Source: Trichaptum fuscoviolaceum (Eukaryota; Basidiomycota; Agaricomycetes; Hymenochaetales; Trichaptaceae). From it: DNA of 64,000 nt. The notes beneath the pieces were generated by a model. It saw nothing but the letters and a program-made list of their open reading frames with translations. It was not told the DNA's origin and ran no database searches. The stretch is from the NCBI GenBank assembly GCA_910574455.1, contig CAJSYZ010000006.1, forward strand, positions 434,001 through 498,000. The letters run 5' to 3'. Of the stretch, positions 1 to 64,000 are shown piece by piece. The position numbers and the translations under genes are program-made. The stretch's first letter is position 1, and each line of letters opens with the position of its first letter.

Positions 1-480
1 GTTCAAGGAGAACAAGTGGCGATGTTAGTAGTGAGATGATGGTTGCAAAGTGAGTCAGTCACAAAGAAAAGTTCGCCGGGTAAAGCGATATTGGGGTTTA
101 TTGACGCTCAATCAGCGCCCAGAATAAATCTTTCTTGATCGCGATCTCTAGGATTGTAACTGTCTGTTAACTCCGATGTTCCAATGTAATGTCCGGTCAG
201 CTGAGAGTTCATTGCTGTACCTTGTTCAAGAGGAACTCGTGTGGCTGTTGGAGTTCAAGTTCAGGATACGTTGATTACAAGGCTTGAAGCTCACTTCAAG
301 TCAGTTTAAGTGCCGCTTACTAAACCTAGTCCGCGATGATATTATTGAGTTGACTTTCTCGAGGCTCGACAGCGCCCATGTAGTCCGATTGTTAGTCGTT
401 GGATACGCGTTGTGATGCTTGAGGCAGCATTACAAGTGCGTCTCTGCGGAATTTTGTCATCGCTTTTAATTGTAAGAGCA
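1..480. other. No gene recognised at left edge
   Basis: I see no coding exon that I can support in this stretch. It lies downstream of the first F-box gene. No tRNA-like fold or repeat was noticed. Confidence 0.4.
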
Positions 481-713
481 GCTAATATCTACAACTGAAA
501 ATACGAGCTACGTAGATCTTCTCGGTCTGACTATGACCAGGAGGTGACATTAGGAAACAGCTACAGACACATGAGAACCTGAAGTTCTCAAAGTAGTGTG
601 CTGAGAACCGCATCAGAGCCAAAGAGTAAGACATTATAGCACAAGCAAATTCAAAGACGGTCCGCTCTCACCGTCTGGTTTGGAACAACGGAGAAACGAC
701 GCAGGTGCTCAAA

Positions 714-3291
714 TCAGCTTGCAGAACCCTTTATAGCTTTGATAACCTCCTCCGTGGCCAACAATCGGTGTCTTGTCATAGCAATAGAATCATTAATGGG
801 TATGCAGGAGATGTTGCTAATGAACTCACTTCTTTTCGGAGTGCACACGCATGCATATTTCACAAAACCTTTTATATTCTCGAATTTCTGAGCAGATCTC
901 GCAGAGTCTATCAAGCGGCCGATTGTTGGTCACGCATGCGCAATCTTTAATGAATTTCTTCATATCTGTTCCATCACCAATGTTGCTGATATTGATAGCA
1001 CATACGCCCAGAGACTCGTCCTCCAGGCAATGGTCATTAGCAAAAAAAGTCTCTAGTTTCAGCTTCCTGCAGTAGACAAGGTCAATAAACATAAGCAGCG
1101 ACGGCGGAATTGAAAGGCGAACCCGGCGTAGTTAGCTTTTACTTTCTCAAAATTTGCCTTCTCGTCCAGAAAGTGACGAATCTAGGGACAAGGCTTAATT
1201 AGCATATCGACGACTTGAGAACAGGAACAACGTACTAAGCCTCCCCAGTCCAGCTTCTTACGGAAGATGGGGTCACAACGAGCACAGACAAAACAATCTT
1301 TGAGTAGATCTAGGTCGCTTGTGGTTAAGTGTAAAACATCCAGGTCTTTCGCCAATTGTTTTGCAATTAGAATTGCCCGTGCGTCTGGAGTACACTTTGC
1401 AACCAGGTGTCCTGACCCCCAAGGTTGATGATCCGATAACAGGACACTGAAAGTCGTCTGTGGTCTGTATGGCATGTTCGTGTACTTGAATAGCGCGCAA
1501 CAGTGTTCGAGAACGTTTGAATCCGCTTTAGAAAAGCTCCTTGAAGTTTTATCCTGGTCGCAATCGCTTACCCTTTCATCTGAGGAGATTAAACCACACT
1601 CAGCGAAGGCTAACAACATGGCAGCTCCGCAAAGGTCAGCTTCTTCCTGGAACCTTTTTGTCCCAAAATCGAGAGCGCAGGTTTTGACGATTTGCATATC
1701 ACCTTCGCTAACTGTTTCGTGTAGCCCATCTGCATTTATGATATTCGACACGTCAGGTAGCTCGAGTAGTTCGTCGTGTAAGAGGAGCAGCTTGGCTTCG
1801 TTGGACATCGCCAGTGACCGGGCAAATCCACGGATTGCCTGTTTGCGGCTGGAAATACACGAACTTCGGGCAATGCGGAAGATCTTGTCTCTTCTAAGAC
1901 GGATAGTTTCCTCTAATTGAGGCCGCAATATAGCCCATGCTATACGAAACATGAAAGGTGAATAGGTGTAGGTAATTCTTGTTTAGTTGAACCTCACCTC
2001 TCTCCGATAGTTCTCGAGGTTGATCAATCAAAGTATTCCAAGACCAGCCATCATCATCTTTATAAGGTGAGTAGTCCTCTTTGGAGTAGCCTAGATCATC
2101 CAACCGACTATAGATCCTGCTCAACGGTCAGAAACATCGACCGAAGACTGGGTAAGAAAACTCACGATGCTCGCCGTCTTTGTTTCAAGTCTTGGATATC
2201 TCTCCTTCTGTCCCTCTTCCTGTTTTTTAGCCAGGAGTCCACCTCCCCTGCGTGCTTGATGGCATTCAACAGGCGGACCATTGCCAGAAAACCTCAGACT
2301 CACTACACTCAATTGGTATATACGCTTCGACCTCTCGATTAGCCAAGATCTCTCCTTGCCCATTGCCTCGTATTCGTGGCAGGCAAGACTGATGAGAGGT
2401 TGATAATAGCGCTGGTTCCGATAGGTTATTGTGAAATAAGCGCCAGAACGACTCTCGAACCAGTCCTCTCTGTTTATACTGCATACTGCAACCATAGTTA
2501 GAACAAGGAATAGCGAGTAGAACTCCGACCGCTTACATCTTTCCCCCGGAATAAGCGCTGCTAAATCTATGAGCTCCATATTCTCTGGCAGCGCACCTCC
2601 CCAACTCATCCTTTGGGAAGGATTAGTCTGAAACCAAATGAGGTACATGAACATCCTTACTCGGTCACCTCGCATTTTTTACAAAGTCTCGCTCTTGTCC
2701 AAATGTTGACATCCTTCGCGCGAGGAGCAAGACAGCTCTACAAGATTGAAAGACTTAGCTAACGCTCAGCTCATCATTACATAGCTCACCATGCAGAATT
2801 TATCGAATAAAAGGCTGAAGTATTGAGGATGAGAGAGGTCCGGTGGGCAGGATGGGGCATCGATACTTTGCTCAGTCGCAACCCAGATTGATTTCGAGGA
2901 CTTAGACAGCAGCAAGTTCCTCAAGGACTTAGAAGCTCTCACTATGCTCAAGAGGTCTTCTGGCGCCAAGTAACAAGCAATCTAAAGTATTTGTTAGATC
3001 GCGAGGCCACCGACCTCTATATAACTCACTTCACAGAACACCTCAACGGGCATGGACATTATAGAAGCCAGCCTTCCTACAATGCGCCTTCTCTTTCGTG
3101 GTTCAAGGACTCCTTGTGTGATCTCGTCACCCTGCTCTGAAGATCGTTTGGTTCTCAAACGCTTTTTCGGTGGATCTTGAGGTGGTGGTGATGCACTTCG
3201 ACTTAAAGATAATGAGCATGTTGCATGTTGTTCAAGGATGCAGGAATAGTACACACTTCAAGTTGGACAGACGGGTCGATCTGCGTGTCAT
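714..3291 (-). CDS. F-box domain protein, tandem copy 1
   Basis: Multi-exon gene. The start at 3291 gives an Arg/Thr-rich N terminus (MTRRSTRLSNLK). After a first intron comes a Pro/Lys/Arg-rich segment, then the F-box core with SIMSMPVEVFCEI. An intron splits the F-box, which resumes with ACYLAPEDLLSIVRASKSL. The stretch WVATEQS..PSCPPDLSHPQYFSLLFD follows, then a pair of cysteines (CKKCE). This layout is typical of the large basidiomycete F-box family, which acts as substrate adaptors of SCF ubiquitin ligases. The long C-terminal part has Cys pairs (CARCDPIF, CEICSE, CEICMRVH) that could bind zinc. A final GTGAGT intron joins to an exon ending at 714. Splice sites are conserved in the second copy, which supports the model. 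Exact exon ends need transcripts; the substrate is unknown. Confidence 0.75.
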
Positions 3292-3459
3292 GTCGAATAC
3301 TGAAATACTGTTCTTGTGTTGTCACTTGCGGCAGGAGACCTCTACGATTCAGGGACAAGAAATGTATGGCAGTCTAAGATACTCAGCGCTCTAAGTCAAG
3401 GGGGAGTAGTTGGTCGATGGAGGATAAGGTATGGGAGTGTCCGAAGTGAAGAATGGAAG

Positions 3460-3467
3460 TATATATA
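3460..3467 (-). promoter_or_regulatory. TATA-like box, F-box copy 1
   Basis: A TATATATA run lies about 170 bp upstream of the chosen start at 3291 and is conserved at the matching place in the second copy (8543-8553). It could equally be a simple AT run. Confidence 0.3.
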
Positions 3468-3559
3468 CCCGAGTTTGTGGTTTCAAGTTGTGGCTCTGCC
3501 AGTGCGCGGACCCGACGCGACCGTGACTCATTTAGTCACGGTACCGTGATGTGACGTTG

Positions 3560-4390
3560 CTCAAGATTGTTACTGTGATATTATGTAAACAGCCACTGGC
3601 ACCGTGGCATCAGGCTGGCTAGCGCCGATTTTCCTTGCCGTGGCTCCGAGTGTGTACTTGACTTGAAGCCAGATCATTCGGTGTGTCCGAGTCCGCTCTC
3701 GATTACTCCGGAAAATGGCGATATCATGCATATTGGAAGGCTTTAACATTGAAGAGCAGGCGCACGTTTTTTGCTTGCGATTGCCGAGCTAGTCAGCAGG
3801 TGAGTTATCGCCGTATTATTCTCCACTTATTTTCTCTAACTGAAACCGAACAGACATGTCATAATCCGCGCACTCCGTCCTGGGTTGTATGGGAAAGCTT
3901 TCCTTCACACTGGTGGTCTTTGTGCAAACAAAGTATAGCTCGTATCATGGGATCGAAAGGCACATCTACTCAGGCGCAGCAATAATCAATCTTGCAACTT
4001 GGACTCATTCCGTCTGATGGTAAATGTTTCTTAAGTCGATTGCTAGGATACCACAACTCTAAGACATCAACACAGGACGTCCCGAGATGTATGTGCTCTG
4101 AAGGTCTTTCTTCACAAACTTTCGGCTCACGTCAAAGTATCAGTGTCCCCTTCCCTGGACTATGTAGAATGTGCCGCAGTGCAAGCGTGACTTCCAACTG
4201 GAGCTTTCCCGTGTGCGTGCGCAACCGGCCAACTGCGAAACTAAGACTCGCCGCAATCATATCTTCGTGGTCAATTATGCGAAGATCATGTGGAAAAGAT
4301 AATACAGGAAGCAAAGGTCATGCCTCAGCAGGCGACAGGCGGGGCAGTGACCTGGTTTTGTCGAAGACATAGAGGAAGGCGGGATTTGTG
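3560..4390. other. Intergenic, nothing firm
   Basis: Only short open frames without recognisable domains are present. There is no consistent exon-intron structure that I can support. Confidence 0.35.
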
Positions 4391-5160
4391 ATCCCGGGAA
4401 CTAAAGCAAACAATGGGCACACAGCGGGTACCTTCTACGCAATCCATGGCTCTCGGTCATTCTACGGGTGCCACGGACCATCATGGAATTCTGACGCATG
4501 TCAACCATACTCCAAATTTTCATCAGCCGAATATTCATAGCGCACAACCTCCGATGGAAAATCGGCTACACCCTCCGGGTTCTAACAACATGCGCGTCGA
4601 CATATACTGCATCAGCCTCAGCATCTGGGCTAGCTCTCTCAACAACCTGGTATGCCTGGTACGTACGGGAGGCCTGGGTATGCCTCGAGCTCAGCATGGG
4701 CCAGGTTAAAGCTAACATGGACATCCAAACAGCGTCCCCCACAACCATCTCGAGTGATAGCGCAGCCGCAAACACCCGCTCTGCCAACGCTGTTTGGCCA
4801 CAGTCGCCTGAAGGTGATGGCAACATGAAAGTGACAATGGTGAAGTCAACCACTGGTAGACCACAGACACGGCATCGTGATGGACTTTTGTGGCTCCCAA
4901 GCAAAGTCTTGCGATGCCCGGTCTAGGAAAACACGGTTAGCCTGGCCAACAACTATCAGGTCGTCAATACAGAATCCAGGCGGACCTACCTATCTGCCCT
5001 ATGGCGCTCCCGGTTTTACTGGTGGCCGTTTTGCACCGAGGTCTCAGCAGAGTCCAATTGATGGTATAGGGAACTCTCCCCGTGGTCCTGAACATGGACT
5101 AGGCCCGGGATGCAAGCTCCTCAGTTATCACAAGGGTCAGGTGGGCGTATGGCTGTGAAT
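4390..5160 (+). pseudogene. Decayed Pro/Gly/Gln-rich coding relic
   Basis: Translations in shifting frames give low-complexity protein-like strings such as YGAPGFTGGRFAPRSQQSP, then GNSPRGPEHGLGP near 5000-5110, and a His/Asn/Pro-rich stretch near 4440-4580. The frame changes several times within 700 bp. This fits the remains of a disordered C-terminal region of a larger protein. I cannot name the parent. No intact start or domain is visible. Confidence 0.35.
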
Positions 5161-5337
5161 GTAATTACCTACAGGCATTATTATGTTTATTTGATTCTGA
5201 ACCACTGTGTGTCCGACCCTGAACCACTGAACGACATACTTCAGCCAACTATTCATTCCTTACTATACAAGGTAACATAGGAGATGAGAGCCACTTGATG
5301 AATTCACTGGCATGCTCAGGTTATGCATATAAAAAAA

Positions 5338-5392
5338 GCCCGAGGTGGTCTCGGGATTTGCCTGCGCAATTGCAGGCCCTTCGGGGCGTTAT
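5338..5392 (+). ncRNA. Conserved stem-loop element, copy A (candidate structured RNA)
   Basis: The segment folds as CCCGAG/CTCGGG followed by GCCTGC/GCAGGC, inside a GCCC/GGGC closing stem. A related sequence occurs at 35672-35728 (minus) and 58424-58479 (plus). The second stem there is GCCAGC/GCTGGC, so one base pair has changed on both sides. Flanks are unrelated. It could be a structured RNA, a tiny palindromic mobile element or chance; a function cannot be given. Confidence 0.35.
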
Positions 5393-5788
5393 GTGGTACA
5401 CTGACTATATACTATGCTGGCAAGTAGTAGTTTTACGCCGCTCAAACTCACTCTCTTGAGACTTGAAGTTTCGATTATGGCCATCACAATCGGTGTATCG
5501 AAATTGTAAAAGCAGCTGTAATTGAGATACAAAATACAACACTAGAAAAAATAACGTGAAGTAAGAATGTTACAACATCATTCCAGCTACGTAGATCTTC
5601 TCGGGCTGACTGATAACCAGGAGGCAACATCGGAAATAGTAACAGACACTTGGAATACTTCAAAGCAGTGTACAAAGTACAGCATCAGAACGAAAGAATA
5701 AGATATTATACTAGCTATTTTAAGGATTGTTCACTCCCGACGTCGCGTTTGAACCGACGGGACGCGCAAACGACGCAGGCGCACCAGA

Positions 5789-8351
5789 TCAGCTTACAGG
5801 ATCCCTTATAGCTTTAATAACCTCCTCCATGGCCAACGATCGGTGTCTTGTCAAAGCAATAGAATCATCAATGGGTATGCAGAAGATGCTACAAATAAAC
5901 TCACTTCTTCTCACAGTGCACACGCATGCACGTTTCACAGAACCGTTCATAAAATTGAACTTCTGCGCAAATTTCACAACGACTACGTGACGACTGATGA
6001 TTGCCCACGCATGCGCATTTTGTGATGAATTTATCCATATCTGGTCCATCGGCAATGCCGCTAATATTGATAGCGCGTACGCCTAAAGACTCGTCCTCCA
6101 GACAGTGGTCGTTAGCGAAAAATGTTTCCAGCTTCAGCTTCCTGTAAAGGGGAAGGTCAGTCAGTAAAGAAACGACGCCGGAATTGGAAGGCGGACCCGT
6201 TGTAGTTGGTTTTCACTCTCTCAAATGTGTTCTTCTCGTCCAAAAAGTGATGAATCTATGGAAAAGGATTAGCTAGTATCGTGATGACATGAGAACAAGT
6301 ACAACGTACTAAGCCTACCCAGTCGAGTCTCTTACGGAAAATTGGATCGCAGCGTGCGCAAACAAAACCGTCCTTGAACAAATTTAGCTCGCTTGTGGTT
6401 GAGTGTATGACATCCATGTCTTCCGCCAATTTCTTTGTGATTAGAATAGTTTGTGTATCTGGAGTACATTGTTCAAGCAAATGACCTGACCCCCAATGTT
6501 GAAGATCCGATATCAGGGAACTGAAAGTCGTCTGAGGTCTGTACGTCCTATTCGCATACTTGAATATCGCGCAACAGTGTTCGAGGATGTTAGAAACCGA
6601 TATGGAAGCGCTCCTTGAAGACTCATCCTGGTCACAATTGCTTGTCATTTCATCGGAAGGAAGTAGACCACACTCAGCAAAGGCTACCATCATGGCAGCT
6701 CCGCAAAGGTCAGCTTCTTCTTGGAACCTTCTAGTCCCAAGATCCAGAGCGCTAGTTTTGATGATTTGCATGTCCTTTTCGTTGATTGAATTATGAAGCC
6801 CATCCGCATTGATGATGTTTGATACGTCGGGAAGCCTAAGTAGTTCGGCGTATAAGAGGAAGAGTTTGACTTCATTAGACTTCACCATGGACTTGGCAAA
6901 GTCTTGGACTTCCACTCTGCGGCTGGACAAGCATTGACTTCGGGCAATACGGAACATCTTGTCTTTTCTTAGACGGATGGTTTCTTCTAATTGAGGTCGC
7001 AATGTAGCCCATGCTAAATAAAGTGTGGATAAATGAATGGGTGTAAGTACTTCGTCGAATCTCACCTCTCTCAGTCAGTTCTCGAGGTTGGTCAATCAAA
7101 GCATTCCAAATCCAGCCATCATCATCCTTATATGTTGAATAGTTTTCTTTGGAGTAACCTAAGCCGTCCAACCGGGAATATATCCTACTCATGTTAGAGA
7201 CGTCCACCAGAGACTGGCTAACAAAACTCACGACTCTCGCCGTCTTTGCCTCAAGTCATGGATTTCTTTCCTTCTGTCGTTCTTCCGGCTTTTTAGCCAG
7301 CGGCCCACCTTCCTTGCGTGCTTGCGAATACTCAGCAGAAAAATCATTGCTAGAAAACCTCAGACTCACTATACTCAATTGGTATAAACGTTTCGACCTC
7401 TCGATCAGCCAAGTTCTGTCCTTACCCGTTGCCTCATATTCTTGACAGGCAAGAATGATGAGTGGTTTATAGTAGCGTGGTCTCCCAGAAAGTATTGTAG
7501 AATAGGCCTCTGAACGATTTTCGAACCAATCTTCTCTGTCTATACAGCCTACTGCAATCATAATCAGAAGGAGGAATAGCAAATAGGATTCCGTCCGCTT
7601 ACATCCTTCCCCTGGAATAAGCGCTGCCAGATCAATACATTCCATATTTTCTGGCAGCTCATATCCGCATTCCATCCTTTAAGACGTATTAGACTCGGAC
7701 TGTATGAGGTACATGAACAACCTTACTCGGTCTCGTCGCATTTTTTACAAAGTCTCGCTCTTGTCCAAATGTTAACCTCCTTCGCGCGAGGAGCAAGACA
7801 GCTCTACAAGATTGAAAGACTTAGCTAACGCTCAGCTCATCATTACATAGCTCACCATGCAGAATTTATCGAATAAAAGGCTGAAGTATTGAGGATGAGA
7901 GAGGTCCGGTGGGCAGGATGGGGCATCGATACTTTGCTCAGTCGCAACCCAGATTGATTTCGAGGACTTAAACATCAGCAGATTCCTTAAGGACTTCGAA
8001 GCTCTCGCTATGCTCAAGAGGTCTTCCGGTGACAAGTAACAAGCAATCTAAAGCATTTGTTAGATCGCGAAGCCAATGACCTCTATATAACTCACTTCAC
8101 AGAACACCTCAACGGGCATGGACATTATAGAAGCCAGCCTTCCTACAATGCGCCTTCTCTTTCGTGGTTCGAGGACTCCTTGTGCGGTCTCGGCACCCTG
8201 TTCTGGAGATCGTTTGGTTCTAGCGCGCTTTTTTGGAGGATCTTGAGGTGGTGGTGATGCACCTCGTCTGAAAAATGGTGAGCATGTTATTCGAATATGC
8301 AGGAAGAAGTACTCACTTCTGGTTGGTCAAACGGGTCGATCTGCGAGGCAT
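5789..8351 (-). CDS. F-box domain protein, tandem copy 2
   Basis: Paralogue of the gene at 714-3291 with the same exon order and splice sites. It starts at 8351 (MPRRSTRLTNQK). The F-box follows, again split by an intron after FCE and resuming as IACYLSPEDLLSIARASK. The conserved PSCPPDLSHPQYFSLLFD block comes next. The C-terminal portion has LRPQLEETIRLRKDKMFRI, the Cys pair CARCDPIFRKRLDW and a Cys-rich end. The exon-3 and intron segment at 7778-7970 is base-for-base identical to copy 1, while flanking exons differ clearly. No frameshift was found, so both copies appear able to make protein. Probable role: SCF substrate adaptor of unknown specificity. Confidence 0.75.
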
Positions 8352-8542
8352 GTCGGAATGCGAGCAATTGGTATGAATTGTGCTTGCGTTGTGACAGGTT
8401 GCCTCTACGATTCAGAGACACAGAGTGTATGGCAGTCTAGTAAGGTACTAAGTGTTGTAAATATGTACTTTCAGAGGAAAGGGGGAGTAGATGGTCGACG
8501 GAGGACAAGGTATGGGAGTGACAATGAAGAATGAATGTGAAG

Positions 8543-8553
8543 TATATATATAT
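8543..8553 (-). promoter_or_regulatory. TATA-like box, F-box copy 2
   Basis: TATATATATAT about 190 bp upstream of the start at 8351, at the position equivalent to the one in copy 1. Confidence 0.3.
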
Positions 8554-8900
8554 CCGAGTCTGTGGTTTGTGCGCGGACCCGACCGTGACTCATCTGTGAC
8601 CCATCTAACGTGATGTGACGGCATTCAGATTTGTCACGTAGCAGCCACGTGCTACTAGTATCATTGCGCGGGCGATCTTTGAAGGACTCATGTCTACTTC
8701 AGCTTGCGAGAACGGCAGTCAAGGCGCAAATTTCAAGCAAGTCGCCGACACTTTTCATGGGCTACAAAATCGCATCTTGGCTCAACAATTTGACTACTAC
8801 ATTTTATCTACATATACAAATCATCCAATTCGTTTCGTCAAGAAATCAGGAGCAATGTCATAAGCAAATAGAGCTACGCAATTAGCACAAGCTCATATTA

Positions 8901-10580
8901 TCAGGAAAAGCGGTGAAGCTGGTGAGAGCGCTGGAATCCCGGTTTCATTCGTTCTAATGTGATGTGCAAGGAACCTGATCCTTTCAGAGCCTGCAATATA
9001 GGAGCATGGAAGTAAGGGATCAGGTATCTGTGGTTTTAAATGGTCCACTCACGCTCCATCGTTTGGTCTCACTCTCTATCGTCCTTAAGCTCGGAACCTT
9101 GGTCATAAGGAGCTTCGCGTTCTCGAGCTTCAAGCTTGGAGCAATACTTTCAGTTGAGTGCTTTGCTCGATCATCGATGAGGACTTTCAAGGAACTCGAG
9201 TGCTCCAATGCTTCGACAAGCGAAGACTACAGAAGCATGTTAGCTGTTATTCACTAGATGTATTCGAAGGCAACTCTCTTACTAGTATCTTGAGATTTAT
9301 TGGTACTTGCAGGACCTCAAGATCATGACAGCGTTGGCAGATTTGACTCAGTGACTCGTATGTGATATTACAGTTTTTGAACCTTAGCTCGGTGAGCGTA
9401 CTTGCATGAGCGTCCAGAAGCTCTTCGATAAACACTGGATCAGGTCCTTTCCTTTCAGCAAGTTGAAGAGTTAAGCTGGAAAGAGGTGCATTCGAGCGTT
9501 TGGTGAGGGCGATAATTCCGCTCCACAGCGGAGTGAGGGACATGGCAGATATAACGTTGCGAGTGTCCAGAACGAGGTGTCTCAGATTCCGCAACTCTGC
9601 GTACGTGTCCGTATCTGTGGAAGGGTGTTCCTTTAAACTTTGCGTTAGCTCGAGAAGCATGATCACGACAAGTGGATTGCAGATTTACCCATGTTGTCAG
9701 ACTCAGACTTTCTAGCAATGTCGTGTGCCGAACAAGTCGCAGGACGTCATGATGGTCCAGCTTCATGCAGTTAGTGACATGTAGCGCACGCAGATTCGGA
9801 AGCTCCTTCAGAGACTGTTCGAGAATGTCCGCGTTCACCTCCGTTGTCAACTGTAGAGCACCATGAGTAATCATAGCAAATTTTATGTCCAGAGATTTCA
9901 CTCACATTGATAGACAAATGCTTCAGTGTCGGACTCAATTTCGCCATCCAACTAGGGAAGTAATTCATCAGACACCACGACCCATGCTCAACATGGAGGC
10001 TATGGATGGCAGGGGATAGCTGGGAGAAGGCCTGGACTTGCGCCTCCGTGAGCGATCCATTAAAGCTGACTGCTCGCAGCCTCTCTTTCGGGAGTAGCGT
10101 GCTGATGTAGGTCGGAAAGATGTTGATGCCGAGACGAAAGTCGCTGAGGTTATGGCATAAGTTCAACGCCTTGACGCTGTCATACAAAAACTGATGGTGC
10201 GGCCGTCCCTTGTATAAAGGGATTGCATTGATGTCTGTGAGTCAATCAGATATAGGTGGAAGCTGTCTTGCGAGGGAGATGTTACATACGACAGACTTGA
10301 ACGTAAACTGCGGCATATGACCTTTTGAGAAGCGCAGCAAAAGGCGAAACGGTCTACAGTGTCCGAGTAAGCAATTATGCTTAAAGCACACTCAATAACG
10401 ACGCACCTTCATATATCTCTTCGCATGGCTATCAGAAAATGTAATCTTCTCGTACAATCGTGGTATGACACCAGTGAGGAACGACCGGCTAACAAGAGAT
10501 ACTGAGGAAATATCGTGTTCGGAAATGTGTTCGAAGATTAACTGAAGGACATCCAGATGCAAGTTGTCCGCTGAAACCAT
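8901..10580 (-). CDS. F-box and leucine-rich-repeat-like protein
   Basis: The start at 10580 begins MVSADNLHLDVLQLIFEHI, an F-box (LH.DVLQLIFEHISEHDISSVSLVSRSF). It is followed by segments with LRR-like spacing: LPNLRALHVTNC, TTLLESLSLTTW, LRNLRHLVLDTRN, STLTELRFKNCNI and CHDLEVLQVP. Several short introns interrupt it. Two late ones are clear: a GTAAGA intron with a GCTAAC branch site ending at TCTGTAG, which joins to LVEALEHSSSLKVLIDD, and a GTGAGT intron leading to a last exon that stops at 8901. It is unrelated in detail to the tandem F-box pair next to it. The family acts as SCF substrate receptors; the LRR part would hold the substrate. Middle exon boundaries are approximate. Confidence 0.7.
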
Positions 10581-10739
10581 CTGTGCTTCGTCGCTGATGT
10601 GCTGTAGTAGAAAGTAGTGGCAGGAGAACGTTCGTAGGACGATGCGGCAACGTGCAAGTCGCGGTGGTCCGTGCGCAACTTGAACTTGACTCTCTCTCAC
10701 TGTCAACAAACAGCCTGAGTGACTAATACTTAGTACTTA

Positions 10740-12655
10740 CGACTATCGACGATGGTGACGGTGGTGGTATATTAGCCACAAGAGGCGCGTCTGATTTTAG
10801 CGGCGCTATGGTAAGTCATCGAACTTGTTTAAGTTTCCAACTTGAAGTCTTATGAATCATGAAATCAAGCGGCCACAGTATGTGCGAACCTATCCACAAC
10901 TTGAAGGAACGTTAAGGCCGAGTGCTTTGAAAGAGCGATAGAGAATAATCGTTCGTTTATAATTTAACTTCAGTCAATGCAAGTTATAAAATTTTGGATT
11001 CTGATACATCAAGGATGATGAATGTGGAATTTATCCCTGCCCAAGGTCGCTAATGAAATTCAGTTCTATCCGCTCTTGTCGACGAAGCATCGTAAGAGGG
11101 AATAAAGAGGGAATGAAGCGACCTAGTCATCAAGATACTCTACCAATCCATGAAGAAGGTTGTCATCTTCTCATACATTTGTATGAGAGAAGGTCAGCTC
11201 GTCCTCATTTCTTCTCTCTTGAGGCTTTTGCGAACTCATTACATACCCTATAGCTCCTTGACGAGAGCATTTCTCTTACACAGGGCCCGGACATACTCGA
11301 GTATCCTTACAAAAAATCCAGTGTCAAGACCACATGCATAGCGAAATCTAATCTCAACTATGAAGAGGATCAGGTGTGCGAGGATTTGGGAAGACTCAGT
11401 CAGTTTCCCGTCAAAGCTTGTGAACTTTACATCGTATGCTGCCTGTCACTGGCAATCAATTTCCTCGGCCTGAGGTCTTTCTTTGAAGCATAGGTATCTA
11501 CGCGTCGAGGCGTATGGCTAGCAACTTGGATCACAATCAGACATTATCGTCACTAAGTTCAACTTACAACTTATGACGTCTGTCTCTGCTTTCTATCTTG
11601 TGAACTCAAGCAGCTTCAGGCTAAGTAGCAGTGATGAAACGAGCGTATACGATCTACTCCCACAAACTCGGAAGGACACGTCAAATAACGTTTATGCTTG
11701 TGGCCTAGCGACTTGTGAGTGTACTTCATCATCAAAATCTTCGGCCTTCTCCATACCCATTTTTCGTCTAGTGTCCCGCCAACCACGCGTGCTTCAGATT
11801 CTGCCAAGGGCTAACCGAGTAGCTGAAGGAAGTATAGTTGGTTGCGCCCCGCCCAATTGCTACACCCCATGTGCAACTCTCCTCTACTGATGTTCCCGCG
11901 CTCGCCATAAACGATGTGCAGGCGTTGAAGGAATTACTGCGGACTGTCGGCTTGGCCTTTTGAATCCCCTCGGACGACTCTCATGCGGATACATGCGGAT
12001 ATTGAGCGGAAATGATACTTGTGTCTTTCGTGACATAGCATTCAACTCTGTCGCAGTCTACTCGCAAAGCTCTCCGATCTTTCGCCTGCTCGCCTGCCTA
12101 CTAGCTTCGTCATCCTATATGCCTGGCTCACATAAGACCGATGCTATGACGAATGCGAAACACTATGTCTTAACAAGCTTTAGTGTGTTTGCGACTCAGT
12201 GAAAACTTGAGCTAATCGAACTTCATCATTGGCAGAGTCTCTCCTTAGCAGCACCGCAATCTCCGCCTAATACCGCACTCACACTCGTGGAACAACGGTG
12301 ACACCTTGGTATTCTGTCGCAGGGTCTGCTATACCGATCAATCAGGTCAAGCCTCGGGCATGGCTACCTTATCCAACGTCGCAGGCGTGTGTCGCCGACG
12401 TATCGTTAGGGATCGATGCTTCATCTATTCTATCTGCGGTGACATCGGTTTTCTCCTCTTTCCTACTCGATGACTTCCTTTTCCTACAACCTCGGAGAGT
12501 AACCAACCTTGGCATGAAAGTGAATGCGTGTCTGGCGCTTCTTTAGCTTGATGTGCCCGCTTATTAGCCCCATCCTCTGACCTTACTCTTCTTGATCCCC
12601 CCCTCTCCACAACACTGCCCCCTCTCCTACCTGACCTCTGATATCTCCCTGGTAC
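10740..12655. other. Long intergenic stretch
   Basis: About 1.9 kb without a gene I can support. Open frames of 60-105 codons exist on both strands but none shows a domain, a signal peptide or coherent splicing. It lies between the divergent promoters of the F-box/LRR gene and the small membrane protein gene. Confidence 0.45.
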
Positions 12656-12659
12656 GAAG

Positions 12660-13366
12660 ATGCGTCAATCGTACAGGATTATCCAAAGGGCGTCAAGTGG
12701 TGCGCGCAGGCGTATGACACCTTCTGCTCAGTCTCATTCACTGAACAGGGCGGCGTCGACATTGTCGCATGAAGCGACCACTATCCCGGCCATCTTCGAT
12801 ATTTTCGACGCCCCGGCGCGATTAATTGACGACGACGCAGAGACCTACCTCCCTGAGAACTTTCGTTCGCCAAAGCACTATATCCCTTCACCCTTTTGTC
12901 CGCCCTCTTCCGCCATATCATCGCCAAGCAGCGCATCGTCATCGAACACATCACCATCCCTCAGTTCTGTAGCTTCTAGCTCGAGGCTTCTCTCGTACAC
13001 TTCACCAGTGATCCTCTTCGATGGTCCGGCACACCCATCTCGTCCGATAATCGTCACGACTCGTCATCGTAATTCTTCTTCACTGGCTTCCAGCGGAAGC
13101 TCAATAACATATTCATCCCCTGAACCAATCATATTTGATGGTCCCTCAAGGCCAAAGCGGAGAGGGCCCGCGGCGATGGCGAAATCAGAGGTAGGACAGT
13201 TTGATACTTCCAGTCAAAAAGAACTTCATTGAAATCATTACAGGTTGGATCCCTATCTCAGGCGTTGGCGGCTGTGACTGCTGTGGCGGGGTTTGTATTG
13301 TATCAGCTCTATGGACAGCCGTTTACGCCGGAGAAACGACTATCCTCCGAAAAACATTTGCACTAA
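12660..13366 (+). CDS. Small single-span membrane protein, possibly mitochondrial
   Basis: Two exons, 12660-13190 and 13244-13366, joined in phase by a GTAGGA..TTACAG intron. The N terminus is rich in Arg and Ser with few acidic residues (MRQSYRIIQRASSGARRRM), as in mitochondrial presequences. A Ser-rich middle contains two related motifs, VILFDGPAHPSRP and PIIFDGPSRPKRR, and an earlier IFDIFDAPARL, which look like a short internal repeat. The second exon encodes a hydrophobic span (ALAAVTAVAGFVLYQLYG) and a short tail. The splice brings the span into frame, which supports the model. I do not recognise a named family. Mitochondrial targeting is inference from composition only. Confidence 0.6.
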
Positions 13367-13642
13367 CTTCCTGTATTGAAGGTTTGTGAGCTTACTCGTG
13401 TACACGTATAACTATGAATCTAATGCAAAACTTCTAGGACTGCTTCGATTTTATCACCTGGGTTAAACTATAGACTAGATTTGTTTCAACATTCTCAAGG
13501 CACCTGCTTACTTCAACGGAAGGATTGCAAGGAAGGAGGCAAACGTTGCTTAACTGACATAATGGCAGCATGATCCTTGTATAACCAAATGTACCAATTC
13601 AACGCGGTTTTGTCAAGGTCGATGACCCATGGATAGACTACA

Positions 13643-15709
13643 CTACATCGCATTCCGCATAAAGCACTTCTGTGAAAGGTCAGTCGTAACATTACATCAT
13701 CGAAAAACACTGAACCTCGAGATGAGATAATTACTCACTTGAAGTAGCACTGTATCTTCTGACAAAATATTTATTACTGTATTATTGTCAAAGATGTCAA
13801 AGAATGAGCCATCAGCGCCGGCTCTTAGATCAAAGCCGCTGTGCAGTGTAGCACATCCCCTTATTTCGTCTGCGGTTGGATTATTTGCTGAGGTGCTTGC
13901 TTCAGCATCGAATCCAAGTTCTAGCTTGGAATAGACGTCTTGCGCCAAAGAAACAGTCGTGGAGACCAAGCCAGGAACTGTAAGACCCATACTAAGCTGC
14001 GTAGAAGTAGTTTAGGCTGTATTGAAATGCAATACTCTTCAACGAAGCTTACAGAGGGGACAAGATGTATCTCAAATGTCGCATTATCTATGAGCTCTGA
14101 ATTGGCGCTGAGTTGCAGTGCTGCGTCAGGGTAAAAAATTAGCATTTTCACAACCAGAGTGAGAAGGTTAACTAGCTCACAAGCTTCACGGGGATATGCT
14201 GTTACACTGGAAGTTCCATATGTAGGGGGGAAAGCGAATCCCAGGTTTTTGACGTGGTATGAGATGTTTGTGGAGAGACTAACGTCAATGTCGGTTGCTG
14301 CTAAAATATTTGTATTTATGGCGAATATGGGCTGAATCGAAAGTATCCTGCTATCTAGTCGGTAATTTAAGGTTTTAAAAAGTGAAAACTTTCCGCACCC
14401 GCGTATGTCAAGTCCTGGCAAAGGCTTGGAATAAAGCGTGAGATTAGTGTTGAATATTCCCTACAAGAAGCATCAGAAGAAGTGACTTAAGCCGTAAAGC
14501 AGAAACTTACAGCGGCATCGGCTATAAAATCCAGTCCACCACCGATATCCCCTGTCACTGCTTTAAAAGAAAGTTAGATGTCTGATGTGTTATTGGAGAG
14601 AAATACAGGTAAAACCTGCGAAGATTCCAAGGTCGGTTATACCCGGCGGGATGAGTTGGCCCTTCGCGACTATTCCAAGAGCTAATTGGACATCGGCCAG
14701 CGCGCGCGAAGTGCCCTCCACAACGATAGTTTCCCCATCTGCGTTAAGTAGTGTCTGATTGAAAAGTAAAACCGACTCATTGAATTCGATCTTTGGTAAT
14801 GTTGATGAAAGGATTGAAGTGAACGAGCCAAATGCGAAGGCTTGGAGTTCTGTAAATAATATGAACAAAGATTAGCTACATGACATAGTACACACAGGGC
14901 TACAATACATTACCAGCTAAGATTTCATTAACATTGTAGTCTGTGAACTCGTCTTGAGCGATGTCACTGTGTTTCGTGGAATTGAATGCTTTATCGATAG
15001 CCTCAGGCGCAAGTGTTGATCCGGTAATCATAAACGAGATGGGACTCTGTCTGAATGGAGTGAGCCTTGAGTTACCATACACGTACGTATCGTGCATCCG
15101 TACATCGAGGATGTGATACTCCCGAACTCGAAGTCGACCTCAAGATGCAAAACTTCATGCCGTCTTTTTTCCCCGAATTTCTTGTGAGGAACAGCAGAGC
15201 CATAATCCCATGTCGCATATGTAACGCGAGCAAAGGGAAGATCTCCGCACTGAGTAGATGGAGTCTGGCATTAGTACATCTCACTCTGAATTACCAGACC
15301 CACCTCTTCTGGGAGCCGGACGACTTTGTTTTCAAGGTGGCCTTGGAGTAGGTGTCCGCAGAACTCTTCTGGGCCATCACATCTCAGTCTAATAGTATGT
15401 GAAGAGCCAGTCTTCTCGAGGCAGTCCAGAATTACCCATCCTGCAGCCTGTGTTATATCGGAGATTGCATCGGACGCACCAGACTTTGGGAAAAAATCGT
15501 AAGATGCAACTTGGCGAAAGAACTACGTAACCCACGATCATCAGAGTTCTGGCCATTGTCATGGAATCAGGTAGAAAGTCGTAGGTACAATGACCACGAA
15601 GACATGGTGTAGACCAGTCATTGATTGCTAGGGTCAAGGGGCTAATGAAGAGGACCTTCACTAGGCATGCGAAAAAGAACCAAAGCCTGAGGCTGTTTGT
15701 TCTGACCAT
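13643..15709 (-). CDS. Secreted protein of a basidiomycete-specific type
   Basis: The start at 15709 gives a clear signal peptide (Leu/Phe-rich, cleaved near SPLTLA). It is followed by DWSTPCLRGHCTYDF. After an intron comes SGASDAISDITQAAGWVIL, Cys-containing RLRCDGPEEFCGHLLQG, and VVRLPEECGDLPFARV. Downstream exons add Ala/Val/Thr-rich beta-like segments (LADVQLALGIVAKG, ATDIDVSLSTNISYHV, LQLSANSELIDNATFEI) and a C-terminal Cys segment ending KCFMRNAM. This order matches, from memory, an uncharacterised family of secreted proteins common in Agaricomycetes. The mature protein likely acts in the cell wall or outside the cell, but no function is known to me. Some internal exon joins are inferred; an alternative frame for the last exon would extend to about 13513. 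Confidence 0.6.
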
Positions 15710-15719
15710 TTTGCAAAGA

Positions 15720-16230
15720 GACAGCAGCCAACGATACGAAGTTTTATACCATTGCTCAAGAAGTGTTTACCCCTGTTATGAGGAGGATCTTCTATGCTTC
15801 ATTCTTGACTCCTTTGTGACATTGAACTGACATTGAAGCAAGAGCAAGCGTTGACGATCGAGTCAGCGTGGCAGCAGCTCCTAATCCGGCAATATCTGCT
15901 TCCATAACCGTTGCGGACTCTTTCGTCAGGATCGCCCCTGTCAGCCTCACTTTTTGATGATCTGTGGATCGACGTGGATCGAGAATCTTATGAACGCAAG
16001 GCCGTCGGTCACGCGGATCCGTCGTAATATCTGTGCTCGTGCGTTGCAAATCCTACAACTCAAAATAAAATACATTAGAGCAGAAGTGTACAACTACAAG
16101 AAAAGAGAGAGAGAAATGTGCCACCAAGACGTACATGCCAATGAACTGATGTTGTTGCAATGAGTTGTGTTGAAAGATGAAACCTCCCTGATAGATCCAG
16201 TGATACGCAGATAACCATAACACCATAAAC
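15720..16230. other. Intergenic, nothing found
   Basis: About 500 bp between the start of the secreted-protein gene and the 3' end of the PH-like gene. No coding or repeat signal that I can support. Confidence 0.4.
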
Positions 16231-16231
16231 C

Positions 16232-18348
16232 CTACTTTCCTTCCACAAAATCTAACGCATCCTCAAAATTCTTTGCGAACCGCTCGGCGCTAAAGGCGTT
16301 CCTGATGCTGACACCTCGCACAATCCGCCTCACGCCCATCAGCGCGCCTTCACTATGTCTTGATCTACTACTCTCTGTGCTGCGCTCGGGTGAGCTTGTT
16401 GGAGGGGACAAGGACAGACCCAGAGCGTCGCCCCGATTTGAGTTTTGTCGATGCTGTGAGGGAACTTCTGGAACACGGTCAACGTACGTCGTGATTGTTG
16501 TCGTCGTAGTGCTAGTGTAGGGCAAGCTTGCACTAATTGTAGCTGCAGAAATGGTACTTGAGCGCGACCGTCCTCCAGACCGGCCATTCGGGGATAAGGC
16601 CGGATTGATAGGCGAACGCGAGTCTGGCACGAAGGACATTGCTCGGGTGCGAATCACACCTGTTCCCTCGTAGTCGGAGGAAGACGATGGAGACGAAGGG
16701 GAGACCGCTACTGGTCGAGATTTACCCTTCCCGTTCGTAGCTGAAGTTATGGTGGTACCCCTTGCCAAAGGTGGTCGCTCACCTCGACGCTGCAAGTCCC
16801 TAGTCCACCCATCCCATTCAACCTCGCTCTCCACGTCGTCTTCGTCCAAGCCTTCCTCAACCTCTTCCATCCATGGAACAGATGCTGTTGATGTAAAGTC
16901 ACCGTCAGCTGCATGCCTCCGAATACCTTCCGAGATGGAGCGAGCTCGTGGCAAATCGTGGTAGTAGTGTTCCGTCTCTGTCGCACCGCCGAAGATATAG
17001 TGCGCCATTGCCGGCCCAACATCTCCCAGTCCAGCCTTCCGCGCACGAGCAAAGACTGCTATTCGCCACTCCGGATATTGAACACCAAAATGTGAGAATT
17101 GCGAGGGCGGTGCGAAGGAGAAAGGAGGAGGAGAGGAGGTGGGAGATGCTGGTGCTATAGGCGAAGGCGTAGGGGTCTTTGGCGAAGTCACTAAAGGGAG
17201 GAAAGAGGATGAAACCGGATAAGGTGCTAGGCGATGCAAGACACGAATGGCGTTCTCGTACGCTAATGAGACGTGAGCAATATAAAGAAGATATTCATAG
17301 TGGAGGTCACGTACTTGTTCGGGTTGGGAACTCTAAAACCACCCATGTACTTGTCTTGGAGGACTTAGGTTTCCTTCTATCTTGCGGGTGCCAAGGTTGT
17401 TCTGGTTCTTTCTGTGACGGCGTCGAGCGCTTAAATTTTATACATAAAATGCGAGAGGACCCTTTTGACAAAATGTTCAAATCGTCTGGCCCTCGTATCT
17501 CAAGCACCGCACTGAGCGGGAACCTGTGTGACGGAGAAGACTGCTAATATGTGAGCAGGCGTGAATCCGTAAACATATGAAAAGACGAACAATCGAGTCC
17601 TTGCATAGATTCAATACGCCTTCCCGAATAACTGCCCATCGTGGTTTCCATTCTACTGTATGTTGCTGCTCCTCCATACTTCTCGTCTGTTTCTGAGGAC
17701 GCCTCGATCTCCTAGGATACGGCCTTTCCGACACTTGTACAGGCGACTCGAAATACGGTTCGATGTAGGAGATCTCTCCCCTTGGGAGTGGTACAATGCT
17801 ACAAACGCGGTGCAATTCGAGCATCTCGAATGGACGAAGGTTATACCACGAGAGACTTCCTTCGTCTTCAAGTATATACCCACACGAAAAGCTGACAAGA
17901 GTGTATTTTGACAATAGCGCCGCCTCACTGAGAGACGTCCCGGATAACGCATTTAGGGAAGAGGTCGAAGCGGGCATCGCTGGTAGATCGTGTGTGGATG
18001 TACGGGTTATCGGTGACCTATCCAAGGACGCGCTCACACCAGAGTCAGACGCTCGAACGTCTCTGTTGTAATCGTACGCGAACGCATCCCAATCATCATC
18101 TTCTCCGTCATCTGTTCCTCCAAAAGAGCCCGAGTCCATCGAACTTCGGCGAGATGGAACGGCAAAAGTAACGGGTGACGCTGGCCGAAAGCGAGGTGGT
18201 TGGGGTACGCCTGACGTTCCCCAAGCATTGCATTTGGACAGGATCCAGTGTTTAATGTCCTTGATCTGCCCAGATTTATGAGATACTTCGTGATATTTGT
18301 GAGATGAACTATACCTTCCACGACGTATCGATATGAGTGATCAGCCAT
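16232..18348 (-). CDS. PH-domain-like protein with Ser-rich tail
   Basis: The gene runs from about 18348 (or a later Met at 18136) to a stop at 16232, with several introns. The N-terminal part is acidic and Ser-rich (DDGEDDDWDAFAYDYNRDV). The middle reads like a split pleckstrin-homology domain: WKPRWAVIREGVLNLCKD, then after an intron PLSAVLEIRGPDDLNILSK, then CIKFKR, and finally a strand-helix ending STWVVLEFPTRT leading to YENAIRVLHRLAPY. The long C-terminal exon (16232-17239) is Ser/Pro/Thr-rich and probably disordered. PH domains bind phosphoinositides or proteins at membranes. The first intron near 18300 does not keep frame in my model, so the true start is unsure. Confidence 0.55.
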
Positions 18349-18359
18349 TGGTCAAGGGG

Positions 18360-18877
18360 TACTGAGAATTGCAATTACAATGTCAGTAACTTGGTGTCGG
18401 TGTCTTGAAATACATGACAACGAGAAGAACGTACCGAATCTGCAGGCGATCGGCAGCGAACGAGAGTTCTGCTCAGCCAGCAACCTTGCAATTGTTGGCT
18501 GCTCGACATCCGCCATGCCCGTTGTAGTCGTTCGACAACAAGTCGGTCAGATCCAGGTACTTAACTGGATAATTAGACGCTGGTACCCGGGCCACTGGCA
18601 CTGCCAGTGGCAACTTCAAGTTCAACTTGAACTTGAACCTTACTAATAGTAACCCTAAAGTTACTACTAGTATGCATTTCTCAGGCTTCCGAGCGACTGC
18701 CACCATCTTGATTCTTGAACATCCACCGCTCTTCTAAAATTGTTGACTGGAATACTTAGAGCATACTAAAAATGTATCGAAAGAAGTGAATAGGGAGATG
18801 ATAATGGTACAGAAGAAAGAGACGACTAGTCACAATTGCAATGTTAATCGAATAAGTACTACTAGTAACCAGTGTAA
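18360..18877. other. Intergenic with element-like palindromes
   Basis: Holds CACTGGCACTGCCAGTGGC and stacked CTTGAAGTTGAA-type motifs near 18595-18640, the same words that fill the large element to the right. This suggests either that the element boundary is further left than 18878 or that an older copy lies here. No gene supported. Confidence 0.4.
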
Positions 18878-18900
18878 CATCAGGGAAACTACTTTCTGCT
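18878..18900 (+). repeat. Left terminal inverted repeat of the large element
   Basis: Identical, in inverse orientation, to 39021-39043, and identical to 55112-55134. Similarity fades within about 10 bp beyond it, as expected of a transposon terminus. Confidence 0.6.
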
Positions 18901-19472
18901 GAAAGTGACTTAAGCGTTACTTAAACGTCCTGAGTGACTTGAAGTCTGAATAAGGCAAACCGCACTTATTCATGCATGTCCTCCCATTATTCAGGACCAG
19001 TTGGCTGAAATAAGGGCGAGTTGGCTGAATCAGTGCTCTAAGTGTTTCAGGCAATCTGTACCCCAGTGCTCCAGTGCTTCAGTGCTTCATCCTTTAATTA
19101 CAGCAGGAGACAAGTGTTGTAAGACAAACTGCAGTGCTCAAGAGTTCAAGTGCATAAGAACGATCCAAGTATTTCATTGCATCAGAAGTAATATAAGACA
19201 ACGGTAAGTAGCTATCAGTGCCTCAGCGTTCAAGTACATCAGTCATTTACACAAGACTAAGCATAGCAGTCACTATCATGGAACCCGCCACGACACGATT
19301 CTGAACCACTGCCACGGGCAGTGGCAGGCCCATTTCGCTACCGTGCCTTCAATTCTGCATGTTCTTTGGCGTGCCAGTAGAAACGAAGGCTGCTCTGCGA
19401 GTCGATGGTAATAAGTTATTGAGCGCACGGACAGAGACGAAACGAAGAGGCTCACCAGTGAACGATTTGCCC

Positions 19473-22400
19473 TTAGAAGTCTACGCAGTCCGTGGCCGAA
19501 TCCCATTTTGAAGCGTCGTCCTCCTCATTATCGCCATCTCCGCCTGGATCCTTCTCCGCGCCCTCGTCCGCGCCCTCGTCCTCGTCCTCGTCCGCGCCCG
19601 CGCCCTCGTCCGCGCCCTCGTCCTCGTCCGCGCCCTCGTCCTCGTCCGCGCCCTCGTCCTCGTCCGCGCCCTCGTCCTCGTCCGCGCCCTCGTCCTCGCC
19701 CTCGCCCTCAATCTTGTCAGCGCCCTCGTACCCGCTCTCACTCAGGTCGTCATCTCCTTTAGCATCGGCATCCTCGTCCTCTGCATCACCTTCAACATCG
19801 CTTCTATGCTCAGCTCCTTCACGCTCGTCGCCCTTATCATCGCTCCCGTCTTCCCAATTACCAGCGCCTTCGTCATACGCTTTCTCGCAGGTCGAATCTG
19901 CATCTACGATGTCAAAGTACAAGGAAAAGTCCCTGCCAGTGATACCCGATCCAACAAGTTCGGTGTTCTTTCTCGTATCGATATCTGTACTGGCATCGTA
20001 AGCTAGGAGGCGGGATCGAACCTTTTCCCAGTTTGATTCAGTGAAGAAAGAGGGATTCGACAACAAGTTAACATAGTCGTCCGTATGAGGCTGCCACAGA
20101 GCGCTAGTGAAATACCACTCAGCGCCGCCAAGTTCTTCTTTGATATTTTGCAACCGAGCCACCTGTTTATCAATGGCAACCTTGACCTATCCATGAGAAG
20201 ATCAGCGAATAAGGACAATATAAGTACTGAAAAAAATAGATACCGCTGTTGCCGCAAGGGCGAGGGCACCGATAGGCTTTCCTATGGTGTTTCTGTCCAG
20301 TATTTTATGCCGACCCATGGCCAATACAATGTGTACGGACAACACTGAGACCACAAGGTCAGAGCAGAACAGTCCTTGCTTCTGTACATTTAGGGTCAAT
20401 ACATGGACACAAAATGCGACAATAAATACTCTTTTACTTACCCTCTCCATACTATACCAGCTTTCCCATAGAAACGGTTCGGCTTTCTTCTTATCAACTA
20501 GCGTCTGCAACGTCTTCACAATTGCTTCGTTTTGCATTGACTTTGATTGTTCGCTGCTGATAAAACTCGCAACTGAATGCTCAGCTTTCTCAAACAGTTT
20601 CTTGCGCCAGCTATCAGAGCATCTCTGGGCCGCCTGAAATACAAGGATTGCATCTCAATCTGGTAAAGGTAACTTGAAGATAACTAAGAATGACTCAACT
20701 AGAGAACAGATGTCGGCGAACTGTGTTTCGTAACTTAGTTCCACAGAATCAAACACTTTCCCCCACAGTGTGCTGATGAACTCATTGTCCGGGTTTTGCC
20801 ATGGCGTGATGGACTTTCCCACTGCGCGAAATAGTGAAGGTAATAAAATATGAGTCCAACCGGCCTGAGTACCGGGAGGGAGACACTGGTTCGTCGCCCT
20901 TTTTCTGCCTGGCACGCGAGTCCTTCCTTTCCTTCATTTCGGCCCTTGTCCTCCAGCCCCACTGATGTCTGCATATAAGTGAATCAGCAAAAATATGTCA
21001 TAGAAATGAATTTGATTCGACACACTGAGCTAGTAGTCCGAGAGACTTTGCGATGACCAGGATAAGCCCCAGTCACTAACACTTCGGGTCCGGGAGTGCA
21101 GGATACTCTCGTCATTGCAAGCGACTGTGTTCGGGGTGCTAACGGCATCTTTCGACCACCGGTCTAATAAGAATAGTGAGTGAATGCTCATATTCAGAGT
21201 GTATCAATCGACCCACACTTGCTTCATTATCAGCCACCAGCGACTGCCTCTTGCGATGTGAGGTAGCGGATCCAATCTCAGACTGCAACACGTCAGAAAG
21301 CTGTTATCCATGGCAAGTGAGCAGCTCGAAAGGAAGCAATTACCGTCGTGTCGGCCACAGGCCGATAAGGAGTGTCAGAGGGTTTCCTCTTCTTACTCAA
21401 ATCCTTTTCGCCCGGTCAGAAACGAACTTAAAATGCCGGCTACCAAAGAATTGACACTTACTGTGGCACCGACCTGTGTGTCCATGCCAGTCAACAATGA
21501 CTTCTTGACCTTGACACTCTTACTAGCCTATTGAGATGGTGTAAAGTAAGTAAACATAAACATGAAGGAATCCATTACACGTGAAGGTGGAAGAATTACC
21601 ACATCAACCTGGCAGTCAATGTCCGGTGGCGACTTTCTCTTTCTGTTTTTTGTGACTATGATGTCCTATTTATAGGCACAAATTAGTGATCAACCCGATG
21701 TGAGGAAGGGAACGAACAGTTGCTACAGCGGAAGTGAGCCTACGGTGCATCGACGCCCACACATACCTGTATACGGGGTTCCAAGGCTAGTGAATGCACC
21801 TTACAACCATAAATCAGGGGGAAACGAGAGAAACTGGATTAAGATGGGACTTACCGGTGCGCTGAGCTGCGAATTGGCAGTTCTCTTGTTTGCATCCTGT
21901 CCAAAGATCAATTCAGCAAGCAATGAAGGAAGGATGTAGCATGAGGATCACTGTGCTTCACTGTCTGGCACTCACCTGTCCACCTGGTTTTGTCTCGTTG
22001 TTCTTATCCTCAAGTACGGAAAGGGATTGGTTAGTAGATTGGAAAAGGTAGGAATGATATGACGTCGCTTACCGTTGAAACCTGCGACCCGGAGAGAGTG
22101 TCGCGCAGCAACTTCCTTTTCTTTGAGTTCAAGTTGCTGCTACCTCCATCCTGTTCATTACACGACAGTTGGCAGAAAAATAATAACAAAGGGATATGAT
22201 CAAACGGTCATGGGGTAACTGACGTGAATCGAACAGTAATAAGTCACACTCACACTAGCTTGAGCCGGCCTTGTCAGCCTCCTCGGATCGCTTTCGCCCT
22301 ACAAGCAAGGTATTCAGACTGCATCTGCCATTCTAATGTTCCGTCAACTCACAATATTTGTGTCCGAATCGACAAAATGTGCTGTCTGTTGCACGCTGAT

Positions 22401-23763
22401 TGAGCTATTCTTTACACCATGATAGCTTGCGAGGGTTATTGTTTCTCCTTCATCCTCCCAAGGACTTAAGTTTTCATTGTCTTGCAATGAGATGCTGTGT
22501 CTAGTGTAGCTTGGCGTCAGCAAAGCTCATAATATGGTAACAAAGACGAGAGTGTCATCGTTGTAGGTAGAAGGAAATTTGATCCCGTTGTCGGAGCGTC
22601 ATGATCCGCTTCTTTAGCATGAACATTAGTAATCTAGTTGCCAGTGGATCAAACTATGAGCTTTAGCTGAGTCAAATCAAGCTTCACACTTACCATTACA
22701 TCGTGCATTCCAGAAATTGATCCCGTACGCATTGCAAGATTTCAAATTTAAACTCACAAATTGATCCCTCTCGAGTCTATCCCAGCCACCTCAAGTCCTC
22801 CATCCTCTTCACCAATGAAAGTGGATTCATCTGTGTTGCGAAGCGCCCTGGCAGGTCGCTTTGTCTTGTCGTCCCGCTTTGACGTAGCGGGCGAGTCTAT
22901 TATATCCGTTTCTTCACCAGAAAGGCTCTCGTTCTGTCCGGCAGGTGCGTGAAAGAAAATGTTGCTTGGAGTGGCGGCAGATCTCGACGTCTTTGCGGTC
23001 TGCACACGGGTGCGAAATGGAAGTTCACCTTTGGGATCTTCTTTCCTAGCCTTTTTTGCAGGCTTTCTGTTTGACGCATCCGTACTCGCCGCTTCATATT
23101 GTGAGTCAAAGTAGTCAACCTCCAAGCTTCGAAAACATCTGAAAATGTATAGGCAGTATAACTCACCAATGTCTAAGTCTTCGTTGTATTCAACTTCACA
23201 ACCCGACACGTCTTTAACATCGTTCTTCGAGCCTGCTTACGCCAGTTCAAAGCTATGTAATTACTGATCTGAGGTTGAAGACTTACTACTAGCTTCGCCC
23301 TTCGGCTTCCTACATCCACGTTTTCCAGCGAGTTTAGGCACTGTTGAGCCCATCTGGGTGCGTGTCTCAAGAGCCTTCGACAAATTGTTTTCAATTTCTA
23401 CGGTCTCTAGCATCGCTGCTTCTTGGTTTTCTGCTGCAGTCACCTTCTTTCGTACCTTGTCAGCTGCCTCTTGTTCTTTTGCTGCCCGTTTCTGCTCCGC
23501 AGCGAGTTTTTTTCCTCTCTTTCGCGACCGCGACTTGCTGGGCCGCAGCTCTGCGGAAAGCTGCCCGTTCTTCCTTCTGTTTTTCCTTCTCCTCCTTCTC
23601 CTTCAATGCCTCATCCCGCCTCGCTGCCTGCTGTACTTTCCTTTTGTCTTTTTCTTCCTTCTCCCGCAATATCTCCTCCTTTGTTCGTCTTGTTCTGAGT
23701 TGGTCAACTACTGCTCCGGGGTGCTGGTTATTGTTCTTAGCCCTCGTCTGTCTTCGAGTTTGA
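19473..23763 (-). pseudogene. DUF6532-like protein gene, frameshifted
   Basis: Reading leftwards from 23763: an N-terminal NNNQHPGAVVDQLRTRRTKEE motif, then a Lys/Glu-rich coiled coil (KEKEEKEKQKEERAAFRRAA). A Ser-rich middle (around 22754-23209) follows, then many short exons between 22750 and 20900, and a helical C-terminal region with KPIGALALAATAV and WYFTSALW. The end is a long acidic tail. This layout resembles, from memory, basidiomycete DUF6532 proteins, an unknown family often found among repeats. Two breaks are visible. The only nearby ATG (about 23769) is one base out of frame with the conserved N terminus. An A7 run at about 23508-23514 also shifts the frame, where six As would restore AAEQKRAAKEQ. 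It lies head to head with the transposase. Function unknown. Confidence 0.5.
19553..19712. repeat. GC-rich minisatellite inside coding tail
   Basis: An 18-nt unit close to GCCCTCGTCCTCGTCCGC is repeated, encoding on the minus strand DEGADE units (EDEGADEDEGADEDEGA). It adds an acidic tail to the DUF6532-like product. On the plus strand it would read Pro/Arg dipeptides, which I treat as a shadow. Confidence 0.85.
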
Positions 23764-23869
23764 CATTTTGTGCAGTGTTTTGAGACTTGGGTGATAATAA
23801 GATGGATCGAAGGTGCTAGTTCAAGATCAGGGAGGCGGGGGCGTCTATCTTAGACAACTTGAAGTTGAA

Positions 23870-24100
23870 AATTTACGCCCACTCACTCACTGGCAGGCTG
23901 CCACTGGCCAGGCTGCCACAGTGTGTGACTTACTACTACTACTAGTAGTAGTACTAGTACTAGTACTCACTGGCACTCAGGCTGGCACTGCACTCAGGCT
24001 GGCAGCCTTACCGGCGTACTACCAGTAGTACTAGTAGTACTATGACTAATTTAAACTCAGGTTCAAGTTCACTCACTGCCAGCCTGCTGGCACTCAGCTG
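23870..24100. repeat. Palindrome-rich bidirectional promoter region
   Basis: Contains CACTGGCAGGCTGCCACTGG, TACTACTACTAGTAGTAGTA with ACTAGTACTAGTACT, a second ACTAGTAGTAC array and CTCACTGCCAGCCTGC. It separates the divergent DUF6532-like and transposase genes by under 400 bp and probably holds both promoters. These words recur in all other non-coding parts of the element, so they may also be transposase-binding sites. Confidence 0.6.
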
Positions 24101-24141
24101 TGAGTCCCAATCATCGACATGTACTACTGAAGGTTACATTG

Positions 24142-27100
24142 ATGCCAGCGACACGGAAAAAGCACGATCCCCTTCATTTTCCACCAACTATTCGATGCAC
24201 CTTGCCCAGCTGTAGTAGGACGTTCAAGAGTCAATCTGGAAGAGCAAGACATGAATATTCAGCTCATCCGATGTCATCCGTGGCAAGATCTACTGCCTGT
24301 GGTCACGACTACTATGATCCTTCACCTATTCGACCCACACGAGCTCCAACTCCTCAACCTCTACCGAGGTCGTCCGAACTTCCAACAGAGGGTCATTTTG
24401 AGAGCGGCCCTGACTCCTACGATTACGATATTTCCATGCTTACACAGGATATCTCGATGCTCAGTATAGGCCGAGACGAGCTGCTTCAAGACCTAGACAG
24501 ACCTGATTCTCTGTCCCATTCTGGCACCGGAAGTGACAGTGGCCGTAGTGCATCCTCTGAAGATTTGGACTTCGACGTTGGAGATCATGAGGAGAGTGAT
24601 GGTGACCTAAAGGTGTATCACAGATATATGAATGGTGCGCACCAAGTATATTGTCCTCGGTTTGATAGCACTCTGATGAAAAACATCGTGCAGCCACCCC
24701 GTGTGATGCGGAAGGAAACAACTTAGAAAACGACGAACCACCTGTTCCGCGAAATGAACCTGCACCAAATGACTGGTCTCCCTATTTGTGCCGAGCAGAT
24801 TTTGAGCTCGCAGACTTTCTTTATCGCGATGAGCAAATGTCTGCTGGTAATATAACAAAGCTTCTCGGAATCATGAAGGCTTACCAGCGAATTCAGTCTG
24901 TGAAGAACGCGAAATCTGGCGGATATTCTGAGTTGGACGTAACTAAGCCCGACGATGACTCAGATCTGGATCCCACTAGTACGCTACTCGATGGAGACGC
25001 ACAAAAGTTGTACAATGTCATTGACGCTACGAGAGTTGGTGATGTGCCTTGGAAATCCTTTAGTAACTTCTACACGGACAACAATGGCCAAAAAGCGACA
25101 GACGAGAACACCGAGTCATGGAAGAGGAAAGGATATGATGTATGGTATCGGGATCCCTTGGAAGTGATCCGAAATTTGGTGGATAATACGGCTTTAGAAG
25201 GCGAATTCGACTATGTCCCATTTCGTGAATATCAGCCAAAGGAGGAATCTGATGACATCAATGACAAAGAACGAGTGTTCAGAAATTACATGTCCGGAAA
25301 TTTTGCTTGGGAACAGGCTGTAGGTCATGACTCATGAACTCGCAGGAAACATACTGATTATCCTTGACTTAGAATAAGATCTACGCCGAAGATAAAGCAG
25401 TCCATGGATCTATGTTCGTTCCGGTGATCTTGGGGAGCGACAAGACAACAGTTTCCGTTGGAACTGGCAACAACAAATATTATCCGTTATATCTCTCAAT
25501 AGGAAATGTATCAAACAAGGCCCGGCGGTCCCAAAAGTTGAATACAGTCCAGCTTGTAGCATTTTTAGCAATACCAAAGAGTGTGTGTCAAAAACTGAGC
25601 CATTCAATTGTGTTTTGACGCTTTTTTGCAGCTGAGCGACAGTACGAAAAGTCAGATGACTTCCGTCGCTTTAGACATCAAATTTTTCATTCATCTATAT
25701 CGAGAATCTTGAGTTCACTGAAGACCGCCATGTCCATAAACAATGAACAGACCATTCTCCGGTGCCCTGATGGTCACTTGCGTAGGTCGGTTCTCGGACT
25801 CGGCTCGTATATAGCCGATTATCCGGAACAGGTGAGTCTATGCGCAATATGCACTGGATGGTGCTGCAAGTAAGTACCATCCTTTCCAAAATCGCATAGG
25901 AGTCTGAGGAAATGGCTTACGGTGGCTATATAGATGCACAGCTCCCCACAAGGACCTAGATAATCCGGAGTTTGCATCAAATCCTCGAACAAAAGAGCTA
26001 CACGAACGATTGATAGAGCAGGTAAATGACAACAACTTAACCAGAGCAACAATTCGCAAAGAGTATGGGTTCCACCAAGATATCGTGGTATGTGCTCCAA
26101 ATTCTCCATTGGATGCGCTTCTAAGAACTATGTTTTCCCGTAGCCCTTCACCAATGACTTTCCGCGCGCAGATATATGCAATCTCATTTCTCCGGACCTA
26201 TTGCACCAAATCATCAAAGGTGTTTTCAAGGATCATCTTGTCGAGTGGATATGCCAGAGCTTGACCACAACAGAGCTGGATATTGTGGATAAAAGGTGCC
26301 ATTCTCAAACAATTTGTATAATATGAATACTATCGCTGACCTCCGCGTAGAATCAGAGTCGCTGCTCCTTTTCCTGGACTACGTAGATTCCCCGAAGGCC
26401 GAGGCTTCAAGCAATGGACAGGCAATGATTCAAAGGCACTTATGAAAGTATGTGATTTTTCCTTCTTGTTTGAGGCGGTCGTTTGCTGATAGTAGTCGAT
26501 GTAAACCGCTTAGGTGTATCTTCCGGCTATTGTGGGCATTGTGCAGGATGATATAATTCATGCATTGAGTGCATTTCTCGACTTCTGTTATCTTGTGCGT
26601 CGGTACACGATTACAGCCTCAACACTTGATCAGATCAAAGCCTCTCTGGATTGCTTTCATCAATATCGGCAAATATTCATAGCTATGGGTATCCGGGACA
26701 ACTTCTCACTACCACGACAGCATGCCATGGTCCACTATCCTACAATGATTCCTCTGTTCGCTGCACCGAGTGGACTATGTTCATCGATCACAGAGAATAA
26801 GCACATTTACGCGGTCAAGGAAACATGGCGACGCTCAAACAAAAATGATCCCTTGGGTCAGATGATCACAGCAAACCAACGACTCAGTAAACTTATTGCA
26901 TCAAGGGCAGACTTCAAAAGGCGTGGAATGCTGGATGATACGTTAGCCGAGGCTTCGTGGAGAGCTTTGCGAGATGTTTTGCGCAAGAATATGTCGTCAG
27001 AGTCAGAGTCGGATGACGCTGAGAGGGACCCTGATGCCAGTGGGGGAGAGCAGATGCAACAACGTGATGTATTAGTAGTAGGTGAAGCTGATGATACAGA

Positions 27101-28148
27101 TGACTTCTTCGATGCCATTGTGGGTATTCAAGAGCTCAACGAAATTGCAGATTTGGACGATTCCGAAAGTTTAATAGATGAGCCACAGCGTGGTGCGGTT
27201 CATGGCGTAGGAAATGCTGAACGCCAGCTCCGCTTGGGTGGCGGGAATGACCCTTTGAGCTTTACGTTAATGGCTTCGAAAAAACGTTAGTGAAACATCC
27301 TTTTGGTGCTGCAAATCCAACTTGTTTATTGTTATCCTTGCAGAGTCCAGTAAAGTGTACCCTAAACAGCTCGATGCTCTCGCGGCAATAGAAGGCTATC
27401 CAGAACTTCGACAACTCCGACAACTCATCAAGAAACACTTATTCAACAAGTACGAAAGTTGTAACACCAACTCAAAGTGTTCTGCTACTACTAGTAGTAG
27501 CAGGCAAGCCAAATTAAACTACAACGGATTTGAACACTATAAACTGGATATTAGCAATGACTTTTTCAATTTTCCATTCAGCCACCGCGTTCTTTGCGTA
27601 TCGTGGTGAATCGATCCCTATAGAACAAGCAATGAGGGAGGTGATCAGGTCCAGTCCCTCTTGGCGCGGAAAACCTCGACGAGATGCAGTTCTTGTCCGA
27701 GGTGGTTCCCGCAAACAGGGGTTCGCAGGAATGAGAGTTGCCAGGGTTATACTTTTTTTCTCATTCACCGTTAAAGTGGAACGTCAGGAATGCGCTCTCG
27801 TCCAGTTTTTCAAGCGTGTTGGAGAATCGCCCGACCCGAAAACAAGAATGTGGATAGTTGAACCAGCATATGAGTTGGAGAGCTCTACCGCCTGTGTCGG
27901 ACGCTGTCCCGGAGTGAATGACAGTGGCAGACATCACTATCACCGTGACTGCAAGGCTCCGAAGCTGTCTGTGATAGATATAGGGGACATCTTTCGTTTA
28001 GCTCACCTCCTTGGGGTCCCGAAGGGTGACGAATCTCCTCCGAAGTCATTGACACCTGAGGAAATCCCTGGACTTTTACGATAGATTCTACGTTAACAGA
28101 TTTGCTGACATGCACATGCACGAAACATTGTACGAAACTAGACAATGA
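24142..28148 (+). CDS. Plavaka-type transposase (C-terminal frameshift)
   Basis: The N terminus has a C2H2 finger (CTLPSC..FKSQSGRARHEYSAH). Intron 24635-24693 joins to PCDAEGNN and DWSPYLCRADFELADFLY. Then come AEDKAVHGSMFVPVILGSDK, YYPLYLSIGN, CPDGHLRRSVLGLGSYIADY, a Cys cluster (CAICTGWCCKCTAPH), DICNLISPDLLHQIIKGVFK and HAMVHYPTMIPLFAAPSG. This series is diagnostic, from memory, of Plavaka transposases (CACTA-like DDE superfamily, common in basidiomycetes). The C-terminal domain includes PSWRGKPRRDAVLV and ARVILFFSF. Near 28050-28082 the frame breaks: one frame ends at 28084, while the conserved end FYVNRFADMHMHE lies one frame over, stopping at 28148. The catalytic part looks intact; the tail break may be real or an error. 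Confidence 0.75.
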
Positions 28149-28159
28149 TTACTACTAAC

Positions 28160-28590
28160 TTGAAGTAAAGCTTTTCAATTAGCATACACAACCTTGAATG
28201 TACTATATTGAAACTTACGAGTGAGGACTCGGATATGGCAATGAAACAAAAGGATGTACTAGACGAAACAGACCTTAGTACTACGTATGTAACGTAGTAC
28301 TACACTGGCATTGCAGCATTGGCTCTTAAAGACTAGTAGTACCATGACACTGTTTTAACTTCAACTTCAAGTTATGGTGTTCTTGGCTTGCTTTCAAGTT
28401 GTACAGTATACTACTAGTGGTACACTGGCAATGATATCATGGCAGTAGTATTTCATTCAGGTTGGTCAAGGCAATGTTATTATCAGCAAATCACAAAGCG
28501 ACACAAGGAAAAACTGTAGACACTAGCATAGCGCAAAGATTACATGGGAACTCCAAGTCATAGCTTCACCTCCGAGTCCAGCTCTGCCCC
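28160..28590. repeat. Repeat-word spacer between transposase and RS-rich gene
   Basis: About 430 bp between two convergent genes, rich in CACTGGCA, ACTAGTAGTAC and AACTTCAACTTCAAG words. No coding signal. Confidence 0.5.
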
Positions 28591-28597
28591 GCAACAG

Positions 28598-31010
28598 CTA
28601 GTTGTGGTGACTGTTTCTATTAGAAGACCTTTCTTCCTGCTTGCCATTAGGAAGATACATCGGTGTGCAAATATCCTCAGGCTTTCGGTTCATCACTTCG
28701 CTTAGATAATCGCGATACTGTGAGTTGTAGATCTCTCCCGGTGATAAACTCGTCCTGGCAGTCGAAGCCCCGGCCGTAACCCTCGCTCCGGGTGGTATAT
28801 CGTTACATATCTCGAGCACCGTTGCTATCAGTTGGTCTTGAAATTTATCATAGCGGGTACTATTGTGGGTATCCTTCAAGTCTACGTAAGCCGTGAACTT
28901 CTCAATAGAGTCAAGGACTGCGTCAGTCCTCTCCTCCCGAGCATGTATGATATCGTTCATTATGTAGCGGATTGAACAGGATAGCTGGTTACCCATGACT
29001 GTGTGGAAAAGATCCTCGTTGAGGACTATTTGCAACCACCTCTTGACGATTTAAAACCATGTATCAACTCCCGCTGAATCCTTTCCAAACGACGGACATC
29101 TCGTAAGTCGAGTTTGTTCAAAAAATCAGCGAAAGAGGGATTAGGCCCCAAGGCCTTCAAGGTCCTTTTCATGTCTTCAACAGATTTGATGCGAAGGTCG
29201 TCGGCCATAACAAAGTTCGGCACTTCTTCACCGTTATGGAGTGCGCGGACCTTGTCCCAAAGTGTGAGCGCCAGTCTCCGTCCAATCTCCGAGTCTTTAA
29301 AGACTAGATGCTTGTGAACGTCAGGCTGAGGGCGTACCTGAGGCAATCCCCCAAACAGTTGGACCGCAGGCGTTACGAAAGTTCCTGGGTTGTCCACCGT
29401 CATTGAGTAGAGCCTTTCCTGTGCATTGGGCTTGAAATTAAACTGAAGAGCTGCCGATTGTTGGAGGAGTTTGTCAATTTCTACGATGAAATCGTAAAGT
29501 GCGTTGTAATGGAGCTGGAAATATGGTAGAAAGAACCGGAAAGCAGTTAATTTGTTCACCTGAGATGCGTCGAATGGCAGGTTTTGACGTTGCCGAGCTT
29601 CACGATTCAGGATAAATTTGACATGTGGTGGGTCTTTTACCACAGTGTAGGATATTTCTTCCGGTTCCGGGGAACGACTCGAAGTCGGAGGTGGCAAGTA
29701 AACTCGAAGGTATCGGTTAAAGTGTTCATGCATGACGACAGACAATGTCTTAAAGTTGGCGGCAAAGTAATTGAGAGTGCCGGGAACAGAATTATGTGAG
29801 TACTTGGTTCTCAGTATCTCCTCGCCAGTGAAATCAAGGACAATTGCACAGCCTTCCCGGAGGTAGGTCAGTAGATTATCTGTAAGCTTCCTCATTCTTA
29901 CAGCGTCGCCTGCTTGCCGTGACTAACAAGGGTATGTTTTTAGATGTCACTCTTTTTAGAAATGTGATCATGTTACTTACCCCAGACATTTTGTCTTCCA
30001 CGAGATCGATTGACGCTGATACGTCATTTAAAGTATCTGCAACGTTCTTCTGGACTCCTTCCATCACGGCAAACCTCTTCTCCAAATCCGTAACTCGAGC
30101 CCTCAATTCATTGGAATCCTTTTTATGAAATTCCTCCCATTTTTTCAGCTTCTTGGTCAAGTCCTGCAGCTGCTTGACTCCTGCATTTGGATTGTATAAG
30201 GGCGCGAGCTCAGAGGGGGTTGGCGAATGAGATGAACTCTTTGGGATCAAGTGAGCCGATTCGATGTTTTCTGTGCCAGTGAAGGGTTAGCTTTGGACAC
30301 AGACTATGATAGAAAAGGGAGGAAGAATGCGTTACCTTCGCTTGGATCGACGTTATCAACTTGAGAATCCGATACTCCAATTGCCGGCGAACTGCGCATA
30401 GATTTTTGGGCAGCAGACACTTTAGAACGCAAATCCGACAACATGTCATTTGGAGTACTACATGGGCTGCGGCTGAATCGAGGCCGAGGAGTAGGTGAAG
30501 GGGTTGAAGGGTTGAGGACGCTAATTTGAAGAACCCTCTTATTTGGAATAGTCGGATCGTTCTGCGCGACGTCCCGCCTCTGAGTCTCCCCTCGATAGCC
30601 ATTGGCGCCAAAGTATGTTCCAAGTTCTTCACGCGGGTTATAACTGTTGTGTACGTGTTGTGCGCTGCCTCTATAGTCGCGGTTCGAGCCCGCAGGGTAT
30701 GAAGAGCTGGTCCTGTCTTGGTATTGCCCACTGGCGCTGGTAAGGCTCGGCCCCGGAGTGCTCGTGAGACTGTGCTCATAAAGTCTCCGTTTATTACTTC
30801 TGTTCTTGCTGTGCCAGCCCTTCTGTGAATACGGCGGTGAATAGGAACGTTCACGGCCCTTCGAGTACCGATTACGACTGGAACGATGCTCCGACTCGGA
30901 TTCGGATTCTTCGAAATAATTGTCAGAACCGGCGAGGGGTCCGACTCAAACTCAGGCTCACCTTCACTTTTCGGGCTGCGCTGACGCTTCTTACTATTGT
31001 ATGATGGCAT
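28598..31010 (-). CDS. Arg/Ser-rich coiled-coil protein, probably frameshifted
   Basis: The start at 31010 gives a basic N terminus (MPSYNSKKRQRSPKSE). An intron at 30909-30961, with a CTGAC branch point, joins to ESESESEHRSSRNRYSKGRE. A longer open frame that skips this splice exists but gives no consistent protein. An intron at 30271-30335 joins in phase to a heptad-like segment (LQDLTKKLKKWEEFHKKDSN..LEKRFAVMEGV). The next large exon (29026-29895) encodes LREGCAIVLDFTGEEIL and many Leu/Phe-rich helices. The final part (IVKRWLQIVLNEDLFHTVMGN to 28598) is reached only by a one-base shift in a TTTAAA run near 29055. A similar one-base problem occurs at the 29900 junction. I do not recognise the family. 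It sits in the element, convergent with the transposase. Confidence 0.45.
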
Positions 31011-31019
31011 AACTGCAAA

Positions 31020-32240
31020 CTGGAGGAGTCTCAGGCTTGCCGTGAGTAGTGATGCGAATATTAGTAATAGTAGTGGTAGTGGTAGTAGTGGTACTACCTC
31101 ACGCGGAAGTTCGGTAGCGAGTAGTAGTACTAAGTAGTAGTAGCGAACTTGAAGCGGATCAGGCTCACGCTCGGCCTGAGGCTGTAGCCTGAGTGGTTCT
31201 AATCGGTAGAGCTACTACTAGTAGTACTAGAAGTACAAGCTTGAAGATCTCAGTTAGTGGATGAAGTAGATCTAGAAGGCTGAAAGCTCACTCACCACCA
31301 GTGCCAGCAGTCTACAAGTAGGATGAAATTCAGGTGGACTTCAGGATGAGAGGGCTTCAAGCTGTTGATGTGTGAAGTTGAAGAACAAGCCTAAGTACTA
31401 GACTCGGGCACAACACGTCGCTCAGGCTCACTGGGGTGCAACGTCAAGTTGTGGGCATGGGGTACTCAGGCTACTAAATTCGGAACTTGAACTTGAACTA
31501 GTTGAAAGTCCGACGGCTCGGAGTGGAAACGCTACTAGTACCTCAGGCTGCCACGTACTACTGCCGTGACTCCCGGGCCGTCGGAGTCGGACATCATGAT
31601 CACTGCAACTCACTGGCAGGCTGAATGATCCGACTCGGAGTTGGCATTCAAGTTGCGCGCGCCGACAACTTCAACTTGAAATTGAACTTGAATGCCACTG
31701 GCATGCCAGTGATGTTTGGCGACTACTACTACCTACTATTAGTACTCACTGGCAGGGTACCGTACTACTACTAGCCACTGGCAGCTGAATGATCCAGTCT
31801 TAAGCAGCTTAAGCTTCCAGTTCTGTCCACTCAGACTGGCAAGTTGTCACAATCTCAACTTTACTACTACTACTAGTAGTAGTATACGGTTCGAGTCCGA
31901 GTTCGAGTCCGAGTCCGAGTCCGAGCCTGAGTTCAAGGCCGGACACCGGACCTGAGTGAGCTTGAAGGCTGGCCCAGCACTGGTGAGTGGCACTCAGGCT
32001 GTCCGGCCGGCGTGACGGCGGTACTTCAAGTTCAAGTTCAAGTTCAAGTTCAAGTTCAAGTTGGAGCCTCAGGCTGAGTCGGAGTCGGGTCAGAGTTCAA
32101 CTTGAAGTTGACTCGTCATCAATTCAAGAACTTCAAGTTGAAGCTGAGCCGAGCCTCCTCCGACTTGGACTCGGAGTCTCACAGGCTTCAAGTTACTACT
32201 GCTCTACGCCCCGACTCGTGAATGCCACCAACTAGAACTG
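31020..32240. repeat. Cluster of short tandem and palindromic words
   Basis: Non-coding 1.2 kb made almost wholly of a few words: TAGTAGTGGTAG runs near 31060-31140, CTACTACTAGTAGTACTAG near 31212, (GAGTCC) repeats near 31888-31925, (TTCAAG) repeats near 32022-32064, and many CACTGGCA/TGCCAGTG and TCAGGCTG words. The part right of 31698 is mirrored in the right arm. It may be a transposase-binding or heterochromatin-forming segment; that is inference. Confidence 0.6.
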
Positions 32241-32568
32241 AGGTTACTACTACAAGAGGTAGTAGGCCTTTCGTTTCACTGTTGAGTTTGCTGTGTATAC
32301 TCTCTTTTTTCTTCCGCCGCGCATCTGCCGACTCACTCACTCTGCCTGTCTCAGCATGCTCAAATTGTTCTATCGGTTTCAACGCCTTGCGCAGCTCACG
32401 TACGTCTGCACGATACTTTTGTAGCTCCCTGTGGGTCGACGCGTTTCGGCTCGTTCGGCACGGCTCGTATGGAAACCCAGGGGGTAGGAGTTCGACCGCT
32501 TTTGCAGAGGACACGAAACCACTACCGTCTACGCAATTTACTGCGCCCACAGCAGGTGGTTGCCCCAA
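32188..32568 (-). CDS. Small charged open frame, doubtful
   Basis: Translation includes THRELQKYRADVRELRKALK and a Lys-rich segment, suggesting a short helix. It is identical in the right arm (61582-61962), but that only reflects the recent duplication. No family recognised; the opposite strand is also open. Confidence 0.2.
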   Translation of the reverse strand: MGQPPAVGAVNCVDGSGFVSSAKAVELLPPGFPYEPCRTSRNASTHRELQKYRADVRELRKALKPIEQFEHAETGRVSESADARRKKKESIHSKLNSETKGLLPLVVVTSVLVGGIHESGRRAVVT

Positions 32569-32739
32569 GTCTTGCCCCAGGCTTCTCTCGCAAATTTATC
32601 CCGACGCGTATCCCCTTACCGACTAAAGCAATGGCGAGCACACTGGGGCGCATGCGCACACGTCTACCTCCACAGTTGACAACACGAATTCCTTCAGCAA
32701 TTGGTGATGGTAGAGTGATTACATCCGTCACCATATATC

Positions 32740-33330
32740 ATGAGTGAACCTTCTCCAATGGATAGAGCTACGCCAGAGAGCTCATCATCAGTGGTGGCTG
32801 ATGAGTGCAGGACGTTAAAACTGGTTGCTGCACTTGCATCCGAGGTCTGTTCCTCCCAGGTTTTGAATCGCGAGACGCATCACCGACGTTTGGAATGTGC
32901 AAAGAGGCAAGTTACTGAACCGGCGCTCACAGGCACCAGGAGGGGATGTGCGTGCGGTAATCAGTGAGCGAAAGCTTCTACTGTACTTCTCGAGTAAGTT
33001 GTTCTTTTATTTTTTGAATCATAATACTCACAGGCTTCTTCAGCTTTGGAGCATCGGCACGGGGAATGTCCATATGTTCTCCGAGAAAATCTGCATAAGA
33101 TTTACGCCGAAAATTGTATTGTCTTTTTTCTTGGGCGTGGGGGATTGGACACATCCGTTCGCGTATGGAATCTGCAAATGGGTATGATTTTCTTCACATT
33201 CATTCATCCCCGACTCGTCAGTGACAACTTTTCAGTACGACTCCGACTTTCTTGTCACCGGAAGGAACGATGGCCGCGTCAGCTTCTTCTCGTTTCATCG
33301 TTCCTCTTTTCCTCGACCATCTCCAGCTCA
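32740..33330 (+). pseudogene. WD40-repeat relic, left arm
   Basis: Across two frames the translation gives WD40-like strings: LLQLWSIGTGNVHMFSEK and RFTPKIV in one, DTSVRVWNLQMG in another. After a GTATGA..TTTCAG intron comes YDSDFLVTGRNDGRVSFF. Blade-like spacing and WSIGTG/WNLQMG ends support WD40 origin. Frame changes show that it no longer encodes a continuous protein. About one and a half repeats remain. Confidence 0.4.
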
Positions 33331-34335
33331 ACAATAAGCGGCCACAGGACTTGCACTGAGCAGTCAGGGGACGAGTCTCTATCCCTACCGTCTACACTCA
33401 CCTCAGGGATCCCTGCTCAATCGACATCTAAGCCTAAGTTCGCCTGGCCTGAGCGGCGAAAGAGCCCAAAAACATGGGAAGGATGCTGAACAGCTACGCT
33501 CTCTCAACACATACAACAGTGAGGAGAGAAAAGTTGCGAAGTTGCGCGGTCGGATTCGTATATACGGGGCTATGTATCACCGGGCAGTTTGATGCGTCCC
33601 AATATTCCGCTTGCATGCACAAAGTCCACCAGACGTCGACAAAGCGACTCACAACTCAATTTGCAAATGCAGCGAAGGGAATGATTATAACTGCATTTTC
33701 GACATCATCCAAGTTGTCGTGTCCCCATTCCTTGCCAAACACCTCTGCCCCGCCACCATTGCCGCCTAAATGGAGAACGCTCGGTTTCAATGTGCAGTAT
33801 GAGTTGATCGTCGGCCGACAGCGCGATTCCCTCAGCTCCGAGGACGAGAAACGCGCCTTCATGCAAATTACTCCTTCCGAAGCAGGTTGGGATGCATTCA
33901 AGTTCAAGTTGGCCCATTTCCCATTTTGGCACGGTTCTAGTTCAAGTTTCGGGTTGAGTACAGGGATGACTGGTTGTATGGTGAGTTACTCGTGGCTTTC
34001 TTCGAAATCCTTCTAGAGCTGATGGAGCAGCTTCTTGTGCAGTGGGTTGTATCCTCCCGACGACTTCTTCGGAGTTAACATGACTCATTTTCTTGTTCGT
34101 TTGTGCTTAAAATGAAAAGAAGCCTTATAATCAAGTCATCCGGAAGAAATCATTTGTTATCTCCTATCAGTTCAACTTGCGGTTTATCCAAGTCATAGTA
34201 CAAAGCACTAATAGCTCCCTCTCTCTTTCTAGAAGAATGGGAAATCAGAAAACTGACTTCAACTACTTTGTATAAGTGTGAAGTGGGAGCGGGTATCGTC
34301 CCCAAGATCATCATCCAGCCATTCCACCGTGAATC

Positions 34336-35377
34336 ATGTTCTCAAATCTTCGTACTATCCTTCTCATCCTCCTCTCCCTTGATTATGCACGCCTGCACCT
34401 CCGCACCGTCCTCCGCTTTCAGCTCGTTCAACGCTGGACAGCAAGGGCTCAAACGAAGGTACTTGTTTCATTCATATCAAGATCTGTACACTGACTTGTT
34501 GCTAGATACACAAGAAACTGCAAACGTTTCTTGATTTCCTCGGGGTACCACCAACACCTCTCTCCGAATTAGATGAATATAGGCCCCATAATATAGTTCC
34601 GATACAGTGTTGCACGGGCTTGGATGTGGACAACGCAATGACTGCAATATATGCATCTTTGCCACAGGTACCAGCTAGGAGATTTGTCTCGATCGACATC
34701 GAGTGGGCAAGTGGCGGAAAAGGGTCCAATCATCGCGTAGACCTCATCCAACTCGCAGTTCAAAACCAGGTTTATCTGGTCAGGACGCATACTCTTACTG
34801 ACCTTCCTCCTACGTTGGCGCAACTCCTTGGGGATGGTACAGTCATGAAAGTTTCAGCTGGAATCAACGGTATGAATAACTTATCTTTTCTCCTGCGAGG
34901 TGGCCAACCAGAAGAAATGGCAGGTGACGCAGTGCGTATAAAGCGCAAGTTTTGCACCTCTGTGCGCTCCTGTGTCGATCTGACAGATTGGGCGCGCGTT
35001 GTCTACCCGGAAGTCTGGCCCAAAAACCCGACCTGGTCCCAACTGCTCTTAAACCCTCGTCTCTGGTTCCAGCATCCGACTCCGACTGTCAAGCTCGAAA
35101 AAATAGTGGGAGAAGTATTGAGGCTGAACGTCAAGAAGAGTAGTGAGGTCACGATGAGTGACTGGGCAGCTAACGAGCTATCAGCGGCACAAATACAATG
35201 TAAGTTATCATTTTGTTGCTCAAGATCAACCATCTTCAAGTTCTCACTTGCATGATCTGCTGTACTGGAATACTAGATGCTGCCATTGATGTTCACAGCA
35301 CGTTTGCTGTAGCTTTGGCCCTGAGCCAAAGCCACCCACCCTTACCGGATAAGTACATCAAGAACTTCGAGGCTTGA
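34336..35377 (+). CDS. DEDDy 3'-5' exonuclease, WRN/RNase D-like (intact copy)
   Basis: Four exons (34336-34458, 34506-34869, 34924-35199, 35277-35377) give 287 residues with every splice in phase. Motif I is FVSIDIEW (Asp and Glu). Intron 34870-34923 is needed to form motif II, KVSAGINGDAVRI, with its Asp. SCVDLTDWAR and KLEKIVGEVL follow, then motif III YAAIDVHSTFAV (Tyr and Asp) after the last intron. All DEDDy catalytic positions are present. The N terminus is a short hydrophobic segment (LRTILLILLSL) followed by a basic helix. It is a stand-alone nuclease domain with no helicase. It lies inside the transposon cargo next to the glucan-synthase fragment. It may trim DNA ends during transposition or simply be captured. 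Unlike its neighbours, it shows no break. Confidence 0.75.
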
Positions 35378-35671
35378 TCTAGTAGGCTGAGGCCCACCAG
35401 TAGCAGGTTTGACCAAATGTGCTTGAGTTATCGAGTAAATTGTTGTGCACATGCTCTTGTCTTTCAAAGTTGCCAGGAGATTCATGATTAAAATTTATTA
35501 TTGAATTGCTTTTTTTTCCCGAATGATCACCGTAGTCTGAGGTATCAAAGTGGTTTGGAAGATGTCGCCAATGGTGTCTGTCTGCTGTGAGCAACCCAAT
35601 GGATTAAATAGTTTTCAACACCACTATTAGTGCTTTTTCAAGACACTTCAAAGTTTTCAAGACAATTCAAT

Positions 35672-35728
35672 ATAACGCCCGGACGGGCCAGCTTTTTGCT
35701 GGCGATACCCGAACACCTCTGGGCGTTA
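35672..35728 (-). ncRNA. Conserved stem-loop element, copy B (left arm)
   Basis: On the minus strand: TAACGCCC ... GGGCGTTA closing stem enclosing GCCAGC-AAAAA-GCTGGC and a CCC..GGG hairpin. Related to 5338-5392, identical to 58424-58479. Confidence 0.35.
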
Positions 35729-35856
35729 AGTAATCACAAGCTACATATTTTACCCAAGCGGTGCAGCAACTATTTTTCCTCCAATAGTAGTACTATGTCA
35801 GTGGCAGATTTGTCTGCTCTGATGCATTATATTATTATTTATTATATAGTCCAGTG

Positions 35857-38730
35857 TCAGAGCCAGCTTGTCCCCGTCAGGCTTCGCAATAACCTTCCGT
35901 ACTCGCATTCCGCGCGCGCAAAGTAGTCCTCGCCTTCGGATACATCAGAGCTTGCTGAACCACGCCTTTCTAATTTCAAAGTGCGAGGAGGGAGCAGATG
36001 CTGCTCCAGAGGCACGAGTGTCGAATGGCTCCAAGCTCCAGGAGATCCAGTGATCGAGTTGTGTGGGCTGTCGTATGTGCTTCGGGTATCCCAGTTGGGT
36101 TGCGTCGGTTCTTCCCGATGTTCAGCTTCACCATCAGAAGGTCTCCATGCTAAAGAGCCCGTGATCTGACGACTAGTAAAGTTAATGCTACGCTTGTGGA
36201 AGTCTCCCATGCGCTGACGCCATTCAACAACCGGGAAACGCTGAACAGCCGAACGAGCACGCAAGATAGCATGTTCTTCTTCCGTAGACTTAAGCGCCAT
36301 TTTTATTGTTTTCGTAAGCTGGGACAACATGTGTGCTGTTGAACTCGATTCGACAGGGAACCACTGTGTTCAAAGTCAGATTGCAAAACATTAGAAAAAA
36401 CGAATGCAAACTTACCCAACCAGGCATGAGACCGAGACCACCGTATGGAGGCGAAGTAGTGAACTCTGGCTTTGAGTACACTCGGTTCGGGTACATCTCC
36501 ATGAGACGAGCAAGCTTCTCCGCAGCGAAACGTCCATACAAGTCAATGACAGGCCCGACACAATTCAACTGAATCGAAGGGTGTTTTTCCAGTCTGGCAT
36601 TAATAAATGAGCAAACATTCATTTACTTAGCAAAATAGGATTAAGAAATAACTTACAGCGAAGGCATCATGTCTGCAATAAGATCTACACCCTTTTGCTT
36701 CAACCAACAACCAATGAACACGAATAGATCTGCCTAAGGATCCTGTGCAATACCAGCCCACTCCTGAGCCTGCTGCTTGAACTCCGTACATTTCGCCTCT
36801 GCTTCCTCATCAATCTGAATGTCCTTGATTTGAACAGGCTGTTCGTCCAAAGCAGCAATAACCGTTGGGTCCGGATTCGGGAGCGAGTCGACATGCTTGA
36901 GTGTCCAAAGCGCCGGGTAACGCGCCCACGACCGTTTACCATACTGTCAGAGACACCAGCGACACCGATCGATTTCTGGTGCACATTGATGAAGGATGCT
37001 GCGGCGTGGAGCAAGTTGAACGTGTTTCCGAACTGAACGAACGTGCTCCTTGCTGATATTGAACACCGAGCACACTTCCTTCATCTCCTCCTTCGTGCGG
37101 AGTGGCCACAACCCCTGGAGCTCCGCATTGTGGAGAGACAGACAGATGGGGAGGACCTTCGGGAGCAGATAGATAGGTGCGAGCGCACTGTGGTAGTCAT
37201 TAATGTGGTAGATATCAATCTGCGGGTAGCACCTAACGGTTGCTGCGATAGCCTGGTTCCATGTCGAGTAGAAGATAGCTGAGCTGATATCGTCATGCGC
37301 GCATGATACGGGTCCGCCTTTGTTTGTGCGCGGAAGACAGGCAAGTCGAGGACGATGTACGTGATGTTGTCGAGGACATGCGTCTCAACCTCGATAAGGT
37401 ACGGGTCGCCGAAGATAATGACTTCGATAGGTTCTGCAGGTTCGCCAGCAGGGTACTCAATGTCTTTAACCTTTGGTACAACCTAAATCAGGTCGATATC
37501 CGACATTGCCTTGCCCATCAAATCACACCAAGACCACCGATCTTGACCTTCAACTTCCAATATGATCTCGTACTCCAAAGTCGCAATGAGCATGGTCCTC
37601 CGCTTATTCTTGTCTTCCGGCCAGCCAATGATGTCGCCTGTATGCGCGTGTCCATGGCTCGAGTGTTTCTCCGACATCGGCGCCACATGCAGGTCTTGCG
37701 CAGACTTCGAGCCCAGCGAGCCAATGACGGGGAAATTGTGCGAATGATCCGGCTTCTTTTCCGTGAGACCCCACTGGTTGTACTTGATCCCGTAGAAGCT
37801 CCACATGAAGATCGCCACTGCCAATGTACCAGTGACAACCGGGATCGACAGGAGCAGCGCGTACATGATAGCGCCCACAGTGCTCTCCCCACGCGGCTCG
37901 AGGCTCCACCGCATCGTCGCGTCATCTACGACCAGCGTACAACGCGAGATGCGGGTGCGGCGGAGCACTGACGTTCAAGTAGTTGGGCGCAGCCAAGTTG
38001 GGCGGGAGGCGGTCATGACGCCGTTGCCGTCCGTGTCACCGTAGAAGTAGTCATCGAAGCCAAAAACGTTGAGCTGTAGGTACGTCGGCCATGTACTCAT
38101 AATTTCGAGCTCCCAGCGTCCGTCGGCGGTATTGTCCATCTGGAAGCTCACTCCTCTGTGGAAAACCCCAGGTATTGAACGGACCACGAGCAAGGAACTG
38201 AGGAACACGGCACTGATGAGCATAGTTCCTGTCCGCATGTACAACAGTATAGGATGATGCAGCAATAGCAGACCAGCCTATTGCAAAATTGATTAGCAGA
38301 TCACAGCACATACTAGTATAAGAGTAAGAGCACTTACATTGCACAATAATATGCTCGCCCGCCCACCAATTCTCATCATTGTCAAACAAGCTTTTATCTA
38401 TGCTCGTCACATCCTCATACGCCGTCCACGTCGTCCAGTTTTGACCATAATTCCACAAGAACCTGAACATATCTGCGCCCAGCGCCTGGTGCGTGAACGT
38501 GTACTTCCCAGAACCCGAGTCCAAGCCGAACGCATCGTTGTCGTAGTCCGCAGAGGGGAAGATCATAGGATTGCGCGCGGAGCCCTTGCGCACAAGGAGA
38601 TGGTCGCGTGCATTCGTGAACGAAGTGCCGTCCTGCGAAGGCGGGTTGTTCACAATGATGTCGATGATTCCGTCCGACGCGTTAGGAATCTCCGCACGCA
38701 AGGCAGTCCACAAGCCCAGTTTGATTTCCG
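35857..38730 (-). pseudogene. ags1: Alpha-1,3-glucan synthase internal fragment, left arm
   Basis: Reading leftwards from 38730, the translation follows the central part of fungal alpha-1,3-glucan synthase. Segments include LLVRKGSARNPMIFPSADYD, YTVVHADRNYAHQCRVPQFL and WPTYLQLNVFGFDDYFYGDT. A membrane-spanning stretch (AIMYALLLSIPVVTGTLAVA) comes next. The start of the GT5 synthase domain follows ([43 protein letters not shown]). Later come [28 protein letters not shown] and a C-terminal linker. Introns are kept, so capture was at DNA level. About 38 codons are missing near 36441, between FTTSPPY and GGLGLMPGW; these normally hold the catalytic SRDEPFG..EFG segment. Several frameshifts and a stop are present. 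It cannot encode an active enzyme. Confidence 0.85.
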
Positions 38731-39020
38731 TCTAATTTGAACATGGATGGTGGAGGAAGAGGCAATTGGCATTGCCGCACTTCAAGTTTTCTCAACTGGT
38801 TTCCTAATTCAAGTTTAGATGTAACAAAAATCGTAAAAATTTTCCAAGTCCCATGTTACTTGAGCACTGAAATCCTGACTTGCATTCTGATGTACTGAGA
38901 GATGGCTTGCATCCTGAAACACTCTTTATTTCAGTGAGTTAAGGCAATCAGTGTATTTTCAGACGAAGTAGCGACCCTTCAGACAGGTGCCAGCCAAATC
39001 AGGACGCGTCAGTCGCCGTA

Positions 39021-39043
39021 AGCAGAAAGTAGTTTCCCTGATG
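39021..39043 (-). repeat. Right terminal inverted repeat of the large element
   Basis: Perfect inverted match to 18878-18900 and exact inner end of the left arm. Sequence beyond 39043 shows no match to that beyond 55112. Confidence 0.6.
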
Positions 39044-39373
39044 CATCATCATGCGTACCGGAATGAGTCTTAAAAGAAGATTGCAAGATCAAATTCACAT
39101 TGCAACTATTAGGTACGATGCAATGCTCGAGAGAACAGATTGCATAGCATATCAAAGCTTGCGGTCATCGGTATCGAAAGTAGGACGGGAATCACCCTGT
39201 AGTCCGTGAAAGCCGCATCGCAATAATACATATGTTCTCCTAGCACCACATTATTCTTCGTTTTGGTATCATTTTTTTTATTGAAATATATGCACATTCG
39301 GGCAAGGGTACCGTATCCCAGTCAACGAAGTTTCCGGTTGAGAAAACAAATAACAGTTGATGCAGACGAGAGC

Positions 39374-40533
39374 TCAGGGGCAGAACGTGAGCGTGTAGTC
39401 AGCGTTCAGGCTAGAGGGACACGTCCAGAGCGCCGTGCCGGAGCTCTCGTCGAACGCGTAAGCGTACGCATTGGGGCAATTTCCTTTGAAGTATGAGTAG
39501 AACTCAACGCCGGACGGGGGGCACGTCGCCGGCGTGTTGTGCGAGCCCGAGCAGCAGTTCGCCGAGTTAGCTGTAGAAAGGTGTGGCTATGAGGGATCAA
39601 ATCAATGGATACCTTAAGACAATGAACGTACCTTGGTTTCCATCGAGGTTTGCCTCGCAGGCACTTTTGCATCCGAGAGGGAAGCCCGTGGAATCAAACG
39701 GTCCCTTTAATTGTGCAGGGCCTATTCCGCGGACACCGTTTAGAGATATGGGATTTTACCTGGGATAAAATGCTCACAGTTCGGGCCCAGATCGACCGGG
39801 CAATCTGCCACGGGGCAACCGACGTTGTTCGTAATACGCATGGGAAGGTCATAGCCATCGACAAGGGAAACTGGAAAGAAAATAATAAATGTGATGTCCT
39901 TTGCATTGCAGAAATAATGATATTTACCATCATAGAAATCATTGTTTCCGTCTCCTTCAAGTGTCCACTCGGCTACTGTCGCAGGCGGGACACCCTGATT
40001 TGGTTTCTCAGATGAACAACAGAGCAATTTGATACTTGGCGTGAAGGCTCACAGTTCCAGTATGGGGATCGCAGAGCAAGCCTCCGTTACAACCTCCCGT
40101 AGCACATGAGTTTGGACCCGGGTTGACACTGAAGTCGCAGTTACGGCGTCCCCAAATACGACCCGCTTTCCAGTTGTTTGGGACTTCAAAGGTCACAGTC
40201 TGGAAAGCGGCTTGCTGCCACCTACAGAGTAGGATCAAGAACTTGTTCATGGAAGAACAGAAGATAACTTACCCTGTAGGCTGGTTGGGAACGTTCGGTG
40301 CGACATTGAGATCTGTGAAGAGCTGAGGAACTCATGAGACGATTTTCAGAGCTAAAGATGTTGCTTTCTTACAGCAGGCCTGCGTTGAAACTGTCAATGA
40401 GGGCAGCGACTTGCGAAATTGAAAGCGTTGAGACTCACCAAATAGTAAACGGACACTGGTTGAACACAGTGAATGTCCTAGCAGCGGCGCCAGAAGCGAG
40501 GGCAAGAGAAAATGCAGCTGTGAAGAACTTCAT
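39374..40533 (-). CDS. Thaumatin-like protein 1
   Basis: The start at 40533 gives a signal peptide (MKFFTAAFSLALASGAAA). The thaumatin N terminus follows: RTFTVFNQCPFTIW. After introns come FTDLNVAPNVPNQPTGW, VPNNWKAGRIWGRRNCDF and NPGPNSCATGGCNGGLLCD. Then GVPPATVAEWTLEGDGNNDF, VSLVDGYDLPMRITNN, DLGPNCE, FPLGCKSACEANLDGNQ, NCCSG, CPPSGVEFYSYFKGNCPNAY and the terminal YTLTFCP. The cysteine pattern and the family signature are complete. Fungal members are secreted, and several bind or cut beta-1,3-glucan during fruiting-body development and senescence. About seven short introns. A close paralogue lies at 46606-47792 on the same strand. No damage seen. Confidence 0.88.
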
Positions 40534-40592
40534 TGTTGTTTAGACTACTTGAGGACTGTGGTCTGGGTGATAACTTCGGAGATTCTTGCTCG

Positions 40593-40600
40593 TTTTATAG
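40593..40600 (-). promoter_or_regulatory. TATA box of thaumatin-like gene 1
   Basis: CTATAAAA on the minus strand, about 60 bp upstream of the start at 40533; the paralogue has a TATA-like box at the same distance. Confidence 0.5.
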
Positions 40601-40879
40601 CGATAGTCTTGATCTTAGTTTTCCCATTGCAAGAGAGAAGTATCCGCAAGGCGATGAACTGCGATGGAGACCATGCGTACATGTTGTATCATGCGCCCAT
40701 ATCACAGCGAATCACGATCTGCCGAGATACACAGCGATCCTCAGTCCGAGTGTCCAGCGCAGAACACGACTCAGAATAGCAGGACGTCGGCTCTACGGAG
40801 CTAAACAAGCGAGAAAGCTTCTGCCACCAAAGCATGAGTACGTCATTGATGAGAATTGCCATACATGGGGTTTCTTGTT

Positions 40880-42450
40880 GGAGGTTCCAAATAGCACAGT
40901 TTAGACAGCGATGTGAGGAGACTCGTGATATAGTTCGGTATACCAGGTGGGCGTAGATGTCTCTGGGAGGATTCGACGGATCACGAAGAAGCCAATGCGA
41001 TCCTCGCCAATAAAGACACAAATACCCACTCCAGCGCGGGAAATGTATCACTTCGACGGCGGCGCGGAGAAACCTCGCGCATAAGCAGATTTCTTATACC
41101 AGATTAATCATATGAAAGACTCGAGAAAGTCGATACCCGCTGTCCAGTTAAAATGGAATCGCAAGATAGTAATTTGTTTGTCTTGGTGGTGTGGGCCGGT
41201 GAGGTACTTCGCGATGGGAAGTATGACAAAAGGAGGTTAACAAATCACGATTTAATGAGATGGAACCTCGAAGAAGCCGTCTCGACTGAACAGGAGATTC
41301 ATTAGACGTACAGTCTTGAAGTCGGCCACACGTTTCCTGAGATCACGTTGCCTTCGCCGCGCTGGCGACAATATAAGAAGCACATCAAATAAACATCCTT
41401 TGCACTATATCAAGACCATATTCGGCTCAATTGCGATGGAATCAGTTGGAAACCTAAGATGTAGTGGACTTGAGCATTATGACACCCGTGCAGCATACTT
41501 GAATAGACTAGTCACTTACCTGGTTCCGCGTGCCCTCTGCGGACACATGGCTTGCCTCGCAGCCCTAGTCATAGTCAGATTGCCATAGAAGTACCAGATC
41601 GTCGCGGGATTCTCAGGTACATAAGTAAGCAAATTGATGCCAGTTATTTGAGAACAAGTTGTCAGAGATTGCCGATATGAACGGTGAAAAACAACACATG
41701 ATGTGAGACAACCGGGAGACGCTTATGCTTTCCCGGTTGTAAGCCATAGTTGTGAGAGAATTTGATGATCTGGCGACCTTTTGAACCCGTTTTGCAGCTG
41801 CACGGGAATTGTCACGGGGGAGTTTGGATTGAGAAGCGATGCGAGGAGACTCGTGATAGAGTCGGGAATGCCAGGTGGAATATGACGGATTACGAAGAAG
41901 CCAATGTATTCGTCGCCGATAGAAACAAAACATACCCACTCCTGCGCGGGAAGTGCATCAATTCGACGGTTACGCGGGGAGGCCTCGCGCACCAATTGAA
42001 TTTCGATGGTGTCTTGACCGGTAAGCTCGAAAATAGGTGCTCAAAATCCACAATTTCATGAAACAGCACTCGAAGAAGCCGTCGCGGCTTAGCAGAGAGA
42101 ATCGTGAATCGTGTGCCCTTGGCGTTGCCAATATGTTTGGATCACCCTTCGCTGTGCTGGTGGCGACAAATAAGCCATCAAAAAGACGTCCTTCTCAATA
42201 GATCAAGACCATATTCGGCTCGATTGCGTCGCTATTGAACAAAGAGCCTGAGATGTGGCTGACTTCAGCATAATGGCATCCATGCAGCAGACTTATATGA
42301 CCGATCACTTACCTGCTTCCTCGTGCTCTCTACGGACACATGACATTGCTTTGCAGTCCAAAGAGCCGAGCCCTTCTCAGCTTTCAAAGGATCTGCTGGA
42401 TTGTCGCGGGATTGTCAGGAACACAAGCAAGTTGTTGTCACTATGGTGAG
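40880..42450. repeat. Two diverged tandem copies of an unknown coding relic
   Basis: About 40900-41590 and 41810-42450 align in the same order: GCGAGGAGACTCGTGATA, then GATTACGAAGAAGCCAATG-like, AAGAAGCCGTC, ATCAAGACCATATTCGGCTC, and a CTTACCTG splice-donor-like site on the minus strand. On the minus strand the second copy reads IGDEYIGFFVIRHIPPGIPD and the first VSIGEDRIGFFVIR only after a one-base shift. So a multi-exon minus-strand gene seems to have been duplicated and then decayed. I cannot name it. Confidence 0.5.
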
Positions 42451-42724
42451 CCATATCTGGAAGACGTCGGAAATGTCAAAGTCTGCCATAGCTGCAGGGA
42501 AAAAGCAGTCGACCATGAGATACGATAGAAACACCATTGTATGTATCTTGTAGATAACTGTAATCGTATAGATGGTAGCGATAGGACAAGAGTCAAGCCC
42601 AACTGAATCTATGGTATTATCTCTCAACTTTCGCTCAAGTTCTCACGATGCCAACGGACCGGGAGCAACCATGATTTTCAATTCCTGCTTTCAACCTCCA
42701 CCACCGCACGTCTCTGCTAGTTCA

Positions 42725-43325
42725 ATGGTACGTATTGAGACTATATAATGCATAGAGTACGAACTCACGCAGTAAATTCAGGCATCCTTACATTTCTGTT
42801 CGGAATGTAACAATCTTTTGTACCCAAAGGCCGACCAGGAGCGGCGAGTCATGGTCTACGCCTGCCGTATCTGCAGCTTTGACGCGATCGGGGAGAACAA
42901 ATGTGTGTATAGGAACGATCTTTTGACGGTCACGAAGTGCGTATACTCATCTATCTATTTTCCAAGAGTTAAGAAGAACTAACACAAATCGCCTGTCAGG
43001 GAACAAGTTGGTGTAATCACCGACATTGGTTCTGATGCGACTTTGGCACGTTTACTACTGCCTACACGTTCGTAAGAGACTGACAAAGATGTTTAAAAGG
43101 CGCACTCCAGTTTGACGTGCCCGCAATGCGGCAACCAAGAGTACGTAGACAGCCTTTTGCATCCTCAACTCTCGCTCACCGAGACTTCGTTTCTTCAGCT
43201 GCGTCTTCTTCCAGGATCAATCAAAGCGGCGTGAAACACGTATGATCCTATTCTACGTTTGCACGTCGTGTAACCACGCATTCACGGATCCGGGACTAAA
43301 AGTGGAAACGTCGCGTGAAGACTGA
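42725..43325 (+). CDS. RPB9: DNA-directed RNA polymerase II subunit RPB9
   Basis: The first exon is only the ATG (42725-42727). Intron 42728-42781 leads to ASLHFCSECNNLLYPKADQ, the N-terminal zinc ribbon, with its second Cys pair in YACRICSF. An intron then joins in phase to EQVGVITDIGSDATLAR, the conserved linker. The C-terminal ribbon is CPQCG ... CVFFQDQSKRRETRMILFYV CTSCNHAF, ending SRED. Both zinc ribbons have all four cysteines. RPB9 is a small Pol II subunit in the jaw, acting in start-site choice, fidelity and transcript cleavage. The intron between linker and second ribbon (near 43074-43112) is short in my reading (39 nt) and may be placed wrongly. Host gene inside the 16 kb framed by the inverted repeat. 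Confidence 0.9.
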
Positions 43326-43329
43326 TAGC

Positions 43330-44035
43330 TTGGTAGTTGACATGCAATCCTGCATGAACATCTCGCACCATTGGACCTTCATCACCGCCCGCTCAAATTG
43401 CAAAAGATTCTGATGTCTGCGTCAGTCATGGGTTGCCTAGAGCCTTGGCTGAACATTAGCCTATCTTTTGTGTGGCACACTCCCACCTACATCAGAGCTT
43501 TGCCTTTGGTATTGTCCACTTCTCGTATTCTTCTTCGTATGCTAGGTGGATGTGGAAAAAACGAATATCATTTGTATTATGTTGTAATTATAATTGGTTT
43601 CCCGGCGACTGATTGGCACGCCTCTTGCTTCGGCCTCCCACACCACCGCTTGACCTCAGCTTCCTTCGGGCAACAATACCTCCGACGAAACAACCGGGAA
43701 GCACTGTCCAACAAGCCTGAGCAGACTATGAGCTGAAGGACGAAAGAAAAGAAAGAAAAAAGCGCACACACCAATTGTAAGTACGTGTACTGCGCATCAC
43801 GCTCTACCAAAAGCTATGCAACGAATTGATGTCTAACAATTCTTCTTTGATTGATCGTCTGCCTTGTTGTTTGCCTCAGTTGCCGTACCGAAAGTCGCCT
43901 GAATCAAGGAGGAGCTGCGTCTTAACCCTGCCACCGACGACCAAACCTGTTTCCAGCCATTAATCACGCAAAATCAAATAAACTCTAGCTTTTATCCTTC
44001 CTCGTTGTTTTGACCGCTCAACAACTTGTGCGACT
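43330..44035. other. Intergenic between RPB9 and the G-alpha gene
   Basis: About 700 bp with an open frame of 121 codons at 43371-43736 that shows no domain. It presumably holds the RPB9 terminator and the G-alpha promoter. Confidence 0.4.
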
Positions 44036-46063
44036 ATGGGACGCGCACCAGGCGCAGATGACGACCCGCTCACGCTGGCCATTGCGCCGCCGACAGACGA
44101 GACGCCGGAGATGAGGACACATCGCTTGCAGGACGAGCAGCGCGCGAAGGAAATCAGCGACGAGATCGACAACCAGCTCTCGCTCGAGCGCAATGCGCTA
44201 AAGAAGAGGCAGAAAATGGTCAAAGTACTACTATTGGGACAAAGCGAAAGCGGTGAGTGCTGTTTTATTGAGGAACCATGTGCTCGGCGGTTTCTCGGCC
44301 AGCATGCTGGTGTGCATCAAGGGCGACGACCCTGCCAGTGCGAGTGTTGAGTTCGAGCATTGCTCGGGTTTTTTTTATGGAATGGTTGGCGCATGGGATG
44401 TGTAGTCGCTGGCGCTTCTCAGTTCATACTTTTTTCAATTCAAAGCTGATATAACATCCAGGGAAATCAACCACTCTAAAAAGTGCGTATACAGTGCCTT
44501 GCCCCACTGAAATGCTAATCTATCGTTGATAGACTTTCAGCTAACCTATGCACGCAAGGCCTGGGTCGCTGATAAGGAGGCCTGGCGCGTTGTTATCCAA
44601 CTCAACCTTGTCCGCTCCATCAACACAGTCGCAGATGCGGTCTTGTCTGAGCTCGATGACCACGGCCTACCAGAAGCAGACGTGTCGACCGACGGAGATG
44701 ATGGCGGATCCATCATAGCTACGGCACCCGAAGTTGCGTTTGCATTGACGGAGGTACATCGCGAGCTCGTAGAGCGCCTCAAGCCACTGCGCGCCGTGCA
44801 AACTGACCTTGAGATACGTTTGGGATCGGGTGCGGAGGAGAACTTTGGTCCACCAAGTTCACCGTCACGATTTCTCAGTGCGTCTGGTCTTCCTCTCGGA
44901 CAAAATGGGGTCGACCCCACCCAGGCACAAGGCAGCAGCACGAATGGATATGGTCTCCCTGAAGCCAAACCTCAGGAGTTCTTCGTGCGTTCGAATGGAT
45001 GGAAGAGTGCGCTCTCTCGGCTCAAGCCACGCATGTCGACGAGCTCGCGGTCTGAACGCTCAGAAGACCACAATGCTCTCACCATCGCGGACGCAAAAGG
45101 CTCTATAAAGGCACTATGGACGGACAGTGTTGTGCAGGACCTGATCAAGCAGAGAAAGGTTCGGTTACAGGATTGTGCAGAATTGTGCGTTCATCAGATT
45201 GTATATCCTTTCTCATCTGATTATTTCTCAGCTTCTTGGGTGAGGTCGATCGTGTGGCAGACCTCAGTTACACGCCCTCAGATGATGATGTCATTCGGGC
45301 TCGGCTTCGAACGATAGGTGTACAGGAACACCGAATCCTATTGGAGACGGGTCCTGAAGCTGGCAAGGAATGGCTTATTTATGACGTTGGCGGCTCAAGA
45401 TCGATGGTGATTTCATCACAAGTCTATCCGTCGCTCTATTAATGTCTTTTACAGCGAGCTCAATGGCCATCGTACTTCGACGACGTGAACGCGATCATCT
45501 TCCTTGCGCCCGTCAATTGCTTTGACGAACGACTGTTAGAAGATCGCACGATAAACCGACTGGATGACTCATTACAACTCTGGAAATTCGTATGCACAAA
45601 TAAGCTGCTCGCTCAGACGGAACTTGTGCTCTTCCTCAACAAATGCGATCTGCTTGACAAGAAGCTGCGTAACGGTGCGAAGTTCTCGGATTGGGTAAAG
45701 AGCTATACTGGCCCCAATGACGCTGTGCAAGTTGCGACCTGTGCGTACCTTACAATTCTGATTGTTTGCTCATTGGCTGACACCACATGTAGATTTGAAA
45801 GGCAAGTTCACGGAAGTTTGCCGACACTACTCTAAGGAACACAGGGGACTTCATGTCCATTTCACGTCGGTGGTCGTAAGTTACCTTGTTCAAATATACG
45901 CTATTAAACTAACTCTATCCTTTCAGGATACAAAAGCAACGGCAAAGACTCTCGCAGCTGGTGAGTATTATTATGTAAAGCAATGCTCGCATACGTGTCT
46001 AACGTTCATGTAGTCCAAGATGGAATACTTCGCACAAACTTACGGCAACTAGACCTCATTTGA
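44036..46063 (+). CDS. Divergent G-protein alpha subunit with Ser in place of catalytic Gln
   Basis: Eight exons: 44036-44252, 44462-44482, 44533-45184, 45232-45406, 45455-45740, 45793-45875, 45927-45960, 46014-46063. The P-loop GQSESGKST is formed across a 21-nt microexon. Switch I RLRTIGV keeps the Arg and the Mg-binding Thr. Switch II is DVGGSRS, where classical G-alphas have DVGGQRS. NKCDLLDKK (base recognition) and a degenerate TSVVDTKAT follow; the end is NLRQLDLI. A Ser/Gly-rich insert of roughly 150 residues lies in the helical domain, so the protein is about 500 residues against the usual 350. The start MGRAPG keeps Gly2 but lacks the usual myristoylation Ser and palmitoylation Cys. 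The role would be heterotrimeric G-protein signalling at the membrane. The Ser codon is 45395-45397. Confidence 0.88.
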
Positions 46064-46605
46064 AACCCTTCTTTTCTGCTCTGTATAGTCATAACACTCA
46101 TCCATCCTTTTTCAGTCAAACTTTACGGTTTGTTCACGCCTCTTCTTCTGTCTCGTCTGAATGCGCTGTGTCCGGTGGCTTTTTGCTCATTATGTTATTA
46201 ATTACTGTTTTGTTTTCTGATGGAAGCTTAAATTATGAAACAGAGGACTTTGGAGCTTTTTCCGTTGCCCCTGTTTCCTGTATTCTTGTCAGGAATTTTT
46301 TCTCCGATCATCTCGACTGAAAGGTTTTACTCATATTCTCAGCAAGTTAAGTCAAGTCCGTCGGAGCAGGCTCCTTTAGTTTTGTAGTTCTAAGCCTACA
46401 TCAGATTCCATAACGCGATTGGCATTTCACATACAGAAGCTGGTCTTCCCGCGAACGCAAAACTCGTACACACATCAATGATTGATTAGAAGAGAAAATT
46501 TCTTGATCCCCAACTAATGAAATCCTACAAATTATAGCTGCAATTTAGTTTAAGTCGAAGAAAATATGTAATGGACCTTTGGTTTCACAATTTAGAATAA
46601 GACAG
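46064..46605. other. Convergent intergenic region
   Basis: 3' regions of the G-alpha gene (plus) and thaumatin-like gene 2 (minus). No further gene supported. Confidence 0.4.
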
Positions 46606-47792
46606 TTATGGACAGAAGGTTAGTGTGTAGTCAGCGTTGAGGCTTGAATCACAGGTCCAGAGCGCCGTTCCAGAGCTCTCATCGTATGCATAAGCGTAAG
46701 AGTTGGGGCAGTTGTCCTTGAAATAAGAGTAATATGCCACGCCGGACGAAGGGCACGTCGCCGGAGTGTCGTATTGGCCGGAGCAGCAGTTCGGCGAGTT
46801 AGCTATAGTGTAGATGGTCGTGAGTATGCTTATGAGGAAGCGAAGAAAGAGGGAGACAACATACCTTGATCACCATCAAGATTTGCATCGCATGCGCTCT
46901 TGCAGCCGAGCGGGAAGCCCGTTGAGTCAAATGGACCCTTTAGGGCATCAGGGCCTAAATATGTTTAAGTTACACCTTCAAAAAGTAATTAGTAGGGCAC
47001 GAAGCACATACAGTTGGGGCCGAGGTCAACCGGGCAATTTGCAACAGGACAGCCGACGTTATTCGTAATACTCATTGGGAGATCATAGCCGTCGACAAGA
47101 GACACTGCCATATCTCTAAGCACAGCTTTCCCTCAGTGGAAGGAGAGGGGGAGGGAAGACGTACCGTCAAAGTAGTCTAGGTTACCATCTCCTTGAAGGG
47201 TCCATTCCGCAACAGTCGCTGGGGGCACACCCTACGAAATCTATGTCAGCTTGGAGTTCCAGTCGACAAAATCCAATGGGAGTACGCACTGTGCCGGTGT
47301 GCGGGTCACAGAGCAGACCTCCATTGCAGCCTCCGGTAGCGCACGAGTTCGGGCCTGGATTCACGCTGAAATCGCAATTGCGGCGGCCCCAAATGCGACC
47401 AGCCTTCCAGTTGTCTGGAACCGTGAAGCTGACGGCAGTGTATGCTCCAGCTTCCCAGCTTCACAGAAAAAGTCCGTTGGCGTTCGTTATGAAAGTTAGG
47501 AATGTTGAGAAACGTACCCAGTTGCTTGATCCGGGACATTCGAAGCCACGTTCAGATCGGTGAAAAGCTGTCGAAGCGATTAAAATCGATGTTCGAGCGG
47601 CAAAAAGAGGACGTACAGCAGGCCTACAATATTGCGCCAGGTCAACCGATGGTAAACAACCTTGAAAAGCAATGTGCATACCAGATTGTGAACGGGCACG
47701 CATTATAAACGGTGAAAGTTCTTGCCGATGCACCACTTGCGACGGCGAGTACAAGGAAAGACGCTGTGATGAGGGAGTCAGAGGGACTTCAT
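46606..47792 (-). CDS. Thaumatin-like protein 2 (start codon out of frame)
   Basis: Close paralogue of the gene at 39374-40533 with the same exon order: RTFTVYNACPFTIW, FTVPDNWKAGRIWGRRNCDF, NPGPNSCATGGCNGGLLCD, VSLVDGYDLPMSITNN, VANCPVDLGPNC, FPLGCKSACDANLDGDQ, NCCSGQYDTPATCPSSG and YTLTFCP. The mature domain looks complete. The expected start ATG (47790-47792, MKSL) runs into a stop after four codons. The signal-peptide frame (ITASFLVLAVASGASA) lies one base over and has no ATG of its own. This is a one-base indel in the leader, a missed tiny exon or a sequencing error. A TATA-like box is kept. If the break is real, the gene is silenced although its mature part is intact. Confidence 0.75.
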
Positions 47793-47844
47793 TGGTGTTT
47801 GAGCTCCAGTTGAGGATGGTGATTTGGCCAACGAAGCAAGTTGC

Positions 47845-47852
47845 CTTTATAT
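47845..47852 (-). promoter_or_regulatory. TATA box of thaumatin-like gene 2
   Basis: ATATAAAG on the minus strand, about 55 bp upstream of 47792, matching the placement in gene 1. Confidence 0.45.
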
Positions 47853-47859
47853 CTGTGAA

Positions 47860-49290
47860 GTATTCTGAGTGTAGCGGAAATATGCAGAAGTCGAAGACAT
47901 CATAAAAAGGCCAGCTGATCGCAGGATGAATATCCTGACGCTTGAAGCTCGGAAACATTCCCGCGTAGAATGTGTCGGAGATTTCCGTTGAAAGGCGAAG
48001 ACATATTGGAATGTTTGAATCTATGATATTGTGAAAACCATCGCCGCCGATGAACTGAATACAGATACGTCACTGTCATTGGGGGAAGTCGCGAAGTATT
48101 TATACCACAGTGTTTCCAGGAATAGCTTTGACGAGAACGCGCTGTTTCACAGAGTTGAGCAACGGTTCCGAAAGAGGCTTCCAAAGATACATCGTGGAGA
48201 ACGAGATACTTCATAGCAATAGTGAACTGGCTTGAATACCGTTGATGCAAGTCGACGTCCACACTAAGAAAGCACCGTTTCGGATATTCCCCGATTTTGC
48301 AGATAAGGAAAAAGTGTCTATGGAGCATCAAGATGTCGAGTATCTTTCGGTGCAAGCGGAGAACTTGTGTTTGCTGATGGGGAGAGTACGAACGGATGCT
48401 TCCAGGAACATTCGCGAAGTCCCTGTGACCTTATGGTTGTGAATTAGGCGATGCCTTGAGAATAGCACTTCAGGTACCCATCAAGACCGATGAGCGGACC
48501 GCATAGCAAGGTATATAGCCCATGAAGTCACGATGTTCTTTTGGCCACGCTGGCAATGGTCAACAATTGATCGAAGACTCAGTGCCAAATAAACTAGAGT
48601 GGTCCTAAATCCGTGCACCAGTGTATAAGAATAGAACGTGCAAGTAGCCCTCGCGAAACACTATGTGTTCATCGATCTGTGTGTGAGATCAAAAGTTCAT
48701 ATGCATTAAAATCAAAGTGAGAGCAATAGATACAGTACGCACTTCAGATTAAGATAGGGCCGTACTCCCCCAAAAAGTTGTCAACCAATTTCACGTCGGC
48801 GGCCGTAGCAATCGCAGATCTCGCACTGTTCCAAGTTCAAAACGCGGGTCAAAACTTAAGTGTTGTTTTCGCTTTGATGCCCATGGAAGGACTATTTGTA
48901 CATGGAGTATGTAGCAGGTGTAGTGAGAGTTGCGGTAGGAAAGAATTCGATTTACTACCGTGACATTGAACAAACTTGAAGTGAGAGCGCTGACGTCACC
49001 GGCGTTCTTATTTGTCGTTCGATGTCGTTCGATACATAGAACTTGAAAGCGATGTTCGAAGAGCAGTTCTTTTATTCATTTTGTTGTGTGACTTTATAGC
49101 TTATTCTACATAGATAATTAATTTAACTGATACAGATGTAGTGAGACGTGGAACATTCAAAATGCTAGCGTCGTGGCTGATCGTGATACAAACAATTATA
49201 ATTTTTTTAAATGAATCTTTCGCACTTGATATGCCGTGGAACAAAGGAATGACGAAGGGGACGAATAGAAAAAAAATAGCGTTAAACAAT
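47860..49290. other. Intergenic, possible coding relics
   Basis: Open frames of 60-165 codons occur on both strands (for example minus 47900-48355) but no domain, signal or coherent splicing is visible. No repeat words of the large element are present. Confidence 0.35.
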
Positions 49291-49292
49291 AT

Positions 49293-52200
49293 TTAGCAAT
49301 AGCGGTTGCCAATCATGATGGACTGGCGCCGGTCTGTAATGATGAAAGCGGTAACAAGGACACCGCAGAGCAAGCACGATGCGGCCCAGCTCGAGGTCCG
49401 GAGGAGAGAGAAGTTGTTCGCGTCGTCTTCAAAGATGGGTGACGAGGACGAGGCGGATAGAGGAGTGCTTGAGACGGATACATTGATTGCAGAGGATAAG
49501 CATGAGAAACTTCGGCGTAGCCATCCAATACTGGTGGGTGTTCGGTTAAGTGGTAATGGGATATGAGGTACTGTATTTTCCTTCGGCCTCGAGTCCGCGT
49601 CCATGTCGTGACCTGTCTTCTCGCTCATCAATTCCTCATTAGATAGCTTCTCATTCTCGGTCTGGGTTGCACTCGACGAGTATATTTGCCCATCATTGTC
49701 TAGGTGAGTTTGTTCTGAGGAAGACGGTTCTGGGTTCAAGATTTTTGAGGCTTTGCGTTCGAGCTCCGAGCTCTCAGCGTCCTCTCCTGTCCACACACTG
49801 ACGTCTCGCTTGAGCATGGGTGCATACTCGTCAACAAGCGGCGTCTCATTATCGTCAATCGCTGGTGATGAGGACACTACTGTCTGCGGCGAAATGTCTT
49901 CAAGCGCCTTGTCTCCGGATGATGCCTCACGCTCAATCCACGGCTTATCCTGAACAGTCGTCAGCTTCGGAGAGACTGCAGAAAGCTCCTCTTTGTCCTC
50001 CTCCGGAATCGACTCCAGTGTGCGGGAGCGTTCATGCTTAGGACTGGACAGAGGTGGGATCGAGAGCGCCTCGATGGAAGGTATGCTTGGTATCGTTTCT
50101 ACCTCCGGAGCGAGAACGTTGATGATCGGAACAGTGTCAAGAACCGGTACGGCGGTGGTGCCGTCTGCACCGATTTCGTTTTTGACAGGGAGAGAGGGGG
50201 CACCAATCGCAACAACAAGAGGAGCCAGCCCAGTCTTTGTTCCACTCCCAACTTCCGCCTCATCTTCCCCGGGATCCTCTCGCACAGGACTCAGTTCCGT
50301 GCGCCTTTCCAACAAGGAGCTACTCGACGATCTTCTCACCAGACCCATGTCTGCCCTCGGTGGACTCTCGACAGCCTTCTCCGGCTCATCGCGCGGCAGT
50401 GGTACAGTGCTAGAAGACTGCTCTTCTTTCGGGCTTGGTGATGCCGAAGTACTTGATCTTAATATTGTCTCGACTGCTTCCTGTAAGGCGGACTGCTTCA
50501 ACGCTCCATTGCTGAGCGTCCGAGTCCTCACTCGTGGTCGAGAGTCTCCACTAACAGAGCCCATCGGATCGTCCTTTTCGAACGACGGGATGCCCAACCC
50601 GAGAGCGCCCATGGTCCCAAGTGCAGTACCAGCCCACGAAAACGGCCTGTGTCTCGGGCGCTTGACTATGACATCCCCACGATCGTCTTCATGGTGCTCC
50701 CCCTCCTCTGCCTCGGCTTCTGAGTCTGAGCCAGGCCATCCACCCGGGAACGCATCGCCTCTGTCTAGAACTGACTTGATGGGAGATTCTTTCACCCGTA
50801 AGGAGGATGCTGGAGATGTCCGGGGCGTCGGGAGGGGAGAGCTTGACGGGGTCGGGGAGGATGAAGAGCCCGGGAAGGACAATCGCTTCCTTGACCGCGC
50901 CGGTGGCGGCGGAGGGGGTGATCTACGCCCGCTGTGCAGCGACCCATTGGAAATGGTACGAGGCGGCGTAGGCGGGGGTGTCGATAGTGTCTCCGACCAC
51001 TTGATGTGGGGACTTGGCGAGGCGCGACCAGCAGCTGACGTTGAATGCGCATGTCCTAGCATGACAGATGCAGGTGGTGTCCCTTGTCTCCGAAGACTTC
51101 CGCTTGACTTGCTCGAGAGACTGTCGTTATCGCTTTCATCGCGTGTCAATTGGCGCTCCTTCTGCAACTCCGACTTGGTCTTCAGCTCTAGCGCAGGAGC
51201 GAGTACAGGTGTGGCTGTTGTCTCTGACATGCCCAAAGGCGAGCGCGCGCGCGAATGGCTGGGCGTACCCATCGGTGTGCTCTTCGTCGGCCAAGGTTTG
51301 GGTGAGCCGCTTGGTGCACCGAGATGTTTCGACTTCATCTTCGAAAGATCACGCTTCTCGCCTCTTCCCCTGCGCTCTTCATGCTCGTCCTCCGTGTCCT
51401 TAAAGCTTCTGTTGCTGCGTTTACGAGCCAAGGCAACGCTCCGCTGGAGTTCACGTTCAATCCCCAAGCTGACTCGAGCGCCGACACCAAGAGCGGCCTC
51501 GCGAACACACATGTCCACAACCCCGCTGATAACACCATCGACCTCTCCTGAGTGCTCTACGTACCACCACGCCGCCGGCCAGCGCGCAATGTAAATCGCC
51601 AGGTCTTGCAGGATGTTAGCTGCTTCCTCTTTAGCTTCATCGTCCGGGGAGTGCTCCACGAGTCCCGATTTAGTTTTGAGCGCACAACCATCTCCTGCAA
51701 GCCCAAGACACTCGGGATTTCCACACGAGTGCTCGTGTTCCGAATCGGAATCCGAGTCGTGGTGAAATGGATAACCGGAAGTCAACGCGCACTGGGCGCG
51801 GAACCACGGCTCGACAAGGCACTCCGCAAGGCGCACTGCGCCAGTAGTCGCGTCCAGCAGACGCGCGGCGTGCTCGCGCGTGGGGGAGAGGAACGCTGCG
51901 GTAAGCGACCCGCAAAAGTCTCGATGTGAAGTATGAGTCTTCTTGCTCGGGGACGTGTACATCGAGGAAGAGAGTTGCGACGATGATCGCGCGTGTTTGG
52001 ACGGTTTCAGAGACGTGCCAATGTCCCACGCGAGGGAAGCAAGGAGCTGCGGACTAAACGTACGCTCATGGTGTTGATGCTGGTGTTCGTGATGATGCAC
52101 GTTGTGATGAAGTAAGGAAGCGTTGGGAGAACGTGGCCTGCGTGAGGAGGGCGAACGAGGGTCTTCCTCTCCCGTCTCAAGGGGCACATCTATCGTTTTC

Positions 52201-53211
52201 GGGATAGAGGGATCCTCCTTGAAGAAGTAGGAGGGAAGCTTGGGGAGTATCTGAGCGAGAGGGATGGATGCATAGATTGCGTCGCCAGGAATGGCACCAA
52301 ATACGAGTACGTCCTGCGACTCGAGTGCAAAGCGGTACCATTTCCAATACGATTTATCTTGTCTGCGAAATATAAGTATTTGTCAACTTAATTCATGCCT
52401 GCACTCACTTTGCGGTCTCTACACCTCTGAGCACTTCGAGAGCGGACTTCGCTCGCCCGATGACTTTTCTGGAGTCGATCACCGCGATCTCGACGTCATG
52501 TTTCACTGCAAGCTTGTACCGCCTAACCGCCTCCCAGAGACACCAGAAGAACGAGAAAGACGTAGTGACATACGGAGAGCTCGAACGGGTTGTCCAGTCA
52601 AGATGTCGCACGAGATCGTCGTAGGTCATGTCGGCACCTCCGCTGGACCCGACAACTTCCACTGATTGGGATCGACTATGCATCGGTCGGATTCTGGCAA
52701 TCGATGGGACACGCGACATGCTCATGCTTCGGCTCAGACCGAGGTTTGAGACAGCAGTTTCGCCGTCTGATTCGTCGTAGTCGCTTCCGATGTATGTCCC
52801 GCCACTAAGTGTGCTCAGTGTGCTTAGTGTCCTCCGGCGAACTCCTGGGTCCGGAGACCCTAAGTCTTCCTTGAAGCGGCGGGAGAGAAAGTATGGGTCC
52901 GAGGAGGCGGCATCCTCGTCTTGGCTGTCGTGCCCGCTTCGTATAGACGAGACTGAGGTGGAGAGCGAGGACGGCGAGCGAGAGAGTGCTGGGCGGTGAA
53001 TGCTCAGACCTGGTGAGGATGGTCGTGGCGACGAGGCACGCGAGCGGTTTGTGTGCGGCGTATGCACGCGGAAGAGGAACCGATTGTGCTCGACGAGCTC
53101 ATCGAATTTGTATGTTGCGCCGAAGCCATATTGCGGTAGGTGCACTTCAGCTGTCTGTGCGTCGTTGTCCGGTTTCAACTTCGAAGACGACGATAAGGAT
53201 TGCGTCGACAT
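49293..53211 (-). CDS. Large Ser/Pro-rich protein with RVH-motif N terminus and C-terminal membrane span
   Basis: Two exons (53211-52409 and 52362-49293) joined in phase, about 1290 residues. The N-terminal part has YKFDELVEHNRFLFRVHTPH. This resembles, from memory and not verified, the start of the fungal DUF7587-type domain. After the splice comes YWKWYRFALESQDVLVFGAI and IPLAQILPKLPSYFF, probably the end of the same domain. A second conserved-looking block follows (RDFCGSLTAAFLSPTREHAA, IYIARWPAAWWYVEHSG). The rest is low-complexity Ser/Pro/Glu, likely disordered, with many SP/TP sites. The end has a hydrophobic span (WAASCLLCGVLVTAFII), suggesting a tail anchor. No function can be given. 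Long open frames on the opposite strand (49993-51594) are a side effect of codon composition. Confidence 0.65.
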
Positions 53212-53214
53212 TGT

Positions 53215-55111
53215 GCAAAGTGCACTGGATAGTAGAAAAGAGAAGTTTGTGAATCAGTTCGTAGATAAGAGAGAGCGTGCAGGAAAAGGCCGGATGGGAG
53301 GAGGCGGAAAGCGGGGGTATAGACAAGCTGATGGTCGGGATCGGTTGTATGTATATGCAGCGCAGCTCTGCAGGCCGTACGTGCCACATGTTTAGCACAT
53401 AGCAGGGGTATCATAACAACGTTGCTTCCGCGTTTGCACAGGCAGGACGCCGGGCAAAGGAACACAGCGTGTCTAGCGTGAGGCTAGGCCTCAGCAAGTA
53501 CTATGGAAAATTCGGGCCGCTTCGGGCACATTCAATTGATGTCACGGAGATGGTCGGTAAATGAACGTGAGGAACGTCAAGTGTTCCTGCAAAATGCAAA
53601 ATGTCTCGGAAGTCAACGATCATGATAAAAAGAGCTGGATTTCCGGGTTTCTGCTACCCCCGAGTATGAGGAGTTACAATTGGAATATCTGAGAGACAAC
53701 AACATCCATGTCCCCTTAGCAAGTACATACCCCCGAGCGATGCACCACTACGTCTTTTCAAGCGGGTAGATATTTGGATCAACTTGAATATTTCAGATTG
53801 AGAGACTACTACGATGAGAAATATCATGTTTAATGAGCTTAGAGCAGTAACATACAGAATACTTGGAGAGTGTCATCTGAAGGGACGTACTATTGCTTAG
53901 AGGTGCTGAGCAACCCGAAATTACGATCTCCCTATCTCCCCACCATTCCATTATGCAAACTCGGCATTATGATTGTGGCTAATTTGAAATTTGATTCTTT
54001 CAGATGTATTTAAGAGGTCCACTTGAAGTCGAGAAAGTGCTGTTTCTAACGAGGAACCATCTCAACCGGCTCACAAGTCTATGCCGATTCATCTCGTCTG
54101 TAGTAGCATCATCATCCAAGCAAACCAAACAGTAGATACTGGTGACTTACTTGCATGATCCTCAACATCCAGTTCATAGGTCGGTATGACACAACGATGA
54201 ATAGCAAGACAAAGTAACAAGAAATATGTGCAGTTTTAATGAGAGCACAATCCTTATGCATTCATGCAGGCATAATCTAACGAGTCAGATGGGTATAGGC
54301 TTATGAGAAAAATGGGACATACATACCTTGGAGGTGCAGCCACAATTATATTCGTATTTCCCACCGCGAAGCGGCTGTCGCATACGGCGTTGAGTATTCA
54401 TCCTATTTAGACGCTGAAAGCTCATCAATGATCTAGTACTGTGTGTAATATTAGATTGTGAGCATGTACGAACCTCTCGAACCTGAGGATAGCACCCTTT
54501 CACTTCTTGTAGAGTCAATCACCAGAGTTGTCCGTGATCGGATCATTTCGAGCGAGTGAAACACAACAAGAGCAAAAGCTACTGCCAATATGCGATCTTT
54601 TCCAGTTCAACGACTGCCACCAATATCGTCCCAAGTGTGGTCATCCCTTGCGGGTCGCTACCCGGGATGATCGAAGATGCACCAGATTGATGAAGAGTCA
54701 TGTCCAAAACAATAACAAAGGTTAGCATGATAGTGTCTCCAGGGCAAGGCTACGCACCGCCAGAAGACATTTCTGCCTGACCTCTGGTTCTTGGTACGTT
54801 CCTGCAAAGCATTCTAGGCCAGGTTATAGGCGCCGTTATCACACCAGATACATACCATTAGTGAGAACATACAATGTTTGGAAAGGGTGAAGAAATGTTT
54901 ACGATAGTTCGGTTGATTGGAGCATAACTTGACTTCCATCGCCGCTGCAGCATTTTCAGACATCATCTTTACACGTACGTCGCATAAAGAAGATAGTTTA
55001 AAGAAGATAACGGTATAGAGATTACATGAGTCTCATTTGCATGATGTGTATTGACGAAGAAGTGCATCTTCTTGAACTTGAAGTCATTTCTGGTCAAGTT
55101 CCCACGCACTT
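53215..55111. other. Intergenic up to the right arm
   Basis: About 1.9 kb without a supported gene. Short open frames (for example minus 54285-54518) lack domains. The inner end of the right arm follows directly at 55112. Confidence 0.45.
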
Positions 55112-55422
55112 CATCAGGGAAACTACTTTCTGCTTACGGCGACTGACGCGTCCTGATTTGGCTGGCACCTGTCTGAAGGGTCGCTACTTCGTCTGAAAAT
55201 ACACTGATTGCCTTAACTCACTGAAATAAAGAGTGTTTCAGGATGCAAGCCATCTCTCAGTACATCAGAATGCAAGTCAGGATTTCAGTGCTCAAGTAAC
55301 ATGGGACTTGGAAAATTTTTACGATTTTTGTTACATCTAAACTTGAATTAGGAAACCAGTTGAGAAAACTTGAAGTGCGGCAATGCCAATTGCCTCTTCC
55401 TCCACCATCCATGTTCAAATTA

Positions 55423-58297
55423 GACGGAAATCAAACTGGGCTTGTGGACTGCCTTGCGTGCGGAGATTCCTAACGCGTCGGACGGAATCATCGACATCAT
55501 TGTGAACAACCCGCCTTCGCAGGACGGCACTTCGTTCACGAATGCACGCGACCATCTCCTTGTGCGCAAGGGCTCCGCGCGCAATCCTATGATCTTCCCC
55601 TCTGCGGACTACGACAACGATGCGTTCGGCTTGGACTCGGGTTCTGGGAAGTACACGTTCACGCACCAGGCGCTGGGCGCAGATATGTTCAGGTTCTTGT
55701 GGAATTATGGTCAAAACTGGACGACGTGGACGGCGTATGAGGATGTGACGAGCATAGATAAAAAGCTTGTTTGACAATGATGAGAATTGGTGGGCGGGCG
55801 AGCATATTATTGTGCAATGTAAGTGCTCTTACTCTTATACTAGTATGTGCTGTGATCTGCTAATCAATTTTGCAATAGGCTGGTCTGCTATTGCTGCATC
55901 ATCCTATACTGTTGTACATGCGGACAGGAACTATGCTCATCAGTGCCGTGTTCCTCAGTTCCTTGCTTGTGGTCCGTTCAATACCTGGGGTTTCCACAGA
56001 GGAGTGAGCTTCCAGATGGACAATACCGCCGACGGACGCTGGGAGCTCGAAATTATGAGTACATGGCCGACGTACCTACAGCTCAACGTTTTTGGCTTCG
56101 ATGACTACTTCTACGGTGACACGGACGGCAACGGCGTCATGACCGCCTCCCGCCCAACTTGGCTGCGCCCAACTACTTGAACGTCAGTGCTCCGCCGCAC
56201 CCGCATCTCGCGTTGTACGCTGGTCGTAGATGACGCGACGATGCGGTGGAGCCTCGAGCCGCGTGGGGAGAGCACTGTGGGCGCTATCATGTACGCGCTG
56301 CTCCTGTCGATCCCGGTTGTCACTGGTACATTGGCAGTGGCGATCTTCATGTGGAGCTTCTACGGGATCAAGTACAACCAGTGGGGTCTCACGGAAAAGA
56401 AGCCGGATCATTCGCACAATTTCCCCGTCATTGGCTCGCTGGGCTCGAAGTCTGCGCAAGACCTGCATGTGGCGCCGATGTCGGAGAAACACTCGAGCCA
56501 TGGACACGCGCATACAGGCGACATCATTGGCTGGCCGGAAGACAAGAATAAGCGGAGGACCATGCTCATTGCGACTTTGGAGTACGAGATCATATTGGAA
56601 GTTGAAGGTCAAGATCGGTGGTCTTGGTGTGATTTGATGGGCAAGGCAATGTCGGATATCGACCTGATTTAGGTTGTACCAAAGGTTAAAGACATTGAGT
56701 ACCCTGCTGGCGAACCTGCAGAACCTATCGAAGTCATTATCTTCGGCGACCCGTACCTTATCGAGGTTGAGACGCATGTCCTCGACAACATCATGTACAT
56801 CGTCCTCGACTTGCCTGTCTTCCGCGCACAAACAAAGGCGGACCCGTATCATGCGCGCATGACGATATCAGCTCAGCTATCTTCTACTCGACATGGAACC
56901 AGGCTATCGCAGCAACCGTTAGGTGCTACCCGCAGATTGATATCTACCACATTAATGACTACCACAGTGCGCTCGCACCTATCTATCTGCTCCCGAAGGT
57001 CCTCCCATCTGTCTGTCTCTCCACAATGCGGAGCTCCAGGGGTTGTGGCCACTCCGCACGAAGGAGGAGATGAAGGAAGTGTGCTCGGTGTTCAATATCA
57101 GCAAGGAGCACGTTTGTTCAGTTCGGAAACACGTTCAACTTGCTCCACGCCGCAGCATCCTTCATCAATGTGCACCAGAAATCGATCGGTGTCGCTGGTG
57201 TCTCTGACAGTATGGTAAACGGTCGTGGGCGCGTTACCCGGCGCTTTGGACACTCAAGCATGTCGACTCGCTCCCGAATCCGGACCCAACGGTTATTGCT
57301 GCTTTGGACGAACAGCCTGTTCAAATCAAGGACATTCAGATTGATGAGGAAGCAGAGGCGAAATGTACGGAGTTCAAGCAGCAGGCTCAGGAGTGGGCTG
57401 GTATTGCACAGGATCCTTAGGCAGATCTATTCGTGTTCATTGGTTGTTGGTTGAAGCAAAAGGGTGTAGATCTTATTGCAGACATGATGCCTTCGCTGTA
57501 AGTTATTTCTTAATCCTATTTTGCTAAGTAAATGAATGTTTGCTCATTTATTAATGCCAGACTGGAAAAACACCCTTCAATTCAGTTGAATTGTGTCGGG
57601 CCTGTCATTGACTTGTATGGACGTTTCGCTGCGGAGAAGCTTGCTCGTCTCATGGAGATGTACCCGAACCGAGTGTACTCAAAGCCAGAGTTCACTACTT
57701 CGCCTCCATACGGTGGTCTCGGTCTCATGCCTGGTTGGGTAAGTTTGCATTCGTTTTTTCTAATGTTTTGCAATCTGACTTTGAACACAGTGGTTCCCTG
57801 TCGAATCGAGTTCAACAGCACACATGTTGTCCCAGCTTACGAAAACAATAAAAATGGCGCTTAAGTCTACGGAAGAAGAACATGCTATCTTGCGTGCTCG
57901 TTCGGCTGTTCAGCGTTTCCCGGTTGTTGAATGGCGTCAGCGCATGGGAGACTTCCACAAGCGTAGCATTAACTTTACTAGTCGTCAGATCACGGGCTCT
58001 TTAGCATGGAGACCTTCTGATGGTGAAGCTGAACATCGGGAAGAACCGACGCAACCCAACTGGGATACCCGAAGCACATACGACAGCCCACACAACTCGA
58101 TCACTGGATCTCCTGGAGCTTGGAGCCATTCGACACTCGTGCCTCTGGAGCAGCATCTGCTCCCTCCTCGCACTTTGAAATTAGAAAGGCGTGGTTCAGC
58201 AAGCTCTGATGTATCCGAAGGCGAGGACTACTTTGCGCGCGCGGAATGCGAGTACGGAAGGTTATTGCGAAGCCTGACGGGGACAAGCTGGCTCTGA
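55423..58297 (+). pseudogene. ags1: Alpha-1,3-glucan synthase internal fragment, right arm
   Basis: Inverted copy of the fragment at 35857-38730 with the same retained introns, the same deletion (junction near 57711, FTTSPPY to GGLGLMPGW) and most of the same frameshifts, so these predate the duplication. Small differences exist. Near 55990 this copy has three Ts where the left has four, so HRGVSFQMDNTADG stays in frame only here. Near 57005 it has three Cs against four. A one-base insertion in the AAAAAGCTT run near 55763 is found only here. It begins inside the coding region without a start codon and ends before the C-terminal membrane domain. Confidence 0.85.
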
Positions 58298-58423
58298 CAC
58301 TGGACTATATAATAAAATAATATAATGCATCAGAGCAGACAAATCTGCCACTGACATAGTACTACTATTGGAGGAAAAATAGTTGCTGCACCGCTTGGGT
58401 AAAATATGTAGCTTGTGATTACT

Positions 58424-58479
58424 TAACGCCCAGAGGTGTTCGGGTATCGCCAGCAAAAAGCTGGCCCGTCCGGGCGTTA
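58424..58479 (+). ncRNA. Conserved stem-loop element, copy B (right arm)
   Basis: Inverted copy of 35672-35728; see there and 5338-5392 for the covarying stem. Confidence 0.35.
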
Positions 58480-58774
58480 TATTGAATTGTCTTGAAAACT
58501 TTGAAGTGTCTTGAAAAAGCACTAATAGTGGTGTTGAAAACTATTTAATCCATTGGGTTGCTCACAGCAGACAGACACCATTGGCGACATCTTCCAAACC
58601 ACTTTGATACCTCAGACTACGGTGATCATTCGGGAAAAAAAAGCAATTCAATAATAAATTTTAATCATGAATCTCCTGGCAACTTTGAAAGACAAGAGCA
58701 TGTGCACAACAATTTACTCGATAACTCAAGCACATTTGGTCAAACCTGCTACTGGTGGGCCTCAGCCTACTAGA

Positions 58775-59817
58775 TCAAGCCTCGAAGTTCTTGATGTACT
58801 TATCCGGTAAGGGTGGGTGGCTTTGGCTCAGGGCCAAAGCTACAGCAAACGTGCTGTGAACATCAATGGCAGCATCTAGTATTCCAGTACAGCAGATCAT
58901 GCAAGTGAGAACTTGAAGATGGTTGATCTTGAGCAACAAAATGATAACTTACATTGTATTTGTGCCGCTGATAGCTCGTTAGCTGCCCAGTCACTCATCG
59001 TGACCTCACTACTCTTCTTGACGTTCAGCCTCAATACTTCTCCCACTATTTTTTCGAGCTTGACAGTCGGAGTCGGATGCTGGAACCAGAGACGAGGGTT
59101 TAAGAGCAGTTGGGACCAGGTCGGGTTTTTGGGCCAGACTTCCGGGTAGACAACGCGCGCCCAATCTGTCAGATCGACACAGGAGCGCACAGAGGTGCAA
59201 AAACTTGCGCTTTATACGCACTGCGTCACCTGCCATTTCTTCTGGTTGGCCACCTCGCAGGAGAAAAGATAAGTTATTCATACCGTTGATTCCAGCTGAA
59301 ACTTTCATGACTGTACCATCCCCAAGGAGTTGCGCCAACGTAGGAGGAAGGTCAGTAAGAGTATGCGTCCTGACCAGATAAACCTGGTTTTGAACTGCGA
59401 GTTGGATGAGGTCTACGCGATGATTGGACCCTTTTCCGCCACTTGCCCACTCGATGTCGATCGAGACAAATCTCCTAGCTGGTACCTGTGGCAAAGATGC
59501 ATATATTGCAGTCATTGCGTTGTCCACATCCAAGCCCGTGCAACACTGTATCGGAACTATATTATGGGGCCTATATTCATCTAATTCGGAGAGAGGTGTT
59601 GGTGGTACCCCGAGGAAATCAAGAAACGTTTGCAGTTTCTTGTGTATCTAGCAACAAGTCAGTGTACAGATCTTGATATGAATGAAACAAGTACCTTCGT
59701 TTGAGCCCTTGCTGTCCAGCGTTGAACGAGCTGAAAGCGGAGGACGGTGCGGAGGTGCAGGCGTGCATAATCAAGGGAGAGGAGGATGAGAAGGATAGTA
59801 CGAAGATTTGAGAACAT
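58775..59817 (-). pseudogene. DEDDy exonuclease, right-arm copy with one-base insertion
   Basis: Same gene as 34336-35377, inverted. One difference matters: after motif II the left copy has TTTT (AAGTTTTGCACC) and this copy has TTTTT near 59200. That shifts the frame just before SCVDLTDWAR, losing motif III. The difference is in a homopolymer, so a sequencing error is possible and the copy may be intact in the organism. Confidence 0.6.
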
Positions 59818-60819
59818 GATTCACGGTGGAATGGCTGGATGATGATCTTGGGGACGATACCCGCTCCCACTTCACACTTATACAAAGTAGTTGAAGTCAG
59901 TTTTCTGATTTCCCATTCTTCTAGAAAGAGAGAGGGAGCTATTAGTGCTTTGTACTATGACTTGGATAAACCGCAAGTTGAACTGATAGGAGATAACAAA
60001 TGATTTCTTCCGGATGACTTGATTATAAGGCTTCTTTTCATTTTAAGCACAAACGAACAAGAAAATGAGTCATGTTAACTCCGAAGAAGTCGGGAGGATA
60101 CAACCCACTGCACAAGAAGCTGCTCCATCAGCTCTAGAAGGATTTCGAAGAAAGCCACGAGTAACTCACCATACAACCAGTCATCCCTGTACTCAACCCG
60201 AAACTTGAACTAGAACCGTGCCAAAATGGGAAATGGGCCAACTTGAACTTGAATGCATCCCAACCTGCTTCGGAAGGAGTAATTTGCATGAAGGCGCGTT
60301 TCTCGTCCTCGGAGCTGAGGGAATCGCGCTGTCGGCCGACGATCAACTCATACTGCACATTGAAACCGAGCGTTCTCCATTTAGGCGGCAATGGTGGCGG
60401 GGCAGAGGTGTTTGGCAAGGAATGGGGACACGACAACTTGGATGATGTCGAAAATGCAGTTATAATCATTCCCTTCGCTGCATTTGCAAATTGAGTTGTG
60501 AGTCGCTTTGTCGACGTCTGGTGGACTTTGTGCATGCAAGCGGAATATTGGGACGCATCAAACTGCCCGGTGATACATAGCCCCGTATATACGAATCCGA
60601 CCGCGCAACTTCGCAACTTTTCTCTCCTCACTGTTGTATGTGTTGAGAGAGCGTAGCTGTTCAGCATCCTTCCCATGTTTTTGGGCTCTTTCGCCGCTCA
60701 GGCCAGGCGAACTTAGGCTTAGATGTCGATTGAGCAGGGATCCCTGAGGTGAGTGTAGACGGTAGGGATAGAGACTCGTCCCCTGACTGCTCAGTGCAAG
60801 TCCTGTGGCCGCTTATTGT

Positions 60820-61410
60820 TGAGCTGGAGATGGTCGAGGAAAAGAGGAACGATGAAACGAGAAGAAGCTGACGCGGCCATCGTTCCTTCCGGTGACAAGA
60901 AAGTCGGAGTCGTACTGAAAAGTTGTCACTGACGAGTCGGGGATGAATGAATGTGAAGAAAATCATACCCATTTGCAGATTCCATACGCGAACGGATGTG
61001 TCCAATCCCCCACGCCCAAGAAAAAAGACAATACAATTTTCGGCGTAAATCTTATGCAGATTTTCTCGGAGAACATATGGACATTCCCCGTGCCGATGCT
61101 CCAAAGCTGAAGAAGCCTGTGAGTATTATGATTCAAAAAATAAAAGAACAACTTACTCGAGAAGTACAGTAGAAGCTTTCGCTCACTGATTACCGCACGC
61201 ACATCCCCTCCTGGTGCCTGTGAGCGCCGGTTCAGTAACTTGCCTCTTTGCACATTCCAAACGTCGGTGATGCGTCTCGCGATTCAAAACCTGGGAGGAA
61301 CAGACCTCGGATGCAAGTGCAGCAACCAGTTTTAACGTCCTGCACTCATCAGCCACCACTGATGATGAGCTCTCTGGCGTAGCTCTATCCATTGGAGAAG
61401 GTTCACTCAT
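60820..61410 (-). pseudogene. WD40-repeat relic, right arm
   Basis: Inverted copy of 32740-33330 with the same frame breaks. Confidence 0.4.
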
Positions 61411-61581
61411 GATATATGGTGACGGATGTAATCACTCTACCATCACCAATTGCTGAAGGAATTCGTGTTGTCAACTGTGGAGGTAGACGTGTGCGCATGC
61501 GCCCCAGTGTGCTCGCCATTGCTTTAGTCGGTAAGGGGATACGCGTCGGGATAAATTTGCGAGAGAAGCCTGGGGCAAGAC

Positions 61582-61962
61582 TTGGGGCAACCACCTGCTG
61601 TGGGCGCAGTAAATTGCGTAGACGGTAGTGGTTTCGTGTCCTCTGCAAAAGCGGTCGAACTCCTACCCCCTGGGTTTCCATACGAGCCGTGCCGAACGAG
61701 CCGAAACGCGTCGACCCACAGGGAGCTACAAAAGTATCGTGCAGACGTACGTGAGCTGCGCAAGGCGTTGAAACCGATAGAACAATTTGAGCATGCTGAG
61801 ACAGGCAGAGTGAGTGAGTCGGCAGATGCGCGGCGGAAGAAAAAAGAGAGTATACACAGCAAACTCAACAGTGAAACGAAAGGCCTACTACCTCTTGTAG
61901 TAGTAACCTCAGTTCTAGTTGGTGGCATTCACGAGTCGGGGCGTAGAGCAGTAGTAACTTGA
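61582..61962 (+). CDS. Small charged open frame, right-arm copy, doubtful
   Basis: Identical to the doubtful frame at 32188-32568. Listed for completeness only. Confidence 0.2.
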   Translation: MGQPPAVGAVNCVDGSGFVSSAKAVELLPPGFPYEPCRTSRNASTHRELQKYRADVRELRKALKPIEQFEHAETGRVSESADARRKKKESIHSKLNSETKGLLPLVVVTSVLVGGIHESGRRAVVT

Positions 61963-62349
61963 AGCCTGTGAGACTCCGAGTCCAAGTCGGAGGAGGCTCG
62001 GCTCAGCTTCAACTTGAAGTTCTTGAATTGATGACGAGTCAACTTCAAGTTGAACTCTGACCCGACTCCGACTCAGCCTGAGGCTCCAACTTGAACTTGA
62101 ACTTGAACTTGAACTTGAACTTGAAGTACCGCCGTCACGCCGGCCGGACAGCCTGAGTGCCACTCACCAGTGCTGGGCCAGCCTTCAAGCTCACTCAGGT
62201 CCGGTGTCCGGCCTTGAACTCAGGCTCGGACTCGGACTCGGACTCGGACTCGAACTCGGACTCGAACCGTATACTACTACTAGTAGTAGTAGTAAAGTTG
62301 AGATTGTGACAACTTGCCAGTCTGAGTGGACAGAACTGGAAGCTTAAGC

Positions 62350-63883
62350 TAGGGCATGACACGGGTGCACCTGCAGGTGTACCCGGATCCGTGAAGCGCA
62401 GGTACCTGCGCAAAAAAACTGATACCTGGATCCGACCCGGAACCGTGGGAAACGGATCCGGGTCTACCTGGACCCGTTACCTGCAGGTATTGCAGGTACC
62501 TGATACGATCCGCAGGTAATAACAGTAAGTAGTGTAGTAATAGGAGTTAAAAAAATAATAACATACCAAGTATCCCGGAGGAGGACAGCCTTGCATGGAC
62601 CACGACCAGTCGAAAGGCAGTGGTGGTGCTGCCGAATAGCGGGAGAAGAAAGGAATGGGACCACAGTTCAACGCTTTGCCAGGCGTTCCGTGGGCGAGTT
62701 CGCAAGCCCAGCATGCGAGCTGACCTTGGTGATGTAGCAAGAGTGGATTTGGGCGGGGGCGCGCCATCGTTCGAAGCCTGCTCGGAGAATGCGATGGGGA
62801 CATCTTGTCTTTTGCTGGATTGCCTCTGCCCCGCCTGGTGCTGCCGTTACCAATCTCCGGTGACGGCGCCCGCAATTGATTGTTATTGCAGGTGCGGGTG
62901 CCTCGCGCGTCGAGTGCCACACCGCCAGGGAGTTCGGGAAAGGGGACATGGTTTGCGCAGGGATGATCGGCGAGACAGAGATAGGGATCATAGGGTCTTC
63001 GATGATAGACCGCCTCGCAGGCACCACAACGACGACAAGTCGCACCATCGCCCTCGTGAAGATGACTTGCTGGCCCTCCCCGTCGACGCGATCGCTTCCG
63101 CTTGGGCGAATCTGGATGGCCTTGGAGAGGGCGAGGAGGCGGTCGCCCTGTGTGGGCGACATTGGGCGACGGTGACAGGCACCAAGGGGTTGCGGCGGTG
63201 GAAGTTGGCTGACGACACATACCACTTGTGAGGCGGCATCATGAGTGTGGACGATAGTGAGTGTCACGGTTGCTGAACGAGCAGCATGTCGAGGGCGACG
63301 AGCGGAGTCGATGGAAGGGGAGATCAGCACGGAAAGGAGATGAAAAAAGCAATAAAAAGACGTACCAGCAGACCGATTCAACCTCTGCAGTACGAGATTC
63401 TTGCTTGGTCTTCGCCGCGCACCGGCCTCGCCGAGCTCGCGGTCCTATTCTGTCTTGCGGTCGCCCGCGCGGACGGACGACTTGCAGGCGGTCTCTGAGC
63501 GCAGAGTCGAGTCCGCCGCCAAGTTGGCGAGCGCGCATTTGGCGGGGAGGCGATTATCGGGCTCGAGGTTGTCATCGAAGTTGGCAGGGGTCAAGAAATC
63601 AAGTATAACTTCCATAGGGAGCTTCGAGATAGCTCGGAAGTGGTCATGTCGAGTAAAAAGTAATGGCACATCGTTGCGTTCGTCGCGCTCAAGGTCAGTG
63701 CACGTGATTGACCGGGTACCTGCAGGTACCCGGTCAGGTACCTGGGCTCAAGAAATACAAACCTGGATCTGCAGGTAATCGTGGGAACCAGGTACCTGCG
63801 CACAGGTGCACCTGGAACCGCAGGTATTTGAGCGCAGGTACCTGCAGGTACCCACGGATGACCTGCACCCGTGTCATGCTCTA
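62350..63883. mobile_element. Non-autonomous hAT-like element, 1534 bp
   Basis: Terminal inverted repeats TAGGGCATGACACGGGTGC and, on the other side, TAGAGCATGACACGGGTGC (one mismatch). They are flanked by an exact 8-bp duplication GCTTAAGC (62342-62349 and 63884-63891). The left arm of the large repeat preserves the empty site with one GCTTAAGC. An 8-bp duplication and YARNG-type ends are hallmarks of the hAT superfamily. Subterminal zones are packed with GGTACCTGCAGGT and similar palindromes (62370-62520 and 63715-63870), probably transposase-binding sites. The 1.2-kb GC-rich interior has overlapping open frames on both strands but no transposase domain. It could be a captured host segment that I cannot name. 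Confidence 0.9.
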
Positions 63884-64000
63884 GCTTAAGCTGCTTAAGA
63901 CTGGATCATTCAGCTGCCAGTGGCTAGTAGTAGTACGGTACCCTGCCAGTGAGTACTAATAGTAGGTAGTAGTAGTCGCCAAACATCACTGGCATGCCAG

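What the first reader, a model, noticed from the sequence alone, without database searches (positions are those of the whole stretch)
18878..39043. Candidate 20-kb cargo-carrying Plavaka transposon with 23-bp perfect termini
A perfect 23-bp inverted repeat sits 20.2 kb apart and frames a transposase, three further gene types and captured host DNA. The same terminus starts the right arm at 55112, and homology stops exactly there. If correct, this is a very large DNA transposon of a CACTA-like group with multi-gene cargo, and a second copy lies head to head 16 kb away. No target duplication was found and element-like words also occur at 18595-18640, so the boundary is not proven.
Basis: partly seen in the sequence, partly recalled or inferred. 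Interest (0 to 1): 0.8.

Follow-up and report, generated by a model that had tools for sequence, protein, structure and literature searches.

The report
20-kb Plavaka transposon in many copies
A fungal genome carries about thirty closely similar copies of a 20,000-letter jumping gene that brings along several extra genes and a broken piece of a host gene, and two neighbouring copies seem to have flipped the DNA between them.

Summary
The 23-bp perfect termini at 18878 and 39043 bound a real mobile unit. The genome (59.1 Mb, 12 contigs) holds 40 matching left and 34 matching right ends; they form 31 pairs, 17 of them 20,037-20,214 bp long. Of 29 pairs outside the window, 28 carry an exact 2-bp target duplication; shuffled pairings average 4.2. 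Five copies compared are 99.63-99.94% identical. Termini CATCA..TGATG, the duplication and a complete Plavaka transposase domain (E=5.9e-116) fit PlavakaB. Inside are an accessory gene under purifying selection, an unknown gene, a DEDDy 3'-5' exonuclease gene and a frame-broken fragment of a glycosyltransferase gene. The neighbouring copy is complete, 21,635 bp, with a nested 1.5-kb insertion. Neither window copy has its own target duplication, but exchanging flanks gives AA/AA and CA/CA. The 16-kb spacer was therefore probably inverted by recombination between the copies; an assembly flip is the rival. Large multi-gene CACTA relatives are reported elsewhere, so this is a new variant of a known kind.

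The parts
18878..39043 (+). Plavaka element, copy 1 (20,166 bp)
   Evidence: Perfect 23-bp TIRs; 17 of 31 genome-wide end pairs are 20,037-20,214 bp, and in all 17 the transposase and exonuclease segments sit within 160 bp of the distances in copy 1; 5 of 31 copies compared, 99.63-99.94% identical
18878..18900 (+). left terminal inverted repeat
   Evidence: 40 left ends match a 67-mer, all with 0 mismatches
39021..39043 (-). right terminal inverted repeat
   Evidence: 33 right ends perfect over 39 bp, one more with 1 mismatch, among 231 hits with up to 3
19473..23491 (-). accessory gene, protein with a charged, coiled-coil-like N-terminal part and an acidic C-terminal part (by eye); weak DUF6532 similarity below cut-off; exon model approximate
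   Evidence: gene model; DUF6532 E=0.0011, 19.4 bits against a cut-off of 24; dN/dS 0.15-0.31 over 191 codons at its 3' end against 6 sister-family copies
24042..28084 (+). Plavaka transposase, 11-exon model, 1,143 aa, N-terminal C2H2-like finger; D413, D522, C537/C540, H741/H745, E765
   Evidence: PF18759 E=5.9e-116 over 4-325 of 325; residues in the 27-sequence alignment
28598..30908 (-). gene of unknown function; this copy has a frame-changing indel that the 4 other copies examined lack
   Evidence: one relative (94% identity over 62% of the query) among the 7,998 best candidates scored from a database of 5.8 billion
34336..35377 (+). 3'-5' exonuclease gene (exons 34336-34458, 34506-34869, 34924-35199, 35277-35377; 287 aa), DEDDy residues present
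   Evidence: PF01612 E=4.1e-12, 46.7 bits against a cut-off of 23.6, for a 305-aa model that still holds the 54-nt intron 34870-34923; P0003, 288 aa, reads continuously across the splice junctions and lacks that intron; 222 genome candidates, 40 scored, 96-100% identical
35857..38731 (-). captured, frame-broken fragment of a glycosyltransferase-5 gene (alpha-1,3-glucan synthase type; that name is recognition from memory)
   Evidence: 88% identical to the gene in L094 (C1:4173000-4180000), which has PF08323 E=1.8e-15; 9 frame-changing indels and 2 stops in the alignment of one exon
39044..55111 (.). 16-kb spacer between the two copies, probably inverted; holds a G-alpha-like ORF and a 1,029-aa ORF
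   Evidence: flank exchange gives matching 2-bp flanks at both; G-alpha E=6.9e-7 but 29.2 bits, below the Pfam cut-off of 48.8; ORFs
55112..64000 (-). right part of copy 2, which continues beyond the window to C6:510746 (21,635 bp in all)
62351..63882 (.). 1,532-bp element nested in copy 2, with short imperfect terminal inverted repeats and a 10-bp target duplication

Best explanation
The segment 18878-39043 is one recently transposed copy of a PlavakaB-type (CACTA/CMCT clade) DNA transposon about 20.1 kb long that encodes its own transposase. Inferred mechanism: the DDE transposase recognises the short TIRs, moves the whole 20-kb unit by cut-and-paste into loosely specific sites and leaves a 2-bp target duplication; copy number rises by repair of the donor gap or by movement during replication. 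It carries three further genes, one of them a DEDDy exonuclease. It once picked up a piece of a glycosyltransferase gene beside its right end; that piece is now frame-broken but is copied along. Copies 1 and 2, head to head, later recombined with each other and inverted the 16 kb between them.
For: Shown: 31 left/right end pairs, 17 of them 20,037-20,214 bp. The transposase segment lies inside 31 of 31 pairs and the exonuclease segment inside 30 of 31; in 13 of the 14 longer pairs the extra length could be located in one or two of the intervals between ends, transposase and exonuclease, as nested insertions would do; in the 14th only the left-end-to-transposase interval could be measured, and it is normal. 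Exact 2-bp duplication in 28 of 29 pairs outside the window, 16 of 16 of the 20-kb size; 2,000 shuffled pairings: mean 4.2, maximum 11. Five copies 99.63-99.94% identical. Complete PF18759 domain; D, D, CxxC, HxxxH, E conserved with 26 relatives. Inversion: after I expected copy 2's unseen left flank to end in CA (reasoned, not noted in the notebook), and it does. Host-derived part.
Against: One pair of 29 (C3:2393675-2426875) has no duplication. With the splice model fitted to copy 1, the transposase is open only there; the 4 other copies examined stop at codons 126, 630, 42 and 990, through small indels or a mis-specified exon, so activity is not shown and read errors are not excluded. Nine left ends and 3 right ends have no partner. 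The flank-exchange match would arise by chance with a probability of about 0.02 (0.145 squared, from the shuffled rate). No transposition was observed. That the exonuclease or the unknown genes take part in transposition is inference.
Confidence: 0.9

Rival explanations
1. The missing target duplications at the two window copies are an assembly flip of the 16-kb spacer between two inverted 20-kb repeats, not a real inversion.
For: The two copies are 99.91% identical over about 20 kb, so reads shorter than the repeat cannot fix the orientation; the flank data fit equally well.
Against: The assembly is near chromosome scale (12 contigs for 59.1 Mb), and 28 of 29 other copies have matching flanks; neither speaks directly to this spacer.
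Confidence: 0.35
2. The core transposon is smaller and the 20-kb span is a composite of a short Plavaka element plus neighbouring repeats that happen to sit together.
For: A sister family shares a left end and the exonuclease segment also occurs beside a different right end, so the parts are modular.
Against: The same order and 20.0-20.2 kb length at 17 sites, with target duplications outside the outer termini at all 16 tested; no further terminus with up to 2 mismatches inside the span.
Confidence: 0.03
3. The unit is a segmental duplication or part of a Starship-like tyrosine-recombinase element.
For: Large size and multi-gene content.
Against: Left ends lie on 10 of 12 contigs with 2-bp duplications and TIRs; the transposase is PF18759, and no tyrosine-recombinase domain showed in the 20 of 22 ORFs of at least 150 aa and the gene models scanned.
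Confidence: 0.01

Closest known systems
PlavakaB families (Kojima 2025, PMC12730594; abstract, section 3.2.2 and found passages read)
   Different: The extra gene described there is a TET/JBP dioxygenase; none was found in the ORFs scanned here, and 'exonuclease' does not occur in that paper's main text. Lengths of published families could not be read, because supplements were out of reach.
Enlarged 16-20 kb En/Spm (CACTA) families of the red alga Chondrus crispus (cited in PMC6431247, passage read)
   Different: Red alga, not fungus; neither transposase nor genes compared here
Gene-fragment capture by Pack-MULEs and Helitrons (PMC6431247 passages), and by plant CACTA elements (recalled)
   Same: A non-functional host gene fragment lies inside the termini and is amplified
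   Different: Here it sits in an element that also has a full transposase domain and accessory genes
Starships (Pezizomycotina giant elements; search listing and abstract start only, PMC12134995)
   Same: Large fungal elements with extra genes
   Different: Tyrosine recombinase, Ascomycota; no TIR/2-bp duplication of this kind (recalled)

Membership tests
Plavaka (PF18759) | Plavaka transposase domain | tested here: met
   E=5.9e-116, profile 4-325 of 325; 2,417 relatives with E<=0.001 among 7,992 candidates scored, 44-54% identity among the 120 listed
Plavaka (PF18759) | DDE catalytic residues with C(2)C and H(3-4)H before the E | tested here: met
   D413, D522, C537, C540 invariant and H741, H745, E765 at least 90% conserved in 27 sequences (26 of the 120 listed relatives chosen by me); which residues are catalytic is my assignment by the spacing given in Kojima 2025
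PlavakaB | termini 5'-CATCA..TGATG-3' | tested here: met
PlavakaB | 2- or 3-bp target site duplication | tested here: met
   2 bp in 28 of 29 pairs; 3 bp in 0 of 29. The two window copies lack one individually
PlavakaB | transposase falls in the PlavakaB branch of the CMCT tree | not tested
   reference sequences not at hand
TET+ Plavaka | TET/JBP dioxygenase gene | tested here: not met
   No such Pfam domain in 20 of the 22 ORFs of at least 150 aa or in the gene models scanned; short exons and distant PE-type proteins could be missed
Starship | tyrosine recombinase 'captain' gene | tested here: not met
   no such domain in the scanned ORFs and models; same limits
DEDDy 3'-5' exonuclease (PF01612) | domain and Exo I (DxE), Exo II (D), Exo III (YxxxD) residues | tested here: met
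   E=4.1e-12; by sequence PDB hits are weak, best 8.6e-05, including EXD2 and WRN; SIDIEW, INGDAV, YAAID once the 54-nt intron absent from P0003 is left out; motif names recalled; activity not tested

The most novel reading that the evidence does not exclude
The exonuclease and the two unknown genes are a transposition module: an end-processing or gap-repair helper set that lets a Plavaka transposase mobilise a 20-kb unit at high copy number, a helper architecture I have not seen described for CACTA-like elements. The exonuclease is present in at least two subfamilies with different right ends.
Probability: 0.3. Interest if true: 0.65.

Novelty: new variant of a known kind. Interest (0 to 1): 0.52.

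Why it matters
Plavaka elements are common in mushroom genomes (for example 28 families in Agaricus bisporus, PMC7473861, passage) but little described: 11 papers of the library name them. This family gives a complete anatomy with firm boundaries, about thirty copies and multi-gene content including an exonuclease, so questions about size limits, helper genes and gene capture in CACTA-like transposons become testable in one genome. The pair in the window also gives a signature (exchanged target duplications) by which transposon-mediated inversions could be sought genome-wide.

Tried and rejected
Sister families: 24 of the distinct left-end sites fetched belong to a diverged family (27 loci, 3 of them second copies of the same site); in the comparison with one of them the homology starts within 5 bp of the terminus in every case. 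70 right ends belong to another family.

Selection on the captured glycosyltransferase fragment: a naive dN/dS of 0.28 between two element lineages suggested constraint, but a control that keeps base types and CpG context gave P=0.06 and 0.08, so I do not claim constraint. The intact-looking gene in L094 is not the direct donor: dS about 0.43. The donor was not found; four loci at 85-88% are known, one of which was read.

Structure prediction: the models for P0001 and for P0003 with P0004 had a mean pLDDT of 37 and were not used. Pfam on the spliced model of the broken fragment gave nothing. Paper searches: Plavaka with cargo (0 papers), Plavaka (11 papers, 10 listed), large basidiomycete transposons, gene capture, KDZ (68 papers, 15 listed), glucan synthase, EnSpm in Chondrus. 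I noticed no description of this element in those listings; the library lacks most subscription papers.

Full report
What was claimed and what is there. The window (C6:434001-498000 of a 59.1-Mb, 12-contig genome) contains a perfect 23-bp inverted repeat at 18878 and 39043. The same terminus occurs at 55112, where the homology of the second copy starts exactly. In the whole genome the first 15 bases occur 292 times and the reversed control 0 times.

Boundaries and copies. A 67-base left-end pattern finds 40 left ends, all without mismatch though 3 were allowed. A 39-base right-end pattern finds 33 perfect right ends and one with one mismatch, among 231 hits with up to three. Pairing the 40 left with these 34 right ends within 80 kb gives 31 pairs: 17 are 20,037-20,214 bp long, 14 are longer, and 9 left and 3 right ends stay single. 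In all 17 the transposase and exonuclease segments stand within 160 bp of their distances in the window copy. In 13 of the 14 longer pairs the surplus falls into one or two of the intervals between the ends and these segments while the rest keep their length; in the last (C7) the exonuclease segment was not in the capped list, so only the left interval could be checked, and it is normal. Nested insertions into a core of about 20.1 kb explain this. Flanks were read for all 29 pairs outside the window: 28 have an exact 2-bp duplication, none 3 bp; all 16 of the 20-kb size have it. 2,000 shuffled pairings give 4.2 on average, at most 11. The exception is the 33-kb pair on C3.

Age. Five of the 31 copies were read in full or nearly so (one lacks the outermost 57 bases of its left end) and are 99.63-99.94% identical. 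The burst is recent.

The window pair. Copy 1 is flanked by AA on the left and CA on the right, copy 2 by CA and AA, so neither has its own duplication. If the spacer 39044-55111 is turned round, both have one (AA/AA and CA/CA). From the three flanks seen I expected CA at the fourth before fetching it (my reasoning then, not entered in the notebook); searches show it. By the shuffled rate (0.145 per pair) two matches by chance have a probability of about 0.02. I therefore prefer an inversion by recombination between head-to-head copies, but two inverted 20-kb repeats at 99.91% identity can also mislead an assembler.

Genes. The transposase (24042-28084, + strand) matches PF18759 over the whole profile. 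In an alignment with 26 relatives, D413, D522, C537 and C540 are invariant and H741, H745 and E765 are at least 90% conserved, the layout that Kojima 2025 gives for this clade. The listed relatives that bear organism names are mushroom-forming fungi as far as I recognise them, at 44-54% identity. On the left lies a gene on the - strand; 191 codons at its 3' end compared with 6 of the 24 fetched sister-family sites give dN/dS 0.15-0.31 (one of the six has a stop; no base-composition control was run for this test), so it looks like a maintained gene of these transposons. Gene 28598-30908 (- strand) has one relative at 94% and no Pfam domain above cut-off. The exonuclease gene (34336-35377, + strand) first scored weakly; with the 3' intron placed it reaches E=4.1e-12. 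The protein P0003 from a JGI contig reads continuously over the splice junctions and lacks a further 54-nt intron, whose removal places an Asp at Exo II. The same segment occurs near the other right-end type: 8 of the 40 scored matches, seven at 96% and one at 98%, by coordinates. The stretch 31.3-34.3 kb shows no convincing gene.

Captured DNA. The 2.9 kb beside the right end (35857-38731, - strand) match a gene on C1 (L094) at 88%. That gene has a starch-synthase-type catalytic domain (PF08323, E=1.8e-15) and a long, hydrophobic C-terminal ORF; the name alpha-1,3-glucan synthase is my recognition, not a database label. The element's fragment shares with a truncated older arm on C3 (L095) the loss of about 572 bp that L094 has, so it was probably captured once. 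In the alignment of one exon it has 9 frame-changing indels and 2 stops. A dS of about 0.43 to L094 says that L094 is not the direct donor. A spectrum-controlled test finds no significant constraint after capture.

Mechanism. Shown: a 20-kb unit with fixed ends stands at many sites with a 2-bp duplication. Established knowledge: DDE transposases of the CACTA/CMCT clade act on such TIRs. Inferred: the element's own transposase does this here, and copy number rises through gap repair or replication timing. Against full autonomy of single copies: under a splice model fitted to copy 1, the four other copies examined show frame breaks in the transposase, and copy 1 itself has a frame-changing indel in the unknown gene; some of these may be sequencing or model errors.

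Known or new. By termini, target duplication and transposase domain it fits PlavakaB; the tree test was not run. Size and gene number have a precedent in 16-20 kb CACTA families of a red alga (PMC6431247, passage). I found no description of an exonuclease-bearing, 20-kb mushroom Plavaka in the listings; that is a weak negative, because supplements and subscription papers were not read. Verdict: new variant of a known kind.

On recounting I replaced a partial statement on the longer pairs, corrected the sister-family site count (27 loci, 24 sites), the ORFs scanned (20 of 22) and the exonuclease neighbours (8, not 7).

Noticed in passing
window 62351-63882: A 1,532-bp element with short imperfect TIRs (AGGGCATGACACGGGTGCA / AGAGCATGACACGGGTGCA) and a 10-bp target duplication is nested in copy 2; it contains repeated CAGGTACCTG-like motifs.
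   Followed up: partly
genome; right ends of the TTTTTGCTTAAGG type: 70 right ends of a sister family, 65 of them identical over 64 bp, point to another very recent burst; their left ends were not found.
   Followed up: partly
genome; PF18759 matches: 834 first-look candidates (123 scored) and 165 matches in several groups; the 58 top-scoring rows form one group, and the rows I compared by eye lie about 6.4 kb from sister-family left ends.
   Followed up: partly
window 19549-19739: A tandem repeat coding an acidic stretch; the exon that holds it differs in length between copies (-72 to +18 bp).
   Followed up: no
window 1093-2426 and 6167-7492: Two pairs of 300-nt direct repeats about 5.07 kb apart, 78-80% identical, probably a tandem gene duplication.
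   Followed up: no
L095 (C3:4053500-4058600): A right arm without a left end within 80 kb, with an older copy of the captured fragment; beyond it lies an ORF that resembles the TFIIF alpha subunit (recognised from memory; Pfam found nothing in the piece scanned).
   Followed up: partly
C3:2393675-2426875: The only pair of 29 without a 2-bp duplication; possibly another rearranged copy.
   Followed up: no
C3:4500428 and C3:4500437: A left end of this family and a sister-type right end stand back to back with 8 bp between them.
   Followed up: no
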